This document shows, piece after piece, positions 1 through 64,000 of a stretch of DNA of 64,000 nucleotides. The first letter of the stretch is position 1; each line of letters starts with the position of its first letter. Under the pieces are notes generated by a model. It had not been told where the DNA came from. It did not search any database and saw only the letters and a list, made by a program, of their open reading frames with translations. The stretch is from Liquidambar formosana (lineage: Eukaryota > Streptophyta > Magnoliopsida > Saxifragales > Altingiaceae): NCBI GenBank assembly GCA_039720395.1, contig CM077820.1:12733848-12797847 (forward strand), written 5' to 3'. The position numbers and the translations under genes were made by a program.

Positions 1-1517
1 TCACGTTGTTTCTCATGTTTGTGCTTGTTGGGATTTGTGTATTTTTTGTCCGAAAAAAGCCAAGGCAGATGGCAGAAGATGTAAGCGCGTTAGAAACAGA
101 AAACTCATTTTCAAAATGGAATTATGATGGGAAAATTGTGTATGAAGACATCCTTGAAGCGACAGAGGACTCTGACAACATGTATTGCATCGGTGTAGGA
201 GGATCTGGAAAAGTTTACAAAGCACAGCTGCCAAGCGGTCAGGTAGTCGCTGTAAAGAAGCTGAGTTCCATGACTGGAGACATGGAGATTGAGAATATGA
301 GAGCTTTTAAGAATGAGGTTGTAGCCTTAAACAGAAATACGACATCGAAACATTGTGAAACTTTATGGGTTTTGTGCTCACAGAAAGAATACTTTCTTGG
401 TTTACGAGTTCATGGAAAGGGGTAGCTTGGCTAATATGCTGAGCAATGAGACAGGAGCCAAGGAGTTGGGTTGGGTGAAGAGGGTAAATGTCGTGAAAGG
501 TGTAGCCCATGCCCTGTCTTACATGCATCATAATTGCACACTGCCCATAATTCACCGGGACATATCAAGCAAGAATGTTTTGTTGAGCTCCGAACTAGAG
601 GCTCTTGTCGCAGATTTTGGCACCGCAAGATTTCTGAAGCCGGATTCGTCTAATTGGACCACAATGGCAGGCACATATGGGTATCTCGCTCCAGGTATAT
701 AAGCTCTAGATGTTCTCTGTTTTGGTTTTTTATTTTTATTTTTCCTTTTCCTTTTTGAATTAAACACATCATATTCGGGACTTCTAAATCATTTTGGATG
801 GGAAACTTTTAACTTCAAATGTTATGAAGAACACAGTCAGCCCATTTCCATTCCATGTGACATCCAAGCATGCTTTTAATGAATTTCAAAAATGTCCACT
901 CTAATTTGCAGTCAAAATTTCGGGTAAAATGATGTTCTTTCCAAATGATATGGCAGTGACATGCATCTTAATTTGCAATAAAAGAGACATTTCTGGCCTT
1001 CTGGGCAATTTGTTTTGGAATATTGAAAGGACCCCGGCCCACTAGTTAGTAGTAATGGGGAGTCAAAATAAGGAGTTTGCTTTTGTAGCAGCATTCATTC
1101 TCCAGAGGAAATTTTTTATTTCCTTAATGTTTATTGTTGTACAATAGCTTCTTTTATAAATAAAGTCCCGAAACACCCATTTCCAGTTAACTTACCTCTC
1201 TTGTTGCAGAGCTTGCTTATACCATGGTAGTGACCGAAAAATGTGATGTTTATAGCTTTGGGGTTGTGGCACTTGAAGTATTGATGGGAAAGCATCCAGG
1301 CGAATTTCTTTCCCTTAAACATTCATCAGCTGATCAAAACATCCATCTACACGATGTGTTAGATCCTCGCCTCTCGCCTCCTACAAATCAAAAGATTGCC
1401 AAGGAGTTGGCTTTTTTGGAGAAACTGGCTCTTTCATGCCTACATGACAGTCTACAATCTCGACCGAGCATGCACCATGTGTCTCAACTCCTCGAAATGA
1501 AGGCTGCTTTTGACTAG
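1..1517 (+). pseudogene. LRR receptor-like kinase, C-terminal kinase half (5' end outside window), frameshifted
   Basis: Plasma-membrane receptor kinase of the LRR class, closest by recollection to the Arabidopsis MIK2/At4g08850 type (subfamily XIIb). The window opens in the transmembrane helix (LFLMFVLVGICVFF), then a basic juxtamembrane stretch. Kinase landmarks: glycine loop GVGGSGKVYKA, ATP lysine in VAVKKL, catalytic HRDISSKN, DFGTARFL, TYGYLAP. Exon 1 ends at 694 (ccag|gtatat) and exon 2 starts at 1210 (ttgcag|agctt), a phase-1 intron that rejoins as APELAYT; exon 2 holds [13 protein letters not shown] and QSRPSM and stops at 1515-1517. The frame shifts near 329-331, where an A run is one base longer than the kinase frame needs; the downstream half is open in another frame. 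That means a pseudogene or a sequencing error. Ectodomain and promoter lie outside the window. Confidence 0.85.
695..1209 (+). other. intron of the receptor kinase gene
   Basis: A 515-base phase-1 GT-AG intron between subdomain VIII (TYGYLAP) and the ELAYT segment, the position usual for this RLK group. Donor ccag|gtatat, acceptor tgttgcag|agc. It is AT-rich and holds no open frame I trust. Confidence 0.85.
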
Positions 1518-2484
1518 ATAAATCCTTTGTCTCTCTATCTGTCTTTGAAGAGCTTATGCGATAAATAAGTGCATAGCAAACATAATTTTAAATCTTTTAA
1601 GGGTAGTATTAAATTTGTGTAATAGTTTCCTTTGTTGGTAGACTAGTCCTAAATTTTGTTGAAAGGCATCATAAAAAGAACTGTCTTTGTTCATTGCCAA
1701 CCAATATTATTAATTAGATTGCATTTTAGTTGTCTTTTATCACAGTTTGTATTCTAATCCTTTAAAACTAACGTCTATTCAGATGGTTGCCGTCTGTCAA
1801 GTTGGTTGAAAGCATAACAATGATCTCTGTGCTGAGTTAGTCCTGGCTTTGTGGAGCTCTTGAACTAACTGCTAATGTATTTTTGGTATGTTTGTGCGTG
1901 TTTGTATATTAAAATCCATTTGAGATTCTTGCACCTCTGCTTGTAGTCACCCCATTTTGAACTTTCTTCCTTGAAAAGACTCGAGGCCTTTTCTAGGAAA
2001 CCCACTTGCATTGTGTTAAATTAAGATGCAGGCCTATATTGGAAGTGAAGCTAACTTGAACACTTATTGTCAAGATTTCTTGTAATCAATGAATGTGTTC
2101 AATAAAACGCCCAATTAACAAAGTTAAAAAATGGGTTGTGCTCCAAATGGATCATGAATTTTATGCCATCCAACTGACTCTAGAATATTATTTAATATTT
2201 ACTAGTTTTAGTGCTCATAATCTGGACCATTGTTGATCGAAGAACTCAGTGCTGGCATTGAGTTTGGTCTTCAATATAACATCGACCAATTGGGATTGTC
2301 ATCACCATTACCTACCATTCATTCATCACCATCACCACCAATATTCATCACCCAAGTAGATGATCGACCAATCCTCGTCACACCCATTACCCTTCACCTG
2401 TCATTACTTTCCACCTACCATCACCACCACCACTACAATGGCACCACCCGAAAAAGAAGGAGATAGTGCAATTAAAATCGAAAC
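1518..2484. other. 3' flank of the kinase gene, no gene seen
   Basis: AT-rich sequence with weak plant poly(A) signals (for example aataaaac near 2101). From about 2290 to 2460 it becomes a CACC/ATC-rich low-complexity stretch whose short His/Pro-rich reading frames are not credible genes. A similar CCACC/ATC-rich stretch occurs at 45.3 and 47.0 kb. Confidence 0.6.
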
Positions 2485-2866
2485 AATTAATCAATCACGT
2501 GAGAAGAATTTAGAGCTTATTGCATCCACTACCTACGTACCCATCACCACGGCATAGGCCTAACAGCTTGACTTGAACCTCAATCATAGCAATATAGAAA
2601 TTATTGATCATCAACCACGAATGGAAATGCTATTACCAAGACACCCGGTAAAATGACATCGCAAAATGCATGAATTTTTTCCTTTTATTATTATTATTTT
2701 TATTTTTATTTAGGCCATAGGTTAAATGGATGAATCTTAGTGAGCGTGCTAGAAGCATGAAATACTCTACACTCTACAGCATACTAGATCAATCGTTGAC
2801 CATCTATTCTTTTGAATGGAAACTAACTAGTGGAGGCTCACTCTATTTAGTTCACGGAAATTGTGA
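2485..2866 (+). repeat. Degenerate copy of the peptide-gene upstream block
   Basis: Shares ordered short matches with sequence upstream of the 26.8-kb peptide gene: gagaagaatttagagctt (also 22.74, 57.16, 60.25 kb), cacggcataggcctaacagc (also 23.29, 24.65, 25.07 kb), then the cgtaaaacgcatga-like and gcgtgctagaagca-like pieces found at 25.75-25.80 kb. The hAT MITE found inside the 25-kb copy is absent here. No peptide exon follows. I read it as a relic of an old duplication. Confidence 0.6.
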
Positions 2867-3014
2867 AGGAATGTTGAGTAGAACGCAGCGGAAACCAAAA
2901 TTAAATATTTTATTAACACTGAACAAATTACACTATAGACATGAGACTCACCACAAAGAGACTAAACTCTCACTCACACAATATTACCATACTTGTAATA
3001 CACATTGGACACCC

Positions 3015-3351
3015 TGATGTGCTTATTTGGACTGGCTGTCTTATTTTCCAGCAGCTATTTTCAGTGGTTTAGTTTATGCATTTATTTCTTTGAGTTTACA
3101 TGTAATTAGAGGATTAGCTAAGGGGTAACAAGGTCATTTTACTAGCCTTATACCTATAAATAAGGATCTGTCCAGCAGAAGAGTAGTTTTTCCCGAAATT
3201 AATCATTCAAAATAGTAGTTGTAAGAGCTTAGGCTCAATTTCTCTCCATTAGTCAATGGATCCTTTGAATTTCCTTCAATTTCTCTATGTTTCTCTCATT
3301 TTCTAGCCTTTTCTTAGCTAGTTTGCTTGAGTTTCTGGTGCAATTCTATCA
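3015..3351 (+). repeat. 5' LTR of the Gypsy element
   Basis: 337 bases starting TGATGTGCTTATTTGGACTG and ending in ca. Matches 6410-6746 without gaps. A TATA-like element (cctataaataagg, about 3152-3164) lies mid-LTR. Confidence 0.93.
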
Positions 3352-3353
3352 TT

Positions 3354-3365
3354 TGGTATCAGAGC
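3354..3365 (+). other. Primer-binding site, initiator tRNA-Met type
   Basis: TGGTATCAGAGC two bases after the 5' LTR, complementary to the 3' end of initiator methionine tRNA, the usual primer for plant LTR elements. Confidence 0.9.
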
Positions 3366-4119
3366 TTGTTCGATTCCCTGTGACGAAGTCTAAGTTCTCT
3401 GCCGAGATGAAGTTTGAAGCCTCAGTTGTGATCGAGACACCTAGGGTTTGCCGAGGGTTGATCGAAACTTCATGAAAGCAGAATTCGATCCTGTGATGAA
3501 GGATTTCCTACTGTTTTCCTCTTTTCCCAGCGTCGAACTGCTGAAATTGACCTCTATCTCTGATCGATAATTGACTTAGGGTTAGTCAATTAAATTTTTT
3601 TAGTTTGGTCGAAGCTTTTGTAGCAATAATCAAAGCATTCTCTTGTTGTACCAGTGTCGTAGTGGAGATATTGCGAATTAGCTATGATCGCAACTGTCTA
3701 GGGTTGCTTGAAATTGATTGACACTGAACCTGGTAAGCAATCGAGTCCAATTTTCGCAGTCGACACTCAATTTGAAGTGCCTTATTGGTTCGATTCTTAC
3801 AGAAACATGATCGATCCTCATCGGTAGAGCCCATCACAGATATTGAAGCATCGATTTGCAGAGATTCAAGGTCGACGACTTCCTTCTTTGCTGCTGTTGT
3901 GCTCTATTGTTGCGTCTGCTGTGTCGATCTATAGTGGGGTTTTGTTTATAGTGACAGGACTCCACACAATTGATTTTATCCACTTCTTGCGACTGGGTTA
4001 GCTTATGATATAATTGGCTTACTGCTAGTTTACTGTCTTCAAGAGTGCTTTACAATTCTGCTGCCGTTTAGCTTTCATTCTCTTCATTTTAGACCAATAT
4101 TTGAGTACTTATTGCTGTT

Positions 4120-5472
4120 ATGGCTCAACGAGGCAGAGGTAGGGGCAGAGGAAATGCTATGAACATGGAGTTAGGGGCTGAAAATCATCCACCAGTGGGC
4201 AAACGAGATGATCCACCACAAAATCAGCAACAAGGAGATGAGATTGAAGCATTGAGAAGGCAAATTGAGGTCTTGATGGAGATGGTTCATCGACTCCAAC
4301 CTCCTAGTGAGGTCAATTATGAGTCCGAGGACATCGATACTTCTTTTGAGAATCCCTTTGGGGTTCACCAAAGAAGAAGACCTTTTATAGTGAAGCAAGA
4401 CTCCAAGTTGGAGTATAATATCAAAATTGATATTCCAATGTTTAGAGGAAGCCTAAATCCTGATGAATTTGTTGATTGGCTCTATTCCATCGAAAGAATT
4501 TTTGACTATTATGAAGTTTCCGATGAAAGGAAAGTGAAGTTAGTTTCTATTCACCTCCAAGGAAGTGCATCTTCTTGGTGGGAACAACTACAAATGGTTC
4601 GTCAAAGAAGTGGGAAAGGCAAGATTAGAGAGTGGAGCAAGATAAAAAAGAAGCTAAAGCACCATTATATTCCCTACAACTATATGCAAACTTTGTACAA
4701 GAAGTTGCATAACCTTAGACAACTTGGAAGTATTGATGATTACACCGAGGCTTTCTATCAACTACTTGCAAGGGTTGATCTCAATGAGAGTGAAGAACAA
4801 ATGGTGGCAAGGTATTTGAGTGGTCTTAAGCCTTCCATTTATGATGTTCTTATGTTGCATCCTTTGTGGACTGTTTCGAAAGCCTACAACCGAGCCTTGT
4901 TGGTAGAGAAGTAACATAATCAGAATGTTTCTAGAGCTGGACAGCCATACCAAAGCTACTCTAGAGGTGAAAATTCAACACAAGTTGAAAAGGGAAGTCA
5001 TATGGGTGCAAAACAACAAGCAAATGTTGCTCAGGTTGTTACTCCTACTCAAAATCAGTCTACTGCGTGTCGTGTAAGGGCTGGAAATCAGTTCCAAGAA
5101 GGGAATTTCAAGTGTTTTAAGTGTGGGGAACCGGGCCACAAGTCTACGGATTGTAGAAGGACGATGAGGGAGCGAAATAAAACACTTTTGATGGAAGAAA
5201 TTGCTGAAAATGTATGTCTTGATATGCCACCAACCTATGACCAGCTCTTAAATGAGGAGATTGGTGGTGATTTTAATCATGAAGATGGCATGGCACTTAT
5301 GATGAGAAAGACTCATCTTATTCCCAAGCATGAGACCGAGGAAGATTGGGTGAGAAACAATGTTTTCTATACAACTTGTAGCATTGGAGATCGGGTTTGC
5401 AACATGATTATAGATGGAGCAAGTTGTGAAAATGTAGTTTCTCAAGAAGTAGTAGACAAGTTGCATCTTTAA
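4120..5472 (+). pseudogene. Gag and start of protease of the Gypsy element, interrupted
   Basis: The first part (4120-4914) starts with an RG-rich tail (MAQRGRGRGRGN) and then a retrotransposon Gag core with the typical RGSLNPDEFVDWLYSIERIF stretch and WWEQL. An in-frame stop ends it at 4914. The second part (5002-5472) contains a CCHC zinc knuckle (CFKCGEPGHKSTDC) and a retropepsin-like site written IIDGASCENVVS, in which the usual DSG/DTG triad is altered. The stop and lack of polymerase mean this copy cannot make a full polyprotein. Confidence 0.85.
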
Positions 5473-5584
5473 ACTCATGAACACGCCCATCCTTACAAGC
5501 TTTCTTGGTTCAAAAAGGGGAGTGAGATCAAAGTTACCAAGAGGTGTTTGGTGTCCTTTTCTATTAGAAAGAAGTACTTTGATG

Positions 5585-6056
5585 AGTTTGGTGTGATGTA
5601 GTGCCTATGGATGTAGGCCATATTCTTCTTGGAAGACCTTGGCAATATGATTGTCAAACCATTCATGATGGGAAGAGAAATACCTGCATTTTTTCAAAAG
5701 ATGATCATCAATACACATTGCTGCCCATGAAGGAAAGGTCACTTCCTAAGCCTTCACCAACTAGTCTACTTACTTCCAAGGACCTCATGGTGGAAAGCAT
5801 TGATAATGGTGGTTTTGATGCCTTACTGTCATGTGATTATGAAACTGATTTGGGGCTTTCCACTGTTGTTTTTGAGTTTCCACCGCCATGTTTTGATGAG
5901 TTTCCTTGTCATTTATCTTCCGGATTGTCTCTTATGGATGATATGCCACCTATCTTTGATGAAGAATCCGAGGAAGTTTCTTTTACCAACATTACTCATC
6001 AAATTACTCCTTTGAAGGTGGTTGATTTTATTAGCAGTATCAACATGAATCCTTGA
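5585..6056 (+). pseudogene. Protease C-terminal region of the Gypsy element
   Basis: Contains the MDVGHILLGRPWQYD motif that follows the flap region in plant Gypsy proteases, then an acidic tail without known domain. It is out of frame with the preceding block. About 350 further bases to the 3' LTR hold no reading frame; reverse transcriptase would be expected there in a full element. Confidence 0.75.
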
Positions 6057-6409
6057 GTAGTGATTGTTTTTGGGAATTAGATTATGTATATAGTGATTTG
6101 AGTTCCAAGTTTCCAAGTGGTTTGGGTAAAGCTTCTTTACCTTTCCAAAGATGATATATGGTGAAGAAGTGTCCATGGCTAAATTGTTGCTGAATGTTCA
6201 TGCTCTTTAGCGGTGCGGTTGTGAGAAATGCAATGTTAAACACAAAGTCAAAGCTGAAGTTAAGAGGAAGAAACTTCTTTTCAAGGTTCGAGACCTTGCG
6301 TAGCTGGTTTTGAATGAGAGAACCAAGCCAACTAGCCGTGTTATAGAGGTATCAACTTCGTCATTCCATTCCAAAAACTTGAGGACAAGTTTTCTTTAAG
6401 AAGGGAGTC

Positions 6410-6746
6410 TGATGTGCTTATTTGGACTGGCTGTCTTATTTTCCAACAGCTATTTTCAGTGGTTTAGTTTATGCATTTATTTCCTTGAGTTTACATGTAA
6501 TTAGAGGATTAGCTAAGGGGTAACAAGGTCATTTTACCAGTCTTATACCTATAAATAAGGATCTGTCCAACAGAAGAGTAGTTTTTCCTGAAATTAATCA
6601 TTCACAACAGTAGTTGTAACAGCTTAGGCTCAATTTCTCTCCATTAGTCCATGGATCCTTTGAATTTCCTTCAATTTCTCTATGTTTCTCTCATTTTCTA
6701 GCCTTTTCTTAGCTAGTTTGCTTGAGTTTTTGGTGCAATTCCATCA
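6410..6746 (+). repeat. 3' LTR of the Gypsy element
   Basis: 337 bases, same length and ends as 3015-3351. Followed at once by CACCC, the second copy of the target duplication. Confidence 0.93.
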
Positions 6747-7122
6747 CACCCTCACTTTAGCACTTACTCACACCTTAGAAATTTTACACTCACATACACG
6801 CAAGAGACACCACACACTCACACTTAAATAAACTATACACATATTACACCTTATAACACCCTCACCTAGATTTGAGACTTCCCACACCACACTACACGTA
6901 CACACAATGGAAGACTCACTCACACTTGAGTTTCACTCTACACAGCACACTAGGAACTCACATACTCACACACAACTTATGATACACTGAAGAACACCCA
7001 AGATAACACTCACAAGCTGCTCTCACTTTTCACGCCCAAAATGGGATCCTTGCTCCCTTTATATAGCTGCTGTTGCCGACTTAAATAAGTCGGTTCCTTG
7101 TTGTTTGGAAGCTCCTAGAACA

Positions 7123-7570
7123 AGAACCGTCTAGAGCGAAGAAGAAGAAATATAAAGAAGAGAAAGAAGGAGAAAAATCTCTTGAGAGAAGAGAAGAGGA
7201 AGAAAGAAAGGAGAAGATTGTAGAAGGATTTAGGGAGAGAAACTTCAAGAGATAGAGAAAGAAGGAGAGTGCACTGGAAATTTCTGGAGAAGCAAAGAGG
7301 CGGTGGTGACCTCTTCAACAAGGAAAGAAAAGGGAAAGGAAAAAAAAAATGAAAGGAATATAGAAAGTTTTCTTATGTTTGGTTATAGAAAAATGAGAAA
7401 GAAAGAAAATTAAATTATTAAGAAAAGTGATTTTTCTGTTTGGTTGTCTAGGGAAAAAAGATAGGAAAGAAAAATCATTGTCAAAGTGATGCAGTCCTTG
7501 TTGTAAGTCCAATAAAATTTCATGTATAAAAAGAGCATGCAAAAATTTTCTGAAAACTCTTTCTTTTATC
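7123..7570. repeat. Purine-rich GA/GAA stretch
   Basis: About 330 bases from 7137 are almost pure A/G on the plus strand (aagaagaagaaatataaag and similar). Reading frames on the minus strand here are Phe/Leu-rich artefacts of this bias. Confidence 0.6.
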
Positions 7571-7665
7571 ACCTTGCACTAGGTGAATGTAATATTCCAC
7601 AATTATAAGTCAGATTTTTAATCATTCATCAAGGTGAGTTATCAAAGTCACTCAAATGGATTAGC

Positions 7666-7792
7666 AAAGAAAAATTAACTTGAAGCCACTAAGGCTAATC
7701 TAGTTGTGCGGGAGGTTGAGGTAAATAGTAGGAGTAAGACAAATTAGGGGTTGAAACCCTCCCATTGTACCAAAAAAAGAAAAATTAACTTG
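7666..7792 (+). mobile_element. Short SINE with 17-base target-site duplication
   Basis: A 93-base body (7683-7775) is flanked by perfect 17-base direct repeats, AAAGAAAAATTAACTTG, at 7666-7682 and 7776-7792. The body has an A-box-like element (aaggctaatctagttgt) near its start and a B-box-like element (ggggttgaaaccctcc) about 40 bases later, as in tRNA-derived SINEs, and ends in a short A run. Long variable target duplications are the mark of LINE-driven retroposition. Family not recognised. Confidence 0.65.
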
Positions 7793-8165
7793 TTCCGAAG
7801 GGTGAATTATCCATATTCACTCATAATTAAAACAAATATAAAAATTCAGTTCATGGATCATGTGAGCATGTATCTAAGAGTGGATCTTTTGCTCCACAAT
7901 GTGATTCTGACATGACTTATATACATTAAAACAAAGCCAGAAACACCCATAGACACTCACTTGTGGCATTTTGACAAGATTTAAAAATTAAAATAAAATA
8001 AATTCAAAAGGAACCAACCACAAACTGAAGCCAACCCCAATCTGCTTCCAAGACATTGTAGCCAAAGTAAAATCATGAAATTTTTTGCAGGGTTTTAGTG
8101 CAAGCATAATGCTCTGGCACAAGTCTAACATGTACAAGATCCACAACTATACCTCTTCTAAACGG
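7793..8165. other. Intergenic, nothing recognised
   Basis: AT-rich sequence without repeats or coding signals that I can identify. Confidence 0.5.
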
Positions 8166-8640
8166 TTAAACAGCTTTCTTCTTCATCTTGGACCTCTTTA
8201 ACAGTTTGTTGTAGAGATTCCCTTTTGTAAAAACAGATGAAGATTGTAATCGAGCTTGCTCCATTTAAGCGAAGAACGTGTCACTCTCCTTGACTTTAGT
8301 TCTTGCATTTAACACAATCTGAAGAAATGTAGAAATGCTTTGAATGAATTCCCTTAGTCTGGTTCGAAAGTCAACTCCAAATCTAGATGAAGCATAGGCA
8401 ACCGTAAGCCCAGCAACGACAAAAGAATCTTTTAAGTCAAGCTCCAGAAGACATAGGAACCCAAGGTCTTTGTGGACTTAAGGAAATAAAGGGCTTCATT
8501 CATAGCTTCAGCAGTGGTCTCCTTTGCTTTGGCCCCATTTCGACTCAGTTGTTGAAGATAAGTTAAGGAAATGAGATCTACAATGAGGCAAACGCGAAGG
8601 ATAGGGCTTTCTCTTCGAATTTCTCTTCAGAGGGTTTATT
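8166..8640 (-). pseudogene. Broken gene of unknown family, minus strand
   Basis: The minus strand reads like real protein over about 150 residues, but in pieces: SLTYLQQLSRNGAKAKETTA, then a frame change into ELDLKDSFVVAGLTVAYASS and RFGVDFRTRLREFIQSISTF, an in-frame stop, and a basic tail ending LYNKLLKRSKMKKKAV with a stop at 8166-8168. The composition (amphipathic, Leu/Lys/Thr) and uninterrupted sense in one strand argue for a decayed coding sequence rather than chance. I do not recognise the family. The 5' end toward 8640 has another frame change. Confidence 0.5.
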
Positions 8641-8972
8641 CGAAAAAGAATGTAATATCCCTACTCTTATTTGGGGTTAATTATATTGTTTTGGTTAAAT
8701 TAGCGATTGGTTTCTGTCACTAATTTATTATTAAATAAACTAAATTATTTTGCTTTGATTTGGTGTTAAGTCTATACTCATTTTTTTTTCTTTTATAGAT
8801 GATTCAGTTTTAAAATTTGATAACATGTTCAGAATTTTATTTTAATCTTTTTTTGGAAATGTCAGAAAATTTATTTTATCAATATTATTTATTTATTTGA
8901 TGTTATTACGTGTTATACATGATAATTAATTGGGATGTCTTTATTTAATTTATTTTATGGGAAATGCTATGT

Positions 8973-9297
8973 ACAGCATTTATGCTTGTGCAACTAGAAA
9001 TACTTAACCTTTCTTCGAACCAACTTTCCGATGATATACCCCTGCAAATTGGAAAGTTATCTCCATTGTTCAACCTAAGCTTGAAAAATAACAAGCTTTC
9101 AAGCCACATACAATTAGGAATTGGAATTGTCCAATTTGGGTCCAACCAACGTTGGTTGGACCTCTCAGCCAACATATGCTAACTAGGCCAATTCCAGATG
9201 AGATTGGGGACTGCTCAAAACTGCAAAATATATGCTTGTGCAACAAATTCTTGAATGGCAATATCCCCTGTCAGATCGGCAATCTTGTAGAATTATA
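8973..9297 (+). pseudogene. LRR-domain fragment of a receptor-like kinase
   Basis: Three to four plant extracellular leucine-rich repeats: LEILNLSSNQLSDDIPLQIG, LFNLSLKNNKLSSHI, a frame change, then PIPDEIGDCSKLQNICL and FLNGNIPCQIGNLVEL followed by a stop. The LxxLxLxxNxLxGxIPxxIG consensus is clear. It has no signal peptide, membrane helix or kinase attached and is broken at about 9178. It is probably a fragment duplicated from an LRR kinase such as the one at 1-1517, same strand. Confidence 0.75.
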
Positions 9298-9480
9298 GAC
9301 TTTGTTAGATTAAATTGCAAAATGATCACCAAAAGGTAATTTTTTTCAAAAAGTTTTCTATACCGTCATTCCACTATTTGAGCATGTGATTTGAAAGAAG
9401 AAAAAAATAAACGAAATAAAAAATAAAATAAAATTCTCATGTTAACACGTGGCATGTCTACAGGAACCCATTCCTCCATT
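9298..9480. other. Intergenic, nothing recognised
   Basis: AT-rich sequence with an AT run at the right end. Confidence 0.5.
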
Positions 9481-9490
9481 ATATATATAT

Positions 9491-9520
9491 ATTAATAGTG
9501 AGCCTGTGCATTGCACGGGA
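9491..9520 (-). mobile_element. Degenerate Helitron-like 3' terminus
   Basis: Reads CCTGTGC-ATT-GCACGGG on the plus strand, a 7-base stem with one mismatch, next to an AT run. It resembles the hairpin and tail seen at 9883-9911 and 63740-63766, but the terminal CTAG is not preserved. Confidence 0.4.
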
Positions 9521-9882
9521 TAAAAAGAAGAACATGATATTTAATAAGAAAAAACCCAAATAAAAAAAAAAAAAGGCGTAAAAATAATATCTTACTTGTC
9601 CCAATACATTAGCATCATCAACCTCTTGATCCAACTTTTGAATCAAAATTATAATATAGATGTCAATTGGAAGGATTATATCTTTTAAATTGAAACAAAT
9701 GGTTACAACTTAACCATTAAAAAAATATTGTGATTTTTCAGAATAATCGAACGGTTACCACTTTTGAAAATAAGAGATACAATTTTTAAAAATAATTTTT
9801 AAAACACCTAGCAATAAAAAGGATGCCACGTGGTAGTGTAAAAAATTGTCATATGACAATTGTGAACACTACTTTATATATA

Positions 9883-9911
9883 CTAGATATTGTACACATG
9901 CGTTGCACGTG
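9883..9911 (-). mobile_element. Helitron-like 3' terminus (minus orientation)
   Basis: Plus strand aCTAGATATTGTACACATGC; on the minus strand this is a hairpin (stem GCACGTG/CACATGC, one mismatch) followed after a few bases by CTAGT, the 3' signature of Helitrons, which insert between A and T. The body would extend to the right; its 5' end was not found. Confidence 0.5.
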
Positions 9912-10559
9912 AATTTTTATCTAATAATAAAATAATTTTATGTTTTAAAAATTAACATACATGTTAATGGTTTTGCTTTTTCTAAAATATGATACGATAA
10001 TTCTATTTGGGTTTGAAGGTTTTTTTTTTTTTTTTGGGGGGGCCAACATAGGTATCCAAACCTTTAATCCAACTAATCCCCTATAAAATGGGTAAAGCCG
10101 TTGTCTACTACATTAATATCCTGATAAATCAGCTAAGTGATTGGCTCACAAGAAAATTTTATTAAGGGTTAAAGTCCAAACATGGATGTTGTGTTTGATG
10201 TATCTAATTTAAAGGACCCTGCTAGCATGATAGTCAAATCATGGCCACACAAAAGATATTAAGGGTTTTTAAAAAAAAAAAAAAAAAATCCACTTTTGTA
10301 GTTTAAGTGGTCAAGATTTGGCTGTCTGTTAGTTTGAGTTTGTATTTTTTTTTTTTTAATATTATTTATTTATAGAGAAGTAAAGTTTGACTTTATTTTT
10401 GCTAATTCTGTATTAATTAATGAAAAAAAATGAACAAAGGGATAATGTAAATCCTGATAATGCCATTTAGAAGTAGATTTTAAGTCCGTTTAAACGACCT
10501 CATGAGGTGGTGGCACTGCGTGGGTAGAGGTTCTGACAGTTTGGACACCTCGTTGCTTG

Positions 10560-10599
<40 letters not shown>

Positions 10600-11192
10600 A
10601 AGACCCTCTTAATAGTAGTAATTTACATCCATAGGATGATTAAAGGCCACGTGAGAATCTGCTCATATCAATTGTAGCAAAAAAAAAAAAAAAAAAAGAG
10701 TCCCATTTGGGATTTGAGATCTTTCAGCTTTTGAGTTGTGAACTTAGTTTCGGGCTTTCAGCCCTTACACTTTGTTTGGGGCTCTCATTAATTCAAATGT
10801 AAAAAAATATGTTTTATTTTTTGCCTTCCGCACATGATAGGGGATTAGTTAGGTATAAAGTATCTGAAAATATATATATATATAAAAGGCTAACCAAAGT
10901 TAGCTTAAAAAGTGTATAAGGTTCTATCTCTCTTTCAAGAGTTAAGAGGTTGAATGTAGGTTAACTATATAGGCTTTTGGACCCCTTTTGGTCTATGTCA
11001 TGTACGTGATCTTCCTTGTTTGTTATGTTTTTGAATTTCTTGTATGTGGTTAGGTGAAAAAAAATAAAATAAAATAAAATTGTCTTCAGATGATTATATA
11101 TGACATGTTCTATTTCATCCTATTCACAACATATACATTGTTGTAATATATTAAATATAATAGTAATATTAATATAAAAATCTATATTTAAA

Positions 11193-11195
<3 letters not shown>
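9912..11195. other. Repeat-rich intergenic stretch
   Basis: No credible coding sequence. It holds T runs (10021-10035 with a G run after it), A runs at about 10271-10287, 10562-10597 and 10680-10697, and a (TA) run near 10870. The sequence before the 36-base A run (10490-10561, gaggtggtggcactgcgtgg) could be a retroposon tail but shows no clear target duplication. Confidence 0.5.

Positions 11196-11265
<70 letters not shown>
11196..11265. repeat. (AT)n microsatellite
   Basis: About 34 uninterrupted AT units. The Tyr/Ile repeat reading frame over it is an artefact. Confidence 0.95.
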
Positions 11266-11267
<2 letters not shown>

Positions 11268-11369
11268 AATATTTATAATTATATCTCTAAACAATATGTG
11301 CCGAATAAAAAAACAGTAAAAAGAAGAAGAATAAATTTTATTTGTTCCCGTACCTGGTATTGCTAGAGA

Positions 11370-11660
11370 TAACAACTTGTGATAATAATCTTGTAATGAA
11401 AAGAATAACAATAACTATGCTCTAGCTTGCTACTGAACGGCTCCACATACCTTGTGGTAAGAACTAAGAAGAGTCAGTTTCGAGAAGAATAAAAAGAGGA
11501 GAGATAATCTTGTGAGATATCTTAATCTAGTTGTGGTGAGAAGAATCACTATACTATTTCTACTAAACGGCTCCACCACGTACCTTGAGATGACCTAATT
11601 CTTAAAAGAATAAAAAAAGAAGAAGAATAACCTTGTGAGATCTCTACTTGGAGTTGGGCC
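11370..11660 (+). repeat. Diverged tandem duplication
   Basis: Two or three imperfect units share gaacggctccac / aaacggctccaccacgtacc and taatcttgtgaga-type pieces about 130 bases apart. No coding potential. Confidence 0.5.
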
Positions 11661-12269
11661 AAATGGTGGCTGGCACGAAATCTTTTGGTGCCAGATGGCA
11701 GATGCTACACCTCTTTGAGTTTAACCTAATTTTCACACATATAAAGGCTTTATACCTTCTTCTTCTTTTTTTCATTTTTTTTTTTTTTTTTTTTGGTAGA
11801 AAAGACTTTTATAGAGGGTCCTAGGTAGTATAGATATACGAATTAAGGTATGTGTTTTATAGTTTTCTTAGAATTCTTATTAAGGTATGTATTTTATTTT
11901 GCTATATTTCCTATATATGCAGAATGATAGTTGTGTATTTAAAAATTAAAATAAGGATATATTAGTCAATCAAAAGTTTTTCTCACATTTATCTTTTTAT
12001 AGGTAGTATAGATATATTAGATAGCATATGTTATCATGTGATGTGCCATTACTTGTTATGCTGTCATGATGGCCTTGTGGTTGTCACCTGTTGATTAGGT
12101 CACCTTAATTCAAACAAAACCTGTGAGAAGTTATTAGATTTGTATAAAATGAATGCATGCACATATATAAAGAACTATTCGGTTTCTGGGGAGACAGGAA
12201 AACGAAAGAAACCACGGTAACTCGATTTGGTGTTGGAACGGTGATTGTGAGATTCCCGCAATTAAAATG
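11661..12269. other. Intergenic, nothing recognised
   Basis: AT-rich, with a T run at 11779-11795 and two similar aggtagtatagatata motifs (about 11823 and 12001). Confidence 0.5.
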
Positions 12270-12541
12270 TACTCTTTCCGTTCTAAATTAAGTATCCTCT
12301 TTGAAAAAACACGTTTTTTAAGAAAATCCTATTAAATGCTTTCGCATTAATGCATATGTTTTGAAATTTTAATTTTGCCCTCAAATGTGTAAGGCATTAG
12401 AAAAAGTCAGAATACATTTTTAAGGGAATTTTAGAAAATTAATCAAAAATTACCATTGACTTTTGAAATAGGACAATTATTTTGAAACATTGCCCAAAAA
12501 AAAAAAAAAAATAGGATACTTATTTAAGAACGGAAGGAGTA
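12270..12541. mobile_element. Stowaway-type MITE (Tc1/mariner)
   Basis: A 268-base element (12272-12539) with inverted ends CTCTTTCCGTTCTAAATTAA / ...TTAAGAACGGAAGGAG, next to aagtatcct and its complement aggatactt. It is flanked by TA on both sides (12270-12271, 12540-12541), the target of this superfamily. The ends match the widespread CTCCCTCCGT-type Stowaway consensus. Confidence 0.85.
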
Positions 12542-12805
12542 CATATGACAGAATTGTGATCAGAGAGAATCTTTCTTATAAATTCCTACTAGCTAGAATT
12601 AAGTTTAAGGGCACTAATATATACATTTTGCTAAACATGTTAATATACGTAAATGATTCTTAACAAGGATTGTCTTTCTTTTGATAATTGTGATGAAGAC
12701 AAAAATTAGAAACACTCGTGGAGGCCACGTGGGCCTCACAGATGCAACAATTGCTTTATTACGAGTACTAAATGATGAGGAGTATATTTGGACTTCTTTA
12801 TCAAA
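12542..12805. other. Intergenic, nothing recognised
   Basis: AT-rich spacer between two MITEs. Confidence 0.5.
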
Positions 12806-13127
12806 CCCCGCATTCATTTTGATTTTTAAGATTTTATACAAAATATAAAATATTTTTACAAGAATTGATTGCATGGTTTATTAGAAAACATCATTTTGAA
12901 TAACTTTGTATAAAAAATGTTTTTCCAAAAACTATCATTTGAGTAAACTTTTGGCAAAAAATGAAATAAAAGCTACAAACAGCTAAAAGTTTACTTAAAC
13001 AATAGATTTTGGAAGAACTTTCTTTTACAAAGTTGTTGAAAATGATGTTTCTTAGTGGACGACTCGCCTGGTTTTCATAAAGATCTTTTATATTTTGCAT
13101 AAAACCTTAAAAACCTAAAGGATGGGG
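12806..13127. mobile_element. Foldback MITE, family F, copy 1
   Basis: Two arms of about 135 bases are inverted copies of each other: the left arm runs through aaaacatcattttgaataac and ccaaaaactatcatttgagt, and the right arm carries their complements (for example gttgttgaaaatgatgtttc). The centre (aatgaaataaaagc) is short. The same structure recurs at 13219-13603 and 56234-56630. The outer ends are less clear in this copy. Confidence 0.75.
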
Positions 13128-13132
13128 TGTGT

Positions 13133-13218
13133 GGGGTGTCAAATGGGCCGGGCTATTTGGGCTGAGCCACTGTTCATGTGGGCTTAGGTCAAGCCTAATT
13201 AGGTTTTACTAGAGCTTA
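13133..13218. mobile_element. hAT-type MITE end, interrupted
   Basis: Begins ggggtgtcaaatgggccggg, a familiar plant hAT MITE end, and is cut at 13218 by foldback copy 2. GGGC/GGCC-rich sequence of similar style resumes at 13604-13725 (gggctaaag, aggcctaatttgggcc), probably its continuation. The far terminus was not found. Confidence 0.5.
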
Positions 13219-13603
13219 GATATTGCAACCCTTTCAAGTGATTTCCCTACCCTATTAATTTTAATTTTATTAATATTTAAGAAAAATATAAAAGGTTTTT
13301 ATGAAAAATGGCCATGTAATCTACTAAAAAACATCATTTTCAACAACTTTTCAAAAGAAAGTTATTCCAAAATCTATAATTTAAGTAAACTTTTTTGGCC
13401 ATTTATAGTCCCTATTTCATTTTTAGCCAAAAAAATCCACTTAAAATTTAGATTTTGGAAAAACTTTTTTCTGCGAAATTGTTCAAAATGGTATTTTTTA
13501 GTGGACTTAACGGCTACTTTTCATAAAACCTTTTATATTTTTCTAAAATGTTAAAAACTAAAATTAATAGGATGAGGAGATCATTTAAAAGGGGTGCAAT
13601 ATC
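13219..13603. mobile_element. Foldback MITE, family F, copy 2
   Basis: 385 bases with ends GATATTGCA...TGCAATATC and long inverted arms including ccctattaattttaatttta / aaaactaaaattaataggat and aaaaaacatcattttcaaca with its complement. Inserted within the hAT-like sequence at 13133. No convincing 8- or 9-base target duplication was found, so the superfamily is open (long arms suggest Mutator-like). Confidence 0.8.
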
Positions 13604-15903
13604 CGGACTTGGTGTTACTATCTTCAAGTTGGGCTAAAGAGAAAAATCAAAGCCAAGCCTAGCCTCAGGATTAGGGCATGCTTCAGGCTGATGTTGGGCT
13701 TCGAACTAGGCCTAATTTGGGCCAATTTTTATTTATTTATTAAATTACATTTTTTTACATATTATAAAACTATTTGCAAACATTATATAAATGTTTATAT
13801 GATTTAATAAACTTTGTAACTTATAATAAGACATTTGCAAAATGACCACCACCTATAAGTCAATAATTTGAAACAGTTGATTAACATATTTATTTGTTTT
13901 ATTATATGTTAATATGTTATCATGTGATGTGATGACTTGAGTGTTTCACAGCAATTAAAGATTTAAAAGTATAATTGTTGAGAGTTGTTTCTTGTTTGGT
14001 TTGATGTTGGTGGCTTTGGCGTTTCTCTCTCTCTCTAACACATAGTTACAATTATGAAAATTATACAACCCTACATCTTACTCTACAGAATAGGTTATCT
14101 TGAACTCAAATTGCACTGGCTTGCGTGACCTGTGGTCTATATTGTTTCTTAATTACACTTTTGTGAAGTGATGGAGCCAGGATTTAAGTTTTAGAGGGTC
14201 AAGAATCAAGACTAATAATAAATTTTGTTTTTCCTACTGGACAATAACAAGAAAAAAAAAATAGTGAACTAAAGATAAATGTACATACTAAATTATTGAT
14301 TGATATTTGAACAATGCCCGGCCCCACAATCTCAATAAGATTATTTAATACTTTTATTTTTCCATATCCTATTTTAACCAACCAAATTATGAATATCACG
14401 GCCAATCTATCAGTTGTAAATACAAAAATTGTAGGTTGAAGTTATGAAATTAGGAAAATTAGGGCAAAAAAATGAAAAACTAAAGGGTTCTAATGTTTGA
14501 GTAGGATAGAAATTAAAGATATCAATTAATGGAAGGGTCAAAATAAAAATAAAAATAAAATTGAATCAAATAAGACTTTCAGAGGGTCAAAATATATTTG
14601 GGAGAATGACACAATGGTTTTTTAATAAATAATTTAATATTATAAATTAAATTATATTTGCCAAGAAAAATATTCATAACTCATAATTCAACTCTTTTTA
14701 AAAAAAAAAATAATAATAATAATAAATAATTTAATATAATCTCTTGAGCATTGGTTGCTGTTTTGTAAGGCTGTGAGACCAATTTCGTTTGGTTCGTGTC
14801 TTGGGTAGAGCGGAGGGGATGGGGATTGGGGACAGTTAGTTTTGTGAAATGCTGGACCTAGTGGTAGAAGTTGAGGAACGTTTCTCAGGATCTCAATATG
14901 CAAATCCTCTAGTCTGTATGTGATCCGGATCCCAACACGTCGCCACAAGAAAATTAATATACGGAGTGGCGGCTGGAGTTTAGACCTCAGCTGTATTTTT
15001 TGGTTGCATCTAATGTGTTTGATGTTTTGTCTGCGAGTTGAGTTTATTTGGTTGAGGCTTGGTTTTGTAGGTGTTGTCTGAGTTGGAGAGGGGTCGCCAC
15101 TCAGTATTGTTTCGGGGTAGGATGTTGCTCTCTGTTACATGGTGTATTGAGCTTCTTCCCAAATTTGACAAAATTTCATTTGCTTACCCAAAAAAGGAAA
15201 AAAAGGGAGCTGAAACATAAATTTATTAAAAGTCCAAATTGTACCTGGCCAGCATCAACAATGTCATAGGATGGGTAAGTCATTAGAATATGTTGGCTAC
15301 TTCTTATATACTCTCTAGTATTTTCTAATCCTTCTGATGCCGCAGAGTTTAGGATATATGAATGAACACCATTTTTTTTTTAGCACACTGGTGCTTAGCT
15401 TTTGTTATGGAAGATAGAGACTGGCTGAGCAGTGTGTGGCTTTGTATTAGAGACCCATGTTTCCGCTTGGCAACTATGTTGCATCGCATTCCCATTTTAG
15501 CTTTAAGAACATGATTCAAGGCTAGCATATTTATTGATTCTGGTTTCTTTAGCCATACACGTGTGATTGTCCGTGCAACTAATCACAGTAGGCTGTAAAA
15601 AACAATTAATAATATCAGCAAGTACATATATGAAGACAATCTTGGGATTTCATTCCATGTGTTGACCATCACAATATAATCCAAATCATAGTACAATACG
15701 TGGGGCATGTAAAACCACTGTAAAACCATCACTGATTCCCATACAATCACACAACCAAATTAACATCCCTTACAATCACGCACCCAAACTTTCCTTCCAT
15801 TGTTTCACCCTTGCACTTTTTGCACCACTAGCTTTTTAAATTATATATATATATGTACTCTTTATTTATTTATTTATTAATTTTGTGAAAGAGGGAAAAG
15901 AAT
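13604..15903. other. Long intergenic region, no gene supported
   Basis: AT-rich with small A/T runs. The 14.7-15.25 kb part is less AT-rich and contains aaatttcatttgcttaccca followed by an A-rich stretch at 15170-15210, which could be a LINE 3' tail, but no coding remains support this. 15840-15903 is the 3' flank of the P450 gene on the minus strand, with overlapping aataaa signals at 15862-15880. Confidence 0.5.
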
Positions 15904-16078
15904 TCAAGCCCCATTAAACCCACTCTTTAGGTAGTGTCGGCCTGGCTTAGCCTCGACCTTGCTCTTAAAAGTCACCAACAACCCATCCTTCATGTGAAGT
16001 GTAGTTGTGATCTTTGGAACAACATTATGACCTTCAACTACCTTAACTGAATACCTCAACAGGATCGAAGCAGCCACC
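15904..16078 (-). pseudogene. CYP86B-like P450, detached C-terminal piece
   Basis: On the minus strand this reads as the end of a CYP86-family P450: AASILLRYSVKVVEGHNVVP, KITTTLHMKDGLLVTF, and a stop at 15904-15906. This is the segment that normally follows the heme-binding region. It is separated from the rest of the gene by the Copia element at 16079-20842; the CCACC at 16074-16078 is the target duplication. The upstream part is at 20843-22296. Removing the insertion and one copy of CCACC gives 1,624 bases, one more than a multiple of three, consistent with a single extra base in the upstream piece. Confidence 0.9.
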
Positions 16079-16300
16079 TACCAGAGGATTGTAACAAATT
16101 AGAGGATTGTAACAAAGTGTAACAGCTGTCCCGTTAGTTTCTCAGTTTGAATTTCTTCAAATTGTTGTTCCTTAGATTTAGGAAACAATTTCCACATGCT
16201 CTATATTTTAGGATCTCAAACACATGTTTCTTATCCCACTTGTGTATTTAAACTGCTGCAAATGTAAATGAAAGAAACAATTGATTTCCACCATTTTATA
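16079..16300 (+). repeat. 5' LTR of the Copia element
   Basis: 222 bases, ungapped match to 20621-20842. Contains a short internal direct repeat, agaggattgtaacaaa, twice at its start. Confidence 0.93.
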
Positions 16301-16316
16301 TGGTATCAGAGCAACC
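16301..16316 (+). other. Primer-binding site of the Copia element
   Basis: TGGTATCAGAGCAACC immediately after the LTR, the initiator tRNA-Met type. Confidence 0.9.
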
Positions 16317-16385
16317 ACAAGTGGTATAAGCCGATCCATTTTTTTTTTTTTTTTTTTCTTTCTCTTCCTCTGTTCTTCAGCACAA

Positions 16386-18500
16386 ATGGCTACCGAATCT
16401 GACCCTCCATACATCCTCAACACCAATGAACCACACCAAACTCTTATCAGCATCAACGTTGTTGCTCAAGCCCCTCTTAAACTCACCTCTACCAATTACC
16501 TCTCCTGGAAACTACAGTTCCAAACCTTCTTCATTGGCTATGACCTTCTTGGCTTTATTGATGGCTTCAAACCATGTCCACCAGCCACATTGACCCAATC
16601 CAATACAACCACCACCAATCCCAATTACATTATATGGACCAGACAAGACCAGCTAATCCTCAACGTTATCATTGGCTCCATCTCACCCACCATCATTCCC
16701 TTCATAGCTCAAGCCAAAACCTCTACACAAGCTTGGACAATTCTAGCCAACACCTATGCTAAGCCCTCTCATGGCCGCATCAAACAAATCAAAAACCAAC
16801 TCAAGAACACCACCAAAGGCTCCCTTAGCATTACTGAATTTATGCAAACCATCAAAACTCGAGCAGATGATCTTGCTCTTCTTGGAGCCTCCATTGATGA
16901 AGAAGAAATCACAGACAAAATCCTAGATCGTCTCGGTGATGATTACAAGGAATTAGTCCGCGTTGTCCAAGCCAGAGATACCTCTATCACTTTTGAAGAA
17001 CTTCACGAAAAACTCCTCAATTTTGAAGCCTCTCTTCAAGCAATCCCAACTGAGCCACACCATTTTCCAGCTACTGCAAATCCCACATATCGAACTAACA
17101 CCAAAAACTGGCATCCTTCTCAACCACAAGGCACTACCACCACCAACTGGCACCCATCCTTTAACTCAGCCAACCGCCCACCTGCTGCAACCAATGCAGA
17201 ACCTCATTCATCACAGGGCCCTCGTCCTCCTCCCAAACCATACCTTGGTCACTGCCAAATTTGCAGGATTCAAGGTCACACTGCCAAACGTTGTCCATCA
17301 TTTCGCCTAGTACCAGTTCACACTGCCAACACATCAAGCTCTTCTCAACCAGGCACACCATGGCAACCACAGGCTCACTTTGCCACTAATCCTTCCACCA
17401 CACCATCATGGCTTTTGGACAGTGGTGCTTCTCACCATGTAACATCTGATCTGAGCAACCTCTCACTACATGCTCTGTACATTGGCACTGATGACATCAT
17501 GATCGGAGATGGCTCCAATCTTCCCATCACCCACACTGGTTCCACCTCTCTCAAAACTCCTCACAGTACATTTACATTAAACAATGTTCTCTGTGTTCCA
17601 TCTATGAAAAAGAACCTAATTTCTATATCACAATTTTGCCAGTCTAACAATATTTCCATTGAGTTCTTACCATCCACTTTTCTTGTGAAGGAACTTCGCA
17701 CAGGAGCAACACTACTGAAAGGACGAACTAAAGATGGTGTCTATGAGTGGCCAAACTCCTCCCCTTTGATTGCCTTCTCCACAATAAAGACCACTTCCTT
17801 CGACTGGCACCATAGATTAGGACATCCTGCTTTTCCAATTCTCAAACATATTATTTCTAGTAATCATTTAGGCTTGTCTTCCTCTTTATCTCCTGATTTC
17901 TCATGTAATGCTTGTCTCTGCAATAAAAGCCACAAATTGTCTTTCTCTAACTCTACAATTGTCTCTACTAAACCTCTTGAAATCATATTTTCAGATGTTT
18001 GGACCTCTCCAATTTTCTCACATAATGGCTTTAAATATTATGTAATCTTCATTGATCACTTCACTAAATATATCTGGTTTTACCCACTCAAACACAAATC
18101 CGATGTCAATGAAGTATTTATAAGATTTAAAGCCATTGTGGAAAAACACTTCAATTTAACCATCAAAACCCTTTACTCTGACAATGGTGGTGAGTACATC
18201 TCTCTAGCTCATTTTCTTTCCATCAATGGTATCTCTCATCTCACCACTCCACCTCACACACCTGAACACAATGGGTACTCCGAAAGAAGACACCTTCATA
18301 TAGTCGAAACAGGCCTTGCCCTCCTTACTCATGCTTCTTTACTCCTCTCCTACTGGACCTATGCCTTTGCCACAGCCGTCTACCTCATCAATAGAATGCC
18401 CACTCCCACCTTAAATTTCTCCTCACCCTACCACAAAATATTTCTCACAGCACCAAATTACTCGAAACTAAGGGTCTTTGGCTGCTTATGCTACCCTTAG
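16386..18500 (+). pseudogene. Copia Gag-protease-integrase region
   Basis: The ATG at 16386 (MATESDPPYIL) is a better start than upstream ones, which lie in the LTR. Domains in order: Copia-type Gag (LTSTNYLSWKLQFQTFFIGY, TDKILDRLGDDYKELV), CCHC knuckle CQICRIQGHTAKRC near 17250, protease WLLDSGASHHVT near 17410, GAG-pre-integrase DWHHRLGHP, then the integrase core with Asp in FSDVW, Asp in SDNGGEY and Glu in the following YSERRH helix. An in-frame stop at 18498-18500 ends the frame just after the integrase core. Confidence 0.92.
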
Positions 18501-20613
18501 CTCAGACCTTACACATCACACAAACTCGAATCACCGTCTAAGCCTTGTGTTTTTCTTGGGTACTCTCTCACTCAAAGTGCATACTACTGCCTTGACCCTT
18601 TAACCTCAAGAATCTATGTCTCCAGACATGTCAAATTTGTTGAGTCTCAGTTTCCCTACTCTTCATTATCTGGTTCATCTTCTAGTCCTCATCCCAACAC
18701 CATCGCCACCTAGATTCCTGCACCAATTAGATTATCTCACCCTCTTCCCAGCCGCCACTCACTATGCCATCTGAAGTCATTGTCTGTCAGCAACCTCTAT
18801 GTGCAGCTCCAACACACTCTCCAGTGCATATTCCATCCACCAACACATTCCAAGCCACCCATCCAAACTCAATTCCCTTGCCATCCTCAACCATTCCAAC
18901 CCCACCTCAAATCATCCCAACCGAACCTCATCCCCCTCCAACACACTCAATGACCACCTGAGCCAAGAACCACATTTATAAGCCAATAACTAAAATGAAC
19001 CTTTATACCCAACTCTCAAAATCCAACGACCTTGAACCCACAACCATGACTAAAGCCCTTCGAGATCCAAAGTGGTGTCAAGCCATGTCTGATGAGTGTG
19101 ATGCTTTAGTTAGGAATGGAACATGGGAACTTGTTCCACCTGATTCTACACAGAATATAGTTGGGTATAAATGGATTTTTCGAATTAAACGTCACTCTGA
19201 TGGCTCTATTGACAGGTTCAAAGCATGTTTGGTCGCAAAAGGATTTCATCAAAGACCAGGAGTGGATTACCTAGACACTTTCAGCCCGGTTGTAAAACCC
19301 ACTGCCGTTCGTGTTGTCCTCAGCCTTGCTGTATCTCAGGGTTGGTCCTTACGCTAACTTGATGTCAACAACGCTTTTCTCCAAGGACACCTCTCCGAGA
19401 ATGTTTACATGCAACAACCACCAGGTTTTGTTGATCAAGATCATCCATCCTATGTCTGCAAACTTCGAAAGGCAATCTATGGCCTCAAACAAGCACCTAG
19501 AGCATGGTATCATGAACTTCGTACTTTCCTACTTCACTTTGGCTTCAAGAATTCTCATGCTGATACATCTCTATTTGTTCTCACTACTGTAGCCATATTA
19601 TGTATCTATTTGTGTATGTGGATGACTTAATAATCACTGGTGACAGTACTAAGATAATCGACTCCTTTGTTAATGTTCTTGCTCATCGGTTTTCAATTAA
19701 AGATCTTAGACAGCTATCTTATTTCTTGGGTGTGGAGGTAGTCCCAAATCAGCAAGGTATTTTACTGTCTCAAAGGCGTTACATTTTGGATATTCTGGCT
19801 CGAACTCATATGACTGATGCCAAACCCATGCTCACTCCCATTCCAACTAGCCCACCTCTGCTGTTAAAATCGGGCTCTCCTTTGTCTGATCCCACAGAGT
19901 ACAGAACAATTGTTGGTAGCCTTCAATATCTCTTGATTACAAGACCAGACCTTGCATTTGCGGTTAACAAGCTTTCTCAGTACATGCACACACCAACAAC
20001 TGAACATTGGAGCTTTGTTAAACGTCTACTACGCTATCTATGTGGAACTATTAATGAAGGCCTCCAAATACATCGTCAATCCCCATTGAATCTCTATGCC
20101 TTTTCGGATCATCTGCATCGTGACTTACCACTCCACTTACAAGCCTATTCATACGCCGATTGGGCAGATGACAAAGATGATTTTTCATCCACCAGTGCTT
20201 ATGTCATCTATCTTGGTCGCAATCCAGTCTCCTGGAGTTCTAAGAAGCAGAAAACGGTTGCTAGATCTTCCACTGAAGCTGAATACTGGTCAATGGCTAA
20301 TGCAGCTGTTGAGCTCAGTTGGCTTTGTTATCTTCTAACTGATCTTGGTGTTCAACTACCTTGCTGTCCTGTCTTATACTGTGACAATGTTAGTGCTACC
20401 CAACTCTGTTCCAATCCTGTGATTCACTCTAGAATGAAACATGTTGCCATCGATTTTCACTTCATTAGGGACCAAGTCCAAAATGATGTCCTTCGTGTTG
20501 CTCATGTGTCTTCAGCAGATCAACTTGTCGATGCACTTACCAAGCCTCTTCCCCGTGCTCGCTTTCTTGATCTCAAATCCAAGATTGGACTTCTATCTCG
20601 AGCTCCATCTTGA
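18501..20613 (+). pseudogene. Copia reverse transcriptase and RNase H region, with stops
   Basis: Integrase tail with a Pro/Ser-rich stretch containing stops (about 18.5-18.96 kb), then the reverse transcriptase: [34 protein letters not shown], a stop at about 19356, [18 protein letters not shown], and after a frame change near 19590 the catalytic YVDD. RNase H follows with SYADWADDKDD, SSTEAEYWSM, and ends in ADQLVDALTKPLP close to the 3' LTR. Three or more lesions make this copy unable to produce a full polyprotein. Confidence 0.92.
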
Positions 20614-20620
20614 GGGGGCA

Positions 20621-20842
20621 TATCAGAGGATTGTAACAAATTAGAGGATTGTAACAAAGTGTGACAGCTGTCCCGTTAGTTTCTCAGTTTGAATTTCTTC
20701 AAATTGTTGTTCCTTAGATTTAGGAAACAATTTCCACATGCTCTATATTTTAGGATCTCAAACACATGTTTGTTATCCCACTTGTGTATTTAAACTGCTG
20801 CAAATGTAAATGAAAGAAACAATTGATTTCCACCATTTCATA
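20621..20842 (+). repeat. 3' LTR of the Copia element
   Basis: 222 bases, followed by CCACC, the second target-duplication copy inside the P450 exon. Confidence 0.93.
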
Positions 20843-22296
20843 CCACCATCTTCATCTGCATGTATGCAAACTTTTTCCCGGCCTACACACAACCTCGGTC
20901 CACCGTTAAACACAACGTATTTGAATTGGTTCTCGCTCATGAATTGCCCGTCTTTGATCCACCTCTCTGGCTTAAACTCCAAGCAATCTTTGCCCCATAT
21001 GGATTCCATTCGAGCCATCGAGTAGGCGCAGAAGAAAACCTGAGCACCCTGCTCCACTACTGCCCCGTCCAGGAACACATCTTTTTCTAGAGCCTCTTTG
21101 AAGTCAATTTGCACCGATGGATAGAGCCTGAGGGATTCTGATAATGCCACTTGTAAGTACACCATTTTCTTCAATTCTTCCATTGTGAAAACCACGTCAG
21201 TAGGCTCTTCCTTCGTAGAGTTGCGGTGACTCAAGATTTCATTGATTTCACAGAGAATTTTGCTTTCCACTTGTGGGTTTTTATGTATTAACCAAAAGAA
21301 CCATGCCAATGCCACGGAGCTTGTGTCTCGCCCAGCTAATATAAAACTTATGCAGAAATCTCTTAGAAAAGTATAGGAGAATTGAATTTTCTCACCTTGA
21401 TTATCTGGGTTTTTGATCTGCATAAACCTTAATAAGAGATCAGATCGGTCATCCACGGTGCCAATCTTACTTAATTCCATCCTTCGATCTGCCACCATCT
21501 GTTCGACGAAATCATGTACAGTTAGAACTGCTTTCTTGAGCCGCTTCTGGGACCCTACTCCAAAGAACTTCATGGGCTTCCATATAAAAGGTGGCGCCAA
21601 AAATCTAAACGTAGTTAATTCCGTGGCTTCCTCAAAACCTTTCGCAAAAGGAACTTCGGGTAAATCAGGGGCTAAGCACCCTGGATCAGCGCCAAATGCC
21701 ACTGTACAAGTATTATCAAATGTAAACCGAAGAAGCACTTCTTGCAAATCAATGCGATCTCCCGAATTTGCCAGCTTCTCAATTAGATGTAACAATTTTT
21801 GGTGCACCAAATCCTGCATTGTATGCAAAGAGTACTTCGCAAACCGGCTTGCATGCGGCTCGGAAGATGCAATTCGCCTTTGGTCCTTCCACAATTCATC
21901 ATCAGCATTAAAAATGCTGTCTCCGAGCAAATCATGGAACCTCTCTCTGTAGTACTTGCCTTTGGGGAAGTATTTGAACCTTGTCTTGAGCATGTACTCG
22001 ATATTGGAAGGATTAGAGGTTACGACGCCGTATGCTCCAACCATCCACATTCCTCTGTAGTGGAATGTGCCACCGGTCTTGATGAGCCATTTGGTGACCC
22101 AATCATAGATGTCATTGATGTGAAGAACCAGGGACGGTATGATCCCGATCATAGGCCATAACATAGGACCCTTGTTGGTGAGCCTTTGAAGTATACAACT
22201 GAAGATGAATAGTCCCAACAGAGCAACAGCTATGTCAGAGAACCACAAGTGAGAAGACACCCAGTCCAATGCATGGAAAACAAGTTTCCTCGTCAT
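20843..22296 (-). pseudogene. CYP86B-like fatty-acid hydroxylase, main part, interrupted by Copia
   Basis: Membrane-bound P450 of the CYP86 clan; CYP86B members omega-hydroxylate very long chain acyl groups for suberin and cutin in the ER. ATG is the complement of 22294-22296. Residues about 17-36 form the N-terminal anchor. Motifs: I-helix AGRDTSS (321-327), K-helix ESLR (387-390), FKPERW (441-446), heme loop FNGGPRLCVG with the ligand Cys at 470. Just after the heme loop the frame shifts by one extra base in a GGGAAAAAG run near 20885; in the other frame FAYMQMKMV follows. The Copia element then cuts the gene. The exon continues at 15904-16073, giving about 540 residues before damage. No intron is visible. 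Confidence 0.93.
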
Positions 22297-22382
22297 TTTT
22301 TGTTCTGTTTTGCTCTGTTTGGCTCAGAATAAACAAATGGGTCACGAAGTACAGAAGATGGAACTGGTGAATTGATGAGTAG

Positions 22383-22388
22383 TATATA
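22383..22388 (-). promoter_or_regulatory. TATA box of the P450 gene
   Basis: Minus-strand CCTATATAC about 87 bases upstream of the P450 ATG, a normal plant distance including a short leader. Confidence 0.55.
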
Positions 22389-22600
22389 GGACTGAGGGAT
22401 TCTCAGTTTGTGTACTTTGAGCAATTGACAGAACTAAAGATGATGGATATCTAGCCTATATCTTTAGGCAAATTTGAAGAAAACAAATTGGGAGGTTGTC
22501 CTGGCCAATATCTTTAGGCAAAACGTCAAGAGGTTGAGCAAGAAAATTCGCTATAAACTACCAATAAAAAGAAAATGGTGCTTCGTTTAAAGAATAGTTG

Positions 22601-22796
22601 CCATTAATTCTGTCAAGGATTGGGCCTATATCATCCCTTTCAGATGGGAATAAGCTCTAAATTCTTCGCATGTGACTGACTAAGTTTATGATATTTCTAA
22701 ATTTGACCTTCTTAAAATGATGGGTCAATCACATGTGAAGAATTTAGAGCTTATTTCCATCTATCAGCCTAATCCTTGGCAGAATTAACGGCAGCT
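22601..22796. mobile_element. Foldback MITE in peptide-gene upstream block
   Basis: Inverted arms: left attaattctgtcaaggattg ... ataagctctaaattcttc; right gaagaatttagagcttattt ... taatccttggcagaattaac. About 196 bases, the arms match imperfectly. Its right half-arm motif (gagaagaatttagag) also occurs at 2.5, 57.16 and 60.25 kb, so the element was carried along when the block was duplicated. Confidence 0.65.
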
Positions 22797-23019
22797 GTTC
22801 CTTAAAGCTCTATTTGGTTTGCGGATTTTATCAAGAAAAAAAAAATGAAGAATTATACTTTTCTTTATTTGGTTGCAATGGAAAATTGGAGGAAGAAAAA
22901 GAATTGAAAAAATTTTAGCTTGATATGATTTAATATTTTCCTTTTATTTTCTTTCCTCCTCATTTTTTTTCCCTTCCATTTTTTTTCCTTAATAGAATCC
23001 ATGAACCGAATAGAGGGTA
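22797..23019. other. AT-rich spacer, nothing recognised
   Basis: Poly-A and poly-T rich; reading frames on minus strand are Lys/Arg-rich artefacts. Confidence 0.5.
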
Positions 23020-23439
23020 AACGAAGCACCATTTTCCTTTTCCTTTCCAAACTTCAAATGACCATGACATTCCCCAATAAAGTGCCACTGGCAACTTCTG
23101 AAGTGTGGAATCTCATTTCTTTTCAGATCTTCAAAAGTAGGCTAAAAAAATTGTTGTGAAAATTTTCTTTTCCAATGCTGGGCTCTAGGCATATTTGTCC
23201 TTTTGGCGCGGTAGTTTTAATTGCAAAGTTTATGGACTGACTACTGAGGTAACAATATATAGGTCAATTAGCAAGTCTTCTGGAATGGACACGGCATAGG
23301 CCTAGCAGCTTGACCTGAACCACAATCACCACAATATAAGAATAATTGATCGCAAATCATTAATAGTGTAGTTGGATGAGGGATTTGCAGGAAAGATTTA
23401 GGTTAAGATGAGATTTTAATGCTAAATTATGCTGATAGT
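23020..23439 (+). repeat. Peptide-gene upstream block, copy A
   Basis: Begins cgaagcaccattttcctttt and continues through tctgaagtgtggaatctcat, gcaaagtttatggactgact, cacggcataggcctagcagc and attaatagtgtagttggatg. Copies B (24374-24846) and C (24847-25216) match it closely, and the 57.3- and 60.4-kb units share the same order of motifs. Confidence 0.8.
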
Positions 23440-23607
23440 TAGGAGTGCAACATGGTTCGGGTAGACCTGAGAACCAGACTTGGCCGATTAATTCGGTCCG
23501 GTCCAAACAATAATCGATCCAATTTCGGTTCAAATTTTAATGTCTCGAATTAGTTTGATCCGGTCCACGGTTAAGAGGGTTTTAGAATCGGATTAGACTG
23601 AATTCCG

Positions 23608-23610
<3 letters not shown>
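23440..23610. mobile_element. hAT-type MITE, truncated
   Basis: Starts taggagtgcaacatggttcg and continues with ggtccggtccaaacaataat, matching the complete hAT MITE at 25217-25613. It breaks off at an AT run, after which a different element starts. Confidence 0.65.

Positions 23611-23639
<29 letters not shown>
23611..23639. repeat. (AT)n microsatellite
   Basis: About 14 AT units at the end of the truncated hAT MITE. Confidence 0.9.
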
Positions 23640-23641
<2 letters not shown>

Positions 23642-23650
23642 GGAGGGATC

Positions 23651-24003
23651 CATTTACACTCAGTGTAAAACTTTTACTCTTACACCCCTTAATATCTTTT
23701 TGTGGGAATAATATTTCACTAATCCAACCGTTGGATTAGGTTCTCTATTCATACACGTCATATGTGCCGAATTTTAAGCAAATCCAATATTGGGAAGTGT
23801 TTGATCTGTAAACTCACATTTTTTTATATAAATAAAACTATAATTTGGGGCACTTATGTATGACATAGCTCCTAATATCCGATTTACTTGAAATTTGGCA
23901 TACATGACGTGCATGAATACAAAACCTAATCCAACGGTTGGATTAGCGAAATATTATTCTCACAAGAAGATATTTAAGAGGTGTACGAGTAAAAAGTTTC
24001 AAA
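23651..24003. mobile_element. Foldback MITE with ~140-base arms
   Basis: Left arm: cttttactcttacacccctt, aataatatttcactaatcca, accgttggattaggttctct. Right arm carries the complements: aacctaatccaacggttgga, tagcgaaatattattctcac, gaggtgtacgagtaaaaagt. Centre about 60 bases, AT-rich. No coding sequence. Confidence 0.8.
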
Positions 24004-24030
24004 AGGATGGTAGGATCATACTCTCACTCA

Positions 24031-24375
24031 AGAAGATAGAAATACAATCTTATATGCTATAAAAACATATTCAAATGGAATAATAATCAAAATAGAAGAT
24101 AACGAAGAAATACAGGATTCAGTAGCAATACTGTTATTCACTATATCAAAACATTTTATAGGAGATCCCTCAAAGGTCAAAGATATAACATCCAAGATTC
24201 TAACTAATCTTAGATATCCAAAACTCTAAGATTTTAGATGGTATAAAGATACCTTTTTAACTAAGGTATTTCTCAAAGATGATAATGGTGAAGCTTTCTG
24301 GAAAGAAAGATTCATTTCAAGGCTACCCATTCTCTTTGCAGAAAAAAATAAGAGCAAAATTAAAAAAACAAAATA
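24031..24375 (+). pseudogene. Fragment resembling capsid region of an endogenous pararetrovirus (Caulimoviridae-like)
   Basis: About 100 residues read in one frame with a single stop: a helical start, IGDPSKVKD, then a region with RWYKDTFLTKVF, FWKERFI and LPILFAE, spacing that I associate with the capsid-like region of plant endogenous pararetroviruses and related polyproteins. It starts and ends abruptly against a foldback MITE on the left and peptide-block copy B on the right, so only a scrap was captured. It contains no polymerase or movement region. The family assignment is from recollection and moderate at best; a Gag fragment of another retroelement is the alternative. Confidence 0.4.
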
Positions 24376-24846
24376 AACGAAGCACCATTCTCCTTTTCCT
24401 TTCCAAACTTCAAATGACCATGACATTCCCCAATAAAGTGCCACCGGCGACTTCTGAAGTGTGGAATCTCATTTCTTTTCAGACCTTCAAAAGTAGGCTA
24501 AAAAGATTGTTGTGAAAATTTTCTTTTCCAATGGTGGGCTTTAGGCATATTAGTCCTTTCGGCACGGTAGTTTTAATTGCAAACTTTATGGACTGACCAC
24601 TGAGGTAACAATATATAGGTCAATTAGCAAGACTTTCGGAATGTACACGGCATAGGCCTTGCAGCGTGGCTTGAACCATAATCACCGCAATATAGGAATA
24701 ATTGATCTCAAACCATTAATAGTGTAGGTGGATGAGAGATTTGCTAGAAGAATTTAGATTAAAATGAGATTTCAATGCTAAATTATGGTGATAGCTAAGG
24801 GTGCAACATGGTTCAGGTAGATCCGAGAATCAAATTGGTCCGATTA
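24374..24846 (+). repeat. Peptide-gene upstream block, copy B
   Basis: Matches copy A from cgaagcaccattctcctttt to the start of the hAT MITE (ctaagggtgcaacatggttc at about 24796), then breaks off and joins directly to copy C. Confidence 0.85.
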
Positions 24847-25216
24847 ATCCCTAATAAAGTGCCGCCGGCAAGTTCTGAAGTGTGGAATCTCATTTCTTTT
24901 CAGATCTTCAAAAGTAGGCTAAAAAGATTGTTGTGAAAATTTTCTTTTCCAATCCTGGGCTCTAGGCATATTGGTCATTTCGGCACGGTAGTTTTAATTG
25001 CAAAGTTTATGGACTGACTATTGGGGTAACAATATATAGGTCAATTAGCAAGACTTCCGGAATGTACACGGCATAGGCCTAGGAGCGTGACTTGAACCAC
25101 AATCACCACAATATAGGAATAATTGATCTCAAACCATTAATAGTGTAGTTGGATGAGAGATTTGCAGGAAAGATTTAGGTTAAGATGGGATTTCAATGCT
25201 AAACTATGGTGATAAC
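24847..25216 (+). repeat. Peptide-gene upstream block, copy C
   Basis: Starts inside the block at ataaagtgccgccggcaagt and runs to the hAT MITE. Direct tandem of copy B, period about 470 bases. Confidence 0.85.
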
Positions 25217-25613
25217 TAAGGGTGCGACATGGTTCAGGTAGACCCGAGGACTAGACTGGTCCGATTAATTCAGTCCGGTCCAAACAATAATCGGTCCAAT
25301 CAATAATTGGTCCAGTTTTAGTTCAAATTTTAAAGTCCCAAATTAGTTAGGTTTTAGAATCGCATCAGACCAAATTCCAAAATATATATATATATATATA
25401 GTAATATTAATATTTTATATTATACTCCATGAATAAGTATTATTCAATGAATAATAATACTTATTCAATAATTTTCTTACATTTTACCAAAAAAACAAAA
25501 CCCAAGAACTGGACCATTTTTCCAACCGGTCCGGTTCTAGTTCAAATTTTAAAGTCCCGAATTAATTCGGTCTCATCCAGATATTCCTCTGGCCAAATTG
25601 AGTTACACTCTTA
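25217..25613. mobile_element. hAT-type MITE
   Basis: 397 bases with ends TAAGGGTGCGACATGG / TTGAGTTACACTCTTA. Flanks gtgataac (left) and gtgataga (right) are a near-match eight-base target duplication, as expected for hAT. An internal AT run (25382-25400) marks where the truncated copy A element ends. Confidence 0.75.
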
Positions 25614-26500
25614 GTGATAGACTGATAGCAATAGCAACAAATGAAATTGAAATTTCATCTTAACCCAAATCCCTCTTGCAGATCTTTCATTCAAACGCAC
25701 CATAAGTCTATAAGGACAAAACTATTTTCCTAAGACACTCAATATAATGACGTCGTAAAACGCATGAGTAGAACTCTTAATGAACGTGCTAGAAGCAAAA
25801 GAACTGTCCAATGTCCAGGTTGACACAGTTGACACTGCCACATACTTGATCAATTGTGGATCATTTGTTGATTTAAATAGAAACGTACCTATTAGCCAAA
25901 AGAAAAAAAAAAAAAAGAAACTTACCTGAAGAGGCTTGAAGCGGAAAAGAAATAAAATGAAGAACATCATACTAACCCCCAACCCAAATTTCGCTACACG
26001 TACCGCACCCCATAAGATAGTTTTCCTCAATCAGCTAGCTAAACAGCCAATAATTTTAATAATCAAGTTGATCCCCGGGGGTGGTGGTCAAGCATTGGGT
26101 CAACTCAACACCAATTAACTCGATGATTAAAATTATTTGAAAAAATGCTGTGAATGTAAAAATAGCATTAAAATGAAAATAACCTCTGTGTCCTTCTCCA
26201 AAAATAGTGAGTTAAAATCAACAAATAAATTAAATCGATAAAACACTTGTTAATCTAGTGAATCAACGTAAATGGGTTTCATATCCATAAACACTAAATC
26301 CATTACTATGTGGAGATCGGAGGAGATGGTATACTTTTAATTATATGGGTTTCTAACAAAAAGACAATCTATATGATTGAGCACCACCCTATCATAAATG
26401 ATTGTCGGGACAATGTATCAATCAAAACCATTGAAAATAGATACAACATCATTAATTAGACTATTTAGATTTTAATTTCACAATGATGAATTATACAAAA
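25614..26500. other. Upstream region of the peptide gene, distal part
   Basis: 25730-25900 matches the degenerate block at 2.65-2.83 kb (aacgtgctagaagcaaaaga). The rest is AT-rich sequence without recognised elements. Confidence 0.5.
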
Positions 26501-26502
26501 CT

Positions 26503-26587
26503 TATACACACACACACACAGATATATATACATACATATATATATGTATATATATGTATATATATGTACGTATGTATGTATGTATGC
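26503..26587. repeat. Compound CA/TA/TATG microsatellite
   Basis: (AC)n then (TA)n with TATG and TATGTACG interruptions, about 200 bases upstream of the peptide gene start. Confidence 0.9.
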
Positions 26588-26739
26588 ACAAAAGAAATTA
26601 TGGTTGCCCCTAAAATGGTGAATTAATTCTAAATCAAGTTTTAAAATGTATGCTTTAAAATGGCCTCTTTATAGCTCTCAGGTCTTGGGTCAAGAGGACT
26701 TTAAATTTATGAGAAAATGAAAGGCCAACCACCCTTGGG

Positions 26740-26747
26740 TTATATAC
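26740..26747 (+). promoter_or_regulatory. TATA box of the repeat-peptide gene
   Basis: gggTTATATACTctgct, 51 bases before the ATG. The same sequence context (cgggttatatata, ctctgctgag) precedes both paralogues at 57.95 and 61.04 kb, so the core promoter is conserved across the family. Confidence 0.75.
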
Positions 26748-26790
26748 TCTGCTAGGTCTTGAACATGCATGCCTCTCTATGCTAAGAAAA

Positions 26791-26905
26791 ATGGCTTCCA
26801 AGAAGTTAAACATTTTTTGGGTGGGTCTCTTAATTGCCATGGTTCTCCTAGCTTCAGAAGTTGTAGCAAGAGAACTGCTTGGGACCTCCAAGCCCTATAT
26901 GACCT
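26791..26905 (+). CDS. Secreted tandem-repeat peptide precursor, exon 1 (signal peptide)
   Basis: First exon of a two-exon gene whose second exon is 27728-28146. ATG at 26791 is the first ATG after the TATA box that stays open (the upstream one stops after six codons). It encodes MASKKLNIFWVGLLIAMVLL then ASEVVA, a textbook signal peptide with likely cleavage after residue 26, followed by RELLGTSKPYMT. The exon ends in phase 1 (gacct|gtaag). The paralogues at 58014 and 61335 encode nearly the same residues, including SKPYMT just after the cleavage site. The product should enter the secretory pathway. Confidence 0.88.
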
Positions 26906-27727
26906 GTAAGTCTGTCTCCCTCATGTAGCTTCCATAATAATAATAGGGCGATGTCATGTGAGTCCATGTAGGTGGTAAGCGGATCATTGTTAAACACCTT
27001 AGTAAGTGCATGTAGGTCAAGTGTTTGAAATTTTACAATAGCGTTTGATCCCCTTTAGGGCTACACCAAGGCCCGAAGAGTCTAGTAAGTGCCTGTGGGA
27101 CGAAAGGGATTGCATGTGTCCAAGGGATTGGTTGTGGGCACTGTAGCCTTAAGACAGTTAGACATGTAGGTGGTAAGCCTGTCTAAATGTCTCCCTCATG
27201 TATGACTTGTAAGTCTGTCTCCCTCATGTTGCTTCCATAATAATAATAAGGTGATGTCATGTGAATCCATGTAGGTGGTAAGTGGATCATTGTTAAGCAC
27301 CTCAGTAAGTGCATGTAGGTCTAGTGTTTGAAATTTTACAAAAGTGTTTGATCCCTTTTAGGGCTACACCAAGATCCGAAGAGTCTAGTAAGCGCCCTGT
27401 ACATGTGGGACGAAAGGGATTGCATGTGTCCGAGGGATTGGTTGTGGGCACTGTAACATTAAGACAGTTAGACACCCCTATAATCAGGAAGAAAAAAATG
27501 TAGGAATTCTGTTTGCAAAATATCATTTCTTTTTGGATGAATGAAATAATCAAATATAAATTAATGAGGTAAAAACATAGTTGTCTCTCGAAAATCATAT
27601 TTCTGGGGATCTGATGTAGGTTACATTAGGACTTTTAATTAATCTTAGCCCTTTAACAATATACATACACATACAGTCACAATCTAGCTTGTAAGTTGAT
27701 CATATGGCATTTATCTGGTTTTTCCAG
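26906..27727 (+). other. Intron of the peptide gene, with internal 303-base duplication
   Basis: 822-base GT-AG intron (gacct|gtaag ... tttttccag|acg). The segment from 26906 is repeated from 27209, including a second gactt|gtaag donor-like site. The duplicated part contains a retroposon-like stretch (gggattgcatgtgtcc...gggattggttg) similar to the tails at 46.66 and 49.63 kb. Confidence 0.85.
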
Positions 27728-28146
27728 ACGCGGAGTACAGGAAGTTCATTGCTGCCAAAGCTGCTGATCCTCCTCAGGGATACAATATTGGCGGCATTAT
27801 TCTTCAAACTGCTGATTCTCCTCAGGGACACATTTTTGGCGCTTCTCTTCTCAAAGCTGCTAATCCTCCTCAGGGATACAATATTGGCGGCATTGTTGTT
27901 CAACCTGCTGATTCTCCTCAGGGACACAATTATGGCACTTATCTTCCTAAAGGTGCTCATCCTCCCCAGGGATACAACAGTGGCGGCACTGTTGTTCAAC
28001 CTGCCGATTCTCCTGAGGGACACAATTGTGGCACTTATCTTCCTAAAGGTGCTAATCCTCCTCAGGGATACAATTTTGACGGCACTATTCGTCAATCTGC
28101 TGATTCTCCTCAGGGACACAATTATGTTGTTCCTTTTGTTCGCTAA
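27728..28146 (+). CDS. Secreted tandem-repeat peptide precursor, exon 2 (eight 16-residue repeats)
   Basis: Joined to exon 1 (t|ac) it reads YAEYRKFIAAKA and then eight units of exactly 16 residues (last one 15) up to the stop at 28144-28146, total precursor 177 residues. Odd units are ADPPQGYNIGGIILQT-like (PPQGYN core); even units are ADSPQGHNYGTYLPKG-like (DSPQGHN core, with Lys near the end of three). No ATG starts this frame within the exon, so single-exon ORF calling finds only the two wrong frames, which are also open because the repeat has no stops. The layout of signal peptide, linker and repeated Pro/Gly motifs ending in HN or YN resembles precursors of plant signalling peptides (CEP, PIP and IDA families have related SPxGxGH- or HN-type ends), but I do not recognise this family and no function is claimed. 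Confidence 0.87.
27763..28143 (+). repeat. 96-base tandem repeat, four units, inside exon 2
   Basis: Units 27763-27858, 27859-27954, 27955-28050, 28051-28143. Each unit encodes one PPQGYN and one DSPQGHN half of 16 residues. No indels break the period, and changes are mostly at interior residues (for instance IGGIILQ/SGGTVVQ), while the P-Q-G core is kept; one unit has PEG in place of PQG. Confidence 0.92.
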
Positions 28147-28430
28147 CTATGCTATATGTGATCTTGTGATGTAGAAGAGTACCCCTGGTGTTTGTTCCGA
28201 TCAGTAAAATATTTAAGAACTGTAATAGGTGAATAATGACACAAGGGATCTCCTTTATATTTCATTGGTGTTGTATCCGAAATCATGATGGGAACTTGTC
28301 TACCCAAAAATGGATAATGATTTAAGGTCTGATATAGACCCTCTATCTTTAATCTAATGGCCAAAATGTTGGGGACTTATAAAGCAAGTTATTGGGTATT
28401 TAGAAATTGAGCCGTTTGATAAAAAATAAG
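28147..28430 (+). other. 3' flank of the peptide gene
   Basis: AT-rich; no canonical AATAAA close to the stop. Confidence 0.4.
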
Positions 28431-28790
28431 GGTAAATTGCAAAAAAAAACCACCCTAAGTATGGGTGGTCAACATATAACCCTTTTTATATTTTAATTTT
28501 GTCAATGTGCCTCCCTTATGTTTTAATTTTTGTCAATATGCTTCACCGTCACTTGCCATTGATGAAATTTGATGAAAATTAGTCACACACGTGGCTACGC
28601 ACATGATACCGTTAATGGACTTGTATTGCCTAAAATCACTGGAACCCTCGCTGGCGTCATGACTAATTGGGTGGCCATCGACAATTAGTTTTGTCTTCCA
28701 ACTGAATTAGGGGGCACATTAACAAAATTGAAACATAAGGGGAATTATCTGATGAGTCTCCCATACTTCAGGGAGTTTTTGCAATTTACC
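28431..28790. mobile_element. MITE, family G, copy 1 (GGTAAATTGC ends)
   Basis: Perfect 10-base inverted ends GGTAAATTGC / GCAATTTACC; sub-terminal ccccctgaagtatgg-type sequence on both sides. Shares interior atgttttaatttttgtcaat and ttgatgaaatttgatgaaaa with copies at 45778 and 48746. About 90 extra bases in the middle (gctggcgtcatgac region) are not in the other copies. Confidence 0.75.
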
Positions 28791-29900
28791 TTTCTTTTAC
28801 TTTTCCTTTCTCCTTTATTTCCTGTGCTCTGTCTGGGAACCAAACAGATACGTGGGGGAAAAAATCACCATAAAAATCCAACTAACATAGCATAAATGGT
28901 AAGTTATTGCATGGAATATGGGTTTGTGAGACTTTCATAATACAATACATAGGACCTATAATTTTACACCATTAAACATTCCAAGCATGCATGTGTGGGT
29001 ATAGGATATCTCACATGGACTGTTAAGGAAATAGTCTGAGCCGAAACCTCGGCTGGAGTAAAGTCTAAGATATCCCTAATTGTTAATAAAAAAAGATTAT
29101 TGCAAAAGTTCCTCAAGCTTTCTTATTAAATGGTGTTCCATACAATATATGCTTATAGTCCATAGAAGAAGAAGGGGGTAAAATGGAACTTACAAACATA
29201 GCCTTTTCCAATACTTAAAAATAATAGTACATGCCGGAGATAGAGTAGGGTTCACCTTCAGGCTTCAGTCATTAAGCTTTGCATTAGGTGCAACATTTTT
29301 TAATGAACTCGGGCTATCCGGTTGTATTCAAAAAATAATTTGGATAGTGAGGACAATCCGCATGAGTAGAATCAGTTGGATGCGTCCCCAGAACAAAAAA
29401 AGGAATGATCATCAAGCGTAATCCACGAAAGTAAATAAATTAATTATTAAAAAAAATTTTAATTTTTCATTTGGAACAGAATGTCAATCGCAAACTTATA
29501 TATATTTATTTCCATTCTACAAGAGCTCGTATGATGCCAAATAATAAATATGATCATCTCTTGATAAGCTTTCTTAATTTAAAACATTATAGAGAAAGTA
29601 TATAGGCCCGGCCAGCATCCTCAATTATCTGTTGTGTGTAGACCCACCAGTGGATTGGATTTTAATTCCAATCTGATCTGATAATTTGAAAAATTACGAA
29701 CCGTTAATTTGGCAACGATCTGAGCTCGATAATCCAATCAAATATGAACATTGTCAAAAATGATTTGATAAAATTCCGATCCTGAAGATTTATAGAGATG
29801 TTAAATTACACATTTAATATTTTAACCACCGTAATTAGCTTACTATAAATTCTGGGTAAGTCTAAACAATACATGATTTTATTTATTTTTGACCAAAGAA
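28791..29900. other. Intergenic, no gene seen
   Basis: AT-rich sequence. A short inverted pair (gccgaaacctcggc) occurs at about 29041. Confidence 0.5.
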
Positions 29901-30021
29901 GGGTGCAACACGAAGATTGCCTAGAAAGCCACCCATCCCAGTACTACTCTTACCCAAGCAGACTTGCATATGGAGTACTGTTAGGATCCAGCGCCAATGC
30001 CATTAGTGCTAGTATAATCCC
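29901..30021 (-). pseudogene. 5S rRNA pseudogene
   Basis: The minus strand of this 121-base stretch follows plant 5S rRNA from end to end: GGGATTATACTAGCACTAAT at the 5' end, GGATCCTAACAGTACTCCAT, GCTTGGGTAAGAGTAGTACT, GGGATGGGTGGCT, and CGTGTTGCACCC at the 3' end. Many substitutions, including in the internal control region, show it is not functional. It is single, not in an array, so it is a dispersed or retroposed copy. Confidence 0.88.
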
Positions 30022-31009
30022 ACCACTGTAAACACTACATGAGAAAAATGTTGAAATCTCCTTGCCAAGTGAACTTTTTACGTACTCTCATGGTTATAAA
30101 AATTCAAAAGGAAAATGCTATTGATTTCTAAATTTTTTTTCCTATTGATGTAGTTATTGATGTGATATGTATTTAAAAAACATACACACAGAAAAAGGTA
30201 ATGAAGATACTATTAGCACTCCTAAAAAGATCCTTTCACACTCCAAAAGTAATTGTATATGTGGCTATTAGCATATCATTAGGGAAAAAAAATTATGGAT
30301 GAATATCAGTGCTCAATTCAAATTTTTTTTTTCTCTCTAGCTCTCTCTTTAAAACACATACCTTTTTCCTTTTGTGTTGGTGAAATTATTACATTTTGCA
30401 AGATTATTGGACCACATAGAATTGTTGAATCATATTAGATATGTAAAACTAATAAATCTGGAGATATATTTATTTATCATCAATCGGATTGGATTGCAAT
30501 TATTTTTTGAAAGATCGAACTAGAATATATCTTCATCAGGTAGAAATACAACTGACTAATCTAATGTAATTAAAGAGTTTATTATAAAGTGAAGATTTCC
30601 ATATTTCTTTCCATAGTATCCAATAGACCAATAGGGTTGAGGGTTCTTGAAATGAGTTAAGAAAATCAAGCGGTCAATCTAATCTAGTTCGGCTAATTTT
30701 CCATTTAATTTATCTACTTTATGGAATTGTCTTGCCCATGGCGACTATGAATGGTTTCTACTAGATGGAATTTTCTTTCCATAGAAATACGATTGACAAA
30801 TCTAATCTAGTTTGGCTAAATTTTCATTTGCTTGGAGAAAAATGAGGCTTGAAATCCCCAAAAGACTAAAAAAAGAGCATTCATTCACACTAACCTGGAT
30901 GATTTTGTGCTACTGCGACTTTGGAAAGAAAGAGAAGCACAAGAAGTAGGAGAAAGCCCCAAATAAATTGCTTAAATATCATTTTTCTCGTTGCAAATGG
31001 AAGCACTCT
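30022..31009. other. Intergenic, no gene seen
   Basis: AT-rich; a motif containing ctaatctagttcggctaatt and tctaatctagtttggctaaa recurs at 30.68 and 30.80 kb, a diverged local duplication. Confidence 0.5.
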
Positions 31010-31715
31010 TGTTTCCTCCAAAATTTCGATTCTGGGGATTGGGTTGCGCGAGCGTGCCAGCCACTAAACAGTGACGAATTGCGAGTTCTACCTTACCTTG
31101 AATGGACTCAAGGACTTTTCTGTGACAAGTAACTGAGATTACAAAATAATAACAGAAACTAAAAAGAAATGCTTACCACGGAGGAAGCCATTTTCATTAA
31201 TCAATTTCTGGAATTACAATGATAGACAAAGGGGTGCACACGCCTTTGACCAGAAAGGAGCACACGTTTCTGGGTTTAAAGTCCTAGAATTCTAAAAGAA
31301 AATGACAAAAGATAAAGTTCCTAAGAACTGGTTTGTTGATTGATGTTGGAGAGCTTTCCAATGTCTGGTCTTCCACTTTTATACACTTACAACTCCAACC
31401 TCTTCCCTGAAATTCGCCTATCAACTGCCCATAATGGTGAACTACAAGCTCCCAAAACTGCCACGTTCTTATAACTGCCCACGATCTCACGATGATAACT
31501 GCTTTCCAACGTGCAATTCAATATCTGCTTTGCAGTGCTCCAAGGATTTGACCTTATCTGTCCAAATTTTGGAAGCTCTTCGGGCTAAGATGTAACCATT
31601 ATTTGCTTCAACGTATAGTGGCAACTCAATTCAACGAAATCGTCCTAACATTGTTCAGAATGCAAAGGTTGAGGTTCGTCCAACCATGCTGAGGCCGATT
31701 TTTTGGGTGTAAACA
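31010..31715 (-). repeat. 3' LTR of the Tat-like element (minus orientation)
   Basis: On the minus strand it begins TGTTTACACCCAAAAAATCG at 31715 after a purine tract. The other end is placed at 31010 (TGTTTCCTCC on plus) because the following ttgcgcgagcgtgccag lines up with ttgcgtgggcgtgccag near the same end of the 51803 LTR. Left boundary is an estimate; the partner LTR is missing. Confidence 0.6.
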
Positions 31716-31735
31716 TTGCCCCCCACATTTTAGCA
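31716..31735 (-). other. Polypurine tract of the Tat-like element
   Basis: Minus strand TGCTAAAATGTGGGGGGCAA directly before the LTR, the usual plus-strand primer position. Confidence 0.7.
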
Positions 31736-31835
31736 GATTAATTTTCTAGTAAAATGTACCAATTTTTATAAATCGGCTTTTCACCATACTAAATAAAGGC
31801 AAGCACAAGATATTAGGATTCATCTTTTCTGGTGA

Positions 31836-31875
31836 CACGTGTTCATACCCTAAGCCTTAGTAACAAAAACACGTG
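31836..31875 (+). promoter_or_regulatory. Two G-boxes upstream of the antisense gene
   Basis: CACGTG at 31836-31841 (in gacacgtgt) and at 31870-31875 (in acacgtgt), 34 bases apart and about 330-370 bases before the first Met of the plus-strand gene. G-boxes bind bZIP and bHLH factors; their presence suggests the antisense gene had its own promoter. Confidence 0.6.
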
Positions 31876-32204
31876 TTCCTCTTTTAATTGGTCCCTCAAC
31901 TGACGGCACTGAATTGCTAATAATAGCGCCGTATCGTTTACTGTTCCCAAGGGAACGTCTCTTCCAAAACGCCTTTTCCATTTCTCCTAGAAGCGCCAAA
32001 AACCCCCTCAGACTCCTTTTGAAACACAACTTCTTCATCTCCTTCACGAACCAGAGCTCCTTTTCCCAGGGCTTCTCTTCTCCGGTGATCTGCTCACTCC
32101 TTCCTTTCATTTGGGGTTTTCTTCTCCGCCATCCTCGAGTCATCTGCTAGCGCCTTTCTTCAGTTCATCACCTCGTCACTCTCTATATTGCGTCTTCTTC
32201 TAAA

Positions 32205-35200
32205 ATGGTAGATCCTGCGCCTGGTGAAATCGCCGGCAAGTCTCGTTTGGCAGAGTTCACGGCAACTGATCTGACGGTGGCCATTCCTAAGGTACTTATC
32301 CCTATCAACAACTCCTACACTTTAGGCCCTGTATTCTCCTCTGCTGAAGCTGCCGGGTCTTACTCTTCTGTTTTCCCAAAACCTCGATCAGAGGTTTTTG
32401 TTTTCGAAAACCCCAAATGCAATGTCAATTCTGCTTTTTCTAAGTCTGTTCGTTGCTGGCCAAATAGACAAAAGAATTGGCTTTCATGGTTTGATAGAAT
32501 GGTTGCTGTTAAGGCCAACGAATGGCATGAATTGGGAATTCATGAAATTATTCATTTATCTAAATTCCAAATTCCCATCAATAAAGAAATTTTATCATCA
32601 GCCTTATGTTTCTGGTCTGTCTCCACCAATTCTTTTCATTTTAATTTTGGGATGATGACCCCCACACTACTAGATTTAGCTATTCTCTTTGCCTTCGACC
32701 TAATGGAAAATGGATCAATGCCTTGGCCGAGACCACTGAGTTTGATGACTCAATCTCTTTTGACAAGAAGAGCATATCTTACACTAATTTCCTCAACCTC
32801 TATATGAAAACAGAGGGCGAAATTGAGGAAACTGAGTATATTGCCTTCCTTCTTTTCTGGATTTGTAAATGCCTTTTTTGTTCTCCATCTTTTAAGATTG
32901 TCAAGGCCGATTTAAAATTAGCCATTTACTTGGCTAGAGGTTGCAAGGCTGCCTTGGGACCTTTAGTCCTTTCAAGCCTTTATAGGGGCCTATTCAATCT
33001 TTTGTCTTCCAACTTCCAACTGTGGGGAGGTCCCCTTTGGATGCTGCAGATTTGGCTTCATGCCTATTTCCCAGAAGTGAGTCCTGCCTGTGAATCTCAT
33101 CAGGATATTCCTTCCCTTGGGTATAACTTCATTGACTTTTCTCACAACCCTCGTTGTTTCAAGGACTGTTTTATCTTTTTCTATTCATGTAATAATCAGA
33201 CTCCTAAACAATTTTACCCATTTTTCCCATTGAGATGCAGGCCATAATGGTTACTGGCCGTATCTACTTTTGATGCTCCCCAGTCGGTGCTGAAATCTTT
33301 TTGGAGCAGTGTATTGATCCCCAGAGACCTTCATCATAGACTAGTCTTAGAAAATTCTAGGAATAATCGTTGTAGAGTAGAAATCTACTGCCCCTATTTT
33401 GTTTCTAGGCAATTCGGCCTTCATCAATCTATTCCTTTTCCTTTAACATACAGCCTAAACTCTGATTTCCTGAATCGGCTTGTGATTCAAGACATCGATG
33501 AAGTGGACAGTGTTGATGTTATCTTCAAAATCTTGAAGAAAGATTTTGAAATTTCTTCTTTTCGGTACAAGCCATCTGTGTCTGATGACTTCACTACTTT
33601 CTAGGGGAATTACATCAGAAAGAGTAGACCGATGGACCCAGCAGAGGCTTTTAACCAACTTTTTACACATGAAGCTGCTGATGACTCGGCCGATTCTAGC
33701 GATGGTGATACTGACAGACTTCTATTGCAGGCCACAGAGATTGGGAAAAGCAAAAAGAAAACCCAAAAAGGTATCCCTGTTGAACAATATTCAGCTTACC
33801 AGTCTGTATTATCTTATGAAAATTTTATAATATCAAATGGATCCCTGGGGAAGACATGTGGGTAATGGTCGATAAAATAGATAGGGCTGTATTAAACATA
33901 AAATCCAAACAATTCGATGAATATATGGCAAAGAACAAAGGAAAAAAGGTAGTGTCAGGTCCCACATTTTATATGAAGTTTGAAAAATAGTTGAAGAAAA
34001 ATCGACCATATACTCATTCTACCAACTTTGCCATAGCCGATTTAGTTGTACCTTCTTCAGCTTTATCCTCGCCCGATGAAGTTACTTGGGCAGAGAGACA
34101 TGCCACTAAAAAAGAACTTAACAAGTTTCAATGGGTTACCTGGCCTATATCAACTTTTTCCATAGGTATCTCTCTTGCTCATTTTTTGTTTTTAAAAAAT
34201 TTTACTAGAGTATCCTGACTTTTGTACTTTGCAGATGCTCCCTCCTATGAACATCGGTCTCTAGCTCCTTTACTTGATCTCCCATCTGAGGATGAGGAAG
34301 AGCTTTTAAGGACCCAGCCTGGTAAATCAAAAAGCGCTGCTCTGGTGAAGTCCTCAGCCGCTAAGCCAAAGCTAGTGGAGACCGAAACCCAGACCACTGG
34401 AGGTCAGGCCAAGAAAACTGCCAAGCCAAAGACAGTGGAAACTGGACATCAAGCTGCTGAGAGCCAAGCCAAGAAAAGAGGTAGACCAAAGACCTCTACA
34501 ACTACGATTGGCCGAAATAAGAAACCCAAGGCAGGTGGGATGGGCGAGATTTTTGCATCCTTATCCCAAAAAGGGTCTGGCTCGGCCTCTGTGCCTATTT
34601 CTTCTTCTTCCATCTCCAAACCAGCCTCAAGCCCTCAACAATCCAAGGCCGAAGATTCAAACTCTCATGAGTCCGATTCTGATAACCAGGATGAGCTTAC
34701 CATTTTACCTGACCCTTCAGAAAAAACAACTCAGCCACCCTCTGTGCCAGAAAAAACAATTTCTATAGCTCCTGCTACAGCTCCTACTACAGCTCCTACT
34801 ACACCAACTCCTTCATCTTCTGAGGATAAATATACCACGGCAATGGCCTCTCTTGAAAAGCTTCGTTCTTTCTTGAAGCCTAAACTGGCCGAATCCCCTC
34901 TTTCCTCAACTACATCTAGTCACTCCAAAGGCCCAGATGTTGAGAAAGCAAAAAAGCTTTTGAAAACCATCTGCATTGTCCCCATAGCTTCCATCTTTTC
35001 CCAACTTGACAAAATCAAGACCGCCATAAAAATCATTTTGTCCAATTCCAATACCACCCCTGGACTAGCTGCTAACCTTCAATCTTTTGAAGAGAAAATT
35101 TCTCTCCTTTGCCTTTCTTTTTCTTCTACCAAGAATGAAGCAACACAAAATAGGAGACTTCTGAATCACATACTAGATCTACAATCTAAGATTCAAACGG

Positions 35201-35544
35201 CCATGTCAGAGGCCGAAAATGTAAAATCTTTGATTGAAGAAGGACAGAAGACTGCACAAGAATTTCAAACTAGGGTTGCTGACTTGGAGAAACAGCTGAA
35301 AGACGCAAAAGATAAGCTGAAGGAAGCGGAGCTTGTTCAAGCTGATCTTATACAAGTCTTTTCTGAGAAAGTTGGTGAAGCACAGGGGTTGGCCGAACAA
35401 TACAAGCCTTATTCAGGTCAAGAAGAAACCCTGGAGCAGAAGCAGAAAGACCTGGAGGACCAACTTCAAGCTTTTGAAGTTGAATGGTCGAGCATAAAGC
35501 AATTACTTTCTCTTGCTGACTCCTCTCTCACTGCTTCCTCTTAA
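32205..35544 (+). pseudogene. Plant mobile domain (PMD) gene carried antisense in the Gypsy element
   Basis: Starts MVDPAPGEIAGKSRLAEF at 32205. The PMD/aminotransferase-like core reads WHELGIHEIIHLSKFQIPIN, LCFWSVSTNSFHFNFGMMTP, then a frame change near 32715 and DSISFDKKSISYTNFLNLYM, LYRGLFNLLSSNFQLWGGPL. Further in-frame stops lie near 33248, 33602 and 33863. A 69-base phase-1 intron (34166-34234, catag|gtatc ... tttgcag|atg) rejoins the frame as TFSI-DAPSYEH. The last 430 residues are Ser/Pro/Lys-rich with an AT-hook-like KKRGRPK and a coiled coil (about 35150-35500, DLEKQLKDAKDKLKEAELVQ). Host PMD proteins (MAIN/MAIL type) act in gene silencing; the role in elements is unclear. Confidence 0.82.
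34166..34234 (+). other. Intron of the antisense PMD gene
   Basis: 69 bases, GT-AG, phase 1; the open frames on both sides join correctly (g + at = GAT). An intron in this strand shows the gene was expressed from the plus strand, opposite to the element. Confidence 0.75.
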
Positions 35545-35842
35545 TGTCTTGAACAATTTATTTCATGGCTGGCATGTAGCCATTATCATTTTAGTCTTGT
35601 AATTTGGCCATAAGGCCTTTGCACAATCTTTATTTTTTCGTTTTAGCAGTTTTTCTCCTACTCAGCCATTAGGTCGAGCTGACAATATTTTACTTACTTG
35701 TGCATGTATGGATTATAATTATCTCTTTTGATATTCGGCCATTTGGCCTTGAATATATATATATGTTTCTTTTACCCTTCTTCTGAATGCAGATTTAAAT
35801 TTGTATCTGCACTTATATGCTTTAAATATTTTTGACATTTTC
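35545..35842. other. Spacer between antisense gene and integrase
   Basis: Convergent 3' ends of the PMD gene and pol. Rich in ttcggccattt/ggccttga motifs typical of this element; the same GGCC-A/T motif pattern occurs in the 51.8-55.8-kb element. Confidence 0.5.
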
Positions 35843-36769
35843 CTAAATTGCAGGATGATATTTTTTTAGAAATCGGCCATTGATAGGCCGATCATGGATG
35901 TCGCCATCCAAATTTTGTAGGTGATAAGCTCCACCCTTTAATACCTTGAAAATTTTGAAAGGACCTTCCCAATTGGGAGACCACTTCCCGTACTTGGGAT
36001 CTTTTGACCTAACAGGTAATACAGCTTTCCAAACTAATTCATTTTCAAGAAAATCCTTAGGCCGAACTTTCTTATCATAGGCTTTTTCGATTTTTCTCTT
36101 TTGGGCTTGTAAATGGTCCAATGCTAGTAGCCTAACATCATCTAGATCATCTAGTTCGGCCAACATAGCATCATAATAATCTTGTACACTTAAATTGTTT
36201 TGCTTAGCAAGCCTCAGAGACCGAACCGTTACTTCCATAGGCAAAATCGCATCATGTCCATAGGTCAAGATGAATGGGGTGGTACCTATACTAGTTCTTT
36301 TAGAATTTCGGTAAGCCCACAACGTTTCTGAAAGTAATTCATGCCATGCTCGAGGATTCTCCTCAATCATTTTTTCTATACTAACCTTCAAAATCTTATT
36401 TGTTGATTCGGCCTGTCCATTAGCTTGTGCGTAGTAGGGTGTTGAATGCACGATTTCAAAACCGTACTCCTTAGCAAACGCCTTTACCTCACTGCCAGTA
36501 AATACTGTACCCTGATCGGCAGTGATAGTCTGGGGTAGACCGAATCTATGAATGATGTTTTCTTTAATACATTTTATCACTTCCTTTTGAGAAACCGAGG
36601 GCATAGGAATGGCTTCTACCCATTTAGTAAAGTAATCGGTTGCTACTAAAATAAAGGCATCCCTTTTGGACGATTCTGGGTATATCTTGCCGATTACATC
36701 CATTGCCCATCCTCTGAACGGCCAAGGCTTTACTATGGATTGTAGTTTTATTGTAGGTGCATGTTGCAC
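35843..36769 (-). pseudogene. Integrase of the Tat-like element
   Basis: DDE integrase core on the minus strand: first Asp in GWAMDVIGKIYPES, second Asp in ITADQGTVFTGSE, Glu in NGQAESTNKIL; then a C-terminal chromodomain-less tail with WSPNWEGPFKIFKVLKGGAY. Ends with a stop at the left. It is separated from the preceding H2C2 part by a stop at about 36790. Confidence 0.9.
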
Positions 36770-36790
36770 TGGCCCATGAATTTGACAGGC

Positions 36791-37210
36791 TTAACAGCCT
36801 TTAGCATACTCCAAATAATCTTTCATTATATTCGGCCAATAATAGCTGTACCTTCTAATGAGCCATCTCGTCTTAATACCAGCCTGGTGTGCCCCACAAA
36901 TGCCTTCATGAACTTCGGCCATGATTTGCGTTGACTGAAACTTAGAAAGGCATAAGCACAAAAGGCCATCCACATTCTTTTTATATAATTCATCATCTAA
37001 AATGACAAACTTTAAAGCCCTTTTCCTGACCTTATACTCGGTCTGAATTGATGGATTTTGTAAGTATTTTATGATCAGAAATCTCCAATCATCCTGGGCA
37101 ACATCTAATGATAATACTAATTCATTTGGGCCAAATATGTTCCTTAGAGATGACTCTAACCTCCTTTCTATAGTAATTGTCCTGTTAAGAACACTTACAG
37201 GGATTTTCAA
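36791..37210 (-). pseudogene. RNase H to integrase junction with H2C2 zinc region
   Basis: Minus-strand frame with DWRFLIIKYLQNPS, then HEGICGAHQAGIKTRWLIRR and YYWPNIMKDYLEYAKGC, the H-H-C-C zinc motif that precedes Gypsy integrase. Confidence 0.85.
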
Positions 37211-37359
37211 TCCAGAAGCTGGGCTAGTTCATTTGCTTCATTATTTTCTTTTCTCGGGACACATTTGAATAAAACATCAGCAAATAAACCTAACAAATAT
37301 TTGGCGATCCTATTATATTCAACCAGAGAATTGCTCATACATTTGAAGTCACCAGATAG

Positions 37360-38190
37360 TTATTTTAAAATTAATTGGGAATCTCGAATAACAAGAATAT
37401 TTGATACATTTAAATCCACCAAAATGCTGAGGCCGATAATAAGAGCTTCATATTCGGCCTGATTGTTTGTACAATCAAAATCTAGTTTAAAGGAAAACTG
37501 AGTCCTTTTGTTCATTGGGGACACCAGAACTACACCGGCTCCAGCCGATTCTTCTGTTCGAGACCCGTCAAAAGTCAAGATCCACGATACTAAAGAAATA
37601 CAACCAATCTCCATAGTCGGCAAAATTTCAAGGACTTCTCCCAAATTGGGGTGGCTCGCTAAAAAATCGGCCAAAGCTTGGCCTTTCATTGCCTTCTGGG
37701 GGGTATATTGCAGACAGAATTCGATAAGAACTAATGACCATTTTGCAATTTTTCCCCTTATAATCGGTCTACTTAACATGTACTTCACCACATCAGTTTG
37801 ACATATTATATAAACCAAAACAGGTAACATATAATATCTTAACTTAATACATGAAAAGTACAAAGCCAAACAAAGTTTTTCAATCGGTGTATATCTACAC
37901 TCGATTTCATTCAACAGTTTACCAAGAAAATAAACGGCCTGCTCATGCCCGTCGTCCATATCTTGAGCCAACAATGCTCTAATCGATTCTTCAGCGGCCT
38001 ATATGTACAACTTCAAGGGTTCTCCTTGCTTGGGTGGCATTAACACCGGTGGCTTTGTAAGATATTCTTTCAACTGGTCAAATGCTTCCTGATGCTGCCT
38101 ATCCCACTTGAAGTCATCCTCCGCCCGTATCTTCAGCAGAGGAGAGAAGGCTTTGGTTCGCCCTGCACAATTAGAAATAAAACGGCGCAA
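37360..38190 (-). pseudogene. RNase H region of the Tat-like element
   Basis: Two minus-strand pieces. 37999-38190 carries DFKWDRQHQEAFDQLKEYL, the region after the RT thumb; 37360-37974 carries the first RNase H (RYTPIEKLCLALYFSCIKLR) and a second RNase H domain (LTFDGSRTEESAGAGVVLVS, NNQAEYEALIIGL). Two RNase H domains are a feature of the Tat lineage (established knowledge), supporting the assignment. Stops at about 37975 and 37360 interrupt it. Confidence 0.8.
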
Positions 38191-38199
38191 GAAATTAAT

Positions 38200-38910
38200 T
38201 TAATCGAGAAATCTTTGAAGTTCTTTTTTATTAGATGGTGGTTGTGCATTGATAATCACTTTTGTTTTGTTTTTATCAACTTCAATCCCCCTTTGGTGGA
38301 CAAGATAACCCAAAAAGTTTCCAGCTGACACACCAAAGGCACATTTTAAAGGATTCATTTTTAAACTATGGGTACGCATTCTTTCAAAAGACTTCCTTAG
38401 ATCGGTCATATGGATGTCCAGATCCGAAGATTTAACCACCACATCATCTATATAAACTTCCATAAATTTTCCTATCATATCGTGGAAAATATAATTCATG
38501 GCCCTTTGGTAGGTTGCCCCAGCATTTCTTAGGCCGAATGGCATTACTACCCATTCAAAAGTTCGAATGCTACCTGGGCACCTAAATGCTGTTTTCTGTA
38601 CATCATCTTTGGCTATAAAAATTTGATTATAACCTGAATGACCATCCATGAAAGATAATACTTTGAACCCAACGGCTGCATCGACCAACATATCAACCAC
38701 AGGCATTGGGTACTCATCTTTTGGAGTGGCTTTATTTAAATCTCTGAAGTCTATACACACCCTCAGTTTTCCATTCTTTTTCAAGACTGGAACGATATTT
38801 GAAAGCCATTCCACATACTTGGCTGTTCTAATAAACCCGGCCTTTAATAATCTCTCTGTCTCCTCCTTTACTTTGAGTACCATGTTAAGTTTCAACTTAT
38901 AAGTGGAGGG
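38200..38910 (-). pseudogene. Reverse transcriptase of the Tat-like element, 5'-truncated
   Basis: Minus-strand frame with LKAGFIRTAKYVEWLSNIVP, CIDFRDLNKATPKDEYPMPV, MDGHSGYNQIFIAKDD, MPFGLRNAGATYQRAMN and catalytic YIDD, then NFLGYLVHQRGIEVD. Sense stops just upstream of KLKLNMVLKVKEE at about 38910, where the sequence changes to unrelated AT-rich DNA: the truncation point. Confidence 0.9.
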
Positions 38911-40750
38911 CCCAAACAAATATATGAAGTTATGTCAAATTCAATATTTGGGTGATGTGGGATGTGGTATATTTCCAACAAAACATATGTTCGAATAAAA
39001 CACTAAACACCTATAAAATAGTTATATATGCAAATATACATCAACGAGTCATCCAAAAAATAAAATAGTGACATGAAACTTAATATGATTCAAATTCAAA
39101 ATACTTTAAAATATTCAAAACTGAAACCTAATAGTTAGTCAACAACATTTAAAAATCTATTACAAAAATTGAAAATTATGTAATTTTCATCTCATGTTTT
39201 TTTCACGTATATTTTTTTGCTGGCATAAAACAGTTACATGCTATTTTGAAAAATAAGAATTCTTATGGTAGAAAAACAAGGAGAGAATCTTGGGAGAAAA
39301 ATAACCAAAATAAGGAGGGTAAGGTTATGGAAGAATTGCTATGGGAGAGAAATTAGGAGAGAATCTTGGGAGAAAAATGAGGAGAGAATAAGAATAAAGA
39401 TAGAATTTTGTGAGAAAAATAATCGGATTGCTATGATGGATATTAGAGGTTATGGTCATAGGAAAAAAACAATGAAAGAATTTGTGATTATATGGTAAGG
39501 GCATTTTGTCCTACTATGTTTCGTTTGACCTAAGGTTGGAAGCGTTTTTTAAAAAGGTCTTAAGGGTCTTCCAATTTGGACTTGAGCCCAGACGCCCCTT
39601 AAATAAATTGAAGCTTAACTAATCCTTATTACAGCATAATAACTATTGCTAAGCTTCCTACTTATTCCACAATTGATCTATATATAGTCGTGTGTAATAA
39701 CTTAGATATCATGAGATAATAAAAAAGGTTGGTGGAAGGTTGTGTGCTTTTGGCGTTATTATCTTTCTCATGAATTTTCACTGTGTCAACTGTTAAAATT
39801 TTGTGTGTTTTGCTGAAAAGTTTCAAAACTTATTCGTTTCATATATTGCCTTTATTGGCTGAAATATTATTGTTAGGTTTTAATAATGAGAAAATTAGCG
39901 AGAAGTCCAATATTTAATACTTATGGAAGTATAAGTTTATGATAAAAACTTATATAGCCATAAGTCTACTTTTAAGTGAAACGGTTGCATGTGTTTTTGT
40001 GAGAGTTTTATTTGTATAAATTCAATTATGTCCTTAAGTTGTTATTTTTTATTTTCAAACTTTAAAATACATAATTTTCAATCTATTTATCGGTTTTCAA
40101 TAAAACTTATATTTTTGAAATCTATTCTTCAAGATCTTCAAAACAAGACCCATAATGATTATGAAATTATTTATTAAAAAAAAAAAAACAATTACATTGA
40201 GTACATATAACTATTTTGAAATAGTTACTTGTAATTGTTTTTGTGATGATTCAATTATCACACAAAACACTTAAATTTATTAAATGTAACCTATAAAATC
40301 AGTTAAATTTATGTTTTTGAAACTAAAAACAATTAAATTAAAATTTTTTGTGTTTGAATTTACATATTTGTGATTAAATGTAACTCTTTTTTAAAATAGT
40401 TACATGTAACTATTTTATTGTTTAGTTCAAATTCCTAAAATAAAGGTAAAAATCCTCTTTTTTTGGCCCAAAAGTATATTTTAACGTTGTAATCATACTC
40501 ATTTGTTGAGGAGTTAATATGTTCTTAAGCAAATCAATCAACAAACGCTCTTTATTAATTGATATACGAAAGACAAAAAATAAGATTTAGAAAGGCACTT
40601 TGAAGCCTTGGCCGAATTTTGCAGGTTCAATCGACAAAGAAAAAGAGGCAATGAGTCCCACGAATAAAAATACCTCACATTCATCTGCCCGATCTAAAAG
40701 GTAAGAGTATTCCACCAGCTCTGCCATTTTTTGAAGCACATCGTCTCTTT

Positions 40751-40782
<32 letters not shown>

Positions 40783-40847
40783 CCTTTTGGCTGGGGTTTT
40801 TTTGAAACATTGCCATTGGTTCAAAATTAAGGACGGGAAGTGTCACC
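38911..40847. other. AT-rich intergenic region, no gene seen
   Basis: Contains a local duplication at 39277/39353 (ggagagaatcttgggagaaa, about 76 bases apart) and a T run of about 30 at 40753-40782. Short Lys/Arg-rich frames here are not credible. Confidence 0.5.
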
Positions 40848-40855
40848 ATTAATGT

Positions 40856-41304
40856 TAGGGGTGCAAATTGGTCTAGGCTAGTCCGGGCTAGGGGTATATT
40901 TGGACCAGACCAAATTAATTTAGGACCTTAAAAATTGGATCGGACCGACAAAAACGGCCTGGTTCTTAGTTTTTTTTTAAAAAGTTAATAACTATATTGA
41001 AAATATTATTATTTATTCAATAATACTTATATATGGAGTATAATAAATTAATATAAACATATAATTATATATATAATCATATATTTATTTATTTATATTT
41101 ATGTATTTTTTTAAAATTCATAATTTGGGAATTCAATCTAGGTCGGTTCTAAAACCCTCTAAACTATGTATCGGGCTGAATTCATCGGTTCTTAAAAATT
41201 TGTCCTGAGAACCAAACCGGTTATTGTTTAGATCGGACCGGACTGAACCGAATTGCACAGAACGGTCCAGTTCCTAAATCTACCCGAACCATTTTGCACC
41301 CCTA
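40856..41304. mobile_element. hAT-type MITE with perfect 8-base target duplication
   Basis: 449 bases, ends TAGGGGTGCAAA / TTTGCACCCCTA, flanked by ATTAATGT at 40848-40855 and 41305-41312. Interior rich in GGACCGGA/TCCGGTCC-type pieces like the element at 25217. Confidence 0.92.
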
Positions 41305-41312
41305 ATTAATGT

Positions 41313-41916
41313 AACACTTGCATCATCTTCTGCTATCTTCATCTATGCATGGCGTTGTTGCATGGCTTCATTTTTCCTTTGTTACCGCCCGTTGAGAGAA
41401 CAAGAGAGTAGAACAAGAGAAAAAGAGAGAGAGCGAGAGCGAGAATGAGATCAAGAGAGGGTATTTTGGTCAGCCTGTTTTTTATTGGATTTATGGTCAC
41501 ATAAGAATTTTTTCTGTCCTTATGCCTTCATAAGTCTAATAATATAGACTTTTGGCCAAAATTCCCTTTAATAATTTATTTCACTAGTTTATTACCTTCT
41601 TTGAACTCAACGGTTACCATTATTTTCTTTGAGTTTATTACCCAACGGTAATATACTTTAATGGAGGAACGTTCTGTAAGGTTTCTAGGACTTATTTAAC
41701 CAAAACGTTCCATCCATTACATTGACACACATATCTCTCTTTTCTACAGATCGATATTGTTTACTTTTTGTTATCAGACTCCCTTTACTCTTTCTTTAAT
41801 ATTTTTTATAATATATTTTTGGGTGATTCGATACATTCTTGGCACCCCATTTATCATAGGCGTGCGCTACAGATCAGATAACTTGCGAGGAATAAGATTG
41901 TATCTTGGAGCCGTGT
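41313..41916. other. Intergenic, nothing recognised
   Basis: A GAGA-rich run at 41395-41460; otherwise unremarkable. The GCGAC at 41917 is the target duplication of the next element. Confidence 0.5.
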
Positions 41917-41921
41917 GCGAC

Positions 41922-44900
41922 TGTGAACCACAGGTTTCGATCGGGGGGAAACCGTTCTTTTAAAAAGACTTGTAGAAATTTAAATTAATAAAAATCTGGT
42001 TTTTAAAAGGTTCACAAAAACATAACAAACAAGGAGTTGCCACTTTATTTTTTAGGGAAAAAAGGAAAACCATGAAAATAGTTTTAAAAGGAAACCTTTT
42101 AAAACCAAACACATAACTCTGATCAAAGAAAAGTAGGTCTTAACAAAACAAGAGAGGATTCGGAGACTAAGTTACGATGTGGGAAGGTTCTAGGAAACAT
42201 CCTATAGGCACTTACATCGCCCCAAAATGGGTCTCTAAATTTATATGAGCTATTTCAATCATTTCCTAATTAGTCACCATGCATATGCAAAGAATTATCC
42301 ATAACCATTCATATTCATTAGAGCTATTTCAATCACTTCCTAATTATTCACCATGCATATGCAAAGAATTATCCATAACCATTCATATTCATCCATGAAC
42401 ATCCATAAAGCATTATAAACATCCACAAAGCATGTAAACACCCATGAACAAATAAGAAGAGATATGGAAAGCAGTAGAGAGATAGAGAATAAAATAACAA
42501 ATCCATCCTACTCTAGCAATTATATGTGATAGATAAATGAATAAACATGAGTACATCCTACTCCTTTAACAATATATGTGATGGATAAATAGATAAAAGA
42601 AAAAAGAAAAACCTAGGATGCTTAGTATCCTAGGGCGGACTTGAACATCAAATGAGCGCCTACATACCTTACATACAAAGATGTAAGGATCAAAGTCCAC
42701 GTAATTCGATTGAGAAGGGGTTACTCCCTTTACAATGAATTATAAACCCTAAGTTTCCACTAAAAGAAAAGAAGAGTTTAAAAAGAAGAAGAATTTCCAA
42801 ATATGAATTTGAAAAAAGATAGAATTTCAGAAGAGATAGAACTCTTGTTCAAAAAGAAGTCTGAGAAAAGTAGAATTCTAAAAGAAATAGAACTCTTATT
42901 CAAAAAGGATTTTAGAAAAATAGAATTCTAAAAGAAATAGAACTCTTATTTAAAAAGGATTTTTTTAAAAAAATAGAAAATATGGAAACTTAAGAATTAC
43001 AGTCCAAAGTAAAAAAGAATAACCCAAGAGAGGGAGAAGAGAACAAAACAAAACAAAACAAAACTCACCATGAACCACTTACCATATGCTAAACAATCTC
43101 AAAACATCGGGAGATCAGCAGTTAATCACCCCATGTATTCTATGGGGCAATTATTAAGCTCAAACCAACCATATTCATACTCAAATCATCATTAGAAAGA
43201 CTAATTCAAATCTAGACAAAATACTAAATATGCCTATAATAACCTAATACTGATGCAAATAACAAAAATCAAAAGAAAAAGAAAACCCTAATATGCTTCT
43301 ATATGCCCTAAATACCCTAATATGCATAAAACTATCAAAATCATGCCAAATATGAATTATTATGATGAAAATATCATATAAAAAATCCAAAACATGAAAA
43401 GAAAACAATAACTAAAGCCTTAAATAAACACTTTATGTAAGCATGTGAATTAATCATTCTTACGGCGAGCTTTCTTAAGAACTATCCTAAAATAATTCTA
43501 CGTAGAAATCACTCCATATGAATGATTTCTTCACATATCCTATGTAAAATATATGTCTAAGAATGCAAATAAACCTATGACGCACTTAAACACATTCCAA
43601 AAAGCACCTATGCACAGCCTCACCCTCTAAGGACGATAATTATCCTCTAAAAGGATAATTATCCATACACCTAAGAAGATGAAGCTTACACAGCAAGTGT
43701 CCTATACAAAATATGCTTAAAATCATACATATAATTGAACCAAGAAGAGAAAACAAACCAAACAAACCATCAAAATTTTCGTGCAAAGTGCACCCCCTAT
43801 CCTAGAGAAAAACTAGTCTAACAGCAAACAATTCACAATTCCTACTCTACTAGCATGCTTTCACATCATATTTGAATCATATACATTCTAAAATATAGAG
43901 TATATATGATTCCTAATTCAATACTAAGCCCTAGCTATGTAGAGAATAGAGTAGAAAAAGAATAAATCGAAAAAAGAGAATAAGGGTACTTACAACAAAG
44001 CAAAGGTCTTCGCTGCGTTCTTCCTTCTTGTTGGACTTAATTGCCTTCCAATTCCTCTTCAAAATTGCAGTAGAAAGCCTCCTCCAAGTGATATGGGTGT
44101 GTGCAAATTCGTTCTCCCTAACTCTTTTATGAATATGAAGTGTTAAAAGTCCCCTATATTAATGAATGAGCCTCTATTTATAACCAACCAACCATATGAA
44201 CTAATAGTTGAGATTAATTCACCATAAAACCAATCTAAGGCTATAATTAAATCCTATAAATGTTAAACAACTCAAAACCACATCCCAATAGGTTTAGAAG
44301 ACCTTTGGAAAGTAGAAATTCGGAGTGGAGGAGTCATATTCCGTCAAAAACTCAAAATTGGACAAATAAAGCAGAGTGCCTCGGGTGACCTATTGGGGTG
44401 AACCGGTTGGACCGGTTGGGGTGAACTAGTCACCCGAGAGCAAAATAAGGTAATTAAGGATTCTTGACCCGGTTCGGCCTCCTAACTTCAAACGGACACA
44501 AATTCTTCATTTTAACTCCGATTTGAGTGATTTAAAAGCTAAAATTTCAAGGATTCAATGTAGAATAAGTCTAGAATATTGTTAAACCAAAAATCCCTGA
44601 CCACGGTCAAGTGGCTGGGTTTTCACAAGGCGAGTGACAGAAAAAGGGTCAATTAGCCATAGGATAATATGGTGAACTAATCCAAAACCTATCAATAAAT
44701 TAAATTGGCTCTTAAATTAGACTCATTTCATCATTCTAAGATCGAGAGAACATTCTGAAACAAATTTCAAGGTCAATTAGAAAATATACAAAGTAAAAGA
44801 CGAAATTACCCTTTAAGTTGCAAAAGTTCTAATTAACTATCCAAACCTATCTGGAATTGAACCAAATTCGACACACATACTCAAAATGACCCTAGAAACT

Positions 44901-45073
44901 AAATGCAAGTGATGGGACTCAACAACGAGACAAAAACATGCATGCAATAATGAACTACTCTCCTAAGGCTTAAAAGGGCAAAAGTGTCCTTTAAGGCTTA
45001 AGGACTCCTAAATGCTTCTAAACCTAACCAAATGCTATCATGAACTTATAGGAGTAAAAATGGGGTGTCTACA
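41922..45073 (-). mobile_element. Large solo LTR (minus orientation), 3.15 kb
   Basis: Plus-strand ends TGTGAACC...GGGGTGTCTACA with target duplication GCGAC at 41917-41921 and 45074-45078. On minus it starts TGTAGACACCCCATTTTTAC, shares that start with the solo LTR at 49838, has a TATAAATAG box near 44175, and contains gtggcaactcc (near 42033), the counterpart of gtggcgactc at 51.03 kb. No coding domains. Internal small duplications: a 76-base pair at 42248/42324 and a 58-base triplet at 42830-42960. Confidence 0.8.
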
Positions 45074-45078
45074 GCGAC

Positions 45079-45132
45079 CTCCAATACCCACACGTGGAAA
45101 GACGTATACGACTTTAGGATAGCGACTACATG
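45079..45132. other. Short flank between solo LTR and tandem duplication
   Basis: Continuation of the host sequence of the solo LTR. Confidence 0.4.
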
Positions 45133-45740
45133 TCTCTCTACAACTCTAGGATACTTTCTATCCTTTTATTCTATTTGATTTTGTTATGTTTAATGGTGTA
45201 TATTTATTTTGTTTCATTCATATTCTATATAATTGGATTATAGTTTCGATCTGTATTGTTCTATAGATTTGTATTGTTACTAGCATATTTTATTATTTAG
45301 TTTGTTCCAACATCAACTACCAATCATCACCCTCCACGACTACCAATCATCATCATCACTGTTACCTGTCACCTATTATTAATTTGCACCACCCACCCAC
45401 CCACCCACCTACCCATCATCACTAACACATCACCACCCAAGAATCAACTCTAATTTAATCGTTTCCTCCTTAGTTGATTTTTGTTTTTTGTTTTTTGTGT
45501 AATGTTATTTCATCCACATTCTCTCGTCTATCCATATGTGGTAGTTTCTCTTTATTTTATACTAGATCTCATATAATTGCTTTCACCTATACACTTTTGA
45601 CACAAAGTGGCTGTAAAAAAATGAGTAGTAAAATAAGGGTGAAGTAGCATTTTCCTTATTTTTTTAGAGCAACATATAACAAACCCAAAAATTGTATCTC
45701 ATGAGTTGGAAGTAGTCATTATTTGAAACATGAATCACTG

Positions 45741-45774
45741 CCCCCCCCCCCCCCCACACACACACACACACACA
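45741..45774. repeat. (C)n-(CA)n simple repeat
   Basis: About 15 C followed by nine or more CA units; its copy in unit 2 lies at 48714-48743. Confidence 0.95.
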
Positions 45775-45777
45775 AAA

Positions 45778-46053
45778 GGGTAAATTGCAGATAACCCCCT
45801 GAAGTATAAGGGGGGTCAACAGATAACCTTCCTAGCTTATATTTTAATTTTACCAATGTACCTCTCTTATGTTTTAATTTTTGTCAATGTGCCCCACTAT
45901 CAATCGTCATTGATGAAATTTGATGAAATTAGTTACGTGGTTACACATGTGATACTGTTAACGGATCTGTATTCCCCAAAATGCCATTATTAAAATATAA
46001 GGGGGTTTATTTGTGGACCCCATACTTCAAGAGGGTTTTCTGTAATTTACGCC
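45778..46053. mobile_element. MITE, family G, copy 2
   Basis: Begins gggtaaattgcagataaccc and ends tgtaatttac; sub-terminal inverted ccccctgaagtataa / catacttcaagaggg. About 276 bases. Confidence 0.75.
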
Positions 46054-46540
46054 CCAAAAAATAAAAAAACAAAAAACAAAAACACACTCCTAAAAAGGGA
46101 ATTTTCAAAAATTTACATAAAAATGAGTTTGATTCATGCATCAAATCAAGGTAGACGTGGGTAAATCGATCAGTCTTAGCTTTCTCTTGTCCATATGTAT
46201 ATCTATCGTGATATTATTACTACCGTGTTGGGAAAGATGTTGGGCGTCCCATTACTAGAAAACTCATTTTTATGACTGGTGCCCGTTCTCATCCTTCCAT
46301 TATAGTAAACGAAAAACCTCTTAAACTTTGATCAAAATTAATTTCCATCAATACGTCCACTATTGCCTTCAGTGAACATTTTATTTTCAAGCTTAATAAA
46401 ACATCTCATTAATTGAATCTCATGACCAACATAACTTGCTAATAAATTTCATTTGAGGAGAGTAGGAGATTTTCTTGGACACATAATATGTCAAATTCGA
46501 CTAGTTTGAATTTAGTTTCAAATTATATCTGACCAAACTC

Positions 46541-46728
46541 TGAGGGATAGACCTAGTCATCTTGAGGCCTCTTGCCAAGTAAGAGATCTTTTGTTCAATT
46601 CTCACTACTCTCCTTCAGGGTACTCTTATGAACTTTGTCTTGTAATTATTTGGTGTATGTGGGATGGGAGGATTACATGTGCCAAAGGGATTAGTTGGAT
46701 GTAAAAGTTAAGCATCTCGAAACCTCCT
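46541..46728 (+). mobile_element. tRNA-derived SINE-like sequence, copy 1
   Basis: Has A-box-like gacctagtcatcttgagg and B-box-like tttgttcaattctcac 40 bases later (ggttcaattctcac in copy 2), then a tail with gggattagttgg. The same structure in unit 2 is at 49516-49700. No target duplication identified because copying was part of the larger duplication. Confidence 0.55.
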
Positions 46729-47565
46729 GATCTGTTACTAACATAATTGGACACATAAATTTCACTTGCCTCTCTATAACTTCAGGCTACTTTCTATCAT
46801 TTTATTCTATTTGATTTTATTATGTTTAATGGTGTATATTTATTTTGTTTCGTTCATATTCTATATAATTGCATGGATTATAGTTTCGATTGGTATTGTT
46901 CTATAAATTGTTCTATAGATTTGTATTGTTACTAACATATTTTATTATTTAGTTTGTTCGAACATCAACTACCAATCATCATCCTCCACGACTACCAATC
47001 ATCATCATCACTGATACTTGTCACCTATTATTAATTTGCACCACCCACCCATCACCACGTACTAACACGTCACCACCCAAGAATCAACTCCAATTTAATC
47101 ATTGCCACCTTAGTTTATTTTTTGGGTAATGTTATTTCACCAACATTCTCTCACCCATTCATATGTAGTAGTTTCTTTTTATTTTATATTGGATCTCACA
47201 TGATTGCTTTCATCTATACACTTTTGACACAAGGTGGCTGTAAAAAATGAGTAATAAAATGGGAATTTTGGTCAAAACCCCTATGTATAAAACTTCTTTT
47301 ACAATAGGCTCTAAATAAGAATTAGTTTTGTAAAAACCCCTTTCAACCTCGTACGAACCAAAAAGCCCCTCATTTTATTGTTGGAAGTACTTACAACCAT
47401 GCCATTGTACTATTCATACTCGAAAATCAGGGATATCATTAACAAACCCACCATAATTTTCAACGACTTATATAGAAATAGAATCCTAATAAAAAAACAA
47501 TCTTCCAAATGCACAAAATCACATTTCAAACGTATAAAGTGGAAACAACTTACTATATACATAAA

Positions 47566-48160
47566 AATCAAACCATATAAACATATAGGTATATTTAAAA
47601 ATATACTAGTATGTGTAAAATAATCCCAACAGTATTGTGTTACTATCCATAAATTAAATAATCATAAACTAAACTAATGGCAATATCGTGTTACTGTCAT
47701 CAGTAAAAAATTGAATTATACTTACATTGAAAAAATGCAGAAAAAATTAGCATATACATAGAAATCAAACCATATAACCATATAGGTACATATAGAAACA
47801 TACTAACATGTGTAAAATAATCCCAGTAGTATTGTGTTACTATTCATAAGTTAAATAATCATAAACTAAACTAATGATAGTATCATGTTACTGTCATCAG
47901 TAAAAAATTGAATTATACTTGCATTGAAAAAATGCAAAATAAAAAAATAAAAAAAAATCAGCATATATATAGAAATCAAACCATATAACCATATAGGTAT
48001 ATATAGAAACATACTAGCATGTGTAAAATAATTCCAACAGTATTGTGTTACTATTCATAAGTTAAATAATCATAAACTAAACTGATGACAGTATCGTGAT
48101 ACTGTCATCAGCATAAAACTGAATTACACTTACATAAAAAAAAATGCAGAAAAATGAAAT
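47566..48160 (+). repeat. Three ~200-base tandem repeats inside the Mutator-like element
   Basis: Units begin at about 47566, 47762 and 47972 with aaatcaaaccatataa and share gtattgtgttactat and actgtcatcagtaaaaaatt. Each contains an acagtat/gtgttactgtc type short inverted motif. Confidence 0.8.
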
Positions 48161-48206
48161 TTCTGGTATCACTTACACTAAAATAAAAAAAATAAAAAAT
48201 AAAAAA

Positions 48207-48360
48207 GAGAAGAAGAAGAAGAAGAGGAAGAAGAAGAAGAAGAGGAAGATTCGTCGTTGGAGAAGGTCTAATCATGGCCTTGATGAATAGTCGTAGGAGA
48301 AAAAAGTACTGTCGATGTTTCCAGATCTGGTTTTTCTTCTTCTTCTTCTTCTTCGTTTTC
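48207..48360. repeat. (GAA)n and (TTC)n runs
   Basis: GAA/GAG run at 48207-48250 and an opposite TTC run at 48335-48357, about 90 bases apart, capable of pairing with each other. Confidence 0.85.
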
Positions 48361-48745
48361 AGATCTAGTTTTTCTTCCTCTCTCTCTCTCTCTTTCTCTT
48401 CTTCTTTTGCGTAAATGGATTTGGTTTGAAATTAACATACCTTGTAAATATAAATGGAGGTTGAAATAGGAATTTTAAGAAAACCATTTCCTTTTGCTTA
48501 AAGAATCTTTTAAAAAAGGGGTTTTGGAGTTAAAAAAATCTTATAGTGGGTTTTTTGTTAAAAGCAATCCCCTAATAGGGGTTATTGCTAATTTCCCCTA
48601 ATAAAATATAGGTGAAATAGCATTTTCCCTTTTTTTGGGAGCAACATATAACAAACCCATAAATTGTATCTCATGAGTTGGAAGTAGTCATTATTTGTTA
48701 CATGAATCACTGCCCCCCCCCCCCCCCCCCCACACACACACACAA

Positions 48746-49030
48746 GATAAATTGCAAATAACCCCCCTGAAGTTTGGGGGGGTGGGGTCAGCAGATAACC
48801 TCCCTAGCTTATGTTTTAATTTTACCAATGTGCATCTCTTATGTTTTAATATAATTTTTGTCAATGTGCCCCACCTTCACTCCTCATTGATGAAATTTGA
48901 TGAAAATTAGTCACATGGTTACACACATGATACCGTTAACGGACTTGTGTTGCTCAAAATGCCATTATTAAAATATAATGGGGGTTATTTGCTAACCCCC
49001 ATACTTCAAGAGGTTGTCTGCAATTTACCC
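48746..49030. mobile_element. MITE, family G, copy 3
   Basis: gataaattgcaaataacccc ... gcaatttaccc; the unit-2 copy of the element at 45778. Confidence 0.75.
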
Positions 49031-49515
49031 AAAAAAAAAAAAAAAAAAACCACTCCTAAAAAAGGTATTTTTAAAAATTCACATAAAAATGAGTTTGATT
49101 CATGCATCAAATCAGGGTAGACGTGGGTAAATTGATCAGTCTTAGCTTTCTCTTGTCCATATGTATATCTATCGTGATATTATTACTACCGTGTCGGGAA
49201 AGATGTTGTTGGGCATCCCATTACTAGAAAACTCATTTTTATGAATGGTGCCCCGGCCATTCTCGTCCTTCCATTATAGTGAACAAAAAATGCCTTAAAC
49301 TTTGATCAAAATTAATTTCCATCAATATGTCCACCATTGCCTATGGTGAACATTTTATTTTCAAGCTTAATAAAACATCTCATTGATTGAATCTCATGAC
49401 CAACATAACTTGCGAATAAATTTCATTTGAAGAGAGTAGGAGATTTTCTTAGACACATAATATGTTAAATTCGACTGGTTTGAATTAAGTTTCAAATTAT
49501 ATCTTACCAAACTCT

Positions 49516-49700
49516 AAGGGATGGACCTAGTCGTCTTGAGGCCTCTTGCCAAGTAAGAGGTCTTTGGTTCAATTCTCACTACTCTCCTTCAGGGTACTCT
49601 TATGAACTTTGTCTTGTAATTTTTTGGTGCATGTGGGATGGGAGGATTGCATGTGCCAAAGGGATAAGTTGGATGTAAAAGCATCTCAGAACCTCCTGAT
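49516..49700 (+). mobile_element. tRNA-derived SINE-like sequence, copy 2
   Basis: Unit-2 copy of 46541-46728; B box reads ggttcaattctcac. Confidence 0.55.
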
Positions 49701-49837
49701 TTGAAAAAGAAAATAAAAAAAAGGGGGGTCAAATTCAATTGGTTAATTGAAAGAGATAGTCCAATTAAAACCTAAATGATCATGTCAAAATCAAATAACC
49801 CATAGGACATAAAATTTGAGTATCGTGATAGTACGAG

Positions 49838-51137
49838 TGTAGACACCCCATTTTGTCCCCATATTTGATATTTGATGGTGAGTTCTCGATGATGAGGTCT
49901 GTAATGTTTATTATCAACCTGGGTATCTTTTCTGCAAGCAAAGCAAGCAATTGGGTTAGGTGAATGTATATGTGTGTGTATATGTATATAGAACCATTTG
50001 GGTAGAATCCTCTCTATACACCCTTCTCACTATTCTCATTCATCTCTCATTCATTTCAACTCATTTCCTCTCAATTGTGTTCATTGTCTCCAACCAAAGC
50101 CTTCTTTATATAGGCTTACATTTACCTAACATTTGAAATGGTAATGAATTCATCTCCCATTTACCAAGTGGTGTATCTACCATTTATCACAAGTGATTCA
50201 TCCACCATTTATCTTAAGTGATAAAAATCTGATACTGTTTTGCTTCAAAATGACTATCATCTTCACTTCTGATGACTATCAACTTATCTCATATTGACTG
50301 GTAACTTCACTGTTTCAACAACTTCTTTTCTTTTTAAGTGAGAAACCCACTCCAAGAAAGGATAGAAATGGGGAATGGTAGGGGAAATTAAGTAAATGGG
50401 AGATGTGTAGGATGGAAAAAATAAAAGAAGTGGGGAATGGAAGGGGAAATTAGGTAAGTGAATAAGCTTGCACTTTGATTCTTCCTTATAAATAGCAAGA
50501 GCTTAGGAGAGTTCATGGATACCAAAAAAATTAGAAAGTTAGGAAGCAATACTGAAACTCTGTGAGAAAATATAGAGAAAAAGAAACTTGGAGAAGAGAG
50601 TTATTGTAGGTAAAATACTAAAAAAGAGAGAAGTTACATTGAGAGAAAATAAAAGAGAAATGACTTGTGAGGAAGGGAAATAGCTTGCTTGGATCAACCG
50701 AAGGGACGCTGCCAGATTGATAATAGAACTTAGGGTTGATTTAAACACCAACCAATTTCATTTGCAAGAGGTATGAATTTATGTTTGATAGTAGAATTGT
50801 ATAAATTATATATATTGTTTATTTGATTAATATATCATTTGTGCATGTTTTAATTATTGCATGATATATGGGTGATCCAGATTAAATTAAAATACTAAAC
50901 ATGGTTAATGAATACAAAATGAGGGCCAGTTTATTACCGGGTATTGTTGAGTGCCTAATACCTTCCCAATATGTACCCTAGCTCTGAACTTTCTCTAGTT
51001 AATAAAAATGGTTCATGGGCCCTTTTAGGTGGCGACTCTTATTCATATGCTAATCCTTCAGGGTTAGCACCATCAGAAGCAAAAATAGGTAAAACACAGG
51101 TAAAAACGAGCACGTAGTGAAAATCGGTGCGCTCACA
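49838..51137 (+). mobile_element. Solo LTR, 1.3 kb
   Basis: TGTAGACACCCCATTTTGTC...GGTGCGCTCACA with target duplication ACGAG at 49833-49837 and 51138-51142. TATA-type cttataaatagcaagag at about 50487 and the gggcccttttaggtggcgac motif near the 3' end, both typical of plant Gypsy LTRs. No internal domain. Related to the LTR at 41922 by its start. Confidence 0.85.
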
Positions 51138-51142
51138 ACGAG

Positions 51143-51797
51143 TGTCGTAGCTCAAGGACTGTACCGTGATTAATTTAATATGAAAAATTAATTTCTAATA
51201 TAATTCACAAAGAATAGTTTTTGTTGTTTTAAAATGTACTACGTAAAAAGAATAAAAAAAAATGCTTAAGGTCTTGAATCCACTACTAATTTTGGGAAAA
51301 ATGATTTTATAATATCATGTTTCAAATATTCTTTATTTGGTATAAGCAGGATTCACTGCAGCTACAAGCCCAATGATGTCATCAAGAAAGATTCATATAT
51401 TTGTAAATTAGGCATGACTCATTAAAAATATAGTACGAACTGTCTCACCTACTCTACTCTAAACTACTTTGTGGGCACGATTCGTCTTGTCTAAGCATAA
51501 ACCATCTTAATCTCCAAGTATAGACAAAGAAAATCATTGCATAACCATTGTATTTAAAATCATAGAAATTAAACACAATTTGAAATTGAACCACTAAAAC
51601 CAATTGTATTGTATAATCCTCCTAGTTATGCAATCCTCATATAAACAATAACTAATCCAAAACACACTAAAATAATATACATATTACTTAATTAGAGTTT
51701 CATCTACACCCTAATACAAAGAATTATTTGATTGGATCCTCCTTTGATCTGTACGTGTTCAGTTCGACTTCCTTGGTTCTCATTCATGCTCGTATTT
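51143..51797. other. Intergenic, nothing recognised
   Basis: AT-rich sequence between a solo LTR and the next LTR element. Confidence 0.5.
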
Positions 51798-51802
51798 ATA
51801 GG

Positions 51803-52928
51803 TATTCGCACTAAAAATTGTCTTTTCCACGGTCTGTGGGTTGCGTGGGCGTGCCAGGGCCAAGTTCAGCCCGAAATTGGGCTCACACGACCCCTAACAC
51901 CTTCTAGGCCGAGAGATTATGGTCATGGATTATAACCGCCTAGTCGGTCACTTTATAAGAAATTCAGGCGGTTGAAAAAGATAGGGGTAGTTTCTTATGG
52001 GTTCTAGCATGAATGTCTAGAGAGAAATAAACCTGAACAACTTGTTAACAATAAAGCAAAATGAAAATGGAAACAAAATGAGAAACACATTACCAAAGCA
52101 TAAGAGTGACATGATTAAGAGCACATAGTATCCACTGAGAATGTTTGTAAGTCGTGAACACGAACTTAAAAGCAAATTATAAGGTTTGGAATGAAAAGGA
52201 TTGCTGGAAATTTAAATTACACTAAAGGATTAAAAAGGAAGATAGATAAACTAAGTTAAATTACTCCTAAGATAGAGATCCTGGGAAGGATGGTGATTTG
52301 AGCAACCCTTGCTTCATCTTCATTTATGAAATTTATAGATAGCAGTCCATTCTTCTAACTACTAGAAGTTACTGGTGGTTTCCTCTAACCTAAAACAATA
52401 ATTGCCTGGCGGTTACCTTTGGCCTGAACAAATAACTACCTGATAGTTATGTGTCAGTATATGTAGAAATTCTCTATAACTGCTAGGAGTTACTTAAAAG
52501 TTTTTTCTTCAACCCTTGAACTTATGCCACCTGTCCATTCTGCACTTTTTAGAAGATAGCCAAATTCTTTAACGACTAGAAGTTATTGGTAGTTATTAAT
52601 TTCCAGGCCTGAGCTTCTGCCACTTCCCCATAACTGCCTTAACAATTTTCTTTGACCTGGGAGAACTTGCCACCTATCCACTTTAACTTCCTTGAACTGA
52701 ATGCATCAGCCCACTAACACTCCACATTCTCTCACCTGTATATCATACATAAAAACCAAGTTGTCTTTCCACAAGACATGAATCAAGCCTTTGTTGGTAA
52801 AAAATCCAACCAACCTAACTACATGATTGCCACGTGGCCCACTTGTAACTGACTAGAATTATAAACTAAAGACTCACTTTTTGGCCACAAAATAACACGT
52901 GTTAACAGATAAAATTTTAGTGTAAACC
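51803..52928 (-). repeat. 3' LTR of the LARD-like element
   Basis: Aligns from ttcgcactaaaaattgtctt to ttttagtgtaaac with 54578-55772; many substitutions and several indels, so the insertion is old. Confidence 0.8.
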
Positions 52929-53562
52929 CTTTGCCCCTTTGTCATCTATTTTTGAAATAGGTTTGAAAAGATAGATCATGAAAACCCCCTGGTACCATGT
53001 GGCCTGACAACAATAAATTAGAGTAATTTTTTTCGGCCTACAAAAACAAAGATACTACAATTAATCCTTCAATCTCTAAGACCGAAGATACATTATGTCC
53101 ATTTCCTTTAGCTTGAGATTGTTTCTATAGTATTATGATAATTTCTTCGGTCTTAAAGACTGAAGTAACATTTTTGGTTCCTCTTAGGCCTTTGTGATTC
53201 CCTTTTTAAACAGAATTATTAGGTCAAAATGACCGTTTTGGCCATTTCCATTGGCCAGCAATATTCTGATTTCTTAATCAACCATTTCATTTTTATTATA
53301 TCCTGATGGCCTCCAGAAGTCCATTCAAGATGCAATATCATATGAGATAAATGGTTGAACTTCAAATTAAATTCATGCTCAAAGTTCTTCCAACCATATT
53401 AAAAAATTTTCCTCGGTCTAAAGAAACCAGAGGATGTTTTGGTCAAATACACTTAAAGATAAGAAGTAAGAATGAGTATTGCTCCCCAAATGTTACCTTA
53501 TTAAACATATTTTTCTCATCACTTCGATTAAAGATTGAAGTTTTAAAACTCATGCCATTTCC

Positions 53563-54546
53563 CTAGCCGATGAAATTATGTAAAGCTGGTGTCAATAAAT
53601 CCAAGTTGTTATTAAATTCCAACGGCCTTTGTTGAACAATTTGTGACTTGATTGGAGTCCCAACTCCTTGGGGTTGCCTTTCAGGCTTTGGTGAAACTAG
53701 CTCCTGAGTGAATTGATCACTCGGCCTTGAATTTGCCTCAAATAAAGGGTTCAATATCCTTTTTACAAGCCGTCCATTTTGCCTCCCAAATGGAGATATA
53801 ATTTCTAATGATATATGGCCTTTATAAGGCCTAGGATCATTTTCAAATAAAGGATTTGCAATCCTTTCAACCACTTCTTTTTCCTTGGGGATTTGAACAA
53901 ACGTGTGATTTTGCACATTGTTTCGGCCTGAAACTTCCTGGCCATTCAAACTACCCAACTTCTTGCCCCCTCCTTCCTAAGAAGTTTCAACCATAGGTTG
54001 GTCAAATTGACTAGTCCTAAAAGGTGGGGGTACATAACTCTATCTTCCTCTATTCTAGGGAAAGTTATTCCAGGAGAATGATTAAAGACCTCAGTTTGAG
54101 GTTGTTCACTCACACCACCTATTTTTTTCTTGACTTGAGTCCATAGGACTCCCATTCTGTTTTTCTTTGTCTACTGGTAGCATTCTACTTGCAGGCATTT
54201 GAATGGCATTGGTTAGAGAAACCATAGCCCATTCATTCTTAGTCATTGAAATTTCATTTTTCTTAGTAGACTCTTTAAGAATCTCAAACAATTTATGAAG
54301 AACTTCAGTCTGCTTAAACAGAGAATCCAAGTTTTTCCTACTCAAAGCCACAAGGCCTTGCATGGCCTTAGACATATCTTTGATGGAATTATATATCTTT
54401 TCAATCATAGATAATTCCCTAACAAGAACTTCCTCATGTTGAACCTCCTCTTTAGAATGTTGTTGCCCTTCCAAAGTACTTCCAGTTGCTTGAGTATTTC
54501 TCAAAGTACTTCCAGTTGCTTGAGTATTTCTTTTCGACATTGACAC
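53563..54546 (-). pseudogene. Internal ORF of the LARD-like element, broken
   Basis: Minus-strand frames begin MSMSKRNTQATGSTLRNTQA close to the 5' LTR, include a helical stretch (LSMIEKIYNSIKDMSKAMQG, LHKLFEILKESTKKNE), and continue in shifted frames to NPLFENDPRPYKGH and NPLFEANSRPSDQ, a small internal repeat. A 30-base tandem duplication (54475-54534) encodes the doubled NTQATGSTL. No CCHC or protease is visible; it sits where Gag would be but I cannot assign it. Confidence 0.55.
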
Positions 54547-54577
54547 CTATTTGGTTCTACCGGGCGTGCCAAAATAG

Positions 54578-55772
54578 TGTTCGCACTAAAAATTGTCTTT
54601 TCCATGGTCTGTGGATTGCGTAGGCGGGCCAAGATCAAGTTCGGCCCGAAGTTGTGCACACATGACCCCTATCACCTTCCAAATTGAGAGATTATAGTAA
54701 TGGACTATAACCGCCTAATCGGTCGCTTTATAAGAAATTCAGGCGATTAAAAAGGATAGGGATAGTTCCTTATGGGTTCTAGCATAAATGTTTAGAGAGA
54801 AATAAACTTGAAGAACTTGTTAATAGAAAAGCAAAATGAAAATGGAAACAAAGTGAGAAACACATTACCAAAGCATGAGAGTGACATGACTAAAAACACA
54901 AAGTATCCACTGTGAATGTTTGTAAGTCGTGAACATGAACTAGAAGCAAATTACAAAGTTTGGAATGAAAAGGAGTGTTGGAAATTTAAATTACATTAAA
55001 GGGTTGGAAAGGAAGCTAGATAAACTAAGTTAAACTACTCCTAAGATAGAGATCCTGAGAAGGATAGTGGTTGACGAACCATTGCTTCATCTTCATTTCT
55101 GAAATTTATAGACAATAGCCCATTCTTCTAACTGCTAGAAGTTACTAGTGGTTTCTTCCGACCTAAAACAAGAACTGTTTGGTGGTTACCTTCGGCCTAA
55201 ACAAATAACTACTTGGTAGTTATGTGTCAGCACATGTGGAAATTCTCCATAACTACTAGGAGTTACTTGGAAGTTTTTTCATTAGCCCTTGAACTTATGC
55301 CACCTATCCATTTTGCACTTTTTAAAAGATAGCTCAATTCTTTAACCACTGGAGGTTACTGGCAGTTACTTCCAGGCCTAAACTTTTGCCACTTCGCCAT
55401 AACAGCCTTGATAGTTTTCTTTGACCTGGGAAACTTACCACCTGTCCACTTTAACTTCCTTGAATTGAATGCATTAGCCTACTAACTCCCTACGTTCTCT
55501 CACCTGCATAAAAACTAAGTTGTCTTTTCACAAGACATGTGTCAAGCTCTTGGTAAAAAATCTAACCCACCTAACTACATGATTGCCATGTGGTTCACTT
55601 GTAACTTACTAGAATTATCATTGGCCAAAGGACATCACCTCTCTAATCACCTACCCTTGGCCTTAATTTCATTGGCCTGAAATAATCTACTTTCTTACTC
55701 TTTTATAAACTAAAAACTTATATTTTAATCACAAAATAACACACGTCCGGGAGTAAAATTTTAATGTAAACA
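54578..55772 (-). repeat. 5' LTR of the LARD-like element
   Basis: TGTTCGCAC...GTAAACA on plus. Downstream on minus (54535-54577) is ttttggcacgcccggtagaa, the leader typical of some plant Gypsy elements, then the ATG of the internal ORF. Confidence 0.8.
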
Positions 55773-55777
55773 ATAGA

Positions 55778-56233
55778 GAAACATTTGAGTGAAAACCTAT
55801 TCATCATACCTAATTTCCCTTCTATTTTTAATGTCCTAACGGCCCCATTCTTTTGACCGACCCCCCATTCTTCTTTCTTTCTTTGTTTCATTTTTTTTTT
55901 CCTTGTCTTTTTGTCTTTTCTTTCCATTACTCCACACCCCGTCCCTTCCTCTGCATCCCCTGTCCTTTTGCCATCCCCACATCTCCCATATATATATATA
56001 TATATATATTTTTTTTTTTTTCACTTGGTCATTTTTATTTATTTATTTATTTCTTTCTTTCTTTCTTTCCAACTCCCCCACACAAAGCAATCGCCTAGAA
56101 ATTGGTGCTTTGTAGGGTCCTGTTTAGGTTGCATTTTTCTCTCGTATTCACCTTCACCAGTACTGTTTGAGACTTATGTGTATATAATAAAAAAACTCCC
56201 CCACAAACATCACTCCTTTTTATTTACGGCCTA
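55778..56233. other. Low-complexity spacer
   Basis: Pyrimidine-rich with TTTC runs, an AT run at 55988-56008 and TTTA/TTTC repeats to 56068. Overlapping Phe/Pro-rich frames are artefacts. gcaatcgcctag at 56087 is the inverse of ctaggcgattgc at 56231. Confidence 0.6.
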
Positions 56234-56630
56234 GGCGATTGCCACCACATAAAAAAATCTAAGCCCCCCATTAATTTACATTTTTAAGGTTTTATGAAAA
56301 ATATAAGAAAAATTTATGAAAATTAATCACATGATCTACTAGAAAACATCATTCCGAACAACTTTGCAGAATATAGTTTTTCCAAAATTTGTCATTTAAG
56401 TATACTTTTTGGCAATTTTCCATAGAAAATGAAATAGAGATTGTAAATGGCCAAAAAATCTGCTTAAATGATAGATTTTGGAAAAAATTTCTTCTACAAA
56501 GTTGTTCAGAATGATGTTTTTTAGTGAACAATGTTATTAGTTTTCATAAAAACCTTTTATATTTTTCATAAAACCTCAAAAAATGTAAATTAATGGGGGG
56601 CTTTGAGTACTTTATATGGTGGCAATAGCC
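56234..56630. mobile_element. Foldback MITE, family F, copy 3
   Basis: 397 bases, best-preserved member. Ends GGCGATTGCCACCACATAAA / ATATGGTGGCAATAGCC; next to them aagccccccattaatttaca and its complement tgtaaattaatggggggctt, then aaaacatcattccgaacaac with its complement. The terminal ATTGC and the ...ATTAATTT... block match copy 2 at 13219. Confidence 0.85.
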
Positions 56631-56876
56631 TCACTCTTTTATTTATTTATTTATTTATTTTATTTGGTAAACTCCACACACGTCACTCGATTCTCTCTTT
56701 CACGCCCCCTTCTTCTCTATTCCATCTTCTTTTCTTTTTTTATTCTTCTCAACCGAATTAAATTCATATTAGTTCACAATTCCAATCCCAACATGTGATT
56801 TTAAAATTGCTGTCCATGTGCACCTAAATTGCACCCTGATAAGATTGATGAATGTGATTTTGAAATGTTGGAAGCA
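56631..56876. other. Spacer, nothing recognised
   Basis: T-rich and AT-rich sequence before the large tandem duplication. Confidence 0.5.
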
Positions 56877-57465
56877 AGCCTGGTTTGATCGTTCCAAATA
56901 AGACATTTGGTTGCACCTCCAGACATCAAAACCAATATGGTTGGACCCTTAGAAGTCATGGGTCCATGGCTAAGTTGCATTCATTAGTTTAAATGGACCT
57001 AATTATCATTTTTTTGGTGTAGAATCATTTGCCCCTGCAATAAATTAAAAAGACTTTAAACATACTAAACTAAATATAATTTACTAACTAGAAAATATAA
57101 ATTAGGGAGAATTATCAATGAATATTTTATGATTATCACTAAACTATTAGTCAATCACGTGAGAAGAATTTAGAGATTATTTCTATGTGAAAGGGATAAT
57201 ATAATCCAAATCCATGGCAGATGGCAACTGTTGTCCAAGGGCGGCTACCTACCCAACCCCATTTTCCAAATCAGAAATGTCACATTTCACATGCATCTAA
57301 AATGTGGAATCTTAGCTCTGTTTGGATATTCAAATGTAGGTAAACTGATATTTGTGAAGGAAAAAAAATGTCATTTCCAATGGTGGGCTCTAGGCGGATC
57401 TGTGAAGAGATTAGTCCTTTTGGTAGTTTTAAGTGCAAAGTTTATGGACTGAGGTAACAAATAAC

Positions 57466-57708
57466 TGGGAGAGGATCAGTGCTGAGTTGATAAAACTCAG
57501 CATAGTGCGAAGGTAAAATGGACCTTTAATAGATTTTGGATGGCTTGGATTTAAGTATCAAAAAATTGTCCATTGAAGCCATTTTGGTAATTTCAGTAGT
57601 AACTTTTGATCTTTAAATCCGACCCATCCAAAAACTAATCAAATGATCCATTTCACCTCTGCACCGTGTTGAGCTTATAAAACTCAGCACTGAATCCTCT
57701 CTCTGCCC
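57466..57708. mobile_element. Foldback MITE, family S, copy 1
   Basis: Inverted ends around gagaggatcagtgctgagtt / aactcagcactgaatcctct; flanked by AAATAAC on both sides (57459-57465, 57709-57715). Central part aaaattgtccattgaag. Lies about 300 bases upstream of the paralogue exon; its copy in unit 2 is at 60557-60800. Confidence 0.8.
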
Positions 57709-57954
57709 AAATAACAATGGACACGGCCGGCAGTCTTCCGGAATGGACACGCATATATGAACGCCTAGTCATGCACAAATTCAACGTCAAAATTTGAAAT
57801 GTGTGGTTTAAAGTTGCCTCTTAATAGGTCTCAAGTATTCTTGTGCACGAGGACGAGCTTTGATCGAATTCATGAGAGAAAAGGCGGTCAACTACCTCGG
57901 GTTATCTTAGGAAAAAAAAAAAAAAAAAAAAAAACCAAAGGACCATCCTCCGGG

Positions 57955-57963
57955 TTATATATA
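57955..57963 (+). promoter_or_regulatory. TATA box of peptide paralogue 2
   Basis: cgggTTATATATAgtctgctgag, the same context as at 26740 and 61041. Confidence 0.7.
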
Positions 57964-58013
57964 GTCTGCTGAGTCCTCAACATGCCTCAATTTGTATGGC
58001 TCTAATAAGAAGA

Positions 58014-58178
58014 ATGGCTTCCAAGAAGCTACACATTATTTGGGTGGTTCTCTTGATTTTCATGCTTCTTCTAGCTTCAGAAGTTGCTGCTGCAAGGATC
58101 TCCAAGCCTTATATGACTCCTAAGACAACTACCTCTCCCTCAAGTTTTTTTTTTTTTTTTTTTTTTGGTGCAAAATAA
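58014..58178 (+). pseudogene. Peptide-gene paralogue 2, exon 1, donor lost
   Basis: Start chosen at 58014 by homology (an in-frame ATG at 57996 would add six residues). Encodes MASKKLHIIWVVLLIFMLLL, ASEVAAARISKPYMT: a signal peptide and the SKPYMT motif as in the 26.8-kb gene. Where that gene has gacct|gtaag, this has gactcctaag, so the GT donor is gone; reading through gives PKTTTSPSS, a Phe run and a stop at 58176-58178. No PPQGYN/DSPQGHN repeat exon is found downstream. Probably a broken copy, though it could give a short secreted product. Confidence 0.75.
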
Positions 58179-58188
58179 ATTGGGAATG

Positions 58189-58222
<34 letters not shown>

Positions 58223-58843
58223 TATACTTTTCCAGATGGAAGATGCTGTCATTACGAAAATTTTTAGGCGGATTGCCCGATTTCCTATATGTCTAGAACT
58301 AATGTGGTGAAGTACTTTTGGAATTATTGAGAATTTGAGACTATATGGTCACCTGTTTTTGAAAAATAAAATAAAATAAAATAATATTTTATACCGTATC
58401 GATCAACCCTAACTTCAAGTTCCGTGAATAGCACCCCCTAGAGGTCTTAAACTGACAAGAATACAGGCTATTTCCGTGAATAGCACCCCCTAGATTTTTT
58501 TTTTTTTCCTTTTTTCTTTTATATATTTTTGTTTTATTTTCTTCATTGTTTTATAGAGCTCCAGGACGCAGGATTTTACTCCAGTATGTGTCATTTTCAA
58601 TTAGTTGTTACTATTTTATCTTAATTCTAAATGTTTAGAAAATCAATTACCTTCAATACGTAACAAGAAATTTTTTTTTTCTTGCTTCACAATAACAAGA
58701 TAAAAGAACACATTAAACTAACAATGCATAGAAAAGGCTTTTTTCTAATCTGTTAGTAGCGTTATACTATATTCCAAATTGAAAAAAAAAAGGCTAAAAG
58801 CCCAAGTACATGAGAGCAAACATTAGAACTAAAATATCTATCA

Positions 58844-59050
58844 ATTATACTCAAGCAAAAGACCACTTTTGCACCTGAGACATTCAAACAAATAAGAGAA
58901 AAAAAAAATTTACTGATTTTTTTTCCTTTTTTTTTTTTTTTTTGTAATTACTTATTTGTACGTACACCCTAAAATAAATATTTGGCAACCCTATTTTCTT
59001 ATTTGTTTGAATGTCTCAAGGGCAAAAATAGTCTTTTGCTTAAGTATAAG
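58844..59050. repeat. Inverted repeat within duplication unit 1
   Basis: Arms 58844-58901 (tcaagcaaaagaccactttt, gacattcaaacaaataagag) and 58992-59050 (tttcttatttgtttgaatgt, cttttgcttaagtata) face each other over about 90 bases of T/A runs; copy in unit 2 at about 62175-62380. Foldback MITE or MITE relic. Confidence 0.7.
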
Positions 59051-60556
59051 GTTGTGGGTGTGTTGTTCACCCGCCTCAATTATACATTTGTCCTTCCCCT
59101 GTTTATAAGGGAAATGAGATATATGGCAATCAATTGTAACAATTAATTGCAGCAACAAGACATGCTAATTTGGTATCCTATGATAACTAAGGGAGTGTTA
59201 ACAGTTGTCTATTTTAACAATGCCACATCAATTGTTATCTTTTATTGTTGTATTTAGTTGTTACCTATAGCATTACTCGGTTTTATATCATTGTCTTATT
59301 AAGATTAAAAAATGGGGGAATTACATATTGATCCGGCTACGAGTAAATAATTACACGTAGTACAAATGATTACTAAAATGCGCTCCTAACCACACCAACG
59401 AGTAACAATTCTGGGCATACTTCGACCATTTAACTAGAATTTTTCTGACATGTCTAATTTGATGAAGAGAAAGGGAGGGAAAAAAAATGAAGAGGAGAAG
59501 CAATAGAGTTTGAAACTTCTTTTTTTTTTTTTTTTTTTGTTTAATGTTGCTAGAGTTCGAAAGTTTGACCGATGTATTTTGGGAAATACACAGAACTTCG
59601 ACAAACCCCTGAAGCACAAATCCTCTCTCTTGCTTGTCTCAGAATCTTTTACCTGCACATACCCACAAAGACACAAACAGACTCGTCTCGTGCCCAACTT
59701 CCCATGAACTGAAAAGAGAAAAAACAAAAGTTTAACTCGTTATACACACACATATAGAGGATGACGATAAGGTAAGCACGTGCTATTATAACTTATATTA
59801 ATACTCGCATTAAGAGTTGTGCCTTGTACATTAGTGGTTAATAAATTAAATTTTTGTACCTTAAGTTCATAATAATTATAAATTAAATTTTTGTTTCTAT
59901 ATATATCTATATATATATATATATCTATTCCTATATTATAAAAAGGAGTGTGTACTTGGCTTACTTCAGCCTGGTTTGGTCGTTCCAAATAAGACATTTG
60001 GTTGCACCTCCAGACATCAAAACCAATATGGTTGGACCCTTAGAAGTCATGGGTCCATGGCTAAGTTGCATTCATTAGTTTAAATGGACCTAATTATCAT
60101 TTTTTTGGTGTAGAATCATTTGCCCCTGCAATAAATTAAAAAGACTTTAAACATACTAAACTAAATATAATTTACTAACTAGAAAATATAAATTAGGGAG
60201 AATTATCAATGAATATTTTATGATTATCAGTAAACTATTAGTCAATCGCGTGAGAAGAATTTAGAGATTATTTCTATGTGAAAGGGATAATATAATCCAA
60301 ATCCATGGCAGATGGCAACTGTTGTCCAAGGGCGGCTAGCTACCCAACCCCATTTTCCAAATCATAAATGTCACATTTCACATGCATCTAAAATGTGGAA
60401 TCTTAGCTCTGTTTGGATATTCAAATGTAGGTAAACTGATATTTGTGAAGGAAAAAAAATGTCATTTCCAATGGTGGGCTCTAGGCGGATCTGTGAAGAG
60501 ATTAGTCCTTTTGGTAGTTTTAAGTGCAAAGTTTATGGACTGAGGTAAAAAATAAC

Positions 60557-60800
60557 TACGAGAGGATCAGTGCTGAGTTGATAAAACTCAGCATAATGCG
60601 AAGGTAAAATGGACCTTTAATTAGATTTTGGATGGCTTGGATTTAAGTATCAAAAAATTGTCCATTGAAGCCATTTTGGTAATTTCAGTAGTAACTTTTG
60701 ATCTTTAAATCCGACCCGTCCAAAAACTAATCAAAGGATCCATTTCACCTCTGCACCGTGTTGAGCTTATAAAACTCAGCACTGAATCCTCTCTCTGCCC
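60557..60800. mobile_element. Foldback MITE, family S, copy 2
   Basis: Unit-2 copy of the element at 57466, flanked by AAATAAC (60550-60556, 60801-60807). Confidence 0.8.
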
Positions 60801-61040
60801 AAATAACAATGGACACGGCCGGCAGTCTTCCGGAATGGACACGCATATATGAACGCCTAGTCATGCACAAATTCAACGTCAACATTTGAAATGTGTGGTT
60901 TAAAGTTGCCTCTTAATAGGTCTCAAGTCTTCTTGTGCACGAGGACTAGCTTTGACCGAATTCATGAGGAGAGAAAAGGCGGTCAACTACCCCGGGTTAT
61001 CTTAGGAAAAAAAAAAAAAAACAAAGGACCACCCTCCGGG

Positions 61041-61050
61041 TTATATATAC
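61041..61050 (+). promoter_or_regulatory. TATA box of peptide paralogue 3
   Basis: cgggTTATATATACtctgctgag. Here the distance to the start codon is enlarged to about 290 bases by a MITE and a partial exon duplication, which would become part of the leader. Confidence 0.65.
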
Positions 61051-61090
61051 TCTGCTGAGCCCTCAACATGCCTCAATTTGTATGCTCTAA

Positions 61091-61305
61091 TAAGTGCCTG
61101 TTTGGATGAGATTCTGGGAGGCCCAAAATCTCTTCTGATGGCCCATAATCACTTCTGAGAGTGTTTAGATAAAAGTGAGAAAAGTAATTGTAAGCCCAAA
61201 AGAGATTTTGAGGCCAATTTACTCAAGCTGCCTCTCTCCTGATTCTGATTCAGCTTCTGATTCTACTTCTGATTCTATTCTGAAACTATCCCAAACAGGC
61301 ACTTA
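61091..61305. mobile_element. MITE in the leader of paralogue 3
   Basis: 215 bases with perfect 15-base inverted ends TAAGTGCCTGTTTGG / CCAAACAGGCACTTA. Unit 1 has the uninterrupted site (ctaataagaag). TA on both sides of AGTGCC...GGCACT could be a mariner-type target duplication; superfamily uncertain. Confidence 0.8.
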
Positions 61306-61334
61306 GTGCTGCTGCAAGGATCTCCAAGCCTTAT

Positions 61335-61440
61335 ATGGCTTCCAAGAAGCTACACATTATTTGGGTGGTCCTCTTGATTTTCATGCTTCTTCTAGCTTCA
61401 GAAGTTGCTGCTGCAAGGATCTCCAAGCCTTATATGACTC
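61335..61440 (+). CDS. Peptide-gene paralogue 3, exon 1 (signal peptide)
   Basis: ATG at 61335 opens MASKKLHIIWVVLLIFMLLL, ASEVAAARISKPYMT, 35 residues, identical to paralogue 2. Unlike paralogue 2 the donor is intact (gactc|gtaag). An acceptor after a 100-base intron (cttttccag|atgg, exon at 61541-61572) would give a 45-residue secreted product ending HGRCCHYENF with a stop at 61570-61572. That second exon is unrelated to the repeats of the 26.8-kb gene and rests on splice-site look only. Just upstream (61308-61334) a second copy of the exon-1 end (gctgctgcaaggatctccaa) remains from a local duplication. Confidence 0.6.
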
Positions 61441-61540
61441 GTAAGACAACTGCCTCTCCCTCAAGTATTTTTTTGTTTTTTTTTTTTGGTGCAAAATAAA
61501 TTGGGAATGCTCATATATATATATATATATACTTTTCCAG

Positions 61541-61572
61541 ATGGAAGATGCTGTCATTACGAAAATTTTTAG
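61541..61572 (+). CDS. Possible exon 2 of paralogue 3
   Basis: After ttttccag the phase-1 continuation reads ten residues (HGRCCHYENF) and stops. The acceptor tttccag is shared with the 26.8-kb gene, but the sequence after it is not. Chance cannot be excluded. Confidence 0.3.
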
Positions 61573-63303
61573 GCGGATTGCCCGATTTCCTATATGTCTA
61601 GAACTAATGTGGTGAAGTACTTGTCGTGAAGTACTTTTGGAATTATTGAGAATTTGAGACCATATGGTCACCCGTTTTTGAAAAATAAAATAAAATAAAA
61701 TAAAATTTTATATCGTATCGATCAACCCTTCCTTCAAGTTCCGTGAATAGCACCCCCTAGAGGTCTTAAACTGACAAGAATACAGGCTATTTCCGTGAAT
61801 AGCACCCCCCTAGATTTTTTTTTTTTTTTTCCTTTTTTCTTTTATATATTTTTCTTTTATTTTCTTCATTGTTTTATAGAGGTCCAGGACGCAGGATTTT
61901 ACTCCAGTATGTGTCATTTTCAATTAATTGTTACTATTTTATCTTAATTCTAAATGTTTAGAAAATCAATTACCTTCAATACGTAACAAGAAATTTTTTT
62001 TTTTCTTGCTTCACAATAACAAGATAAAAGAACACATTAAACTAACAATGCATATAAAAGGCTTTTTTCTAATCTGTTAGTAGCGTTATACTATATTCCA
62101 AATTGAAAAAAAAAAAGGCTAAAAGCCCAAGTACATGAGAGCAAACATTAAAACTAAAATATCTACCAATTATACTCAAGCAAAAGACCACTTTTGCACC
62201 TGAGACATTCAAACAAATAAGAGAAAAAAAAAAATGACTGATTTTTTTCCTTTTTTTTTTTTTTTTTTTTTGTAATTACTTATTTGTATGTACACCCTAA
62301 AATAAATATTTGGCAACCCTATTTTCTTATTTGTTTGAATGTCTCAAGGGCAAAAATAGTCTTTTGCTTAAGTATAAGGTTGCGGGTGTGTTGTGCACCC
62401 GCCTCAATTATACATTTGTCCTTCCCTTGTTTATAAGGGAAATGAGATATACAGCAATCAATTGTAACAATTAATTGCAGCAACTGATATGGCATGCTAA
62501 GTTGGTATCCTATGATAACTAAGGGAGTGTTAACAGTTGTTTACAATGCCACGTCAGTTGCTATCTTTTATTGTTGTATTTAGTTGTTACCTATAGCATT
62601 ACTCGGTTTTATATCATTGTCTTATTAAGATTAAAAAGTGGGGGAATTACAGATTGATCCGGCTACGAGTAAATAATTACACGTAGTACAAATGATCGAT
62701 TACTAAAATGCGCTCCTACCCACACCAACGAGTAACAATTCTGGGCATACTTCGACCATTTAACTAGAATTTTTCTGACATGTCTGATTTGATGAAAAGA
62801 AAGGGAGGGAAAAAAAAATGAAGAGGAGAAGCAATAGAGTTTGAAACTTTTTTTTTTTTTTTTTTTTTGTTTTGTTTAATGTTGCTAGAGTTTGAAAGTT
62901 TGACCGATGTATTTTGGGAAATACACAGAACTTCGACAAACCCCTAAAGCACAAATCCTCTCTCTTGCTTGTCTCAGAATCTTTTACCTGCACATACCCA
63001 CAAAGACACAAACAGACTCGTCTCGTGCCCAACTTCCCATGAGCTGAAAAGAGAAAAAACAAAAATTTAACTCGTTATACACACACATATAGAGGATGAC
63101 GATAAGGTAAGCACGTGCTATTATAACTTATATTAATACTCGTATTAGGAGTTGTACCTTGTATATTAGTGGTTAATAAATTAAATTTTTGTACCTTAAG
63201 TTCATAATAATTATAAATTAAATTTTTGTTTCTATATATATCTATATATATATATATCTATTCCTATATTATAAAAAGGAGTGTGTACTTGGCTTACTTC
63301 AGC

Positions 63304-63431
63304 AACAGGTGATATGGCTTTCTCACATTAGTTCCCTCTAAAATCCTCTTCTGATATTCACTTGAGACCTACTATGATGATGTGAGCATCTCTCTCTTTT
63401 TTTCCCTTTCCCATGTGCCGGTGTGCCCGCT

Positions 63432-63483
<52 letters not shown>

Positions 63484-63739
63484 CTCTCTTCCTCCCTGAT
63501 AAGATCCACTCTCTTTCTCTCTACCCCCCTCTTTTCCTCCCTTATTAGATTCTCTCTCTCTCTCAGGCTTACTTTAAAATTCAAATTTTGAAAATCCTTT
63601 TCACTTATCTCATAACTTTCACCAACGCGTGCCGGGAAGCAAAGAGGTTCAGAATCCCGGAAGAAGATGAACGCGAACAAGGGAAGGCTCATTTTTGGTT
63701 CAATTTCAGGGTTTTGATTCATCTACAAAGTTTGCGATT
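63304..63739. other. Unique sequence with CT repeat before Helitron end
   Basis: Contains (TC)n at about 63436-63477 and further TC-rich runs; then atgaacgcgaacaagggaag and less AT-rich sequence. Probably interior of the Helitron ending at 63766; its 5' end is not identified. Confidence 0.45.
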
Positions 63740-63767
63740 CCCGCGCATCGCGCGGGTTTATACTAGT
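63740..63767 (+). mobile_element. Helitron 3' terminus
   Basis: Perfect 7-base-stem hairpin CCCGCGC-ATC-GCGCGGG (63740-63756), then TTTATA and CTAG at 63763-63766, followed by T. This is the canonical Helitron 3' structure and A|T insertion context. No helicase gene is in view; probably non-autonomous. Confidence 0.75.
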
Positions 63768-63782
63768 ATAGATATATATATA

Positions 63783-64000
63783 TAGGATGATGATCAGGTA
63801 AGTACGTGCTGATATAATTTATATCAACATCCGTATTGGGAGTTGTACCCTGTACATTTGTGGGATATGAGGTACATTGGATCAATGCAAGGGGTACAAC
63901 CCCCAATGCATGATGCTGATATAACTTATATCAACATGTACTGATGGGAACATAACCATAACCGTTACGGTTATGTTTCCATCAGTACGTGTTGATATAA
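63783..64000. repeat. Dispersed repeat with large inverted repeat, cut by window end
   Basis: aggatgatgatcaggtaagt and the following 70 bases match 59757 and 63091 (aggatgacgataaggtaagc). From 63919 arms ttatatcaacatgtactgat/ gggaacataacc and gttatgtttccatcagtacg / tgttgatataa form an inverted repeat of at least 32 bases around ataaccgttac. The last arm runs off the window. Confidence 0.7.

Follow-up and report, generated by a model that had tools for sequence, protein, structure and literature searches.

A Clustered Family of Two-Exon Genes for Putative Secreted Peptide Precursors in Liquidambar formosana, with a Repeat-Expanded Member

The CEP, PIP/PIPL and IDA/IDL families of plant peptides are made as secreted precursors with short cores of proline, glycine, serine and histidine, and in this they are like the Liquidambar formosana genes described here. 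CEPs are recognized by a C-terminal SPG(I/V)GH in the consulted part of PMC4526919. Another group, the SCOOPs, comes from PROSCOOP precursors with a signal peptide and divergent sequences around a short motif, encoded by tandemly clustered genes of two or three exons, and their receptors are MIK2-type kinases (consulted parts of PMC6382344, PMC8448819 and PMC11331138). The excerpted text of PMC11331138 reports SCOOPs and true MIK2 from no plants other than Brassicales, and the portions of these sources consulted contain no description of SCOOP genes interspersed with MIK2-type kinase genes. A precedent for clustered, promoter-sharing peptide and receptor genes comes from poplar, where, as excerpted from PMC3975113, the orphan secreted peptide gene RISP is clustered with an LRR receptor gene and has a promoter region in common with it; the likeness drawn below is one of gene arrangement, with peptide sequences no part of the comparison. 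In the reading favored here, which we hold to be rather probable, the locus harbors a gene of two exons that belongs to a so far undescribed family of secreted precursors in L. formosana, the peptides of which would act on LRR receptor kinases.

The window, a stretch of 64,000 nucleotides (C1:12733848-12797847 of the 718-Mb L. formosana assembly), contains the gene termed copy b at C1 12760638. An earlier note had proposed that two of its segments are spliced into a 177-residue protein and that the true frame has no ATG in exon 2; the first was borne out by reading the splice from the sequence (115 + 419 nt, a GT-AG intron in phase 1, 177 residues and a stop), the second by reading the joined frame. 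The repeat region is also open in two other frames (156 aa on the plus strand, 139 aa on the minus strand), so an open frame is by itself no proof. The frame is supported by eight separately read paralogs (c, d, f, g, h, j, k and l), all of which keep the exon-1 frame and the phase-1 donor and open exon 2, like b, with a linker of the Y-R/K-K type. Exon 1 would thus encode a signal peptide (judged by eye in copy b) and a short pro-segment, and exon 2 a basic Y-R/K-K linker followed by P-x(1,2)-G-H-N motifs. The structure of exon 2 of b alone, predicted without alignment, has a mean pLDDT of 48.7, too low to be informative.

The array of copy b consists of four 96-bp units, or eight units of 16 residues, in register. 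TRF reports a period of 96, 3.9 copies, 88% matches and 0% indels, and the units as written out agree with the eight 16-residue units free of period-breaking indels described in the note. The conserved P-Q-G-[HY]-N cores claimed for them are exact in six of the eight, unit 2 reading PQGHI and unit 6 PEGHN. The lysine that had been noticed before the PPQGYN units is present in all four, at a spacing of 32 residues, and these are the sole lysines of the array; beyond the linker, K or R occupies 6 positions. In units 5 and 7 the sequence YLPK-G matches, letter for letter, the IDA cleavage site as given in the part of PMC13157962 consulted. The eight-motif gene probably arose when a 96-bp unit with two motifs was duplicated in tandem. 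Synonymous to non-synonymous variant codons number 3:4 in the core and 0:20 in the flanks within b, and 4:9 and 2:21 when b, a and c are pooled; a Fisher test of variable columns in core versus flanks gives p 0.0024 with the core picked post hoc, and a best-block permutation gives p 0.064.

When the exon-1 protein was searched against the whole genome with a tool that scores its best candidates, 19 of the 19 matches listed fell in one cluster, 12 on C1 (12.47-12.89 Mb) and 7 on contig C131, which is probably the other haplotype. Of the 17 occurrences of the 15-mer CCTCAGGGATACAAT, 10 fall within 12.59-12.89 Mb of C1 and the other 7 on C131. With paralog k as second query, 22 matches were obtained, 20 of them inside the cluster; the two others, weak ones on C10, look unrelated when read by eye, and we take them to resemble phytocyanin signal peptides. 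Two-exon genes that look intact, all with a common intron phase, are read at nine of the 12 C1 loci. The broken loci are a (start codon gone, junction frame shifted), i (exon 2 absent) and e, which judging by its sequence is probably non-functional, and exon-1-like relics with stops lie at C1 12612565 and 12648803. Copies a, c and d were read on C131, where c is again intact; in the C1 copy of c, exon 1 sits 12.3 kb upstream of exon 2. Paralog d ends early, and motif-like sequence continues in another frame.

Two local duplications were seen in the window. The intron of copy b contains a direct duplication of about 270 bp (26898-27164 and 27201-27474, 91% identical), with the exon-1 donor inside the first copy and a GTAAG donor-like site added by the second; both copies are present in the C131 copy of c and apparently one in copy a. 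Exon-1 copies e and f are carried by a tandem duplication of about 3.1 kb (about 57700-60790 and 60790-64000, by eye), the unit of which is single copy on C131.

Table 1. Location of the peptide genes, their parts and the neighboring kinase genes (window positions unless a contig is named)
Feature	Location	Strand	Remarks
Copy b, upstream region with family promoter boxes	26570..26790	+	alignment of the upstream regions of nine exon-1 loci
Copy b, exon 1	26791..26905	+	putative signal peptide and short pro-segment; phase-1 end
Copy b, intron	26906..27727	+	GT..AG, phase 1
Copy b, exon 2	27728..28146	+	linker, eight 16-residue units (PPQGYN / DSPQGHN cores), stop codon
Paralog e, exon 1	58014..58118	+	donor GT lost
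Paralog f, exon 1	61335..61440	+	exon 2 past window end, C1 about 12798717
Paralog f	C1 12795182		intact
Paralog l	C1 12473088	minus	intact
Paralog j	C1 12508475		intact
Paralog k	C1 12515526		intact
Paralog g	C1 12661716		intact
Paralog h	C1 12694946		intact
Paralog c	C1 12830933; exon 2 from about 12843243		intact
Paralog d	C1 12886994		intact, 115 aa, four units
MIK2-related LRR receptor kinase	C1 12707266-12709821	minus	
MIK2-related LRR receptor kinase, 3' part	C1 12732023-12735364; window 1..1517	+	starts left of window
MIK2-related LRR receptor kinase	C1 12810962 onward		852 codons open to intron, matching last exon; intact
MIK2-related kinase	C131 from 186528		partly read
LRR ectodomain fragments, same kinase kind	8991..9310	+	tblastn

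Units number eight in b and c and four in a and d, and six of the nine intact C1 members (f, g, h, j, k and l) are proteins of 62-74 aa in which one or two short motifs occur. The product of f, for example, has 63 aa and ends GLTTALPPVGHNVGNPNRP. The tails read KGPVPPSSPAVGHNVGTPNNP in h, SRGLTTALPPVGHNVGNPNRP in f, AEGAHAPRGHNVRSHNS in j, GPVYAAGPPEGHNVRTIHE in k and AGPPEGHNE in l; that of g, TTPPAPRGHYHKLAQPPSVHNVYTIHE, contains variants only and lacks the exact core, which counts against the favored reading. P-x(1,2)-G-H-N is present in five of the six short tails, where residue shuffling gives it at 0.1-0.9% per tail, a count biased upward because the acceptors of j, k and l were chosen by a filter demanding a GH/GY- or YRK-like tail. 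Other acceptor candidates existed for j and l. Exon 2 of h was taken from three acceptor candidates with no motif filter, and that of f and g was located by tblastn with h. The acceptors chosen for g, h, j and k are independently supported, since the 250 bp preceding them align at 85-93% identity in six of six pairs. When exon-2 DNA of h, f and g was compared with that of b or d, at most 1 of 500 dinucleotide shuffles did as well in five of the six comparisons, the weak one being g with b (14 of 500). Copy b is one of nine apparently intact paralogs, and since six of them carry no more than two motifs, its eight-fold repeat is to be seen as elaborating a shorter precursor and not as the defining trait; within a family of P-x-GHN precursors, copy b is best described as a member with an expanded repeat.

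The kinase genes of the cluster are termed MIK2-related only, since PMC11331138, in the part consulted, reports no MIK2 homologues outside Brassicales. In a PDB search MIK2 (8weg, E 3.5e-150) and GSO1 (6s6q, E 1.3e-150) scored equally. A protein-database search with a neighboring kinase found an L. formosana protein with which it shares 99% identity across 88% of its length, and many of the relatives listed bear the name MDIS1-interacting receptor like kinase 2-like, so that the names speak for MIK2-like. The kinase at C1 12732023 has one frameshift in its kinase part, near window position 325.

Two of the four kinases examined, those at 12732023 and 12810962, carry the proximal promoter of the peptide genes. 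The kinase and paralog i promoters match over 56-58 bp at 83-84% (E 4e-13), and a second box matches that of e over 27-28 bp at 93%; no minus-strand match appeared in the comparison of kinases with peptide genes. The 60-bp element was matched 12 times across the 258 kb of C1 that were searched, ahead of eight peptide loci, two exon-1 relics and two of the kinases. Upstream of copy b a TATA-like stretch can be made out by eye near 26741-26747. The arrangement differs from that of RISP, where an LRR-RLP serves as receptor and the common region lies at -700 to -1000 (PMC3975113, as excerpted), in that the L. formosana receptors are kinases and the shared region is proximal. Several observations count against the favored reading: the promoter is absent from two of the four kinases, one of its carriers is frameshifted, paralog f has its promoter box about 240 bp farther upstream than the other copies, the peptide copies a, e and i are broken, constraint is not visible between b and c (see below), and related ligand families signal via subclass XI kinases and not MIK2-like ones, according to the part of PMC4526919 consulted.

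The sequence itself shows the gene structure, the family, its clustering and the shared promoter; we infer expression, cleavage, a ligand role and the identity of the receptor. Under the favored reading, the copy b protein would be secreted, and proteases would cut after the lysine preceding each PPQGYN, every 32 residues, and perhaps further after the N of GYN or GHN, yielding at most four pieces of 32 residues, or shorter peptides. The released peptides would act on LRR receptor kinases, with the MIK2-related kinases of the cluster as first candidates. The family would most likely be one of secreted peptide ligands resembling CEP, IDA and PIP. A more specific proposal, for which our expectation is tentative and on the low side, is that the cluster forms a ligand-receptor complex in which P-x-GHN peptides are the ligands of the co-encoded, same-promoter MIK2-related kinases and copy b delivers a multi-dose signal. 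If true, MIK2-like kinases of plants other than Brassicales would thereby gain a class of ligands. With SCOOPs and true MIK2 reported from Brassicales alone in the text of PMC11331138 consulted, the nine concrete precursors, the short common core and the intact same-promoter kinase gene that the cluster offers bear on what related kinases perceive elsewhere. The cluster also appears to show a single-motif precursor grown into an eight-motif one.

Protein-database searches with b and with an alignment of b, c and d gave no match at E<=10 among proteins of about 97-310 aa, a range that does not take in proteins of 60-75 aa, and b had no match in PDB at E<=10. No Pfam family was above cut-off for the members tested. 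The interpretation in the note is partly borne out: there is support for a secreted precursor with repeats, plausibly processed into peptides, from a family that Pfam does not recognize above cut-off and that no protein of that size range matched; the repeat is no longer its defining trait. The strings PPQGYN, DSPQGHN, DSPQGH and SPQGHN did not occur in the literature searched, and occurrences of PPQGY look unrelated by title. The GRP family (PF07172) matched over the signal peptide at E 0.13 and 13.4 bits in b and at E 0.16 and 13.1 bits in h, short of its gathering score (cut-off 30), and XYPPX matched below cut-off at E 1.5 in b and 0.027 in d. Together with the repetitive, P-, G- and Y-containing makeup of copy b, these sub-threshold matches are what a structural or repeat-rich secreted wall protein (GRP/PRP-like) might give, its tyrosines perhaps cross-linked and the chain not cut into ligands. 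That alternative has to contend with six intact paralogs of 62-74 aa that retain a GHN-type core without any repeat array, and with the clustering and common promoter with receptor kinases, and we consider it improbable.

The two exons differ in how they have changed. For exon 1, comparison of f, g, h, j and k gives dN < dS in all 10 pairs. Exon 2 of g, h, j and k is 49-72% identical, below its flanks in six of six pairs (85-93% for the 250 bp of intron preceding it, 78-88% for the 250 bp beyond the stop); for the four pairs that involve f, the corresponding values are 57-65% for exon 2, 39-56% for the barely alignable intron and 64-74% for the 3' stretch. Exon 2 is fast-changing, but positive selection is not proven: its dS is high too, with dN above dS in a single pair of 10, and misalignment or an exchange of exon 2 between copies may contribute.

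Copy b was not found on C131 by either the 15-mer or the exon-1 protein search, and if C131 represents the second haplotype, b would be present on one haplotype only. Between b and the C131 copy of c, its nearest paralog, dN is 0.030 and dS 0.032, a ratio near 1 in which constraint is not visible, though the 16 differences in 531 sites are too few to establish neutrality. These two observations, and the broken state of three of the 12 C1 loci, would suit a copy b that arose recently by duplication and is non-functional or under relaxed constraint, with only some of its sisters of consequence; set against the intact start, splice sites, 177 codons and stop of b and both copies of c, that seems to us a minor prospect. 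Secreted antimicrobial peptides, not directed at plant receptors, are very unlikely: the products would be secreted and the genes are tandem with a fast-changing exon 2, but the b repeat has no cysteine pattern and few basic residues, and a promoter common with kinases fits signaling better.

The favored reading as ligand precursors invites comparison with known motifs. The CEP likeness suggested in the note is real in style (SPAVGH in h beside SPG(I/V)GH in the portion of PMC4526919 consulted) and not exact, the other nearest strings being LPPVGH in f and SPQGH in b; SGPS, GxGH and SPG(I/V)GH have no exact occurrence in the family. By reading, the PIP/PIPL and IDA/IDL core S(G,A,V)PS is absent from b, c, d, f, g, h, j, k and l, and the genes of those families are intronless, whereas the L. 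formosana genes have one intron. Under the loose definition of SGP-rich ligands in the excerpted PMC4154866, the L. formosana cores share proline, glycine and histidine, with serine in part of the motifs. The family has the exon number, the signal peptide (by eye) and the tandem clustering of PROSCOOP genes, and its P-x-GHN cores, on reading, lack the SxS (or SxT) motif. Soybean GmPep914, which has a short precursor not known to carry a signal peptide, contains DHPRGGNY; DSPQGHNY of the b repeat has D-x-P-x-G-x-N-Y in common with it, an eight-letter likeness that may be chance.

Elsewhere in the window, LTR-retrotransposon-like open frames were seen by eye at 4120-6056, 16281-20613 and 35843-38919, and tandem repeats at 24427-25269 (421 bp, 2 copies) and 47555-48154 (197 bp, 3 copies). 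A long open frame on the minus strand at 20773-22296 resembles a cytochrome P450 of the CYP86 kind.
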